In this document: positions 1 through 32,122 of the stretch, piece after piece | How the letters are laid out: each line of letters starts with the position of its first letter | Position numbering within the stretch: position 1 is the stretch's first letter | Source of the DNA: Streptosporangiaceae bacterium | GTDB taxonomy: Bacteria > Actinomycetota > Actinomycetes > Streptosporangiales > Streptosporangiaceae | DNA length: 32,122 bases | Reading direction: 5' to 3' | Assembly (NCBI GenBank): GCA_030041135.1 | Contig: JASHOL010000202.1 | Coordinates: 1-32,122 of the forward strand | The notes under the pieces: model-generated | The model's input: the letters and a program-made list of their open reading frames with translations, nothing else | Databases searched by the model: none | What the model was told of the DNA's origin: nothing | Position numbers and translations under genes: made by a program

Positions 1-2
1 CC

Positions 3-365
3 CGGATCCGGCGGGCGCTAAAGGTCGTGGGGCCTGACCGGCTGGTCATCAACCCCGACTGCGGGCTGCGTCACCTGTCGCCGGCCGTCGCGCGCGCCAA
101 GCTAGCCGCCATGGTCGAAGGCGCAGCGCTGGTTCGCGCCGAGATCGCCGGCCCCAGTGCGGACAGTGTCGATTCGGCCAGGGCGACGATCCCGCAGGCC
201 GAGATGGGCGCCAGCGCGGTCTCCGCAGCCGATAGTGCGAACGATCGTGTGACAGCCAAGGGAGCCCAGCACGTGACTAGCCAAGCCAGCCAGGCCGGCT
301 ATTACTGCACGTCCGACTCGGTTACCGGGGGGACACCAGGACAAGGTCGCCGATCAGATCTCTGA
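3..365 (+). CDS. MetE-like cobalamin-independent methyltransferase, C-terminal fragment (5' end outside window)
   Basis: The frame is open from the window edge. It reads through the motif [13 protein letters not shown] (codons from about 36), followed by [17 protein letters not shown]. This is the C-terminal end of the MetE/UROD-like methionine synthase family (PF01717), where the Cys of NPDCGL is the last zinc ligand. Homology ends near base 160. The frame then continues through low-complexity Ala/Ser-rich sequence with no stop and fuses in frame with the beginning of a metK gene, ending at TGA 363-365 after the metK frameshift. The family member therefore seems to have lost its own stop, or the linker is a natural tail. 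MetE-like and metK side by side would fit a methionine/SAM cycle operon. The rest of the gene lies outside the window, so intactness cannot be judged. Confidence 0.6.
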
Positions 366-498
366 CGCGATCCTGGATGCCGCGCTCGCCCAGGACCCGC
401 AGTCGCGAGTAGCGGTGGAGACGCTGGTCACGACCGGCCGGCTCGCCGAGTCGGCCATGAAGACAGACGCGTGCCAGACATCCGGTCATTCCGAATAG
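273..498 (+). pseudogene. metK: metK (S-adenosylmethionine synthetase) N-terminal remnant, frameshifted and truncated
   Basis: A GTG at 273 begins a reading that matches the start of SAM synthetase: a degraded FTSESVTEGHP block (here CTSDSVTGG), then [20 protein letters not shown] and [12 protein letters not shown]. The two parts lie in different frames. The switch falls at the run of six G at 327-332, where one extra G explains the shift: removing it restores [15 protein letters not shown]. After [12 protein letters not shown] (about 450) similarity to MetK stops, and an unrelated tail ends at TAG 496-498. Only about 55 of roughly 400 residues remain, without the ATP- and methionine-binding core, so no enzyme can be made from this copy. 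A working metK is expected elsewhere in the genome, because the enzyme is essential in most bacteria. Confidence 0.8.
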
Positions 499-820
499 CG
501 AGTGTTGGAGATCCGCATGATCATGCGGTTCTTCGCATGACTACTCATGCCCTGAAGCGTCGGTCGATGGGCGTAATGATCTGCGACTGAGAACGTCGCC
601 CGATTGGATCGCACGGAACGCCGATTCCGTTCGCTTTGCATCCGGGCTGGGTTCGCGGGGGCGCCTGCTTGCAGATCAGCTGGTTCTGGATGGTCGTGTT
701 ACTGGTTTGCTGGCCTTGGGGCAGTGCCCCGAGTTGCCGGAGTCGTTGGTAGGCAGCGTCGCGGAATCGTCTGATGCCGACTCATGAGCACCAAATATGC
801 GAAGAATGTATCCGTCCGGC
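499..820. other. Stretch without a recognisable gene
   Basis: No convincing gene was found. A frame open from about 523 to 786 on the plus strand (containing RGRLLADQLVLDGRVTGLLALG) has no good start and no family I recognise; it may be the tail of a lost gene. Base composition is closer to even than in the flanking metabolic genes. The stretch holds the 16-bp palindrome at 513-528 and a small 6-6-6 hairpin (ACGGAA / TTCCGT) at 613-630. Together with the metK remnant on its left it looks like a recombination scar. Confidence 0.5.
513..528. repeat. Perfect 16-bp palindrome
   Basis: The sequence CCGCATGA followed directly by TCATGCGG is its own reverse complement over 16 bp with no spacer. It lies 15 bp after the stop of the metK remnant. 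A partial echo (CGCATGA) follows at 534-540. It could be an operator, a site-specific recombination half-site pair or a fossil of the recombination that truncated metK. Nothing near it identifies the binding protein. Confidence 0.6.
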
Positions 821-1300
821 TCAACAATTCCCGCAAGCTCGACTTCCTAACCCCTTGCGCATTCTGACGCCGCGAAGCTTTGACTTGATGATCGCCGAAT
901 AAACCTCTCCGAGGTCATGTGCTCCGAGGTTCAGGACGAGGGTTCCGAGTTCACAGAAGGCGGTATTCGGCTCTCCGCTGTCAAGTTTTATTAGTCCGCT
1001 GAATACTGAGAGAACGACAGAGTTAGGAAATCTTCGCAAGCCTTCTCGTATGGCGCCGAGTGCGTCATCGTAACGGTGAACATTTCGGAGGGACGATATG
1101 AGGCAGACTGTGGCTAGGAGCGCATCATCCTTCCCCAGTCCAAGCTTGAGCGCTCGTTCGTAGAAGTGGATCGCTGTCGACTCCCTCGAGACTTTGTCAA
1201 GCGCCAGGGCCGCGCGAAGGCTGAGATCGGCATCATCTGGAGATGCATCGGCTGCCCGCCTGAGGTCTTCGGCTTCTTTTCTGGGCGTATCGGATGTCAA
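821..1300 (-). CDS. Small tetratricopeptide-repeat protein
   Basis: A 159-residue soluble protein that starts at TTG 1300 with AGGAAG about 6 bp upstream. The sequence reads as helical hairpins of the TPR type: EDLRRAADASPDDADLSLRAALALDKV (residues 11-37), ESTAIHFYERALKLG (about 40-54) and RYDDALGAIREGLRRFPNSVVLSVFSG (about 76-102). This resembles the TPR_5-type small actinobacterial proteins. The last 15-20 residues (basic, then RACGNC) do not fit a TPR and may follow a frameshift. TPRs mediate protein contacts; no enzymatic motif, signal peptide or membrane segment is visible. Codon use is noticeably less GC-rich than in the metabolic genes downstream, which suggests separate origin. The partner is unknown. 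Confidence 0.6.
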   Translation of the reverse strand: MTSDTPRKEAEDLRRAADASPDDADLSLRAALALDKVSRESTAIHFYERALKLGLGKDDALLATVCLISSLRNVHRYDDALGAIREGLRRFPNSVVLSVFSGLIKLDSGEPNTAFCELGTLVLNLGAHDLGEVYSAIIKSKLRGVRMRKGLGSRACGNC

Positions 1301-1545
1301 GACCGACTTCCTATATGCGGTTTAAACGTCGGTAGTTTGCCGGGCGGACTCGAGTGGTTGTTGCAACGTTGACGGGGTCTATGTTGCCACGGCGGCGTGG
1401 AAGATGGCGCCACGCCACGAGCTGCAGCTGGTGCGCCCGATCTACCGGCCGACGGCAGCGCACGGACAAGGCGGCCGACTTGCGGCGTCAGCCGACCCTG
1501 CCGGACCGGACTCGCATGCGGACGGCGGCCGGCCTTTGGCCACAG

Positions 1546-2652
1546 TCAGCGGCTGCCTGAGGTCGCGGCCTCACCCGGCCCCTGCCCGCCCCCGCCTTCC
1601 CGGATCGTGACGGGACGGGTCGCCGGTGCGATCCCGAAGACGCGCTCGGCGTTGCCGTGGAAGATCTTGTGCTTGTCCATATCGGATATCGGGGCTTCGT
1701 TCATGAACTGCACCGCGCCCTCGGTCAGCTGATACGGGTAGTCAATCGCCCACATGATGTTGTCGGCGCCCACGGCCTCAATGCAGAATCGCAGCGCCGG
1801 ATGCCAGTTCATGCCGCTTGTCGTGATCTTGAAGTTGCGCTTGAAGTACTCGCTTGGCGTGAGTTCCAGCTTCGGCCTGGCGTTGTGCGAGCTGCGGACA
1901 GGATGCATGTAGTCGACCCGCCAGAGCCAGAACGGGATCCCCTCACCTAGGTGGCCGAGCACGATCTGCAGGCGAGGGAACTGGTCAAACACGCCGCTGC
2001 AGATCAGCCGAATGCCATGCAGCCCGGTCTCGGCCTGGAACCCGTAGATGCCGGTCTCCAGCCCAAACCGCTTGTACGGCTGCGCCATCTGCGCCGATGG
2101 CGAGCGCGGATGGATGTAGACCGGCGCGCCGAGGTCCTGCGCGGCCTCGAAGATCGGCCAGAACTTCTCGTCATCCAGGTACTCGTTCCTGGTGTGTGAG
2201 TTGATCACGACGCCGTTCAGCTTCAGGTCGCCGATGGCCCGCCCGATCTCAGCCGCGGCTGCGGCCGGCACTTGCGGCGCAACCGCCGCCAGCCCGGCGA
2301 ACCGGTCAGGATGCTTGCCGATGACCTCCGCCAGCCGGTCGTTGACGTGCGCGGCCAGTGCGATCGCGCGGTCGTCAGGCAGCGTCTGCACGCCCGGCGC
2401 GGTCAGCGACAGCAGGTGCACGTCGACGCCGAAGCCGTCCATGATCTCCAGTCGTTCGTCTTCCAGGTCGAGCAACTGACGGCGGACCCGCTGCAGGCCG
2501 GGCAGATCCTGCCCGAACAAGAAGCTGAGGAAGTCATGGTCGGGCTCATCCGGCCCGGTCCCGGCCACCCACTCCTGCAGCGCCGCGAACACTTCCGGCA
2601 CGGAGAACGCCTCTTCGGTGGCGATCCGCCGGTACGGCAGGGCTTCGTTCAC
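1546..2652 (-). CDS. Amidohydrolase-superfamily decarboxylase (LigW / gamma-resorcylate decarboxylase type)
   Basis: A 368-residue PF04909 protein. The start is GTG 2652 with an excellent AGAGGAGG upstream; a longer frame to 2772 runs back into aacS and is rejected. The order of blocks matches non-oxidative aromatic decarboxylases: RIATEEAF (9-16), LTAPGVQTL (83-91), INSHTRNEYLDD (150-161), YIHPRSP (179-185), GHLGEGIPFWLWRVDYMH (233-250) and AIDYPYQ (302-308). The expected metal ligands are Glu13/Glu14, His181 and Asp304, with His234 as the active-site His. The N-terminal motif is EEA, not HxH, as in 5-carboxyvanillate decarboxylase LigW and 2,3-dihydroxybenzoate decarboxylase. The family removes CO2 from an aromatic carboxylate using Mn/Zn/Mg. 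The substrate cannot be read from sequence. It lies 22 bp after aacS, so the two are probably co-transcribed. Confidence 0.8.
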   Translation of the reverse strand: MNEALPYRRIATEEAFSVPEVFAALQEWVAGTGPDEPDHDFLSFLFGQDLPGLQRVRRQLLDLEDERLEIMDGFGVDVHLLSLTAPGVQTLPDDRAIALAAHVNDRLAEVIGKHPDRFAGLAAVAPQVPAAAAAEIGRAIGDLKLNGVVINSHTRNEYLDDEKFWPIFEAAQDLGAPVYIHPRSPSAQMAQPYKRFGLETGIYGFQAETGLHGIRLICSGVFDQFPRLQIVLGHLGEGIPFWLWRVDYMHPVRSSHNARPKLELTPSEYFKRNFKITTSGMNWHPALRFCIEAVGADNIMWAIDYPYQLTEGAVQFMNEAPISDMDKHKIFHGNAERVFGIAPATRPVTIREGGGGQGPGEAATSGSR

Positions 2653-2674
2653 GGTGCCTCCTCTGCGCAAGCCA

Positions 2675-4717
2675 CTACCGGTCGGCACGTCCTCCGGGCA
2701 TCGGGATGCCGCCGCCCGGCCGGCCAGCCAGGTAGTCCTGCTGTGCGGCTGCGTACCTGACGTAGAAGTCAAGCGAGCCTGGATTCGCCATCGCGTTGCG
2801 GTTGGCGGCCTGGTCAGCCGGGATCCCGAGCAGGATCCGGCGCACCGGCACTTCCATCTTCTTGCCGGTCAGCGTGACAGGGATCTCCGGTACCTGGACG
2901 ATCCGGTCGGGCACGTGCCGCGGCGTGTACTCGCGCCGGAGCCGGCTGCAGATCTTGTCCTCGATGGCCGGGGTGAGCTCCAGGCCGGCGGCGAGCTTGA
3001 CGAACAGCGGCATGAAGAACTTGCCGCCAGGCAGGTCGAGGTTCACGATCAGCGCGTCCTCGACCTCGCTGACGGTTGCCAGCGCGCCGTAGATCTCGGC
3101 CGTGCCGATGCGGACGCCCTGGCGGTTCAGCGTCGCGTCGGAGCGGCCGAGTACGAAGCAGCCGCCGCGGCCGTTGACGCGGAAGAAGTCGCCGTGCCGC
3201 CACACCCCTGGGAACTGGGCGAAGTATGACTGCCGGTACCGCGACCCGTCGGCATCGTCCCACAGGCCAACGGGCATCGACGGCATCGGCGCGGTGATCA
3301 CCAGCTCGCCGACCTCGTCGATCACGCTCTCCCCGCGCTCGTTGAACGCCTGCGCGTCGACCCCGAGATGGCGGGCCTGGATCTCGCCGGCATAGACGGG
3401 CTCGGTCGGCACGCCGCCGACGAACCCCGTGCAGACATCGGTGCCGCCGCTGCCGGTGCAGACCCAGACGTCGTTCTTGACGTTCCGGTAGAACCAGGCG
3501 GTGCACTCCGCCGACACCGGCGAGCCGGCCGGCATTATCGCGCGCAGTTCCTTCAGTTCGTAGTGCTGTCCTGGCACCAGGCCGGCCTGGCTCATCAGCT
3601 CGACGAACGCAGGGCTCGCGCCGAACAAGGCCGCGCCGCACTCCTGCGCGAGCTGCCAGAGTACCTCGGGGCCTGGGTAGGTCGGGTTCCCGTCGTACAG
3701 AACCGGGCAGACACCGAGCAGCAGCGAGCTGACCAGGAAGTTCCACATCATCCAGCCGGTCGTGGTGAAGAAGAACATCCGGTCGCCGGCCCGCAGGTCC
3801 ATGTGCAGCGTCTGGAGCTTCAGCTGCTCGATCAGGATCCCGCCGTGGCCGTGCACTATCGCCTTCGGCAGCCCGGTCGTGCCGGAAGAGAAAAGGATCC
3901 ACAGCGGATGGTCGAATGGCACCTGCTCGAACTCGAAGGCCGCGGCCGGCACGGGCGGACGATTGAGTACCTCGTCCCAGCTCAGCGCCTCCGCCGTCGG
4001 CTTGCTGGCGCCGGGGTCGAGATAGGGCAGCCAGATCACCTGTTCCAGGCTGGCCAGTCCGCGGATGATGTGCTGGAGTTCGTCGGTGCGGTCGAACCGC
4101 CGGCCGCCGTACTGATAGCCGTCGGCGCACAGCAGCAGCTTCGGCTCGAGCTGGCGGAATCGGTCGAGCACTCCGCGCCAGCCGAAATCTGGCGAGCAGC
4201 TGGCCCAGGTCGCGCCGATGCTGGTGGTCGCCAGCATCGCGATGACCGCCTGCGGGGTGTTCGGCAGATAAGACGCGACCCGGTCACCTCGACGCACACC
4301 CATGTCCCGCATCCATGTGCCGAGTATGCGGACCTGCGCGGCCAGCTCGGTCCAGCTCATGCTCGTCAGCGGGGCGAACTCACTCGCCCACAGCAGCGCG
4401 GTCTCGCCGGGCCGCTCGCGCCGCAACACGTGCTGCGCGTAGTTCAGGCGGGCGCCGGGGAACCACTCCGCGCCTGGCATCTCGCGGCGCCCGAGTACCC
4501 GCTGTGGTGGCGCCGAGCACTCGATCCCGCAGTAATCCCAGATCGCCTGCCAGAACCCCTCCAGGTCAGTGACCGACCATCGCCACAGCGCCTCGTAGCT
4601 CTCGAATCTGCGGCCGCGGGCCGCGAGCCAGGCGCGGAAGGCGGTGAGGTTCGCGTCCGCCACCTGAGTTGCGGTCGGCGTCCACAGCAGGCTGCCCTCG
4701 CGAACTGGCTCGGTCAT
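2675..4717 (-). CDS. aacS: Acetoacetyl-CoA synthetase
   Basis: ATP-dependent ligase: acetoacetate + CoA + ATP gives acetoacetyl-CoA + AMP + PPi. The 680-residue length is close to the family's usual 650-670. It opens with LLWTPTATQVADANLTAFRAWLA (10-32) and the ACAS_N-type region ESYEALWRWSVTDLEGFW (39-56), both characteristic of AacS. Adenylation motifs follow: SSGTTGLPKAIVHGHGG (277 on), GSGGTDVCTGFVGG, VWRHGDFFRV, GRSDATLNRQGVRIGTAEIY and the C-terminal lysine motif VTLTGKKMEVPVRR. The start is ATG 4717, with GAGAGGG upstream. The frame extends open to 4942, but that extra part overlaps purU and is not family-like. It lies directly upstream of the decarboxylase gene and after a hairpin-bearing gap of 167 bp. 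It salvages acetoacetate in the cytosol, a role parallel to the scoAB-type transferase further along the window. Confidence 0.92.
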   Translation of the reverse strand: MTEPVREGSLLWTPTATQVADANLTAFRAWLAARGRRFESYEALWRWSVTDLEGFWQAIWDYCGIECSAPPQRVLGRREMPGAEWFPGARLNYAQHVLRRERPGETALLWASEFAPLTSMSWTELAAQVRILGTWMRDMGVRRGDRVASYLPNTPQAVIAMLATTSIGATWASCSPDFGWRGVLDRFRQLEPKLLLCADGYQYGGRRFDRTDELQHIIRGLASLEQVIWLPYLDPGASKPTAEALSWDEVLNRPPVPAAAFEFEQVPFDHPLWILFSSGTTGLPKAIVHGHGGILIEQLKLQTLHMDLRAGDRMFFFTTTGWMMWNFLVSSLLLGVCPVLYDGNPTYPGPEVLWQLAQECGAALFGASPAFVELMSQAGLVPGQHYELKELRAIMPAGSPVSAECTAWFYRNVKNDVWVCTGSGGTDVCTGFVGGVPTEPVYAGEIQARHLGVDAQAFNERGESVIDEVGELVITAPMPSMPVGLWDDADGSRYRQSYFAQFPGVWRHGDFFRVNGRGGCFVLGRSDATLNRQGVRIGTAEIYGALATVSEVEDALIVNLDLPGGKFFMPLFVKLAAGLELTPAIEDKICSRLRREYTPRHVPDRIVQVPEIPVTLTGKKMEVPVRRILLGIPADQAANRNAMANPGSLDFYVRYAAAQQDYLAGRPGGGIPMPGGRADR

Positions 4718-4824
4718 GCCGGCCCTCTCTGCATCTGGCCCTTGGCCGCGAGTCCGATGTTCGCTGGCCGCCTCGCCGCTTTCCACGGCTGACGGTCGCA
4801 CACTGCGCAGGCGCCGGGCAATGA

Positions 4825-4845
4825 CGCTTTCACTGGGCGAAAGCG
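4825..4845 (-). promoter_or_regulatory. Hairpin/dyad between purU and aacS
   Basis: CGCTTTC and GAAAGCG form a perfect 7-bp inverted repeat around a 7-nt loop. It lies about 40 nt past the purU stop and about 108 nt before the aacS start. No T-run follows on the minus strand, so it is either a weak terminator/attenuator after purU or an operator in the aacS promoter. Its GGGCGAAAG half recurs in a dyad upstream of the importer operon (16895-16903). Confidence 0.4.
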
Positions 4846-4884
4846 CAGCGTAGCGCCTCCCGGCGACCCGGGTCCGCCTGCGGA

Positions 4885-5820
4885 CTATGCGAAAACGATC
4901 GTCTTGTTCTGGTGCACGATGACCCGGTCGTCCACGTGCCACCCCACGGCACGGGCGAGCACCGAGCGCTCCACGTGCCGGCCCATCCGCCGCAGGTCGT
5001 CGACCGAGCAGCGGTGATCTACCCGGACGATGTCCTGCTCGATGATCGGGCCCGCGTCCAGATCGGCCGTGACGTAGTGCGCGGTGGCGCCGATGAGCTT
5101 AACGCCCCGCTCGGCCGCTTCCTGATGCGGGTTACCGCCGGCGAAGGCCGGCAGGAAGCTGTGGTGGATGTTGATGATCGGATGCCCGAAGGCCTCGAGA
5201 AAGCCGGGCGAGAGGATCTGCATGTACCGGGCCAGCACCACCAGTTCGACCTGGCCCTCGAGCAAGGCAAGCTGGGCAGCCTCGGCCTGAGCCCTCGTCG
5301 GCGCGGAGACCGGGATGTAGTGGAACGGGATCCCCCAGCCGCGGACGAGGTCCGCGGTCGTCTCGTGGTTTGAGATCACCATCTTGATGTCGGCCCGCAC
5401 TTCCCTTGCCTCCGCGCGCCACAGCAGCTCGCGCAGCGCGTGATCGGAGCGCGAGACGAAGATGGCCATGCGCTTGCGGTCGGCCGCTATGGTCATCCGC
5501 CAGGTCATCGAGAAGGCCGCCGCGATGCCGGACATGGCCAGCTCCAGTGCGGCCTTCCGCCGGGCCAGGCCCGGCAGGTGGAATTCGACCAGCAGGAAGA
5601 AAGTGCCGCCTTCCGGGTTCGTCGAGTACTGCTGGGACTCCATGATGTTCGCCCCGTGCTCGTACAGGCAGCGGGATACCGCAGCGACGATGCCGGGCCG
5701 GTCAGGACAGCTGATCAGCAGCCGGCCGATGTCGGAGCGCGGATCGTCGGCGCCGGGATGCTGCGAGCCCGCGACGTAGTGCGCGTGCACGACCGGGCCT
5801 TGCGACGCCATGATCATCAT
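4885..5820 (-). CDS. purU: Formyltetrahydrofolate deformylase
   Basis: Hydrolyses 10-formyl-THF to formate and THF, balancing one-carbon pools and feeding formate to PurT-type purine synthesis or formate oxidation. An N-terminal ACT domain is visible (GRLLISCPDRPGIVAAVSRCLYEHG, 32-56, and GGTFFLLVEF, 71-80), then a formyltransferase domain (KRMAIFVSRSDHALRELLWR, 116-135; INIHHSFLPAF, 216-226; HYVTADLDAGPIIEQD, 248-263). The expected catalytic trio is Asn217, His219 and Asp255. The usual GAxPYHQA loop reads GGNPHQEA here, an unusual variant beside the active site. The 311 residues include a longer N-terminus than the E. coli enzyme (280). The start is ATG 5820, but ATGs at 5817 and 5811 are as good and the ribosome site is weak. 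An aromatic-decarboxylase gene nearby suggests a role in one-carbon recovery, but this is inference. Confidence 0.93.
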   Translation of the reverse strand: MMIMASQGPVVHAHYVAGSQHPGADDPRSDIGRLLISCPDRPGIVAAVSRCLYEHGANIMESQQYSTNPEGGTFFLLVEFHLPGLARRKAALELAMSGIAAAFSMTWRMTIAADRKRMAIFVSRSDHALRELLWRAEAREVRADIKMVISNHETTADLVRGWGIPFHYIPVSAPTRAQAEAAQLALLEGQVELVVLARYMQILSPGFLEAFGHPIINIHHSFLPAFAGGNPHQEAAERGVKLIGATAHYVTADLDAGPIIEQDIVRVDHRCSVDDLRRMGRHVERSVLARAVGWHVDDRVIVHQNKTIVFA

Positions 5821-6432
5821 TGTGGCGCCGCCGCGGCGCGGCCTCATCCGCCGCGGCCACAAACCTGCTCACGCGCCCGTTGTGGGCGGCCACCACCCGT
5901 CGCGGTGTCCCGCGGTACCGCGCAGGCCACCGTGATGGACCGCGCGTCGACGTCAGCTTTGCGCTGCCGGATTGGGGGATGATGTCCTAGTGCGCGACAC
6001 CAGGCGCCGCTGACCCTCTCAGTAATGGATCGAATGTGACATCCACGGATCCAGGTGCCGCCGCTGAGGCCGTCAGTGAGGGCAGCGCCCTGCGCGAGCG
6101 ATATGCCGCGGGGCCGCCTGGCCTTGCCGCTGACGTCATGATGATCCGGGCACTCGCGCACGCAGAGGCGGGACGGTTCAATACGGCCGGAGCTACGCCA
6201 GGAAGGCGCGAACGCGAACGCGTTATTCTTTCGGCAATTGTGAAGTATGCGGTAAGATGGGGATGATTTAGAACGCCACAGGGGACCAGGCCGTTCGATT
6301 CCGGTTACGCCTCGCTGCGATGGCAACGCGCCGTGCGACCTCCATGGTCGCGGCTAGTCTGGCGCGTCGGCTGCCCACAGGACGTCCTCGTCCCCACGCT
6401 CACGCCAAGCCGCCTTACCTCTGGAGATGAGA
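5821..6432. other. Divergent intergenic region purU / GH5
   Basis: About 610 bp containing the promoters of two divergent genes. No conserved gene is recognised; a 76-codon frame at 6036-6266 is listed separately as doubtful. The last 200 bp are more AT-rich, with a weak promoter-like pair TTCGGC (6230-6235) and TAAGAT (6253-6258) at 17-bp spacing, about 175 bp before the GH5 start. No riboswitch or tRNA fold was seen. Confidence 0.4.
6036..6266 (+). CDS. Doubtful small ORF, 76 aa
   Basis: GTG start at 6036, stop at 6264-6266. The first two thirds show the high third-position GC of real genes here (for example the stretch encoding AEAVSEGSALRERYAAG), but the last 20 codons do not, there is no clear ribosome site, and no family is recognised. 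An overlapping minus-strand frame (5844-6326) looks like noise. It could be a lineage-specific small protein or the tail of a decayed one. Confidence 0.2.
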   Translation: MTSTDPGAAAEAVSEGSALRERYAAGPPGLAADVMMIRALAHAEAGRFNTAGATPGRRERERVILSAIVKYAVRWG

Positions 6433-8013
6433 ATGACTTCTGCGTGGAGAACGGCACCGGCCTTGCGGCGGTGGTTACTCCTTACAGCTTCGATGACCGC
6501 CCTCGTTGCGGCATCAGGCTTGGCGTACTCGAGCGCGAAGGCGGCTAGCCCCGCCGAGTTCTATGCGGCCAGCCAGTGCGCCAAGGCGGACGGCGCCCTG
6601 CATGTTCATGGTGTCCGCGTCTACGACGCCAGCGGCAAGCAGTTCATCTCCTACGGGGTCACTCTGTCCGATCTCCAAACCGCACAGTGGGCCAAAGGAC
6701 TGGCTCACGAGAAAACCTCCATCAAGATCGCCGCGACCGACTGGTGCGTCAACACGATCCGGCTGCAGATAGCACAGGACGTGCTAGTGGGCGCGGACGG
6801 GAAGAGCTTCGACAAGAGCTTCTGGGACGCCATTACGGCCGAGGTCACGCTGGCTGAGAAGTCCTACCACCTGGACGTCGTGCTCAACGACGATACCGAA
6901 GGCACGAACCAGGACGAGCCGGCTCCCACCGAGGCCACTGTTGCCTTCTGGAGGCGGATGGCCGCTCAGTACAAGAACGACCCGGACGTGATCTTCGACC
7001 TGTTCAACGAGCCTCGTGCCATCCATCCCACTGGCTGCGGTAACAAGACCGACTGGAATTTGTGGCAGAACGGCGGCGTGTACTACGCCAACAAGAAGAC
7101 CTACCTCGGCGAGCAGCAGCTGGTAAGCAGTGTCCGCGATCTCAAAGCCGATGACGACTCCAAGAACCTCATCTGGGTGGAGAACATCTGCGGCAGCTTC
7201 AGCGGTGTCCTCGGTCACCTCCTCAAGGGCGCGAACATCGTGTACGACATCCATCACCCGACCGGAACGCCGCACGCGCCGTCCACCTGGAATACAGACT
7301 ACGGTTTCCTGATCGAGGGCAACCACGTGCCCGTCGTCGACGGCGAGTGGACAAACTACGCCAGTTCCGGACCAGAGTGCTGGCCCAATGCGCCGACCTC
7401 CGTCCCGGCCTATCTCGCTTGGATGGCGCAGCATGGCATCGGCATGAGTGCCTGGAGCCTTCTCCCTGGCGTTCTGATCACCTCGGCCAGCACCTACAAC
7501 CCCACCGTGATCATGACCTCGGGCAAGGACAAATGGCGCTGCGCCAACGGGCTGAATCAGGGCGCGGGCGCACTGATCATGGCGTGGTTCAAGCAGCAGA
7601 ACGAGGTGCACCAGGCCGTGAATCAAGCGCACGGCCTGTGCCTGGAGGCATGGGCTCCACGCGATACCAACAACGGCGACAAAGTCCAGCTCAACACCTG
7701 CGACGGTGATGAAAACCAGTTCTGGAGCTTTGCCCCCGACGGCGCGGGCCCGTCCTATGAGCTCGTCAACGAGGCGCACGGCCTGTGCCTGGACGCTGAG
7801 GCTGATCACGACGCCGCCAACGGCGACAGAGTCGAGCTCTGGGCGTGTAACGGGGGCAGCAACCAGCGCTGGAAGAATGCTCCGGGCCACATCTTTGAGA
7901 ACGGGGCGCACGGCCTGTGCCTGGACGCTGAGTCTCAGCACGACGGCAGCGCCGGTGACGTAGTCCAGCTGTATGCGTGCGACGGTGGCATCAATCAGGT
8001 CTGGCGCTGGTGA
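6433..8013 (+). CDS. Secreted GH5-like glycoside hydrolase with C-terminal ricin-type lectin (CBM13) domain
   Basis: A 526-residue exported enzyme. The start chosen is ATG 6433, with GGAG 6 bp upstream; ATG 6427 in the same frame is too close to that site. The signal peptide has RR-W and a hydrophobic core LLLTASMTALVAASGLA, with cleavage likely after SAKA (residue about 38). The catalytic part (about 50-390) has family-5 hallmarks: FDLFNEPR with acid/base Glu193, YDIHHP with His274, and VVDGEWTNY with nucleophile Glu305. Residues 397-526 form a beta-trefoil of three near-identical repeats, AHGLCL(E/D)A...GD(K/R/V)VxL...C(D/N)G...NQxW, each ending in the QxW-type motif (NQFW, NQRW, NQVW). The trefoil should bind galactose, xylan or related sugars. 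The clan cuts beta-glucans, mannans or other plant and fungal polysaccharides; the exact substrate is open. It stands alone, with a strong hairpin behind it. Confidence 0.88.
   Translation: MTSAWRTAPALRRWLLLTASMTALVAASGLAYSSAKAASPAEFYAASQCAKADGALHVHGVRVYDASGKQFISYGVTLSDLQTAQWAKGLAHEKTSIKIAATDWCVNTIRLQIAQDVLVGADGKSFDKSFWDAITAEVTLAEKSYHLDVVLNDDTEGTNQDEPAPTEATVAFWRRMAAQYKNDPDVIFDLFNEPRAIHPTGCGNKTDWNLWQNGGVYYANKKTYLGEQQLVSSVRDLKADDDSKNLIWVENICGSFSGVLGHLLKGANIVYDIHHPTGTPHAPSTWNTDYGFLIEGNHVPVVDGEWTNYASSGPECWPNAPTSVPAYLAWMAQHGIGMSAWSLLPGVLITSASTYNPTVIMTSGKDKWRCANGLNQGAGALIMAWFKQQNEVHQAVNQAHGLCLEAWAPRDTNNGDKVQLNTCDGDENQFWSFAPDGAGPSYELVNEAHGLCLDAEADHDAANGDRVELWACNGGSNQRWKNAPGHIFENGAHGLCLDAESQHDGSAGDVVQLYACDGGINQVWRW
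7627..8010 (+). repeat. Three tandem CBM13 subdomain repeats, conserved at DNA level
   Basis: The 20-mer GCGCACGGCCTGTGCCTGGA starts at 7627, 7774 and 7906. The last two copies share the continuation CGCTGAG. Spacings of 147 and 132 bp correspond to the alpha, beta and gamma lobes of the trefoil. Identity at DNA level, beyond what the protein motif needs, points to recent internal duplication or gene conversion. Confidence 0.85.
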
Positions 8014-8039
8014 CATCGATCTGAGGTTGTCAGGAGCGC

Positions 8040-8070
8040 GCCTGGCCGGCTCGTGCAGCGCCGGCCAGGC
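8040..8070 (+). terminator. Strong hairpin after the GH5 gene
   Basis: GCCTGGCCGGC and GCCGGCCAGGC pair perfectly over 11 bp with a 9-nt loop, 27 bp past the GH5 stop. There is no U-tract, which is common for intrinsic terminators of high-GC actinobacteria. Confidence 0.7.
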
Positions 8071-8317
8071 ATAGGCCGTATCTCTGGCAGACCTCGACAG
8101 CCCTAAGAACCCTGCCCGACTATGAGCGGAATTCGTCTGCCGTCACCGTCCAGTGAAGCGAGCTGTCTCAACGGCCGGTTAGGGGGTCAGCACCAACTCA
8201 GCACGCTATCGGGAACTGACGGGAACCAACCAGGAATAACGTGCAAACAGCCGACCGCCAGAAACCGGAGTTCACGGGCCCTTCCAAGATCCGCACCAGC
8301 GCCATGACCGGCGGTTA

Positions 8318-8415
8318 TTACCGCACGTCGAGCCCGGTGACGGCCCTTCCGATGATCATGCGCTGGATCTCCGACGTGCCCTCGAAAATCGTGAAGATCC
8401 TGGTGCCGGCCATGC
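8318..8415 (-). pseudogene. Acyl-CoA dehydrogenase C-terminal remnant
   Basis: Read on the minus strand, the sequence from about 8415 to the TAA at 8318-8320 encodes RMAGTRIFTIFEGTSEIQRM followed by IIGRAVTGLDVR. This is the closing signature of acyl-CoA dehydrogenases (xxIFEGTSEIQRxIIxR), including the FAD/substrate-side EGT motif. Upstream the frame hits a stop (TGA) within about 15 codons, and no flavoprotein core follows. Only about 33 of roughly 380 residues survive, so this is a leftover. It may be the scar of a deletion that removed a beta-oxidation-type gene from this catabolic neighbourhood. Confidence 0.8.
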
Positions 8416-8429
8416 GGTGCCGCCCTCAG

Positions 8430-8805
8430 CACCTCCCGAAGTACGGACTCGAGCTCACCGAGCTGCGGGCCAGCGTCCCCGGCAAGGTTCCCGCGCAGGC
8501 CAGCGGCCAGGCCGCGACCCTGCTCGCCCTGGAGTCACACGCCATGTTCAACGCGGCCCTGACGCTTGGCGTGCCGGAGCTGCGTCGGCGATTTGGCCCG
8601 TACGGGAGGGGTGCCAGCGGCCATCGACGCCGCCGACTGGATGACCGGCATCATCGACAAGGTACTCGAGTTCGCACCCGCGGACCGGCAAGCGCGGGAG
8701 ACGGCCACTGTCGCCGCTGGCTGGCAGCACGAGGTCTACGACGCTGTCGGCGACAGCGCCGCCGCCACGCATGCCACTGAGATGATCGAGGCCCTTCGGG
8801 TTTAG
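8430..8805 (+). pseudogene. Frameshifted ORF of unknown family
   Basis: Two plus-strand frames in succession have coding-like codon use. The first is frame 8241 onward (LTELRASVPGKVPAQASGQA to about TLGVPELRR). From about 8585 the next frame takes over (GDLARTGGVPAAIDAADWMT to EMIEALRV, stop TAG 8803-8805). Joined, they give roughly 120 residues of mostly helical, soluble protein with no motif I recognise. The nominal start of the longer frame (GTG 8241, AGGA upstream) lies across the antisense acyl-CoA dehydrogenase remnant, so the true 5' end is probably lost. The change of frame, with no overlap that could be programmed, argues for a broken gene. Confidence 0.45.
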
Positions 8806-8823
8806 CGGACTCGGCCGCGCGGT

Positions 8824-9744
8824 CTACGCGGGAAGACCGGTGAGCCGCGCGCTTTCTTCCCATAGCCGTTCGCACCGCGCCGGGTCGGTGGTGTGCGGCG
8901 CGGTCTCGACTGGCTTGCGGTCGAGGAAGAACCGTCCGGTCACGCCGTCGACTTCGGCAGCGGTGGCGAGCCAGGCGGGTGTGTCGGCTCCTACATCCGG
9001 GCCTGGGGCTTCATCCGCGCCGGTGACTGACTCCGCTCGCGGTCCGCCAGGCTGGTGGCGGGGCGGCGGGAGAACGCCATCCCGGAAGGCCTGCGCGAGA
9101 AGCGCGTCCAGACCTGGCACCTCCCCACTGAGGCCGGTGCCGGAGATGATGCCGGGGTGAACGCAGTTGACGGTGACTTGTGTTCCGGCGTGGCGGCGGG
9201 CGAGTTCGAAGACGAACATCGCGTTCATGTTCTTGGTGCGGCCGTACGCGAAGAACGGCCGTAGTTCGGCGGGCTGGCCGAGGCGCTCCGGGTGGCCGAA
9301 CGTGAGGTCATCCAGGTCGACCGGGTTGCGTGCGCCGGAAACCGGATTGGCGCCAACAACGATCAGCCTCGCCTGGTCCAGGGCGGCCGCCAGCGTGCGC
9401 AAGAGCAGGTAAGGGGCCAGGTGGTTGACGGCAAGCACGCGTGGCAGGCCGTCGGATGTCATCCGGCCAAGCGGTGTCACTAGCGCCGCGTTGCTCACGA
9501 CCGCGGCGGGCCGCGGACCCGCGAGCAACCTCTCGGCGAGGTCACGTACCTGCGTGAGCTCAGCCAGGTCAGCTCGCTCAAGGATGAGATCCGCGCCCGG
9601 CACGGCGGCCTGGATTCGCTCGCGAGCCGCCCGCAGCCGCTGATCGCTGCGGCCCACCAGGGTGACGCTCAGCCCTTCGCCGGCCAGTCGCCGGGCTATT
9701 GCCTCGCCGATTCCGTTGGTCGCGCCCGTCACGACAGCGTGCAT
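8824..9744 (-). CDS. Short-chain dehydrogenase/reductase (SDR), atypical active site
   Basis: A 306-residue Rossmann oxidoreductase. The start is ATG 9744 with AGGGAGC upstream; an in-frame TTG at 9771 has no such site. It has the nucleotide motif TGATNGIG (6-13), SNAA (84-87), the NHLAPYLL block with Asn108, and the YGRTK catalytic pair Tyr167/Lys171. GRS at 31-33 after strand beta-2 would favour NADP. The strand that normally carries the catalytic Ser (VSSxA) reads LIVVGANPVSGA (127-138): the usual Ser position is Gly/Ala, and Ser136 is displaced, so activity may differ from a classic SDR. The layout resembles the retinol-dehydrogenase/WW-domain-oxidoreductase-like group. It is the last gene of the importer operon, 27 bp behind the MetE-like gene, so probably acts on a product of that enzyme or of the imported solute. 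Confidence 0.85.
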   Translation of the reverse strand: MHAVVTGATNGIGEAIARRLAGEGLSVTLVGRSDQRLRAARERIQAAVPGADLILERADLAELTQVRDLAERLLAGPRPAAVVSNAALVTPLGRMTSDGLPRVLAVNHLAPYLLLRTLAAALDQARLIVVGANPVSGARNPVDLDDLTFGHPERLGQPAELRPFFAYGRTKNMNAMFVFELARRHAGTQVTVNCVHPGIISGTGLSGEVPGLDALLAQAFRDGVLPPPRHQPGGPRAESVTGADEAPGPDVGADTPAWLATAAEVDGVTGRFFLDRKPVETAPHTTDPARCERLWEESARLTGLPA

Positions 9745-9771
9745 CACTGCTCCCTGGTCGGTATTAGCCAA

Positions 9772-10962
9772 TCACAGGGACCCCCAGACCTCCTGCGCGG
9801 TCTCGACGATCAGGGCCAGCTTGTCCCACTGCTGCTGCTGGGATAGATCGTTGCCTTCCTTGGTCGAGGAGAAGCCGCACTGCGGCGAGAGGCACAGCTG
9901 GTCGACATCGATGAACCTGGCCGCGTCCTCGATCCGGCGCTTCAGGTCGTCCTTGCGTTCCAGCTCACCGCGCTTGGTGGTGACGAGCCCGAGGACGACG
10001 CGCTTGCCCTTAGGGACGAACCGGAGCGGCTCGAAGCCGCCCGAGCGCTCGTCGTCCCATTCGCAGAAGAAACCGTCAACCTCAAGCCGGTTGAACAGCG
10101 CGTCGGCCACGAACTCGTAGCCGCCCTCGGCCGCCCACATGCTCTGGTTGTTGCCGCGGCACATGTGCGTGGTGACGGCCAGGTCGGCTGGCCTGCTCGC
10201 GAGCGCCCGGTTGATGTTCTCGATGTAGCGCTCGTGCTGGTGCTCGGGATCGCCGCCGATCTCGGCCACGTGCTGGCGCTGGGCCGGGTCGTTCATGTAG
10301 GCCAGGCTGGTGTCGTCGAGCTGCAGGTACCGGCAGCCGAGGGCGTACACCCGCCGTACCTCCTCGGCGTAGGCGGCGACCAGGTCGGCCCAGAACTGGT
10401 CAAGGTCCGGGTAGACCGAGGCATCGATCGCCGACCTGCCGCCGCGGTAGTGGACCATGCTCAGCGACGGGATCGTGAGCTTGGGCACGACGGCGGGTTG
10501 CGGGGAGTCGTCCCCGTCGACCGTGTCGAGCAGGTACTCGAACGCGTCCCCGAATATGGTGTGCTCCAGCGTCAGCGGCGCAACGACGTGGGCCGAAGGA
10601 GGCGCCCACTCGAAGCTCTTCTCATCGTTGTGGAACGCCACCCGGATCGTCTCGTCCTGGACCTTCTTGATGCCGCCGAGCTGGTAGATGAAGTCCATAT
10701 GCCATGACTCGCGGCGCAGCTCGCCGTCGGTAGCGTCCCGCAGTCCGACCTCGCGCTGCTTGCGGACGAGCTCGCTGATCGCGGCATCCTCGACCGCCCG
10801 CAGGTCGTCGGCCGTGATCCGGCCTGCCGCGAAGTCATCCCTGGCCCGCAGCAGCTCGGGCGGGCGGAGCAGGCTGCCGACGTGATCGGCGCGGAACGGC
10901 GCACGACTCTGCCGATGCGGGGTGCCCGCAGCGTGCTGGTCGATGTCCTGCGTATCTGTCAT
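9772..10962 (-). CDS. Stand-alone MetE-like zinc methyltransferase (cobalamin-independent methionine synthase II family)
   Basis: A 396-residue single-barrel protein of the PF01717/UROD superfamily, half the length of true MetE because the N-terminal barrel is missing. The zinc ligands are all present: His266 and Cys268 in THMCRGN, Glu301 in FFCEWDD, Cys362 in SPQCGF. The N-terminus has ADHVGSLLRP (26-34), also family-typical. Such proteins transfer a methyl or alkyl group to a thiol; relatives include core MetE of some prokaryotes and epoxyalkane:coenzyme M transferase. Donor and acceptor here are unknown. The start is ATG 10962 with GGAGGAG upstream; the open frame beyond it overlaps the ATPase gene and is spurious. 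It sits in an importer operon, 43 bp after the ATPase gene, which points to substrate catabolism or thiol alkylation more than to methionine biosynthesis. Confidence 0.88.
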   Translation of the reverse strand: MTDTQDIDQHAAGTPHRQSRAPFRADHVGSLLRPPELLRARDDFAAGRITADDLRAVEDAAISELVRKQREVGLRDATDGELRRESWHMDFIYQLGGIKKVQDETIRVAFHNDEKSFEWAPPSAHVVAPLTLEHTIFGDAFEYLLDTVDGDDSPQPAVVPKLTIPSLSMVHYRGGRSAIDASVYPDLDQFWADLVAAYAEEVRRVYALGCRYLQLDDTSLAYMNDPAQRQHVAEIGGDPEHQHERYIENINRALASRPADLAVTTHMCRGNNQSMWAAEGGYEFVADALFNRLEVDGFFCEWDDERSGGFEPLRFVPKGKRVVLGLVTTKRGELERKDDLKRRIEDAARFIDVDQLCLSPQCGFSSTKEGNDLSQQQQWDKLALIVETAQEVWGSL

Positions 10963-11005
10963 GCGCTCTACTCTCCTCCGCCGGCTACGAGATCTTGTCG
11001 CGGGT

Positions 11006-12115
11006 CTAGGTGTCGGTCTCGGCTGCGGCCACCCGGCTCGGGCCGACGGAACTGGCAGCGACGTGCGGCTCGCTGCCGCCTTCTTCCGGCCCGGAGCCGC
11101 CGGACAGCGGGTAGTGACAGGCGACGAGGTGGCCGTCACCGAGGGAGCGCAGCTCAGGCACTTCGACGGCACAGCGGTCGGCGGCACGCGGGCAGCGGGT
11201 GCGGAACCGGCACCCGCTCGGCGGATCGAGCGGCGAGGGCAGCTCGCCCTTGATCACGCTGGCGGGTTCCAGCTTTGCCCGCGCGGGATCGGGGTCAGGA
11301 ATCGACCTGAGCAGCGCCAGCGTGTACGGGTGCAGCGGCTCACTGTAGATCGAGCGCACCGGCCCGACCTCGCACAGCTTTCCCAGGTACATCACCGCGA
11401 CCCGGTCGCTGACCTGCCTGACGAGCGTCAGGTCATGGGCGATGAACAGGTAGGAGAGAGCGAGTTCGCTGCGCAGCTTCTCGAACAGGTTCAGCACCTG
11501 CGCCTGTACCAGGACGTCCAGCGATGAGACGGGCTCGTCGCAGAGGATCAGCTTGGGCTCCAGCGCCAGTGCCCTCGCCACCGCCACTCGCTGGCACTGT
11601 CCGCCGGACAGCTCGCGCGGATGCCGTGCGCCGTGACGGGCCGGGTCGAGACCCACGAGGTCGAGAAGTTCGCGTACGCGCTGCCGCCGCGCCTGGCGAC
11701 TGCCGACCCCGTAGGCGATCAGCGGCTCCTCGACGATCCGGGTGACCGGCCATGTCGGGTCGAGGGAAGTGAAGGGATCCTGGAAGACCATCTGCAGGTT
11801 GCGCCGCGCCGCCTTGAGGGCGCCGCGGGGCAGCCGCACGAGATCCTGGCCCTGGAAGATCACCTCGCCGCTCGCGGGCGGCGGTGCCTGGATCACCGAC
11901 CGGGCCAGCGTGGACTTCCCTGACCCGGTCTCGCCGACGATGCCGAGGGTCTCCCCCGCATGCAGCTCGAACGACACGTCGCAGACCGCCTGGAGGACGC
12001 CGCCCTTCACCCCGCCGTAGTCGCGCAGGACGAACTCCTGCACTAGGTGGCGGACATCCAGCAGGACGTCGCCGCGCGGCGGCAATGTCGCCGCTGTACC
12101 GTTCGATGCAGTCAT
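11006..12115 (-). CDS. Dpp/Opp-type ABC importer, ATP-binding protein (DppF/OppF class)
   Basis: A 369-residue cytoplasmic ATPase of a peptide/nickel-class importer. Walker A GETGSGKS (61-68), Q-loop FQDP (111-114), signature LSGGQ (169-173, followed by C where R or K is usual), Walker B LILCDEP (189-195), D-loop SSLD and switch His in LFIAHD are all present. The C-terminal oligopeptide-transporter extension contains CRFRTRCPRAADRC, a cysteine cluster shared with DppD/OppD proteins that in some homologues binds an iron-sulfur cluster. The start is ATG 12115, whose ATG overlaps the TGA of the preceding ATPase gene (ATGA), so translation is coupled. A longer frame to 12241 lies inside that gene. 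It pairs with the next ATPase to drive the two permeases. Confidence 0.93.
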   Translation of the reverse strand: MTASNGTAATLPPRGDVLLDVRHLVQEFVLRDYGGVKGGVLQAVCDVSFELHAGETLGIVGETGSGKSTLARSVIQAPPPASGEVIFQGQDLVRLPRGALKAARRNLQMVFQDPFTSLDPTWPVTRIVEEPLIAYGVGSRQARRQRVRELLDLVGLDPARHGARHPRELSGGQCQRVAVARALALEPKLILCDEPVSSLDVLVQAQVLNLFEKLRSELALSYLFIAHDLTLVRQVSDRVAVMYLGKLCEVGPVRSIYSEPLHPYTLALLRSIPDPDPARAKLEPASVIKGELPSPLDPPSGCRFRTRCPRAADRCAVEVPELRSLGDGHLVACHYPLSGGSGPEEGGSEPHVAASSVGPSRVAAAETDT

Positions 12116-13167
12116 CGTGCCGCCCCGCTCTGGATCGGATGCCAGCACGCCCACCAGCGGCCCGGTTCGTGCTGGCGCAGCGGTGGTGCCTGGTCCCGGC
12201 AGTCTTGCTGCACGTCCGGGCAACGCGGCGCGAACGGGCATCCGTCTCTCAGCACCGACTGGTCGGGCGGCCGGCCCCCCACGACCGGGAGCAGCACGTG
12301 CGGCTCGGTGTCGATCCGCGGGATGGCGTCGAGCAGTGCCTGGGTGTACGGCATGCGGACGCCGGCGAACAGGTCGCTGGCGCAGGCGCGCTCGACGATC
12401 TTGCCCGCGTACATCACCAGGACGTCTTCGGCGTAGGTCGCAGCCAGGCTCATGTCGTGGCTGATCATTAGCAGCGCGGTACCGGTCTGCCGCTGCAGGT
12501 CGAGCAGCAGCTCCATGATCTGCGCCTGAGTGGTCACGTCGAGCGCCGTCGTCGCTTCGTCGGCGATGAGCACGTCAGGTCCGCAGGCTAGCGCGATCGC
12601 GATGACGACCCGCTGCCTCATGCCACCGGAGAGCTGGTGGGGGTATTCATGGAACCGCCGCTCGGGCACGGGGATGCGCACCATCTTCAGCAACTCGATC
12701 GTGCGCTCGTGCGCCTGCCTGCGGTCCATCGGAAAGTGCGTGGTGATCGCCTCGGCGATCTGAATGCCGATCCGCATCGTCGGATTCAGCGACCGCTCGG
12801 GATTCTGGAACACCATCGCCACGTTGCGGCCGCGGTAGTCCCGCATCTCGTGGTTGCTGCGGCCGAGGACCTGCTCGCCCTTGAACCGGATCGAGCCGGA
12901 GACGTCGGCGTAGCGCGGCAGCAGGCCCATGATCGCCTGCGCGCTGACGGTCTTGCCGGATCCGGACTCGCCGATGACAGCGAGCGTCCGGCCCGGCTCC
13001 AGGGCGAAGCTGATGCCCTGCACGGCATATACGCTGCCGAGCCTGGTGCGGAACGTGACGCGCAGGTCCTCCACCTCGAGCACCGGACCCGGCGCCATCC
13101 CGACCGCCGGCGGTCCGCTGCCGTCCGCCTCCGCAGCGGTCCGGCCCCGATCGCGCAGTCGTGGCAT
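12112..13167 (-). CDS. Dpp/Opp-type ABC importer, ATP-binding protein (DppD/OppD class)
   Basis: A 351-residue ATPase. Walker A GESGSGKT (66-73), Q-loop FQNPERSLNP (120-129), signature LSGGMRQR (179-186), Walker B VLIADEA (199-205), D-loop TALD and switch His in LMISHD are present. The C-terminal CPFAPRCPDVQQDC cysteine cluster is typical of the oligopeptide transporter extension. The start is ATG 13167, which shares one base with the TGA of the upstream permease gene (TGATG), with a GGGGGG-type ribosome site. The frame continues open to 13452 inside the permease gene and is not used. It is the partner of the following ATPase gene. Confidence 0.93.
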   Translation of the reverse strand: MPRLRDRGRTAAEADGSGPPAVGMAPGPVLEVEDLRVTFRTRLGSVYAVQGISFALEPGRTLAVIGESGSGKTVSAQAIMGLLPRYADVSGSIRFKGEQVLGRSNHEMRDYRGRNVAMVFQNPERSLNPTMRIGIQIAEAITTHFPMDRRQAHERTIELLKMVRIPVPERRFHEYPHQLSGGMRQRVVIAIALACGPDVLIADEATTALDVTTQAQIMELLLDLQRQTGTALLMISHDMSLAATYAEDVLVMYAGKIVERACASDLFAGVRMPYTQALLDAIPRIDTEPHVLLPVVGGRPPDQSVLRDGCPFAPRCPDVQQDCRDQAPPLRQHEPGRWWACWHPIQSGAAR

Positions 13168-14060
13168 CACCTGACCCCCCACCGGGCCCGCAGTCCGTCG
13201 CCCATCATGTTGAGGCAGATAGCCGTCGCCAGCAGGAAGATGCTCGGCACGATGACGAGGCGCGGGTATACCGAGATGTACTGCTCGCCGGTCGCGATCA
13301 TGTTGCCCCAGGTCGCGGTCGGTGCCGGGACGCCATAACCGAGGAAGTCCAGTGCGCCTTCTAGGATGATCGTCAGGCTCGCGCCGAGCAGGCTGAAGGT
13401 CAGCAGCTGCGGCGCTATGTTGGGGGCCAGGTGCCTGACCATGATCCGCCACGTCCTGGTGCCCGCCAGCCGCGCGGCGACCACGAAGGGCTGGTCGCGC
13501 AACCGGAGCGTGGCGGCCCTCGACACCCTGGCGAAGGCCGGGATGCTGAACGCGCAGAGCGCCCAGATCACGTGAGTCTCGCTCGGCCCGAGACTGTCGG
13601 AGATCGCCAGCGCCAGCACCAGCGAAGGGAAGGCGATGAACACGTCGAGGATCCGCATCATGACCGCGTCGGTCCAGCCGCCGCGGTAGGCGGCGAACAT
13701 GCCGAACAGACCGCCGGCCGCCAGGCCTATGGCCTGTACCGCGGCCGCGACCTCAAACGACACTCGCCCGCCGTAGAGGATCCTGGACATGATGTCGTAG
13801 CCGACGGTGTCGGTGCCGAGGATGTGGCCAGGTGACCAGAGCGGCCGGTTGACCTGGAAGAGGTTCCCGACTGTCGGGTCGGGCACGCGGTACACCAGCG
13901 GCCAGATGAAGCAGAAGAACAGCAGCACGACAAGGAGCGTGCCCGGGACCATGATCTCCAGCGTGCGGAGCCAGCCGCGCGCCCGCGGCACAGCGCGGGC
14001 GGCGCCGGCGACGTCCTGCGCCGGACCGGCGCTCAGCAGCTCAGCTGCGGGAACGGACAT
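13167..14060 (-). CDS. Dpp/Opp-type ABC importer, inner-membrane permease (DppC/OppC class)
   Basis: A 297-residue integral membrane protein. A first membrane segment (TLLVVLLFFCFIWPLVY, about 41-57) is followed by the DppC/OppC hallmark HILGTDTVGYDIMSRILYGGR (GTDxxGxD), then four or five more hydrophobic segments. The EAA-type coupling loop for the ATPases is ARLAGTRTWRIMVRHLAPN. GTD..G.D distinguishes it from the DppB-type subunit. Its start (ATG 14060) lies 20 bp inside the end of the DppB-type gene, so the two subunits are translationally coupled and made in equal amounts. Confidence 0.93.
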   Translation of the reverse strand: MSVPAAELLSAGPAQDVAGAARAVPRARGWLRTLEIMVPGTLLVVLLFFCFIWPLVYRVPDPTVGNLFQVNRPLWSPGHILGTDTVGYDIMSRILYGGRVSFEVAAAVQAIGLAAGGLFGMFAAYRGGWTDAVMMRILDVFIAFPSLVLALAISDSLGPSETHVIWALCAFSIPAFARVSRAATLRLRDQPFVVAARLAGTRTWRIMVRHLAPNIAPQLLTFSLLGASLTIILEGALDFLGYGVPAPTATWGNMIATGEQYISVYPRLVIVPSIFLLATAICLNMMGDGLRARWGVR

Positions 14061-15075
14061 GACGGATCCTTGGGTCGAGCGCGCCGTAGAGAAGGTCGGT
14101 GAGCAGGTTGGCGAGGACCACGACGACGCCGAAGACGAGCACGATGCCCTCGACCACCGGGACGTCCCGGTTGCTGATCGAACTGAGGAGCTCGTAACCG
14201 ATGCCGGGCAGGGAGAAGATCTGCTCTATGATGACCGTCGCCCCGATCAGCGTGGCCAGGTTGAGCCCGATGACGGTCAGCAGGCCGATGAACGAGTTGC
14301 GGAGCGCGTGCCGGGTCAGGATCCGCCACTCGCTGACGCCCTTGGCCCGCGCCGTCACGACGTAGTCCTCGGCCTGCATCTGCTCAAGCAAGTCGGCGCG
14401 CAGGAATCGGGTGTAGAAGCCGATCAGCGGGATCGCGAGGACGATGCTCGGCAGCGTCATCGTATGCAGGTTGCCGGCTAGCGACGTGCTGAGCGAGGTG
14501 TAGCCGATCGCCGGGAATATCGACCAGTGCACGGCGAAGACGATCACGAGCAGCAACCCGAGCACGTACGGTGCGGTCGAGATGCTGGCCATCGACAGCA
14601 CCAGGGAAATCCGGTCGATGATGCCGCGCGGCCAGCGGGCGGAGAATAGGGCGAGCGGCACTGACACGACGAACGTGAGAACGAGTGCGTAGAGGATAAG
14701 CTCCAGCGTGACCGGCAGCCGCGACCCGATGATCGACGCGACCGACTGCGGGCTCGCGAGTGAGGTACCGAGGTTACCGGTCACCACCCCCCCGAGCCAC
14801 TGCCCGTATCTGGTCAACAGCGGCTCGTTGAGGTGCAGTTTGATGGAGAACGAACGGATCTCGGCGGGCGTGGCGTTGATGCCGAGCAACGCTGACGCAG
14901 CGTCACCCGGCAGCGCATTGAGTAGCAGGAACGTCAGGAACGTGACGCCCCACAGGACAGGGATGGCCGACAGCAGCCGCCGGCCGCTCACCCGCATGGC
15001 CGGAGAGCTGGCCAGGCGGCGCCCGAACGCGCTGCCTGGCCAGCGAGTCGGCTGAACTGGTACCGAGGTGCTCAT
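14041..15075 (-). CDS. Dpp/Opp-type ABC importer, inner-membrane permease (DppB/OppB class)
   Basis: A 344-residue permease. A cytoplasmic N-terminus precedes the first membrane helix, LLSAIPVLWGVTFLTFLLLNALPGD (about 34-58), which ends in the family's characteristic PGD. It continues with the typical periplasmic region (LNEPLLTRYGQWLGGVVTGNLGTSL) and several helices, and has the EAA loop VVTARAKGVSEWRILTRHALRN near residue 240. The C-terminal DLLYGALDPRIR is the usual DppB ending. The start is ATG 15075 with a weak ribosome site, 36 bp after the binding-protein gene. Confidence 0.93.
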   Translation of the reverse strand: MSTSVPVQPTRWPGSAFGRRLASSPAMRVSGRRLLSAIPVLWGVTFLTFLLLNALPGDAASALLGINATPAEIRSFSIKLHLNEPLLTRYGQWLGGVVTGNLGTSLASPQSVASIIGSRLPVTLELILYALVLTFVVSVPLALFSARWPRGIIDRISLVLSMASISTAPYVLGLLLVIVFAVHWSIFPAIGYTSLSTSLAGNLHTMTLPSIVLAIPLIGFYTRFLRADLLEQMQAEDYVVTARAKGVSEWRILTRHALRNSFIGLLTVIGLNLATLIGATVIIEQIFSLPGIGYELLSSISNRDVPVVEGIVLVFGVVVVLANLLTDLLYGALDPRIRHVRSRS

Positions 15076-15111
15076 CCCGGCGGCAATCTCAGCCTCATGC
15101 GATGAGGTACC

Positions 15112-16722
15112 TCATCCGTTGTTGTAGACGTACTGCCAGAGGATCTCCGGGTTCACGTCGGTGACTGGAAGCGGCGATGTCAGTCCGGGCCCGCCGACGC
15201 CATGGTCGGCGATGTCGTAACCGGCGATCGGGAACAGGAATGGCCCGTCGGCGTTCTTCGCGATGTACTCGGCCGCCTGGTCGTACAGCGCCTGGCGCTG
15301 GGCATCGTTGGTGGTCCCGGCCGCCGCGAGCAGCAGTCCGGTGAGCGTAGTGCTCCATACGCCGGTGAACGGCGAGGTCGAGCAGAACCGGAAGCAGACG
15401 CCGACCCCTGTGCCCGGGTCGAACGCGCCCGCAGTCTGCAGCATCGATTGCCACTTGCCCGCCTGGAACTGGCCGATCAGGCCGGTCAGGTCCCAGCTAG
15501 CGAGCGTGACCTTCATGCCGGCCGCCTGCCACTCGGTCTGGATGGCCTCGTTCAGTTCCGTGGCGGTCGGAACGCTGATCGTGCCGAGAGTGAAGCTCAG
15601 CCCGCCGAGCGACTTCACCAGGGCCTTGGCCTTCGCGAGGTCGTAGGTGATGTAGCCGGGCACTGTCTGCTCGTAGAACAGCCCTGCCGGTGCCGTGAAC
15701 GATTCCCCGACCGGGTAGGTATCGGCGAACAGGCTCTTGTCCAGCAAGGCTGCGTCCGTGGCGTAGTAGATTGCCTCCCTGGCCTTGATGTTGTTGAAGG
15801 GCGCGATCTTCGTATTCAGCTGGATGTCGTACGGCGATGTCGACGGCTCCGCAGTGGTGGTGAACTTCGCCTTGTACGCGCTGACCAGGGCCGGCGTCGA
15901 CATTCCCTCGTACGCCTGACCGGCACCCGACTCCATCGCGGTCAGCGCGTTCTCATCACTGCTCACCGGCTTGAACGTCAGCGAGTTCAGGTAGGGCAGG
16001 CCCTTCTGCCAGTAGTTCGGGTTCCGCTTGAGCACAAGCAGCGAGGACGGAGTGTCGGCCACGACCGTGAACGGGCCAGCCCCGACCGGCTTGAGCGCGA
16101 ACGCCTTCTCGCCCATCCTCTGGAGAGAGGTTGGCGAGGCGATCCAGTTGAATATGTCGCCCTGCAGGGCGTTGATGAACGGCGCATCGACGTAGGTCAG
16201 CGTCAGGGAGACGCTGTATGTGCCCGTCGCCTTGATCACTGGCTTGCCGATGAACACTGGCTTGCAGCTGCAGTTGCCGGCGAGGTCGCGGTCCCAGTTG
16301 TAGACGACCGCGCTGGCGTTGAACGGCGTCCCGTCGGAGAACTTCACGCCCTGGCGCAGTGTGATATTGACGGTCTTGCCGCCATTGGTAAAGGAGTAGC
16401 CGGTGGCCAGGTCGCCGGTTTCCTTACCGCCGGAGGTCAGCTCGAACAGCTCGCCGTAGATGGCGTCCATGTAACTCATGTTCGCCGCGCCATCGGTGTC
16501 GGTGGCCGGGTCCAGCCCGGGCCAGGCGCCGGCAAAGCTGTCACCCTCAAGCACGGTGAGCGACCCGCCGTGCTTGGGTGCCGAGCTTGAGGGTGTTGAG
16601 GTCGAAGGCTTCGACGAGCCGCAGCCGGCTAGGACAACCGCCACGACCGTCACGAGGATGACAGACAGCAGCCGCAGGGCGGACAGCCGCGCGTTGCGTC
16701 TCAGGCATGTCTTGGGTCTCAC
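15112..16722 (-). CDS. Extracellular solute-binding lipoprotein, family 5 (DppA/OppA type)
   Basis: A 536-residue lipoprotein that captures the solute for the importer. The start is GTG 16722 with GGGAGC upstream. A lipoprotein signal peptide (basic RRNAR, hydrophobic LLSVILVTVVAVV) ends in the lipobox LAGC, with Cys34 as the lipidated residue. A Ser/Thr/Pro linker follows. The mature part has family signatures GGSLTVLEGDSF, LFELTSGGKETGDLATGYSFTNGGKTVNITLRQGVKFSDGTPFNA split over 95-145, and KRNPNYWQKGLPYLNSL. This is the SBP_bac_5 (PF00496) layout. The family carries peptides, nickel, opines, sugars and many plant-derived amines, so the ligand is not predicted. First gene of a seven-gene operon. 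Confidence 0.93.
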   Translation of the reverse strand: MRPKTCLRRNARLSALRLLSVILVTVVAVVLAGCGSSKPSTSTPSSSAPKHGGSLTVLEGDSFAGAWPGLDPATDTDGAANMSYMDAIYGELFELTSGGKETGDLATGYSFTNGGKTVNITLRQGVKFSDGTPFNASAVVYNWDRDLAGNCSCKPVFIGKPVIKATGTYSVSLTLTYVDAPFINALQGDIFNWIASPTSLQRMGEKAFALKPVGAGPFTVVADTPSSLLVLKRNPNYWQKGLPYLNSLTFKPVSSDENALTAMESGAGQAYEGMSTPALVSAYKAKFTTTAEPSTSPYDIQLNTKIAPFNNIKAREAIYYATDAALLDKSLFADTYPVGESFTAPAGLFYEQTVPGYITYDLAKAKALVKSLGGLSFTLGTISVPTATELNEAIQTEWQAAGMKVTLASWDLTGLIGQFQAGKWQSMLQTAGAFDPGTGVGVCFRFCSTSPFTGVWSTTLTGLLLAAAGTTNDAQRQALYDQAAEYIAKNADGPFLFPIAGYDIADHGVGGPGLTSPLPVTDVNPEILWQYVYNNG

Positions 16723-16762
16723 GTGGACGCTCCCGCTATACAGATGCTCCGGGTACGAAAAG

Positions 16763-16778
16763 GCGGCTGCGCAGCCGC
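16763..16778. promoter_or_regulatory. Perfect 16-bp palindrome in the importer leader
   Basis: GCGGCTGC joined directly to GCAGCCGC, a self-complementary 16-mer 41 bp upstream of the binding-protein GTG. A symmetric operator between promoter and ribosome site, or a short leader hairpin, would both fit. Confidence 0.5.
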
Positions 16779-16819
16779 GCTGCCCGGCCCCGGGCGGTGC
16801 GGTTCGGCAGACCTCAGCG

Positions 16820-16839
16820 CAGTGAGCGTTGCCTCACTG
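16820..16839. promoter_or_regulatory. 7-6-7 inverted repeat, candidate operator
   Basis: CAGTGAG and CTCACTG flank a 6-bp spacer (CGTTGC). The site is 98 bp upstream of the binding-protein start and 319 bp upstream of the IclR start, in the shared divergent region. The spacing is suitable for a dimeric winged-helix regulator; the neighbouring IclR protein is the natural candidate. Confidence 0.5.
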
Positions 16840-16886
16840 ATTGACCCGCCCAGCTTCCGCGACTCGCCCGGCGTGCGTCCACAGCG

Positions 16887-16903
16887 CTTCCGCCGGGCGA
16901 AAG
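16887..16903. promoter_or_regulatory. 17-bp imperfect dyad in the divergent region
   Basis: CTTCCGCC and GGCGAAAG around a central G, 7 of 8 positions paired. The right half extends to GGGCGAAAG, also present in the purU/aacS hairpin. Upstream at 16852-16863 lies AGCTTCCGCGAC, a 12-mer repeated in the second divergent region at 26884-26895. The rest of 16723-17157 shows no gene; a lower-GC patch at 17030-17100 may hold the IclR promoter. Confidence 0.4.
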
Positions 16904-17157
16904 AGAGATGCGGGCCGCCCGGCGCCGGCCGAGACTGCTCTGGTCAGGCCCTTTGCCAGCGCCGGTCCCGCCGAGTCGTTTGCCGCCCGTTTCCGGCGCC
17001 GTTTCTGCGGGTTTCGCCCAAATCACTTACTTCTTGCGGAACCGGGCATCGCGTGCCAGCATTATTTCAGCCGCATTAATTGCTTCCCGCCCGTAACTGG
17101 TCCGGTCTGCTGACGGGCCGTCGCTCGGGAATATTGCGCTAATGGCGAGGGTGGAGC

Positions 17158-18030
17158 ATGCCGGATATGCTCGACGCCTCATTGGAGGCGAGCGCACCCG
17201 CTGCTCGCACGAACGCCGCCGGCCGCCTGCTCGCGGTGCTTGACGCCTTCGGGCCGCGCAGTCGCGCGCTATCGCTCAGCGAGATCTCGCGGCGGTCGGG
17301 GCTGAGCCTGTCCACCGCCCACCGGCTCGTGCACGAACTCGTGACCTGGGGCGCGCTGGAACGTGACCCCAACGGGTGTTACTCGATCGGGGTGCGGCTG
17401 CTTGAGCTCGCCGCGCTGGCCCCCCGCGGGCTTGACCTGCGTGAGGCCGCATTTCCTTGCCTGGATGAGCTCCATCACCGCACCCGCGGCAACGTGCATC
17501 TCGGCGTTCGCGACGGCATGCACGTCGTCTACGTCGAGGCCATCCGGGCCTGCGCTACGCATCCGACCAACGGCAAGGCAGGCGACCGCTGGCCCATGCA
17601 TGCCACCGGCACGGGCCTGGTGCTGCTCGCGTACTCCGACCGGGATTTCCAGGAGGAGGCGTTGCGGCGGCCGCTGGAGCGCTACACGCCGCTGACGATC
17701 ACCGACCCGGCTCAGCTGCGCCGCAAGCTAGCGCAGGTCAGGCAGTGCGGATACGCCGTGGCGGTCGGGCAGATCACGCTGCCGGACCTGGTGGTGGCGG
17801 TGCCAGTCCACGACCCGTTCGGCGGCGTGGCCGCGGCCATCAGCGTTGTCGTCGAGGCCGCACGAGCCAGGCCGCAGGCGCTGGCCAAGATGCTGACTGA
17901 CGCCTCCGGCGAGATCACCCGCCGGCTGGCGGTACAGTCACGCCAGCCGGTTCCCGGCGCCGGGCAGCGGCGCGTAGGCTTCACGCCGGTCGCAGCTGCC
18001 ATGCGTACCAGGGTCAGCGCGTCGGCTTGA
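17158..18030 (+). CDS. IclR-family transcriptional regulator
   Basis: A 290-residue DNA-binding protein. The N-terminal winged helix-turn-helix (about 20-85) includes LSLSEISRRSGLSLSTAHRL and HELVTWGALERDPNGCYSIG. The C-terminal effector domain (about 95-265) shows the IclR pattern: LDELHHRTRGNVHLGVRDGMHVVYVEAI, PMHATGTGLVLLAYSD, CGYAVAVGQITLPDLVVAVPV and DPFGGVAAAISVVV. Start ATG 17158 with GGTGGAGC upstream. IclR proteins bind as dimers or tetramers to palindromes and usually control a neighbouring catabolic operon in response to a small carboxylic or aromatic effector. It is divergent from the importer operon, and its 3' end overlaps the convergent amidohydrolase operon by 17 bp, so it lies between the two operons it probably controls. 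Confidence 0.92.
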   Translation: MPDMLDASLEASAPAARTNAAGRLLAVLDAFGPRSRALSLSEISRRSGLSLSTAHRLVHELVTWGALERDPNGCYSIGVRLLELAALAPRGLDLREAAFPCLDELHHRTRGNVHLGVRDGMHVVYVEAIRACATHPTNGKAGDRWPMHATGTGLVLLAYSDRDFQEEALRRPLERYTPLTITDPAQLRRKLAQVRQCGYAVAVGQITLPDLVVAVPVHDPFGGVAAAISVVVEAARARPQALAKMLTDASGEITRRLAVQSRQPVPGAGQRRVGFTPVAAAMRTRVSASA

Positions 18031-19018
18031 TGCCGAGCCACCGGAACGCGTTATTCCAGGTGATGTCCTCCAGCCATTGGCCCGGCAGCTCCAGCGACCG
18101 CAGCGTCAGCCCGGCCGGGTCCTCGCGCGGCATCGCCGGGAAGTCGGTGCCGACCAGCAGCCGGTCGGCGCCGAGCAGGTCGACGAGGAAGCGGATGGCG
18201 CGGCGGTCGAACACCAGCGAGTCGTAATAGAACCTGCGCGCGAACTCCAGCGGCGACGGCCCGTCGTCCTTCACGATCGCGCGCTCTGGCACTCTGGGCT
18301 CCTCGTTCCAGGTACCGCTCCAGAAGTACTGCGCCCTTGGCAGCATCAGCGGGAAGCCGCCTGCCGCATGGCTGAACGCGATGCGCAGGTCCGGGCATTT
18401 GGCCGCGGTTCCGCCGGTGATCAGGGACGCGGCGGCGAGCGCACCCTCAAGCCCTACCACGTATGTGCCGGCCGCGGCCAACGGCAGCCGGTCATTCGCT
18501 CCGGGCATCGCGTGGACGAATACGGCCAGGCCGAGTCGCGTCGCCTCGGCGAAGAACGGCAGGAACCGCTCGTCGCCAATCGACTCCCCGAGCACGTGCG
18601 AGGAGATCTCCACACCCGCTAGCCCGCGCTCGCCGATCGCCGCAAGCTCCGCGGCGGCAGCGTCGGGATCCTGCATCGGCACCATGCCGAGCCCGATCAG
18701 CCGGGCCGGTTCGGACGAGCACAGCTGCGCGGTGAAGTCGTTGACGTGCCGGGCCAGAGCCAGCCCGTCGGCAGCCGGCAGGTCGAAGCGCAGCAGCGGC
18801 GGCATCGGGGACAGCACCTCCGCGTCGACGCCGGTGGCGTCTTGCGCGGCGAGTCGCCGCTCCGCCTCAAAAAACACGTCCCTGGCCCGGAAGCGCATCG
18901 TCCCGAAGACCAGCGTCCGGTCCGTGCTGCCCTCGATCGGCTCCATCCGCGGGAAGCACGAAGGCGCGTCCGGCGGGTAGTCACGGGGCAGCAGGTGGGC
19001 GTGGGCGTCGACAAGCAC
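18014..19018 (-). CDS. Amidohydrolase-2 protein, ACMSD-like metal-dependent decarboxylase/hydrolase
   Basis: A 334-residue PF04909 barrel. It opens with DAHAHLLP, metal ligands His6 and His8. His169 (FVHAMPG), His217 (FSHAAGG) and Asp292 (GTDFP) complete the set at the spacing of alpha-amino-beta-carboxymuconate-semialdehyde decarboxylase, which removes CO2 from a C-C bond with zinc. Start GTG 19018 with GGAGG upstream. It is the last gene of the eight-gene operon, 25 bp behind a zinc alcohol dehydrogenase, and convergent with IclR. Its HxH motif differs from the EEA motif of the decarboxylase at 1546-2652. The reaction is probably decarboxylation or ring/lactone hydrolysis; the substrate is unknown. 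Confidence 0.82.
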   Translation of the reverse strand: MLVDAHAHLLPRDYPPDAPSCFPRMEPIEGSTDRTLVFGTMRFRARDVFFEAERRLAAQDATGVDAEVLSPMPPLLRFDLPAADGLALARHVNDFTAQLCSSEPARLIGLGMVPMQDPDAAAAELAAIGERGLAGVEISSHVLGESIGDERFLPFFAEATRLGLAVFVHAMPGANDRLPLAAAGTYVVGLEGALAAASLITGGTAAKCPDLRIAFSHAAGGFPLMLPRAQYFWSGTWNEEPRVPERAIVKDDGPSPLEFARRFYYDSLVFDRRAIRFLVDLLGADRLLVGTDFPAMPREDPAGLTLRSLELPGQWLEDITWNNAFRWLGIKPTR

Positions 19019-19043
19019 GGTTCAGCCTCCGGGAAACTCGGTG

Positions 19044-20150
19044 TCAGGCGGCGGCCGGGTGAACCGAGACGTGGATGGCGTGCTCGCCCGCCACGTCTCC
19101 GCCAAGCGTCTGAATCGCCAGCTCAGCGTCATCCAGCCCGAATGTGTGCGTATGCATCTTCTCCAGCGGGAAGCGCCGCGACTCGATCAGCGCGATCGCG
19201 TCGGACATGCCCTTGGCATCGACACCGAAGGCACCGCGCACCGTCAGCGCACGGTTGATGATGAGGTCCGTCCGCACCGGGATCTCGCGGTTGCCCTTCA
19301 GTCCCGCGAGCACCACCCGCCCGCCGCGGCGGGCGGCGAGCAGCGCGTCCGAGACTGGGCCGGCCGCCAGCGGCGTCAGCTCGAGCACGAGGTCGGCTAG
19401 CTCGCCGCCGGTGATCTCCTCGACCCGTTCGACGGTGTCTTCCGCCTCGTCGCCGTCGACCACGATCGTGTGATCGGCACCGAGTTCGCGGGCCAGGGCC
19501 AGCTTGTGCGCGTCCGCGGTCAGCCCGGTGATGATGATCGTCCCGGCTCCGGCCGCGCGCGCCGCCACCACGGCGGCGATCCCGCGCTGCCCGGCCCCGA
19601 GCACGAGCACGGTCTCGCCGACCCGCACCTCGCCGAGATGGCACGCCCAGCGCACTCCGGCGCCCATCGCGTTATACGTCGCAGCCAGCTCAGCGGGCAG
19701 GCCTGGGTCCATCTTGTGCAGCACCGACGTTGGCGAGATGTACATGTACTCGGCCAGCCCGCCCCACAGGGCCGGCTCGGTGTCGATGCCGGTTACGCCG
19801 TGGCCGTACTTGCGGTTACGGCAGAACTGATACCGCCCGGTCAGGCAGTCCTGGCAAGACCGGCACGGCACGATCACCTCGAGCGCGACCCGGTCGCCGG
19901 GCTGGACGCCCCAGCGGCTGGCCGCCAGCTCGCCGACCTCCTCGATGATCCCGAGCGGCTCGTGCCCAGGGATAAACGCGGGCCTGGGCCCGCCCAGGTG
20001 TCCCCGGTAGGTCTCAACGTCGCTGCCGCAGATGCCGTTGGCCTCGACCCGCAGCAGGCCGTCGTCGGGACCGGTCCGCGGCCGCGGAAACTCGCGCAGC
20101 TCGATCTGGCCAGGGCCGACCTGAACCGCAGCCCGCACCATGTCGGTCAT
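19044..20150 (-). CDS. Zinc-dependent alcohol dehydrogenase (MDR; threonine/sorbitol-dehydrogenase-like)
   Basis: A 368-residue medium-chain dehydrogenase. Catalytic zinc ligands: Cys41 (GICGSD), His63 and Glu64 (PGHE). The structural zinc loop is complete (Cys96, 99, 102 and 110 in CRSCQDCLTGRYQFC). The coenzyme domain has VLVLGAGQRGIAAVVAARAAGA; GAGQRG departs from the usual GxGxxG only in its middle. Unlike the two other alcohol dehydrogenases of the operon it has the sorbitol/threonine-type sequence and lacks the NDMA-type ending. Start ATG 20150, sharing a base with the TAA of the upstream gene (TAATG), with GAGGAG upstream. It oxidises an alcohol with NAD(P), or reduces a ketone; substrate unknown. 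Confidence 0.9.
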   Translation of the reverse strand: MTDMVRAAVQVGPGQIELREFPRPRTGPDDGLLRVEANGICGSDVETYRGHLGGPRPAFIPGHEPLGIIEEVGELAASRWGVQPGDRVALEVIVPCRSCQDCLTGRYQFCRNRKYGHGVTGIDTEPALWGGLAEYMYISPTSVLHKMDPGLPAELAATYNAMGAGVRWACHLGEVRVGETVLVLGAGQRGIAAVVAARAAGAGTIIITGLTADAHKLALARELGADHTIVVDGDEAEDTVERVEEITGGELADLVLELTPLAAGPVSDALLAARRGGRVVLAGLKGNREIPVRTDLIINRALTVRGAFGVDAKGMSDAIALIESRRFPLEKMHTHTFGLDDAELAIQTLGGDVAGEHAIHVSVHPAAA

Positions 20151-21265
20151 TACGTCTCCTCTGCACTTCGTCCGTGCTCGCCGGCATGGGCGTCGCTGGC
20201 ATTGCCGGGACCAACATTCGCCGCGTCTGGCCCGGTCACCTGGACGGCAGCCCCCGACCAGTCGGCGAACATGCGCACGACCATCGAGATGCCCGCGTTG
20301 CGCGCGCCGGCGACCGCGATCAGCAAGTTCCTGCGGTCGTCGCTGGGCAGCGTGCGCTGGAACTGCGTGGTCGGCTGTCCGTCGCCTGGTAGCCGGAGCC
20401 GGCCGTCGAGCCGGTCCTTTCCCGCTGCGGCCAGCTCCGCGGTGCTGCGGCCCGAGTGCCCGGCGAGCCAGGTCCTCACGTGCGCGCGGTCATACCCGGC
20501 CGCGGCGAGCAGCTGAGCGTGCTCGGGGCAGAATACGATCCCGGCCTGGGCATGCTCGAAGATCCACGAGCCGGACCGCCCGATCGTGTCGGCGAAGTCG
20601 CCGAGCAATTGCTCGGCGCTGCCGGTATGCCGGTTATCCACGAACTCGCAGGTGCGCAGCAGCGTCGCCGACACTGCGGACGCGCCGTCCGGCAGGCCTG
20701 CCTCGGTGGCGAGCGGAGGCCACGGACTCTCCTCCTCGTTCTCCGCGACGCAGATCGACCAGCGCCCCGGCAGCCCCTGGGTGGCCTGCTCCAGCTCGTG
20801 CGGGAGAATTCCGTACACGTTGCGCACGATCAGGCCGATCGCCCGCGGCACGGTGGCATTGGGCCGGAATCCGGGCCCGAAGGCGCCGCCGGCGCAATTG
20901 AAGCCGAGCTCGGTCCTGACCGGGCCATTGATCACGATCAGCGGGGCCGGCCCGCTCGTCGACTGCCATCCGCCGCCTCCGGTCGCGCGCTCGCGCATCA
21001 GCGCTTCCCAGGCGGCCAGCACGACAGGGAAGTACTCGGGCCGGCAGCCGGCCATCACCGCGTTGATCGCGGCCAGCCGCACCGTCACGACTCGGTCGAG
21101 CTGGGGCAGCTGCCCGATCACCTCATCCGGGCTGCGTCCGGTCGCCGCCAGGAACTTGTCCACCAGCGGCTGCGTGGCGGGCACCAGCGGCAGCCCGTCG
21201 GACCAGCCCTGCTCATAACAATGCTCGATGGCCGCCTGGGCGGCATCGGGATCGAGAACGGTCAC
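20150..21265 (-). CDS. Conserved partner of the UGSC-family protein, function unknown
   Basis: A 371-residue soluble protein with no signal peptide or membrane helix. Conserved-looking blocks are CYEQGWSDGLPLVPATQPLVDKFLAATGRSPDEVIG split over 16-50, AAINAVMAGCRPEYFPVVLAAWEAL (64-88), PLIVINGPVRTELGFNCAGGAFGPG, RPNATVPRAIGLIVRNVYG and CVAENEEESPWPPL. I recognise this pattern as an uncharacterised actinobacterial family usually encoded beside UGSC proteins; that association is from memory and should be checked. The last 30 residues are low-complexity. Its GTG overlaps the TGA of the UGSC gene (GTGA), so the two are coupled and probably form a complex. Notable residues are Cys16, Cys74 and the Cys of FNCAGG, which could take part in thiol chemistry with the CGSC protein. 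Confidence 0.75.
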   Translation of the reverse strand: MTVLDPDAAQAAIEHCYEQGWSDGLPLVPATQPLVDKFLAATGRSPDEVIGQLPQLDRVVTVRLAAINAVMAGCRPEYFPVVLAAWEALMRERATGGGGWQSTSGPAPLIVINGPVRTELGFNCAGGAFGPGFRPNATVPRAIGLIVRNVYGILPHELEQATQGLPGRWSICVAENEEESPWPPLATEAGLPDGASAVSATLLRTCEFVDNRHTGSAEQLLGDFADTIGRSGSWIFEHAQAGIVFCPEHAQLLAAAGYDRAHVRTWLAGHSGRSTAELAAAGKDRLDGRLRLPGDGQPTTQFQRTLPSDDRRNLLIAVAGARNAGISMVVRMFADWSGAAVQVTGPDAANVGPGNASDAHAGEHGRSAEET

Positions 21266-21855
21266 CGTGCCGTCCCTGAGGGACGACCGCCCGGATCAGG
21301 ATTGAGAACACCTGGCTGAGTGAGCATGGCCACTACCTCGGGCGCCAGCCGCTTTGCCCGCTGCCTGACCTGGTCGGCGTCGAGCACGGCAACCGGATGC
21401 TCGGTGAGGATGTACTGGTAGCCGCGGGCGCCGCGCATCGCCGCCATCGCATCCGCGGTCACCGCGAAGGCGTCGCTGCAGATCACCGCGGCGGGCATGC
21501 CAGCCTGCTCGAACACGATGCCGTCGGCGACGGCGGATGCGCTACAGGATCCGCAGTCGCCGACGCCGGTGATCACCGCGTCGCACTCCTGGCGGAACCG
21601 CTCGACCAGGTCGGCGGGGGCGGGCGCGGCGAAGTTCGGCTTGGTCTCGGCGATCGTCACGGACATGGAGTGATCGGCGGCCAGGAGGTCGCCGATCTCG
21701 GCTAGCAGCAGCGCGGCATTGTGCTTGGTGTTGTTCAGCAGGCCCACGCGCAGACCGCCCGGCTCCGGCCGGCGGGGCGCGAGCTCGAACCGTGCGGCGC
21801 TGGGCCTTGTGGCCGCGCCGGCCCGCCCGGTCGGGTCGAGGATGACATTGGGCAT
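21262..21855 (-). CDS. UGSC-family protein, cysteine form (Cys-Gly-Ser-Cys)
   Basis: A 197-residue protein. It begins with NVILDPTGR (3-11), then GGLRVGLLNNTKHNAALLLAEI (33-54), a segment VTIAETKPNFAAPAP, and the signature ITGVGDCGSCSASAVADG (95-112) with Cys101 and Cys104, followed by GMPAAVICSDAF. In relatives the first Cys can be selenocysteine (U-G-S-C), hence the family name. Here the codon is TGC, so no selenium machinery is needed. The family's reaction is not established; the C/U-x-x-C pair after a beta strand resembles redox-active sites of reductases such as the glycine and proline reductase families. Start ATG 21855. Coupled by a GTGA overlap to its partner, 16 bp behind an NDMA-type alcohol dehydrogenase. 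Confidence 0.8.
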   Translation of the reverse strand: MPNVILDPTGRAGAATRPSAARFELAPRRPEPGGLRVGLLNNTKHNAALLLAEIGDLLAADHSMSVTIAETKPNFAAPAPADLVERFRQECDAVITGVGDCGSCSASAVADGIVFEQAGMPAAVICSDAFAVTADAMAAMRGARGYQYILTEHPVAVLDADQVRQRAKRLAPEVVAMLTQPGVLNPDPGGRPSGTAR

Positions 21856-21871
21856 AACAGGGGACTCCCTC

Positions 21872-23011
21872 TCAGGGTTGCTGGTGCGGCTCGTGCTCGT
21901 GGACGATCACGCCGCGGATGTTCTTGCCGTCATTCATGTCCTGGTAGGCCTCGTTCACCTGCTCGAGCCGGTACTTGCGGGTGACCAGCTCGTCGAGCTT
22001 GAGATCGCCGGAACGGTACAGGCGCAGCAGCCTGGGGATGTCGTAGAGAGGGTTGCTGTCGCCGAACAGCGCGCCCCGTATCTGGCGCATGTAGCTGATC
22101 AGCAAGCCCGCGGGCAGGTGCACCGCGTGCTCGTCGAAATGGCCGACCGCCGTGATCGTGACCTTGCCGCCCTTGCCGGTCATCAGCACGGCGGCGTTCA
22201 CCATGTCTTCGGTGACCACCCCCGGCGTGAGGATGACGTGGTCGGCGAGCTGACCCCAGGTCGTCTCCACCACGAACTCGTGGGCGTCCTTTGCGGTCGC
22301 GAACGCGCGCGTCGCTCCGAAGACCGTCGTGGCCATCTCCCGCTTGAACTCGACCGGGTCGACGACGATCACGTCCTTCGCGCCGGCGAACCTCGCTCCC
22401 TGCACCGCGTTGCTGCCGACGCCGCCCGCTCCGAAGATCACGACGGTGTCGCCGGCCCCGACCCCGGCCGCGTGCACCGCCGACCCCCAGCCGGTGGGGA
22501 CACCGCAGCCAACCAGGCAGGCGATCTCCCAGGGGATCTCCTCCGCGAGCGGCACGCAGGCCCACTCGGACACGACCGCGTACTGCGAGAACGTTCCGAG
22601 CGTGCAGAAGCCGCCCAGGTCCTCGCCGCCCAGGTGGAACCGGAACGTGCCGTCCAGGAACATGCCGGTCCCCGCGTTGAGCCCCTTCACGCACATGTTC
22701 TGGTGGCCGGTCGAGCACGGGCGGCAGGCGCCGCAGGCCGGGATGTAGGAGCAGACGATCCGGTCGCCGGGCTTGACCCGGCGCACGTCAGGACCGACCG
22801 ACTCGACGATGCCCGCGCCCTCGTGGCCGCCGACGACCGGCAGCCGCACGCGGGCGTCCCCCGAGGTGATGTGGTCGTCGGAGTGGCACAGGCCGGCCGC
22901 CATCAGCTGCACCCGGACCTCGTGCGCCTTTGGGTCGTCGAGCTGCAGATCGGCCATTTCCCAGCCGATATGCGGGGCCCTGGCGATTGCGGCGCGGGTG
23001 GTGATCTGCAT
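21872..23011 (-). CDS. NDMA-type zinc alcohol dehydrogenase (mycofactocin-associated), copy 1
   Basis: A 379-residue MDR enzyme. Catalytic zinc: Cys42 (GLCHSDDH), His63 and Glu64 (GGHEGAG). Structural zinc: Cys93, 96, 99 and 107. Rossmann motif VVIFGAGGVGSNAVQGA. The pattern GLNAGTGMFLDGTFRFH and the ending MNDGKNIRGVIVHEH identify the nicotinoprotein/NDMA-dependent group, in which NAD(H) stays tightly bound and electrons are passed to mycofactocin or an artificial acceptor (family knowledge). Start ATG 23011 with GAGGAAGG upstream; an in-frame GTG at 23032 would place the ribosome site inside the gene. A second close homologue stands at the head of the same operon. It oxidises a primary alcohol to an aldehyde, which the operon's aldehyde dehydrogenase can take up. 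Confidence 0.9.
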   Translation of the reverse strand: MQITTRAAIARAPHIGWEMADLQLDDPKAHEVRVQLMAAGLCHSDDHITSGDARVRLPVVGGHEGAGIVESVGPDVRRVKPGDRIVCSYIPACGACRPCSTGHQNMCVKGLNAGTGMFLDGTFRFHLGGEDLGGFCTLGTFSQYAVVSEWACVPLAEEIPWEIACLVGCGVPTGWGSAVHAAGVGAGDTVVIFGAGGVGSNAVQGARFAGAKDVIVVDPVEFKREMATTVFGATRAFATAKDAHEFVVETTWGQLADHVILTPGVVTEDMVNAAVLMTGKGGKVTITAVGHFDEHAVHLPAGLLISYMRQIRGALFGDSNPLYDIPRLLRLYRSGDLKLDELVTRKYRLEQVNEAYQDMNDGKNIRGVIVHEHEPHQQP

Positions 23012-23028
23012 GGGCGGCGCTTCCTTCC

Positions 23029-24015
23029 TCACGCTGCGGTGCCAGCCCGAGACCTGGGAGACGCGGTGGCGAGCTTGGGAATGACCTCGGAGCCGATGAG
23101 CGCGATGTGATCCAGGTCGTGGATGTCGAAGATGTGCAGGTAAACGGTGTCGGCGCCGACGGCGGCGAGGTCGCCGATGCGATCGCTCAGCAGTCCGGGC
23201 GGGCCGATCAGCATCGACTCGCGGATGCGGGGCGAGCCGACGATAGCCGCCCGCCGCTCGGCCTCAGCCTGAGAGGACCCGATCGCCACCGGGATGAAGC
23301 CGGACAGCCGGGCGTCGCGTGGATCGCGTCCGATGGCCTCGCAGGCCCGGCTGAACACCGCGAATCGGTCGCGGGCCTCGGCGACCGTGCTGAGCGCCGA
23401 GTTGAACTCGGTCGCGAACCGCGCGGCGATGGCCGGCGTCCGGCGCGGCCCGCCGCCGCCCACGATGACCGGCGGGTGCGGCCGTTGTGTCACCCGCGGC
23501 GGCGTGCGGTTGTCCTGGACCTGGTAGTGCCGTCCCTCGAACGAGAAGCTGTTCTCCGGCCCGGCGAGCCACAGTCCCGTGATTATCCCGAGCTGTTCTT
23601 CCAGCCGGTCGAAGCGCTCCCCCATCGGGGGAAATGGAATCCCGAAGGCAGCATGCTCGCGCTCGTACCAGCCGGTGCCGATGCCCAGCTCCACCCGGCC
23701 GCCGCTCATCTGGTCAACCGAGGCCACGATGGCCGCGAGGAGGCCGGGAGCCCGGAAGGTCGCGGCCGTCATCAGTGAGCCGAGCCGGACCGTCGTCGTG
23801 TCGCGAGCCAGCCCGCCCAGGGTGGTCCAGCAGTCGGTCGGCTCGTAGTCGGGATCGTTCGGATCGACGCCGAACAGGTGGTCGGACCGGAAGAAGGCGT
23901 CGAAGCCCGCTCGCTCGGTCGCGAGCGCCAGCGCGAGGATGTCCTCGTAGCGCGCGCCGTGCCTGGGCTCCATCAGTACGCGCAGCCGAACCGGACCGCC
24001 GTGCGGGCCGGTCAC
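23029..24015 (-). CDS. LLM-class flavin/F420-dependent oxidoreductase
   Basis: A 328-residue luciferase-like barrel. Typical blocks: ILALALATERAGFDAFFRSDHLFG (26-49), TTTVRLGSLMTAATFRAPGLLAAIVASVDQMSGGRVELGIGTGWYEREHAAFGIPFP split over 73-128, and HPPVIVGGGGPRRTPAIAARFATEFN. GIGTGWYxxEHxAFGIPFP is common in the F420-dependent actinobacterial subgroup, but FMN use cannot be excluded. Members oxidise alcohols, reduce enoyl or imine bonds, or monooxygenate with a partner. Start GTG 24015 overlaps the TGA of the aldehyde dehydrogenase (GTGA), and its own stop lies just upstream of NDMA-ADH copy 1. Its role is probably one oxidation or reduction step of the same pathway. Confidence 0.9.
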   Translation of the reverse strand: MTGPHGGPVRLRVLMEPRHGARYEDILALALATERAGFDAFFRSDHLFGVDPNDPDYEPTDCWTTLGGLARDTTTVRLGSLMTAATFRAPGLLAAIVASVDQMSGGRVELGIGTGWYEREHAAFGIPFPPMGERFDRLEEQLGIITGLWLAGPENSFSFEGRHYQVQDNRTPPRVTQRPHPPVIVGGGGPRRTPAIAARFATEFNSALSTVAEARDRFAVFSRACEAIGRDPRDARLSGFIPVAIGSSQAEAERRAAIVGSPRIRESMLIGPPGLLSDRIGDLAAVGADTVYLHIFDIHDLDHIALIGSEVIPKLATASPRSRAGTAA

Positions 24016-25490
24016 GCGCTACTCCCGGTACCGCGCAGCGACACGGTCTTGACCTGGGTGTAGTCGAGTACCGAGTCGCCGCCCATCGTCCGTCCAAAGC
24101 CGCTGTGCTTGTAGCCGCCGAACGGCCCGCCGATTATGCCGGCGCCGAGCGCGGCGTTCACGTGCACCTGGCCCGCCTGCAGCTTGCGGCTCATCCGGAC
24201 CGCCCGGCCGACGTCCCTCGTCCAGACCGACGCGACGAGCCCGTAATCAGTCCCGTTCGCGACCGCGACCGCCTCGTCTTCGTCGGTGACCGTGAGAACC
24301 GACAGGACCGGCCCGAAGATCTCTTCCCTGGCGATGCGCATGCCCGGCTCGACCCGGTCGAACAGCGTGGCCTCGACGAAGTAGCCGCCCTCGTACCTGG
24401 CTCCGGCCGGGACGCCGCCACCGGTCACCAGTTCGGCCCCTTCTTCCCGGCCGAGGCGCAAGTAATCGAGCACTCGTGCGTGCTGCCTGGCGTTGATCAG
24501 CGGGCCCATCTGGACCTGCTCGTGCCATGGGCCAACCTGAACCTCCCGCATCCGCGCCGCCAGCCGGTCTACCAGCTCGCTGTGCACCCTCTGGTCGGCG
24601 ACGACGCGCGAGCCGGCCGCGCAGATCTGCCCGGTGTTGAGCGTGATGCCGGCGACCATCGCCGGGACGGCCGCGGCGAGGTCGGCGTCGGCGAACACGA
24701 CCTGAGGGGACTTGCCCCCCAGTTCCAGGTGCAGGGGCGTGAGGTTCCTGGCACAAGCCGCCATGACCGAGGCCCCGGTGGCGGGCGAGCCGGTGAAGCT
24801 CATCCGGCGAATGCCGGGATGCGCAGGGATCGCCGCGCCGGCCTCGGCGCCGTACCCGGTGACCACGTTGATGACGCCGGGTGGGATGCCTGCCTCCAGG
24901 GCGAGTTTCGCCAGCGCGAGCGCGGTCAGCGGCGCGTCCTCGGCCGGCTTGATCACGATCGTGTTGCCGGCGGCGATCGCGGGCCCGACGTCGGTGACGA
25001 ACATCGGCCCAGGTGCATTCCACGGGATGATGGCACCCACCACTCCGTAGGGCTCGCGCAGCGTCAGCCCGATGACCTCAGGCGACATGGTCGGCAGCGA
25101 CAGGCCGCTGACCTTGTCCGCCTGGCCGGCGACGAACCGCAGGATCCTGGCCATTGGCGGCGGCCCCCAGGACGGGTGGCCGACCTCGAGGCACTCGAGC
25201 CTCGTCACCTCGGCCGCGCTGGCATCAATGAGCTCCGCCCAGCGGGCCAGCAGCCGACCGCGGGTCGTGGCGTCGGTGTCGCGCCAGGCGGGAAAGGCCC
25301 GCTGCGCAGCCGTGACGGCCACGTCGACGTCCGCGCTCGCGCTGCGGGGCACGGCGGCGAGCACGTCACCGGTGGCCGGGTTGATCACGTCGATCGTCTG
25401 GCCGTCGCGGGCCGGGACCCACTGGTCCCCGATCAGCTGCGCGCCGCCAATGATCATCGGGCTCGTCGGGTCGGCGGAGATGATAGTCAT
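24012..25490 (-). CDS. Aldehyde dehydrogenase (NAD(P)+)
   Basis: A 492-residue ALDH-superfamily enzyme, oxidising an aldehyde to the acid. Landmarks: VVGAIIPWNAPG with Asn158 of the oxyanion hole, VIKPAEDAPL with Lys181, SFTGSPATGA (coenzyme turn, 231-240), ELGGKSPQVV with general base Glu256, NTGQICAAGSR with nucleophile Cys290, and EEIFGPVLSV. Length and motifs are normal, so it should be active. Start ATG 25490, 35 bp behind NDMA-ADH copy 2. Alternating ADH-ALDH-LLM-ADH gene order implies two alcohol oxidations feeding one aldehyde dehydrogenase, or a substrate with two oxidisable ends. Confidence 0.94.
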   Translation of the reverse strand: MTIISADPTSPMIIGGAQLIGDQWVPARDGQTIDVINPATGDVLAAVPRSASADVDVAVTAAQRAFPAWRDTDATTRGRLLARWAELIDASAAEVTRLECLEVGHPSWGPPPMARILRFVAGQADKVSGLSLPTMSPEVIGLTLREPYGVVGAIIPWNAPGPMFVTDVGPAIAAGNTIVIKPAEDAPLTALALAKLALEAGIPPGVINVVTGYGAEAGAAIPAHPGIRRMSFTGSPATGASVMAACARNLTPLHLELGGKSPQVVFADADLAAAVPAMVAGITLNTGQICAAGSRVVADQRVHSELVDRLAARMREVQVGPWHEQVQMGPLINARQHARVLDYLRLGREEGAELVTGGGVPAGARYEGGYFVEATLFDRVEPGMRIAREEIFGPVLSVLTVTDEDEAVAVANGTDYGLVASVWTRDVGRAVRMSRKLQAGQVHVNAALGAGIIGGPFGGYKHSGFGRTMGGDSVLDYTQVKTVSLRGTGSSA

Positions 25491-25525
25491 CGCCAGCTCC
25501 TCGGTGACGTCGGCGCCTTCATCGC

Positions 25526-26635
25526 CTAGTGCTCGTGCACGATCACGCCGCGGATGTTCTTGCCGTCGAGCATGTCCTGGTAGCCCTCGTTGACCTCGTC
25601 GAGCCGGTACCGGCGGGTGATCAGCTCGTCGAGCTTCAGGTCTCCCGACTGGTACAGGCCGATCAGCAGCGGCACGTCGACGAGCGGGCTGCAGCCGCCA
25701 TAGATGGACCCCTGGATCCGGCGCTGGTAGCCGATCAGCATGCCAGGGTTCTCATCAATCCAGCCCTTGCCGACTGCGGTGATCGTGACCTGGCCGGCCT
25801 TGCCGACGACGCTGATCGCGTCGTGGATGACCTCGTCGGTCAGGATGCCAACGGTGATGATCGCGTGATCGGCCAGCTCGCCCCAGGTGGTCTGGACGAC
25901 GAACTCGTGCGCCTCCTTGGCACTGGCGAACGTGTGGGTGGCCCCGAAGACGCCGGCCATCTCCCGCTTGAACGGCACGGGATCCACTACGATCACGTTC
26001 TTCGCGCCGGCCAGGCTCGCACCCTGCACGGCGTTGCTGCCGACGCCGCCTGCGCCGTAGATCACCACGGTGTCGCCTGGCCGGACGCCGGCGGCCCGCA
26101 CCGCCGATCCCCAGCCCGTTGGCACCCCGCACGCCACCAGCGCGGCGACGTCGAACGAGATTTCCTGCGGGATCTTGATGACCGAGAACTCGGAGACGAC
26201 CGCGTACTGCGAGAACGTGCCGAGCACGCATAGCCCGCCGAAGTCCTCGCCGTCGGCGTGGAACCGGAACGTGCCATCAGGGAACATCCCGGTGCCCGCG
26301 TTCTTGCCGGCGTCGCACAGGTTCTGGCGGCCGGTCGAGCAGTACCGGCACGAGCCGCAGGCTGGAATGAACGAGCACGTCACGTGGTCGCCCAGCACCA
26401 CCCTGGTGACGCCCTCGCCGACCGCATCGACTACCCCGGCACCCTCGTGCCCGCCCACCACGGGCATCCGCATCGGCGCGTCGCCCTTCTGGATGTGATC
26501 GTCGGAGTGGCAGAGCCCGGCCGCGTGGAACTTGATCCTGACCTCGTTCGCCTTCGGCTCGTCGAGCTCAAGTTCAGTGATCTCCCAGGGCAGGCCCGGC
26601 GCGCGGCAGACCGCGGCCCTGGTGGTCATGCTCAT
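25526..26635 (-). CDS. NDMA-type zinc alcohol dehydrogenase (mycofactocin-associated), copy 2
   Basis: A 369-residue enzyme and the first gene of the eight-gene operon. It aligns without gaps to copy 1 over the zinc region: Cys42, His63, Glu64 and structural Cys93/96/99/107. It also shares VVIYGAGGVGSNAVQGA, GKNAGTGMFPDGTFRFH and the ending MLDGKNIRGVIVHEH. Start ATG 26635 (or ATG 26629, MTTRAA) with GGAGAGGAA upstream; the open frame to 26761 is non-coding. It is clearly a paralogue, but differences near the substrate channel (for example IKIPQEISFDVAALVAC against VPLAEEIPWEIACLVGC) suggest another alcohol. NDMA-type enzymes normally need mycofactocin for turnover; no mft gene is in this window. 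Confidence 0.9.
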   Translation of the reverse strand: MSMTTRAAVCRAPGLPWEITELELDEPKANEVRIKFHAAGLCHSDDHIQKGDAPMRMPVVGGHEGAGVVDAVGEGVTRVVLGDHVTCSFIPACGSCRYCSTGRQNLCDAGKNAGTGMFPDGTFRFHADGEDFGGLCVLGTFSQYAVVSEFSVIKIPQEISFDVAALVACGVPTGWGSAVRAAGVRPGDTVVIYGAGGVGSNAVQGASLAGAKNVIVVDPVPFKREMAGVFGATHTFASAKEAHEFVVQTTWGELADHAIITVGILTDEVIHDAISVVGKAGQVTITAVGKGWIDENPGMLIGYQRRIQGSIYGGCSPLVDVPLLIGLYQSGDLKLDELITRRYRLDEVNEGYQDMLDGKNIRGVIVHEH

Positions 26636-26755
26636 GCGGATTCCTCTCCCTGGCGGTGGCGGACGGCGGGCAGGCCTGGCGGCGGCGTGATGGCGGGCGA
26701 GGTGCCCGTGGCACGTCCACGATGTGCTGGCACGGGCGGGCTCCGCCACACCCCT

Positions 26756-26776
26756 TTTCACTTCGCGGAAGAGAAA
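26756..26776. promoter_or_regulatory. 21-bp near-perfect palindrome, candidate operator of two divergent operons
   Basis: Arms TTTCACTTC and GAAGAGAAA around central GCG, 8 of 9 positions paired. It lies about 120 bp upstream of the NDMA-ADH operon and about 160 bp upstream of the CoA-transferase operon. It is the most symmetric element of the 298-bp divergent region. The core CGCGGAAG recurs at 26845-26852 and inverted at 26886-26893. A looser hairpin (GCCCGTG / CACGGGC, 26704-26737) lies in the leader of the minus-strand operon. TTAGCT (26882-26887) and TAAGAT (26904-26909), 16 bp apart, are a possible weak promoter for the plus-strand genes. Confidence 0.6.
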
Positions 26777-26933
26777 CGGCTGCCGCGCGGGTTCGGGGGG
26801 CGTGCCTCGAGGGTCAATATGTCGGCCACGGCAAGCTTCTGCTACGCGGAAGTCCAGGTTCCGGGGCTGCCCGCCACCGTGTTAGCTTCCGCGACATCCG
26901 GACTAAGATGCCAGGTCCGCGGGAGGACGCTGC

Positions 26934-27683
26934 GTGATCGACAAGTTCCGTGCCGATCCGGTGAGCGCGCTGGCGCCTATCCGCTCGGGTGCCTCGGTTG
27001 CCGTCGGCGGGTTCGGCAGCTCCGGCCGGCCCGACACGCTGCTGGACGCGCTGTGTGACCTGGACCGCCGCGACCTCCACGTGATCGTCAACAATGTCGG
27101 CAGTGACTTCACCGGCATCGGGCGGCTGCTGGCCGAGGGCCGCATTCGCCGGCTCACCGCCTCGTTCCCGGTACTTCCAGACTTTTATGACGAGTACTTC
27201 GCGGGGCGAGTCGAACTGGAGCTGATCCCGCAGGGAACGCTCGCGGAGCGGCTGCGAGCGGGCGGTGCGGGCATTCCGGCCTTCTACACGCCGTCCGGGG
27301 CGGGCACGATGCTAACCGACGGAACGTTTCCGCTCGGCTACGACCGCGACGGCCGGGTCACCGAGCGCATGCGGGCGCGGGAGCACCGCGAGTTCAGCGG
27401 TCGCGAGCACGTACTCGAGTTCGGCATTGTCGCGGACTTTGCCCTGGTCAAGGCACACCAGGGCGACCGGAAGGGAAACCTGAGATTCCGGCTGTCGGCG
27501 CGGAACTTCAACCCGCTGGCCGCGATGTCGGGCCGGTACACCTTCGCCGAGGTGGAGCACCTGGTCGCGGCCGGCGACCTGGCTCCCGACGACGTCCACC
27601 TGCCAGGCGTGTTCGTCGATGAGGTCCTCCTGCGGTCGGAACTTTCGCCCAGGCAGCCGGCGACACCGCGGGCCGGGTCATGA
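26934..27683 (+). CDS. scoA: 3-oxoacid / acyl CoA-transferase, subunit A
   Basis: A 249-residue alpha subunit of a two-subunit class I CoA-transferase. It has the family's N-terminal pattern IRSGASVAVGGFGSSGRPDTLLDAL (16-40), NNVGSDFTGIGRLLAEGRIRRLTASF, IPAFYTPSGAGT and DFALVKAHQGDRKGNLRFRLSARNFNP. It moves CoA from a donor such as succinyl-CoA to a 3-oxoacid or another short carboxylate. Start GTG 26934 with GGGAGGA upstream. It overlaps subunit B by 4 bp (ATGA), so the two are made together. Divergent from the NDMA-ADH operon; the acid made there could be the CoA acceptor, which is inference. The closest named classes are ScoAB and PcaIJ, not separable by eye. Confidence 0.9.
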   Translation: MIDKFRADPVSALAPIRSGASVAVGGFGSSGRPDTLLDALCDLDRRDLHVIVNNVGSDFTGIGRLLAEGRIRRLTASFPVLPDFYDEYFAGRVELELIPQGTLAERLRAGGAGIPAFYTPSGAGTMLTDGTFPLGYDRDGRVTERMRAREHREFSGREHVLEFGIVADFALVKAHQGDRKGNLRFRLSARNFNPLAAMSGRYTFAEVEHLVAAGDLAPDDVHLPGVFVDEVLLRSELSPRQPATPRAGS

Positions 27684-28378
27684 CCGAGGCAGCCGCGCCG
27701 GCGGCGGTCAGCGGGCGGACCAGGGAGGGCCTGGCGCAGCGGCTAGCCGCCGACCTGCGCGACGGCTATGTCGTCAACCTGGGCGTGGGGATTCCGCTGC
27801 TGGTGCCGCGGTTCATCCCGGCGGGCGTCGAGGTGATCCTGCACGCCGAGAACGGCGTGCTCGGCCTCGGACCGCCCGCCCCGCCCGGCCACGAGGACCC
27901 GGATCTCACCGACGCCGGCAAGCAGCCGGCGACGGTCATCACCGGTGCGGCCATTGTCGACTCCGCGCTGTCGTTCGCGGTGGTTCGCGGGGGTCACCTT
28001 GACGTGACCGTGCTCGGCGCGTTGCAGGTATCCGGCCGGGGCGACCTGGCCAACTGGTACGTGCCCGGCCGGCATCCGGCGGTTGGCGGCGCGATGGACC
28101 TGGTGGCCGGCGCGCGCGAGGTCTGGGCCGTGATGGAGCACGTCGACCGCGAGGGACGGCCGAAGATCGTTGAGCGATGCACGTTCCCGCTGACCGGCCG
28201 GCGCGTCGTCACCAGGGTGTACACCGACTTGGCCGTGTTCCACGTCGTGGACGGGCAGATGCGCCTCACCGAGTGCGCACCGGGCGTGTCGCCGGCGGCG
28301 GTGCGGGAGCGCACGGCGGCGCCGTACATCGAGGACCTGGCCGGCGGCCTCGGTCCCGGCTCGCAGCCGCGCGACTAG
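27680..28378 (+). CDS. scoB: 3-oxoacid / acyl CoA-transferase, subunit B
   Basis: A 232-residue beta subunit carrying the active site: NLGVGIPLLVPRFI (33-46) and HAENGVLGLGP, where Glu57 of ENG is the catalytic glutamate that forms the glutamyl-CoA intermediate. Further family blocks are GGHLDVTVLGALQVSGRGDLANW, GGAMDLVAGAREVWAVMEH and VVTRVYTDLAVF. Normal length and intact active site. Start ATG 27680 overlaps the stop of subunit A. An amidohydrolase gene follows after 8 bp. Confidence 0.92.
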   Translation: MTEAAAPAAVSGRTREGLAQRLAADLRDGYVVNLGVGIPLLVPRFIPAGVEVILHAENGVLGLGPPAPPGHEDPDLTDAGKQPATVITGAAIVDSALSFAVVRGGHLDVTVLGALQVSGRGDLANWYVPGRHPAVGGAMDLVAGAREVWAVMEHVDREGRPKIVERCTFPLTGRRVVTRVYTDLAVFHVVDGQMRLTECAPGVSPAAVRERTAAPYIEDLAGGLGPGSQPRD

Positions 28379-28386
28379 GCTGCATC

Positions 28387-29271
28387 ATGGCCACGATCGA
28401 CCTGAGCGCAATCACCGCGATCGACGTGCACACGCACGTGCACAAGTCCGTCCGCGCCGACCGGGACCTCGATCACGCTCGCACCGAGGACATGGGCCGC
28501 TACTTCGGGATCGGCACCATGCCCAGGTACACGGTGCCCGAGCTGGCCGACTACTACCGGCAACGCGGGCTGGCGTGCGTCACGTTCACCGTGGACAGCA
28601 TCTCCCAGACCGGCGAGGAGCCGATCCCCGACAACTTCGAGGTCGCCGAGCTCGCGGCCGAGGACGCGGACGTGGTGATCCCCTTCGCCAGCATCGACCC
28701 GGCCCGCGGGGCCGCCGGGGTGCGCCAGGCGAGGAAGCTGATAACCGACTTCGGCGTGCGCGGCTTCAAGTTCCACCCGGGTACCCAGGCCTTCTACCCG
28801 AACGACCGGCTGGCCTACCCGCTCTACGAGGTCATCAGCGAGTTCGGCCTGATCGCGCTGTTCCACACCGGCCAGACCGGGGTCGGCGCGGGGACTCGGG
28901 GAGGCGGCGGCATCAGGCTGAAGTATTCCAACCCGCTCTACCTCGATGACGTGGCCGCCGATTTCCCTGATATGGACATCATCCTGGCCCACCCCTCGTT
29001 CCCCTGGCAGGACGTGGCGCTGTCGATCGCGACCCACAAGCCGCGCGTGTACATCGACCTGTCCGGCTGGTCGCCGAAATACTTCTCCCCCACGCTCGTG
29101 CAGTACGCCGGCTCCCTGCTGAAGCACAAGATGCTGTTCGGCACCGACTTCCCCGTGCTGACGCCGGAGCGGTGGATGGCAGACTTCGAGAACCTCGCGA
29201 TCAAGCCCGAGGTCCGGCCGCTGATCATGAAAGAGAACGCGGCCAGATTGCTGCGGCTAGGAGACTCCTGA
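28387..29271 (+). CDS. Amidohydrolase-2 family metal-dependent hydrolase/decarboxylase
   Basis: A 294-residue PF04909 barrel, shorter than the two others in the window. Metal ligands: DVHTHVH (His15, His17), His160 (ALFHTGQTG), His202 (LAHPSFPWQD) and Asp254 (FGTDFPVL). Other family blocks are GVRGFKFHPGTQAFYPND and the C-terminal ENAARLLRL. Start ATG 28387 with a weak ribosome site, 8 bp after subunit B; a longer open frame from 28177 lies inside that gene. Its 3' end overlaps the convergent permease gene by 15 bp. It is the third amidohydrolase-2 protein in the window. The reaction may be decarboxylation or hydrolysis of a carboxylic intermediate; the sequence does not tell which. Confidence 0.85.
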   Translation: MATIDLSAITAIDVHTHVHKSVRADRDLDHARTEDMGRYFGIGTMPRYTVPELADYYRQRGLACVTFTVDSISQTGEEPIPDNFEVAELAAEDADVVIPFASIDPARGAAGVRQARKLITDFGVRGFKFHPGTQAFYPNDRLAYPLYEVISEFGLIALFHTGQTGVGAGTRGGGGIRLKYSNPLYLDDVAADFPDMDIILAHPSFPWQDVALSIATHKPRVYIDLSGWSPKYFSPTLVQYAGSLLKHKMLFGTDFPVLTPERWMADFENLAIKPEVRPLIMKENAARLLRLGDS

Positions 29272-30738
29272 CGCCGCCGGCTCAGCCGGTTCAGCCGGCG
29301 CGACGTCAATGTGGATGAGGCCCACGTCGAGCACCCGCTGCGGGTCAGCGACGTACAGGTAGATCAGGTAGCCGAGCCCTATCACCATCCACACCGCGAT
29401 GGCGGGCCCCATGTAGGAAAGCGGCGCGGGCAGCGGAGTGATCCAGCTGACGCCCGCGATCTTGATGCCAGCGCCAGCGCACCACGCCGGCACGAATGCG
29501 GCGATGCCCAGCACCGGGATCACGATCTGCGACAGGACGTTCAGCTTGTGGTCGCGGCTGCGCGAGAAGAACCCGATGCAAGCCGCGTTCATGACGATGT
29601 AGACCGCGACGATCAGGATCACCAGCGCGGTTCCGACCATGTCGAACGCCTCGATGGGGCCGTAGTGGAGGCCGAGACCGAGCATGACCGCCAGTGAGAT
29701 CGCGGTGCCGAGGGAAATGGCGTTGACCGGCGACCGGTGCCTGGCGCTGACGACCCCGAGCAGCGCGGGGAAGGCCCTGATCCGGCCCATCGCGAACGCG
29801 GTCCTGCTGGAGACGTTCACGCCCGCGTTGGAATTGGCGAGGGTGGAGTTGACGATCGCGAGGAAGACGAGAATCCAGAACAGGCCGTAGAAAGACCGGG
29901 CCAGCCCCTCCCACGAGGCTTTGCCGCTGCTGGTAAAGCTGGCGAACCCTGACGGCCCGAAGGCGACGTCCGCCGCGTAGGTGGTGAACACGTACAGCGC
30001 GCCAATCAGCAGAGTGGCCAGCAGGACCGCGAGCTGGATGGTCCGCCGAGGGTTGCGCGCCTCCTCGGCCAGCGGCGCGGCGCCCTCGAAACCGCCGAAC
30101 GCGAGGATGCTGAATACTGATCCGGCGATGACGCCGGACAGCCCGTGGAACGAAGACGGCGTGTACTTGGTGGTGAACACCGACAGCGTGTTGTGCCCGC
30201 CGGCGTGGAACACCAGCAGGATGCCCATGATCAAGAATATGGCGATTTCGAAGACGCCGAGAATGGTGCCGAACCTGGTCGAGGTCCTGATGCCGAAATA
30301 GCCCGTCAGGAAGATGATGAGCAGGCCGAGTATCGACCACGGCCACCACAGGTTCGCCGGGTAGCCGGATATCTCGAAGTTCAGCGTCCCGGCGACGGTG
30401 AAGCCAAGCTGCAGGAGCACCAGCGGCGGGATCAGCCAGCCGACCATGCTGTAAGCCCAGGCGCTGAGAAACCCCAGCGAGGGATGCAGACCTCGCGCGG
30501 CGTAAGTCGCCATCGATCCCGACGACGGCAACTCACGGGCTAGCTGGCCGATGCTCCACGCCGAGAACAGGCACGCGATCAGCGCGAACACCACAGCCAA
30601 CGGCAGCGCGCCGCCAGCGAACGCGACCCCGGCCGGTATGGATGCCGCGATCGCGGCTCCTGGTGCCATGTCGGTGATGCTCTGGAACAGGACCTCGCGC
30701 AGCCCGACTGCGTCACGCCTGAGCCCGGTGTCGCTCAT
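29257..30738 (-). CDS. APC-superfamily amino-acid/polyamine permease
   Basis: A 493-residue membrane protein with about 12 hydrophobic segments. The first helix contains the unwound-helix motif SITDMAPGAAIAASIPAGVAF (about 20-40), as in LeuT-fold amino-acid permeases. The central FGGFEGAAPLAEEARNPRRTI is the APC signature of helices 6-7. It imports an amino acid, amine or similar cation using a proton or sodium gradient. Two ATGs follow AGGAG; the second (30738) has the better spacing. Convergent with the amidohydrolase gene by 15 bp. Together with the peptide-type ABC importer it suggests that the island's substrates contain amino or amide groups, but ligand specificity is not visible. Confidence 0.92.
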   Translation of the reverse strand: MSDTGLRRDAVGLREVLFQSITDMAPGAAIAASIPAGVAFAGGALPLAVVFALIACLFSAWSIGQLARELPSSGSMATYAARGLHPSLGFLSAWAYSMVGWLIPPLVLLQLGFTVAGTLNFEISGYPANLWWPWSILGLLIIFLTGYFGIRTSTRFGTILGVFEIAIFLIMGILLVFHAGGHNTLSVFTTKYTPSSFHGLSGVIAGSVFSILAFGGFEGAAPLAEEARNPRRTIQLAVLLATLLIGALYVFTTYAADVAFGPSGFASFTSSGKASWEGLARSFYGLFWILVFLAIVNSTLANSNAGVNVSSRTAFAMGRIRAFPALLGVVSARHRSPVNAISLGTAISLAVMLGLGLHYGPIEAFDMVGTALVILIVAVYIVMNAACIGFFSRSRDHKLNVLSQIVIPVLGIAAFVPAWCAGAGIKIAGVSWITPLPAPLSYMGPAIAVWMVIGLGYLIYLYVADPQRVLDVGLIHIDVAPAEPAEPAASGVS

Positions 30739-30783
30739 CATCGCTCCTGGGTGAGGAGGATTTGGGCAGATCATGTCACCTTC

Positions 30784-30803
30784 GGATGGTCGTGTCACCA
30801 TCC
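30784..30803. promoter_or_regulatory. 7-6-7 inverted repeat between the permease and sigma-factor genes
   Basis: GGATGGT and ACCATCC flank CGTGTC, a perfect repeat with the same geometry as the one at 16820-16839 but different arms. It lies 46 bp upstream of the permease start and about 180 bp upstream of the sigma-factor start. TGTCACC occurs twice (30775-30781 and 30793-30799). A regulator site or a hairpin in the permease leader are both possible. Confidence 0.45.
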
Positions 30804-30983
30804 TGATCGCGGCCAGCTCCCGGCCCCGACATGCCAGGCCGTGCCAGGCTCGTCCACTACGCCGCCGCTGGGCTGAAGCACATGGCGCTCGCGAGGTTCA
30901 ATTTCTGGCCGGGCGCGCTCAACCTCCGGCGGTCGGCGGGACTTATACAGGTGAAGGCGAGTACAGGGCCACTGGAGGTGCGG

Positions 30984-31553
30984 ATGGACTGGGCCAGGCA
31001 CACGGCCGTGGAGCGCGAGTTTGACTGCTTCGCGGCCGAAGTGTCCGACCCGCTGCTCCGCGCCGGCCACCTCATGACCGGCGACGCCGGCGACGCCGAG
31101 GACTTGGTCCAGGAAACGCTGCTGAGGGTCGCGCGGCGGTGGAAGCGGGTCCGGGTCATGGATCACCCGGCCGCTTATGCTCGCAGGGTCTTGGTCAACC
31201 TCGTGCTGCACGACGCCGACCGCCGTAGCCGGCAGCGGACCGAGCTGTGGCCGCAAGATAGCTCGGCCGAAGCCGCCGACGAGGGCGCGGCACGGGCCCT
31301 GCTTGAGGTCGATGACCTAGCCGAGTTCCGCTGGGCGCTGGCGCAGCTGCCCGCGCGCCAGCGGGCCGTACTGGTGCTGCGCTACTGGGCTGACCTGCCG
31401 GTGGCCGAAGTCGCTGACATCCTCGGCTGCTCGGAGGGGACGGTCAAGAGCACAGCGTCCAGGGCGGCGGCCCGCCTGGCCGGGACGCTCGCGCACGGCG
31501 CTCCGCCAGATTGCCGAACCCGCCGCTCCGCGACCGCGAAGGGGACCATCTGA
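30984..31553 (+). CDS. SigE-family ECF RNA polymerase sigma factor
   Basis: A 189-residue group 4 sigma factor. Region 2 (about 18-80) contains GDAEDLVQETLLRVARRWKR and HPAAYARRVLVNL; region 4 (about 115-170) contains LAQLPARQRAVLVLRYWADL and VAEVADILGCSEGTVKSTASRA, the helix-turn-helix that reads the -35 box. The start is ATG 30984 with GGAGGTG 5 bp upstream; the open frame from 30831 lacks such a site and its first 50 residues are not sigma-like. The TGA overlaps the ATG of the next gene by one base (TGATG), so the two are coupled, as is usual for an ECF sigma factor and its membrane partner. Target promoters cannot be read from here. Confidence 0.93.
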   Translation: MDWARHTAVEREFDCFAAEVSDPLLRAGHLMTGDAGDAEDLVQETLLRVARRWKRVRVMDHPAAYARRVLVNLVLHDADRRSRQRTELWPQDSSAEAADEGAARALLEVDDLAEFRWALAQLPARQRAVLVLRYWADLPVAEVADILGCSEGTVKSTASRAAARLAGTLAHGAPPDCRTRRSATAKGTI

Positions 31554-32122
31554 TGCCGACCGAGGAACTTGAGAACGCGCTGCGCAGCGTGCTTGCCCAG
31601 GCGGCTGCCGACATCCCGGACGCCGAGCAGGAGCGCCAGCGGCTGCTGCAGCGCGACTACCGGCCTGGTGCCGGTCGCCGGAAGCTCGGTCCGGGCATCA
31701 CCGCCGCCATGGCGGCGGCAGCGGTCGTGCTTGGCCTCGGCCTGGCCGGGGTCTTCGGCTCGGCCCGCGCCGACGGCGCCCGCTCCATCCAGACCACGGC
31801 CTTCACGCTGGTCAAGCACGCGAACGGCACGGCGACGCTGACCATCAACATGGGCGTCGTTACTGAACCAGGCATCCTGCAGCGCGACCTGCGGCGAGAC
31901 GGGATCCCGGCGCTGGTCACGGCCAACAGCTTCTGCAATTCGCGGTCCAGCGCCGGCAGCCTGGGGGCAGTCTTGCTGGCGGGACCAACATCGGTCGGGC
32001 CGGGGCCAAAACCACTGCGACGCATGATCATCAACACGGCGGCCATGCCCTCGGGCACGGAGCTGAGCTTCGGCTACTTCCGGCGTTCCTCGGGCCAGAC
32101 GACCATCATCGCGCTCATCGAC
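31553..32122 (+). CDS. Membrane-anchored protein cotranscribed with the ECF sigma factor (3' end outside window)
   Basis: The frame begins at ATG 31553 with AAGGGGA upstream and stays open to the window edge (190 codons seen). The N-terminal cytoplasmic part (about 1-43, PTEELENALRSVLAQAAADI then a basic stretch) is followed by one hydrophobic segment ITAAMAAAAVVLGLGLAGVFG (about 44-64) and an external domain rich in Ala/Thr/Gly (TTAFTLVKHANGTATLTINM). Such single-pass proteins often follow SigE-family genes in actinobacteria and may hold or sense for the sigma factor. No zinc-finger anti-sigma HxxxCxxC motif is visible in the short cytoplasmic part, so the anti-sigma role is unproven. Confidence 0.75.
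   Translation, partial: MPTEELENALRSVLAQAAADIPDAEQERQRLLQRDYRPGAGRRKLGPGITAAMAAAAVVLGLGLAGVFGSARADGARSIQTTAFTLVKHANGTATLTINMGVVTEPGILQRDLRRDGIPALVTANSFCNSRSSAGSLGAVLLAGPTSVGPGPKPLRRMIINTAAMPSGTELSFGYFRRSSGQTTIIALID

Follow-up and report, generated by a model that had tools for sequence, protein, structure and literature searches.

A predicted eight-gene operon in a Streptosporangiaceae bacterium raises the question of what a UGSC-family protein and its adjoining partner do among alcohol and aldehyde dehydrogenases. The operon lies in a 32,122-nucleotide contig (JASHOL010000202.1), the whole of which was analysed and is called the window here. By its sequence, the UGSC protein belongs to a known but functionally uncharacterised selenoprotein family, in which it represents the cysteine form. 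A UGSC-containing selenoprotein was described without a function in a 2008 GOS paper (PMC2398784), and a 2026 review places UGSC among families whose functions are largely uncharacterised (PMC13188914); the portions of these two sources and of PMC9312934 drawn on here give the family no function. Within those portions, the original prediction of an undescribed system stands for the function of UGSC and falls for the family, which had been described in 2008.

Organization of the operon and its flanks

The eight genes all lie on the minus strand at 18014-26635 (ORF coordinates). In transcription order they encode NDMA-dependent alcohol dehydrogenase 1 (25526-26635; TIGR03989, 512.0 bits, obtained from a longer start at 26761, with 26635 adopted as the start of the gene), an aldehyde dehydrogenase (ALDH; 24012-25490; PF00171, 532.9 bits), an LLM-class F420-dependent oxidoreductase (23029-24015; TIGR03560, 273.6 bits against a cut-off of 231.4), a second NDMA-dependent, mycofactocin-type alcohol dehydrogenase (21872-23032; TIGR03989, 500.8 bits), the 197-residue UGSC-family protein (21262-21855), its 371-residue partner (20150-21265), a zinc alcohol dehydrogenase (ADHz; 19044-20150; PF08240/PF00107) and an amidohydrolase 2 family protein (AH1; 18014-19018; PF04909, 99.1 bits). 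They are spaced by a gap of 35 bases, two overlaps of 4, a gap of 16, overlaps of 4 and 1, and a gap of 25. The layout of co-directional genes with 1-4 bp overlaps and short gaps claimed earlier is thus confirmed, the gaps being 16-35 bases, and profile matches bear out the family labels of both NDMA-dependent dehydrogenases, ALDH, the LLM enzyme, UGSC and the amidohydrolase (PF04909). For ADHz 20 NCBIfam models were listed, and it falls short of the curated cut-off of each; AH1, for which "ACMSD-like" is a putative label from the earlier reading, has zero matches among NCBIfam models.

The label "mycofactocin-type" is supported as well: both NDMA-dependent enzymes exceed the TIGR03989 cut-off of 440, and another contig of the same genome encodes MftC (652.6 bits, cut-off 265). 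A search for PqqD, a test of a different pathway, returned nothing, and MftC took its place. In these respects the two enzymes are like the NDMA-dependent, mycofactocin-associated alcohol dehydrogenases of actinobacteria, but those of the window are joined to a UGSC pair. A paper that names both mycofactocin and selenoprotein concerns 2-hydroxyisobutyrate and lacks the word UGSC (PMC7176365).

The module is larger than 18014-26635, and its further parts recur in relatives. A divergent unit on the plus strand encodes CoA-transferase subunit A (26934-27683; PF01144, 187.6 bits), found again in the same-genus loci L213, L219 and L230, subunit B (27680-28378; PF01144, 127.8 bits) and a second amidohydrolase 2 family protein, AH2 (28387-29271; PF04909, 155.5 bits). 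An IclR-family regulator (17158-18030, plus strand; PF01614, PF09339) is convergent with the operon. An oligopeptide-type ABC transporter (11006-16722, minus strand; PF00496, PF00528, and PF00005 with PF08352) comprises a solute-binding protein (15112-16722), permeases (14041-15075 and 13167-14060) and ATPases (12112-13182 and 11006-12241).

The predicted divergent promoter region at 26636-26933, assigned to no strand, carries conserved GCGGAA-type sites, as does the interval between the solute-binding protein and IclR genes (16723-17157). Together these regions hold 6 of the 24 GCGGAA sites of the window, a count for a motif picked post hoc. Window-wide the motif is not enriched (24 observed, 24.6 by chance), and two longer patterns of this type occur 5 times against 3.5 by chance and 6 times against 3.1. 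The post hoc idea of GCGGAA as an operator was rejected on its chance-level frequency in the window.

A cysteine form of a selenoprotein family

The window protein lies above both curated cut-offs of the family (PF24696, 204.6 against 25 bits; NF041046, 170 against 125 bits). The Cys101-x-x-Cys104 motif claimed earlier is present as Cys101-Gly-Ser-Cys104, encoded at 21544-21555 on the minus strand, and both positions are conserved in 148 of 148 aligned pairs when selenocysteine (Sec) is counted as cysteine. Codon 101 is TGC in the window, with neither selenocysteine nor the AGT found at codon +7 of many relatives. Among 160 UGSC genes the catalytic position is TGA in 123, TAG in 1, a cysteine codon in 35 and unread in 1. 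AGT stands at codon +7 in 102 of 124 Sec forms and in 0 of 35 Cys forms, one of which (L224) was scored at a different CxxC; this pattern fits loss of the SECIS loop in the Cys forms. No significant hairpin emerged from RNA folding of the sequence after the TGA (z -0.52 and -0.71); of the two signs, the codon +7 trace is the better.

The same genome has two further UGSC genes with in-frame TGA, together with tRNA-Sec (71.4 bits, cut-off 47) and SelB (247.2 bits, cut-off 242.25). In the tree, one node within the Cys clade has a support of 0.43 and the node linking this clade to that of the Sec paralogue a support of 0.54. The window protein shares its motif and its partner neighbourhood with Sec members of PF24696/NF041046; it differs from them in carrying cysteine and in sitting in an operon with mycofactocin-type dehydrogenases.

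A near-constant partner

The partner gene, which overlaps that of UGSC by 4 bases, matched no family in Pfam or NCBIfam at E 1e-3, and 42 members of its family scanned at E 1 gave scattered weak matches and nothing more. Residues D23, G24, A66, A72, G73, G114, R141 and E175 are nevertheless present in 148 of 148 aligned pairs, and Cys74 is near-invariant, the exceptions being 6 pairs with Ala or Gly.

In loci retrieved with UGSC, 78 of 83 UGSC genes have the partner no more than 1 kb away and in the same orientation. One search had 44 non-own matches, of which these stretches cover 40 (2 fragments and 2 sub-cut-off matches were left out); of the 62 non-own matches listed in a search of 149 genomes they cover 41, mostly the better-scoring ones. 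A further 80 loci retrieved with the partner, the best 80 of 493, are excluded from this count; UGSC is absent within 1.5 kb in 14 of them. Twelve single reading frames fuse UGSC to the partner. Among the 149 genomes, the window's own included, UGSC occurs in 25, the partner in 26 and both in 25, and the P values for this co-occurrence disregard kinship among the genomes. Adjacency and fusion support the coupling of UGSC and partner proposed from the window, and suggest that the two may form an autonomous two-component enzyme. The UGSC/Unknown_1 fusion described from GOS metagenomes likewise joins UGSC to a conserved unknown domain (PMC2398784). The fusions found here join it to the partner family.

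Predicted fold and the link to GrdB/PrdB

The AlphaFold model of UGSC (pLDDT 90.8) alternates strands and helices (E36-41, H47-62, E65-71, H81-90, E93-99, H102-117, E122-127, H128-140, E149-151) and places CxxC at the start of the helix that follows the third strand. A thioredoxin-like fold, taken as likely in the 2008 paper (PMC2398784), was tentatively dropped in view of this predicted five-stranded alpha/beta architecture. Foldseek and VIA-align returned generic Rossmann/flavodoxin-like alpha/beta matches for UGSC, among which the absence of thioredoxin is no test on its own. The top VIA row, a chain of the methyl-coenzyme M reductase activation complex (Z 10.5, rmsd 3.2, 131 aligned), was set aside because a designed protein scores about as high (Z 10.2). 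One UGSC-partner fusion was modelled with pLDDT 90.1 and pTM 0.90. Its Foldseek match to class I fumarase (E 1.3e-4 yet TM 0.18) was disbelieved, and its VIA-align rows cover mainly the UGSC half. Sequence searches of solved structures with UGSC, the partner and the GrdB-like set found no convincing relative, the weak matches having E 0.0077 or worse.

Profile comparison points to a remote relative. UGSC matches PF07355-type GrdB/PrdB-like proteins with P = 4.2e-4, and hhalign of the Sec-bearing halves gives P = 1.1e-5 and a probability of 82%, against just 34% at full length; GrdB-like rows may run beyond true stops in these comparisons, TGA being taken as Sec throughout. The score of 32.2 exceeds those of 36 neighbour-gene families (26.2 or less), 60 column shuffles (19.9 or less) and two Asp/Glu racemase sets (20.3 and 24.0). 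At E 1e-3 the window protein does not match PF07355, PF24696 alone being reported, and no PF07355 protein was found in its genome.

UGSC and GrdB/PrdB share a strand, a U/C-x-x-C at the start of a helix, that helix and a strand, and both occur in Sec and Cys forms. They differ in their partners, Pfam scans of 42 UGSC partners at E <= 1 finding no GrdE/PrdA (glycine/proline reductase) family, and in setting, the window protein sitting among mycofactocin- and F420-type dehydrogenases. With Ala or Gly replacing Cys74 in some partners, a pyruvoyl group derived from it would not be general. Glycine and D-proline reductases carry out Sec-dependent reductive cleavage (PMC10298544), and a GrdB-like fluoroacetate reductase has been proposed (PMC10838667). 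The remote similarity lends weak independent support to the earlier idea of thiol-based cleavage at the two cysteines. Bacterial selenoenzymes of this kind are mostly anaerobic (PMC10298544), which counts against it.

Genomic context across relatives

The original prediction placed the pair and the oxidation genes in one catabolic route. Within the window's bacterial order this is supported: of the 149 genomes, 21 have AH1 (E <= 1e-60) and 19 have ADHz (E <= 1e-90), and UGSC is present in 20 and 18 of these, respectively, so that the pair goes with alcohol-oxidation genes and an amidohydrolase. Gene order varies among L213, L215, L217, L228, L235, L239, L242 and L248 while the set stays together; in L248 the module contains a Sec pair that does not belong to the window's clade of 80 members.

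Outside the order the claim is not supported in general. In 122 loci besides the window (L004, L005 and L042-L161, two from its own genome), tblastn at E 1e-5 found relatives of one NDMA-dependent dehydrogenase in 3, of the other in 2, of ALDH in 4, of the LLM enzyme in 8, of ADHz in 1 and of AH1 in 0. A general link of UGSC to NDMA-dependent dehydrogenases, LLM enzymes and ALDH was rejected on this rarity. A gene-neighbourhood comparison had been set beforehand as the check that could refute the shared route, and its outcome beyond the order goes against it: most UGSC pairs there lack these oxidoreductases. The rarity argues that the pair is free-standing and the operon one use of it. In the sequences compared, the oxidoreductase context is specific to the window's order, where a catabolic regulon, which includes the CoA-transferase unit and the peptide-type transporter as well, may have recruited the pair.

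Neighbour families were tallied over genes of 120-460 aa: 135 out of 317 lying near and 129 out of 174 lying far. SDR proteins number 8 near and 5 far, amidohydrolases 7 and 4, TctC 6 and 2, and ABC ATPases 3 and 6; class III CoA-transferase (7) and LLM (4) are found near, and neither is among the first 25 far families. The enrichment is weak.

A proposed mechanism and its alternatives

The best explanation, which we hold tentatively, treats UGSC and its partner as the two components of a single enzyme; in the window's order it would serve an inducible catabolic pathway by dithiol-dependent reductive cleavage at C101. The co-conservation of the module is observed; we infer the inducibility of the pathway, the order of its steps, and the reaction and substrate of the pair. 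The peptide-type transporter would bring in a compound that the mycofactocin-type and zinc dehydrogenases, ALDH and the LLM enzyme would oxidise, and the amidohydrolases and CoA-transferase would take the products onward. The invariant D23, R141 and E175 of the partner would bind the substrate. The C101 thiolate, a selenolate in most relatives, would attack an activated carbon and displace a leaving group; C104 would then attack the S/Se-carbon adduct, so that the reduced product departs and C101 and C104 are joined in a disulfide. A small dithiol donor would reduce this disulfide, and a NifU-like CxxC protein adjoins the pair in some loci. Overall, the reaction would be a reductive cleavage like that of GrdB/PrdB, but with a different partner.

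A redox-protection role, in which the pair would be a peroxidase or a disulfide or quinone reductase that keeps dehydrogenases or cofactors reduced and leaves the carbon skeleton of the pathway untouched, is unlikely. UxxC is a typical redox motif and the fold once thought likely (PMC2398784) would suit this role, but the predicted fold appears unlike thioredoxin. The tight tracking of UGSC by AH1 and ADHz across genomes, and the catabolic neighbours elsewhere (class III CoA-transferase 7, amidohydrolase 7 and LLM 4 of 135 near genes, weakly enriched over far genes), would be odd for general protection. The pair might instead be a thiol or selenol transferase, a hydrolase or a dehalogenase in which C101 picks up an acyl or alkyl group and hands it to water, CoA or another thiol; there would be no net reduction, and the product would feed the CoA-transferase. 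PF01144-type CoA-transferases near pairs of the window's clade (the window, L085, L232 and L243) and the class III enzymes (7/135 near genes) speak for this; still, it is improbable, with both CxxC cysteines invariant and Sec retained, a better fit to redox turnover, and relatives of the window's CoA-transferase in 1 of the 122 other loci.

Manufacture or repair of a cofactor or metal centre (S/Se transfer, or F420, mycofactocin or zinc-enzyme maturation) together with the NifU-like protein has quite a low probability. That protein accompanies pairs in 9 of 123 sources (10 matches), the set of 42 loci from the window's order has it in 15, and the window has genes of mycofactocin- and F420-type families. 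No NifU-like gene was found in the remaining sources or in the window, and the Pfam scores of three of these proteins are sub-cut-off (20.5-24.5 against 27), a fourth being unmatched; moreover, 124 of the 149 genomes lack UGSC, a count that says nothing about cofactor-needing enzymes in them. Recent assembly of the operon from genes with no shared function, brought together by horizontal transfer of one island, is highly improbable. The patchy distribution of UGSC (25/149 genomes) and the lack of these neighbours at most pairs elsewhere would agree with this, but the set is kept together despite reordering in the eight loci from L213 to L248, and the profile match holds even where genes lie ~17 and ~30 kb apart.

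Beyond the window, reductive cleavage would make UGSC and its unnamed partner a new class of two-component selenoenzyme, present in many phyla and often in several copies per genome, whose members would cleave bonds reductively and with substrate specificity in aerobic catabolism; the window would contain a cysteine-based version. This broader reading is doubtful.

Implications for the UGSC family

An orphan family gains a near-constant partner, natural fusions, a predicted fold apparently unlike thioredoxin and a remote link to reductive-cleavage selenoenzymes, along with a natural exchange of Cys for Sec inside one conserved pathway. The module contains a regulator, a transporter and dehydrogenases with screenable substrates, which makes the family testable, and the cysteine-based pair of the window would open its reaction to study without selenium. 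If the cleavage mechanism is true, chemistry like that of GrdB/PrdB would enter catabolic pathways that are seemingly aerobic.

Operon and surroundings

The window contig is a catabolic island. On its minus strand, between 18014 and 26635, eight genes assigned by a check against NCBIfam and Pfam run in one direction: NDMA-ADH 1, ALDH, LLM, NDMA-ADH 2, UGSC (21262–21855), its partner (20150–21265), zinc ADH (19044–20150) and the amidohydrolase AH1 (18014–19018), in order of transcription. Gene coordinates and the successive 5' to 3' spacings of +35, −4, −4, +16, −4, −1 and +25 bases bear out the original prediction of eight co-directional genes with short overlaps or gaps. CoA-transferase A and B genes and a second amidohydrolase gene are divergent from the operon, while its other flank carries an IclR regulator followed by an oligopeptide-type ABC transporter with its binding protein. 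The same flank encodes a PF01717 (MetE-type domain) protein, an SDR, a protein with ACT and formyl-transferase domains, an AMP-binding enzyme of the acyl-CoA-synthetase type and a third amidohydrolase.

Relatives of the PF01717 protein (9772–10962) are found near UGSC genes at three other loci (L220, L243 and L244) and a relative of the ACT/formyl-transferase protein (4885–5847) at another (L228), a recurrence hinting at one-carbon metabolism. A cellulase-type (PF00150) protein with a ricin-type lectin domain (6493–8013, plus strand) is apparently unrelated to the module. GCGGAA-type sites are conserved in both divergent intergenic regions (three and four sequences compared), which hold 6 of the 24 such sites in the window; as a regulatory motif chosen after inspection, they provide a lead only.

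Selenocysteine and cysteine forms

The window copy of UGSC is the Cys form of a family of selenoproteins. The source genome contains two more UGSC genes, on contigs C467 and C245, with TGA at the motif position, as well as a tRNA-Sec (71.4 bits) and SelB (247.2 bits). The window is an entire contig of this 6.58 Mb draft genome, which comprises 528 contigs and is 91.9% complete and 7.9% contaminated, so loci on other contigs might in principle be contaminant-derived.

The motif position exchanges Sec and Cys: the 160 UGSC genes from all loci gathered have 123 TGA, 35 Cys and 1 TAG codon, with 1 unread. The sole TAG (L084:9744–9746), in Geodermatophilus ruber DSM 45317, is followed in frame by GGC TCC TGC, suggesting from sequence that selenocysteine is UAG-encoded there. 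UAG-encoded selenocysteine reportedly occurs in the genus Geodermatophilus. AGT stands at codon +7 in 102 of 124 Sec forms versus 0 of 35 Cys forms, a bias to be expected where a SECIS loop constrains this codon; plain RNA folding of three examples gave no significant result. A tree of 148 concatenated pairs places the window among the 22 members of an all-Cys clade (support 1.0), nested in a 36-member clade (support 0.978) where Sec members also occur.

A nearly constant companion

UGSC and its partner are nearly always found together, in a near-obligate association. At UGSC-retrieved loci, 78 of 83 UGSC genes have a co-directional partner gene no more than 1 kb away. Among the five exceptions, three (L074, L076 and L244) are no farther than about 770 bases from a contig end; at L223 the partner is a fragment, and at L240 the stretch examined contains none. 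Across 149 genomes, including the window's own, UGSC is present in 25 and the partner in 26, with 25 common to both, and the partner in the one genome without UGSC is partial. Moreover, 12 frames fuse UGSC to its partner with no stop except the Sec codon.

Against this constancy, UGSC is absent within 1.5 kb at 14 partner-retrieved loci (among the best 80 of 493): at two it lies about 5 kb off, two others have their partner gene at the end of a contig and five are Poribacteria. The Poribacteria partners (L117, L122, L130, L138 and L139) are missing some 30 profile positions towards the C-terminus, and the stretches examined contain no UGSC gene; they possibly form a UGSC-free branch of the family. 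At L083:8518–11053, tandem partner genes lie behind a NifU-like CxxC protein, and UGSC was not found. A scan of 42 members matched no Pfam or NCBIfam model for the partner family, and sequence search found no solved structural relative.

A short NifU-like CxxC protein adjoins some pairs (10 matches spread over 9 of 123 sources; 15 of the 42 order-set loci) and might serve as an electron donor or scaffold. It lies beside the source genome's Sec paralogue L004 (18817–19026, no Pfam NifU match) and beside pairs at L085:9164–9376 and L074:471–680, both with Pfam NifU scores under the cut-off. A search of the window found no such gene.

Predicted structure and kinship

The predicted UGSC model is an alpha/beta structure (pLDDT 90.8) in which the CxxC motif opens the helix after the third strand; a 2008 paper supposed a likely thioredoxin-like fold (PMC2398784). 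The predicted model of a UGSC-partner fusion has a pTM of 0.90, a value that argues for a defined placement of one half relative to the other. Structure searches returned generic matches only.

Profile comparison with GrdB/PrdB-like proteins (PF07355) from genomes of the phylum gives P = 4.2e-4 (probability 34%) at full length and P = 1.1e-5 (probability 82%) for the Sec halves. The score exceeds those of 36 control families, 60 shuffles and two racemase sets, which is suggestive, not proof, of a remote kinship between UGSC and these selenoproteins of glycine and D-proline reductase. Phylum genomes encode short PrdB/GrdB-like proteins (L165–L176, e.g. L166:1501–2196) with UPLC, CPLC or related motifs, which match mostly the second half of PF07355.

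Oxidoreductase context

PF24696 matches at E 1e-3 occur in 29 of 396 genomes of the phylum, 27 over the cut-off. At this breadth, a general association of UGSC with such oxidoreductases finds no support: the window oxidoreductases are rare near the pairs of these genomes and likewise at 122 loci that include many phyla. The picture differs among relatives in the same genus, family and order. In the window's sub-clade of 17 loci, itself included (support 0.985), the stretches examined contain both AH1 and zinc ADH at 12 loci and NDMA-ADH at 11; in two further cases AH1 and zinc ADH lie elsewhere on the UGSC contig, at distances of about 17 and 30 kb. Module gene order varies between genera.

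The UGSC pair is co-conserved with a set of catabolic genes. AH1 (E 1e-60) is found in 21 of the 149 genomes, 20 of them with UGSC (hypergeometric P 3e-19), and zinc ADH (E 1e-90) in 19, 18 with UGSC (P 1e-16), both values ignoring kinship. One genome that has no UGSC match encodes a relative of the window's zinc ADH, 73% identical and containing an internal TGA (G484:C13:335192–336292), which is possibly a module relic.

Proposed chemistry

The available portions of PMC2398784, PMC13188914, PMC9312934, PMC7539508 and PMC5029168 give no reaction for UGSC; a function may be published elsewhere, subscription literature being barely covered. In the proposed mechanism, C101 would act as nucleophile and C104 as resolving residue on a substrate bound by invariant partner residues, with dithiol-driven reductive cleavage as the net outcome. 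Selenium-carbon chemistry of this kind is described for glycine and D-proline reductase in PMC10298544, and PMC10838667 proposes a GrdB-like fluoroacetate reductase. A Sec-type pair from a different family of the order (L248), only 38–43% identical to the window pair and outside the 80-member clade around the window, lies inside the same module. Because so divergent a Sec pair shares this module, the Sec and Cys forms of UGSC appear to serve the same pathway.

Follow-up and report, generated by a model that had tools for sequence, protein, structure and literature searches.

A cysteine-form UGSC protein and its partner in Streptosporangiaceae: a candidate thioredoxin-dependent reductase resembling glycine reductase

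UGSC-containing proteins were described by Zhang and Gladyshev in 2008, and their function is listed as uncharacterised in a 2026 review (PMC13188914). The curated family (PF24696 / NF041046) takes in both selenocysteine (Sec) and cysteine (Cys) forms. An ocean (GOS) survey from 2008 places UGSC as "likely Trx-like" and reports a UGSC/Unknown_1 fusion, in which UGSC is joined to a second conserved Cys-containing domain (PMC2398784). The enzyme with which we compare UGSC below is glycine reductase GrdB (PF07355); PrdB is homologous to it (PMC13188914), and the comparison was made with GrdB sequences.

The UGSC gene and its partner

The window, by which we mean the whole 32,122-nucleotide stretch of Streptosporangiaceae DNA analyzed here, encodes a UGSC-family protein of 197 amino acids on the minus strand (positions 21262 to 21855). 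The protein matched PF24696 with an E value of 1.6e-60 (204.6 bits against a cut-off of 25) and NF041046 with 170 bits (cut-off 125). It is like the rest of the family in being full-length, in scoring above both cut-offs, and in carrying the U/C-G-S-C motif, and it differs in having Cys for Sec and in the obligate partner shown here. The motif GVGDCGSC occupies residues 97 to 104, with CGSC at 101 to 104. As the initial annotation had read, the codon at the Sec position of the family is TGC (21553 to 21555, minus strand) and not TGA, and the window protein is thus a Cys form, as are 16 of 52 loci. A plausible ribosome-binding stretch, GAGAGGGAG, lies ahead of the UGSC ATG. The partner gene (371 amino acids; 20150 to 21265, minus strand) opens with a GTG that overlaps the UGSC stop codon in the tetranucleotide GTGA (21262 to 21265, minus strand), an arrangement that points to translational coupling and that had likewise been recognized from the start.

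The initial annotation had proposed an alignment of Sec and Cys forms that would reveal the invariant cysteines. We aligned 52 UGSC loci, comprising the window, 3 close relatives, 8 plasmid-borne loci, and 40 stretches from the host's own and other genomes of the phylum. The CGSC motif was conserved: position 101 is Sec, encoded by an in-frame TGA, in 36 loci and Cys in 16, which agrees with the expectation of Sec at the first motif position in other members, and Cys104 is present in 52/52. In the best of five AlphaFold2 models of UGSC (mean pLDDT 75.9; the other four were at about 55), alternating strands and helices form a predicted Rossmann-like beta/alpha fold, in which CGSC lies between strand 93-99 and helix 102-117, that is, after beta-3 and at the helix N-terminus. 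Foldseek and VIA matched this model to generic Rossmann/flavodoxin-like folds and to no specific family. One UGSC-partner fusion (L159:7408-9075; G136 C25) has GDMGTSS at the motif, with Met and Ser replacing Sec/Cys and Cys, while keeping the MAGC of the partner, and is possibly a non-redox variant. No relatives were found in the viral contigs searched.

The window partner had no significant match in Pfam, NCBIfam, or PDB, nor did any member of its family have a convincing one, and its AlphaFold2 model (mean pLDDT 37.5) gave no usable fold. UGSC and the partner share a strand and are at most 107 bp apart in 50 of the 52 loci, which are all 50 loci uncut by a contig end; the remaining two UGSC genes are near contig ends. 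Across 396 sampled genomes of the phylum, with UGSC scored as positive above the cut-off, the partner occurred in 27 of 27 UGSC-positive genomes and in 1 of the 369 others (G183; Fisher test, 5e-41). In addition, the two are naturally fused in L059, L095, L097, L099, and L101, each as one frame that runs through both domains without a stop between them, apart from the TGA for Sec within UGSC. The partner family therefore accompanies UGSC almost always, and computationally the association is obligate. The GOS UGSC/Unknown_1 fusion probably has the same architecture as these five fusions.

Several loci vary the arrangement of the pair. On two haloarchaeal plasmids (L054:5905-8576 and L055:8858-11542), a partner gene lies on either side of UGSC. 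In L062:8109-9761 (G000 C467), a Sec-type UGSC gene ends in a TGA that shares the reading frame of the partner start; readthrough of this stop as well would join UGSC and partner into one frame. The genome G183 encodes tandem partner-domain proteins (L158:193-2124 and 6903-9092; C272), with no UGSC gene found in the genome, and one of these copies has Ala at the Cys74 position. A partner copy for which no UGSC was detected also occurs in G362 C91.

The initial annotation had listed three cysteines of the partner, all in conserved-looking blocks. The window partner has six (residues 16, 74, 124, 172, 206, and 246), and only part of that list stood: Cys74 is conserved in 52/53 aligned partners, Cys16 and Cys124 (the Cys of FNCAGG) are not conserved, and of the three nearest relatives, two already have Ala or Thr in place of Cys124. 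Cys172, conserved in 47/53, was absent from the list. The other conserved residues are D23, G24, A72, G73, G114, R141, E175, and G320. The near-invariance of Cys74 raises the alternative that catalysis belongs to the partner, with UGSC in an accessory or regulatory role. The G136 fusion, which has lost both UGSC motif residues and kept MAGC, and the partner copies in G183 and G362 C91 would fit such a division of labor, but one of the G183 copies itself has Ala in place of Cys74. Moreover, U or C at position 101 and Cys at 104 are conserved across 52 loci, and the costly Sec is retained in most of them, which argues for a catalytic role of UGSC. We therefore regard catalysis by the partner as unlikely, and a catalytic UGSC as the better reading.

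Thioredoxin linkage and likeness to GrdB

A thioredoxin-like domain that contains CxxC or CxxS, followed further on by V/M-P-T, is fused to the N-terminus of the partner in 18 Sec-type loci. The alignment of these fused domains matched TrxA with a P value of 4.5e-6, and one of them gave a weak AhpC-TSA match below the cut-off. None of the 16 Cys forms, the window included, has the fused domain. The likeness to thioredoxin and AhpC-TSA-like domains thus resides in the CxxC/CxxS domain on the partner in Sec-type loci, whereas the window pair has none and UGSC itself is dissimilar by profile. Gene order provides a second connection, with trxB-trxA-partner-UGSC in Arthrobacter and partner-UGSC-trxB in Roseovarius. 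A kinship of UGSC itself with thioredoxin was considered and is not supported: profile P values were 0.02 to 0.06 and the model topology differs, although the structure search pointed to no specific fold.

Taken together, the thioredoxin linkage and the conserved U/C-x-x-C indicate two-electron thiol redox chemistry. The isolated conserved cysteines of the partner, Cys74 and Cys172, could also be accommodated in a thiyl radical enzyme or in a purely thiolate, non-redox one, which we consider very improbable in light of these two features and because no radical-generating protein was recognized nearby. Of the two mechanisms that the initial annotation had entertained, the two-protein thiolate/selenolate redox enzyme is now well supported by the pairing, the fusions, the U/C-x-x-C motif, the thioredoxin domain, and the trxB/trxA neighbors; the thiyl mechanism is unsupported, with no radical-generating gene recognized among the genes examined.

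We then compared UGSC with GrdB, using actinobacterial GrdB sequences read through their TGA. With hhalign, the UGSC alignment matched GrdB with a P value of 3e-6 and placed Sec on Sec. The score was 47.9, compared with 20.2 or less in 60 column shuffles, and it was 45.0 with the Sec/Cys columns masked. The N-terminal 250 residues of GrdB scored 15.7 against UGSC. Among 328 templates, six GrdB sequences were within the top seven for UGSC; in the same run, a score of 40.4 fell to one unrelated dehydrogenase of the Rossmann type, over the N-terminal region, which agrees with the Rossmann-like model and cautions that a common fold can produce scores near 40. The region of similarity, which spans only about 80 residues, pairs the UGSC C-terminal half with the GrdB Sec domain. 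When 32 UGSC members were searched with hmmscan (E up to 1), GRDB (PF07355) was not among the 25 families listed out of 27, and the host genome had no PF07355 match. UGSC and GrdB thus have in common a C-terminal Sec domain that aligns Sec on Sec, and a thioredoxin linkage; they differ in that UGSC, at about 180 amino acids, stands alone as a protein, and its partner is unrelated to GrdE. The partner had been considered as a homologue of the pyruvoyl proprotein subunit (GrdE/PrdA), and this was rejected, with a P value of 0.51 for the partner alignment against GrdE, so that the pair has no recognizable GrdE-like subunit. On the strength of the aligned Sec domain, UGSC may work like a glycine-reductase-type enzyme; its membership in the GrdB family is not established. 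L102, L104, and L128 encode short proteins that resemble GrdB, contain a UPVC motif, and match PF07355 in its C-terminal part alone; in the phylum sample, partial matches to PF07355 of similar length are common.

Sec and Cys forms in the history of the family

The host genome encodes SelA, SelB, and SelD and has a tRNA-Sec, and it contains two further UGSC-partner pairs, both of the TGA type. In G000, selA is split between the ends of contigs C291, which also has selB, and C418, which also has tRNA-Sec and selD; this suggests one sel cluster broken by assembly. We masked the Sec/Cys column and built a tree, in which the window clade (the window and L023 to L025, all Cys forms) was sister to one of the host Sec paralogues (support 98/93). 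Its well-supported branches require a minimum of four switches between Sec and Cys.

Some 14 nt past the TGA, Sec forms have a hairpin that is stabler than synonymous-codon shuffles (mean z, -2.2), compared with a mean z of -0.8 for Cys forms under the same shuffles. We folded the corresponding region of the window, which runs from the codon for Cys101 across the site of the SECIS-like hairpin in Sec relatives (21508 to 21555, minus strand), against synonymous-codon shuffles. The SECIS-like hairpin is lost in the window (z of 0) and kept in L023, L024, and L025 (z of about -2), with hairpin P values that are individually modest (0.03 to 0.05) and come from relatives that are not independent. 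Cys forms that retain remnants of SECIS structures have been described before (PMC1794560). The hairpin in close relatives, along with the Sec machinery and the Sec paralogues, argues that the Cys form arose from a Sec form; given the modest P values and the dependence among relatives, we take this direction as probable, not proven. In the window copy, then, Cys has probably replaced the Sec of an ancestral enzyme, in a host that still uses Sec in two paralogues.

Gene neighborhood and the proposed enzyme

All of the neighboring genes described here are on the minus strand. Immediately upstream of UGSC is a gene for an NDMA-dependent alcohol dehydrogenase (21872 to 23032; TIGR03989, 500.8 bits), a neighbor that recurs in L023, L024, and L025. 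Farther upstream are an F420-type LLM oxidoreductase (23029 to 24015; TIGR03560), an aldehyde dehydrogenase whose open reading frame overlaps it (24012 to 25490; PF00171), and a second NDMA-dependent alcohol dehydrogenase (25526 to 26635; TIGR03989, 512.5 bits). Downstream, the start of a zinc-type dehydrogenase gene (19044 to 20150; PF08240/PF00107) abuts the partner end, and an amidohydrolase is also present (18014 to 19018; PF04909); both have homologues in L023, L024, and L025. Farther downstream, an ABC importer, of the Opp/Dpp type by sequence reading, is represented by a binding protein, two permeases, and two ATPases (11006 to 16722); in L023 and L025, its homologues also adjoin the pair. 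The module is conserved almost whole in L023 (81 to 97% identity) and in large part in L025 (about 57 to 69%). The dehydrogenases, amidohydrolase, and importer form a putative catabolic operon, which suggests that the substrate of the window enzyme is probably an imported small organic molecule. An open reading frame elsewhere in the window (4885 to 5862, minus strand) resembles formyltetrahydrofolate deformylase (PurU) by sequence reading.

Across lineages, neighborhoods differ widely, from TRAP transporters and CoA-transferases to housekeeping-looking genes, and they proved too varied to decide the substrate from gene context. An alternative is that the pair serves in stress defense or repair, as a thiol/selenol oxidoreductase that reduces peroxides, sulfoxides, or other oxidized molecules, and not as a catabolic bond-cleaving reductase. 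Many selenoprotein families have such roles, and the "likely Trx-like" placement in the GOS survey (PMC2398784), the thioredoxin fusion to the partner, and the examined neighbors in the f30 actinobacterial loci, which look like housekeeping and not catabolic genes, are consistent with it. Against it are the poor thioredoxin profile match of UGSC and its Rossmann-like model, as well as the transporters, CoA-transferases, and dehydrogenases that surround the pairs of the window, haloarchaea, and Roseovarius. We judge a defense or repair function to be a contender of clearly lower probability than a catabolic reductase. Roles with electrophiles or metal(loid)s, in which Sec or Cys would serve as a ligand, have been suggested for the SaoB, SaoC, and UXX-star selenoproteins (PMC13188914). 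We give such a role little credence for UGSC, since in the annotated neighborhoods we noted no metal transporter, MerR-type regulator, or arsenic or mercury gene next to the pair, the sole zinc ABC binding-protein annotation being about 2 kb off in L059.

We put at about even the chance that UGSC and the partner together make up a two-subunit reductase that depends on thioredoxin and uses thiolate chemistry of the GrdB/PrdB kind. In such an enzyme, the partner would bind the substrate, and the thiolate at position 101 (selenolate in relatives), at the N-terminus of the helix, would attack it as in glycine and proline reductase. The attack would cleave or reduce a bond beside an activating group. 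Cys104 would then resolve the intermediate, leaving a disulfide (a selenenyl-sulfide in Sec forms), and thioredoxin, fed by thioredoxin reductase, would reset the enzyme.

The broader reading, to which we assign a probability somewhat short of even, is that the pair represents an undescribed class of two-subunit selenoenzyme in actinobacteria, proteobacteria, and haloarchaea: a relative of glycine and proline reductase that lacks a GrdE-type pyruvoyl subunit, is run by thioredoxin, and is convertible between Sec and Cys. With an obligate partner, a remote homology to GrdB, and a link to thioredoxin, UGSC becomes a testable enzyme, and the Cys form of the window, which would be expressible without Sec machinery, offers a convenient entry point.
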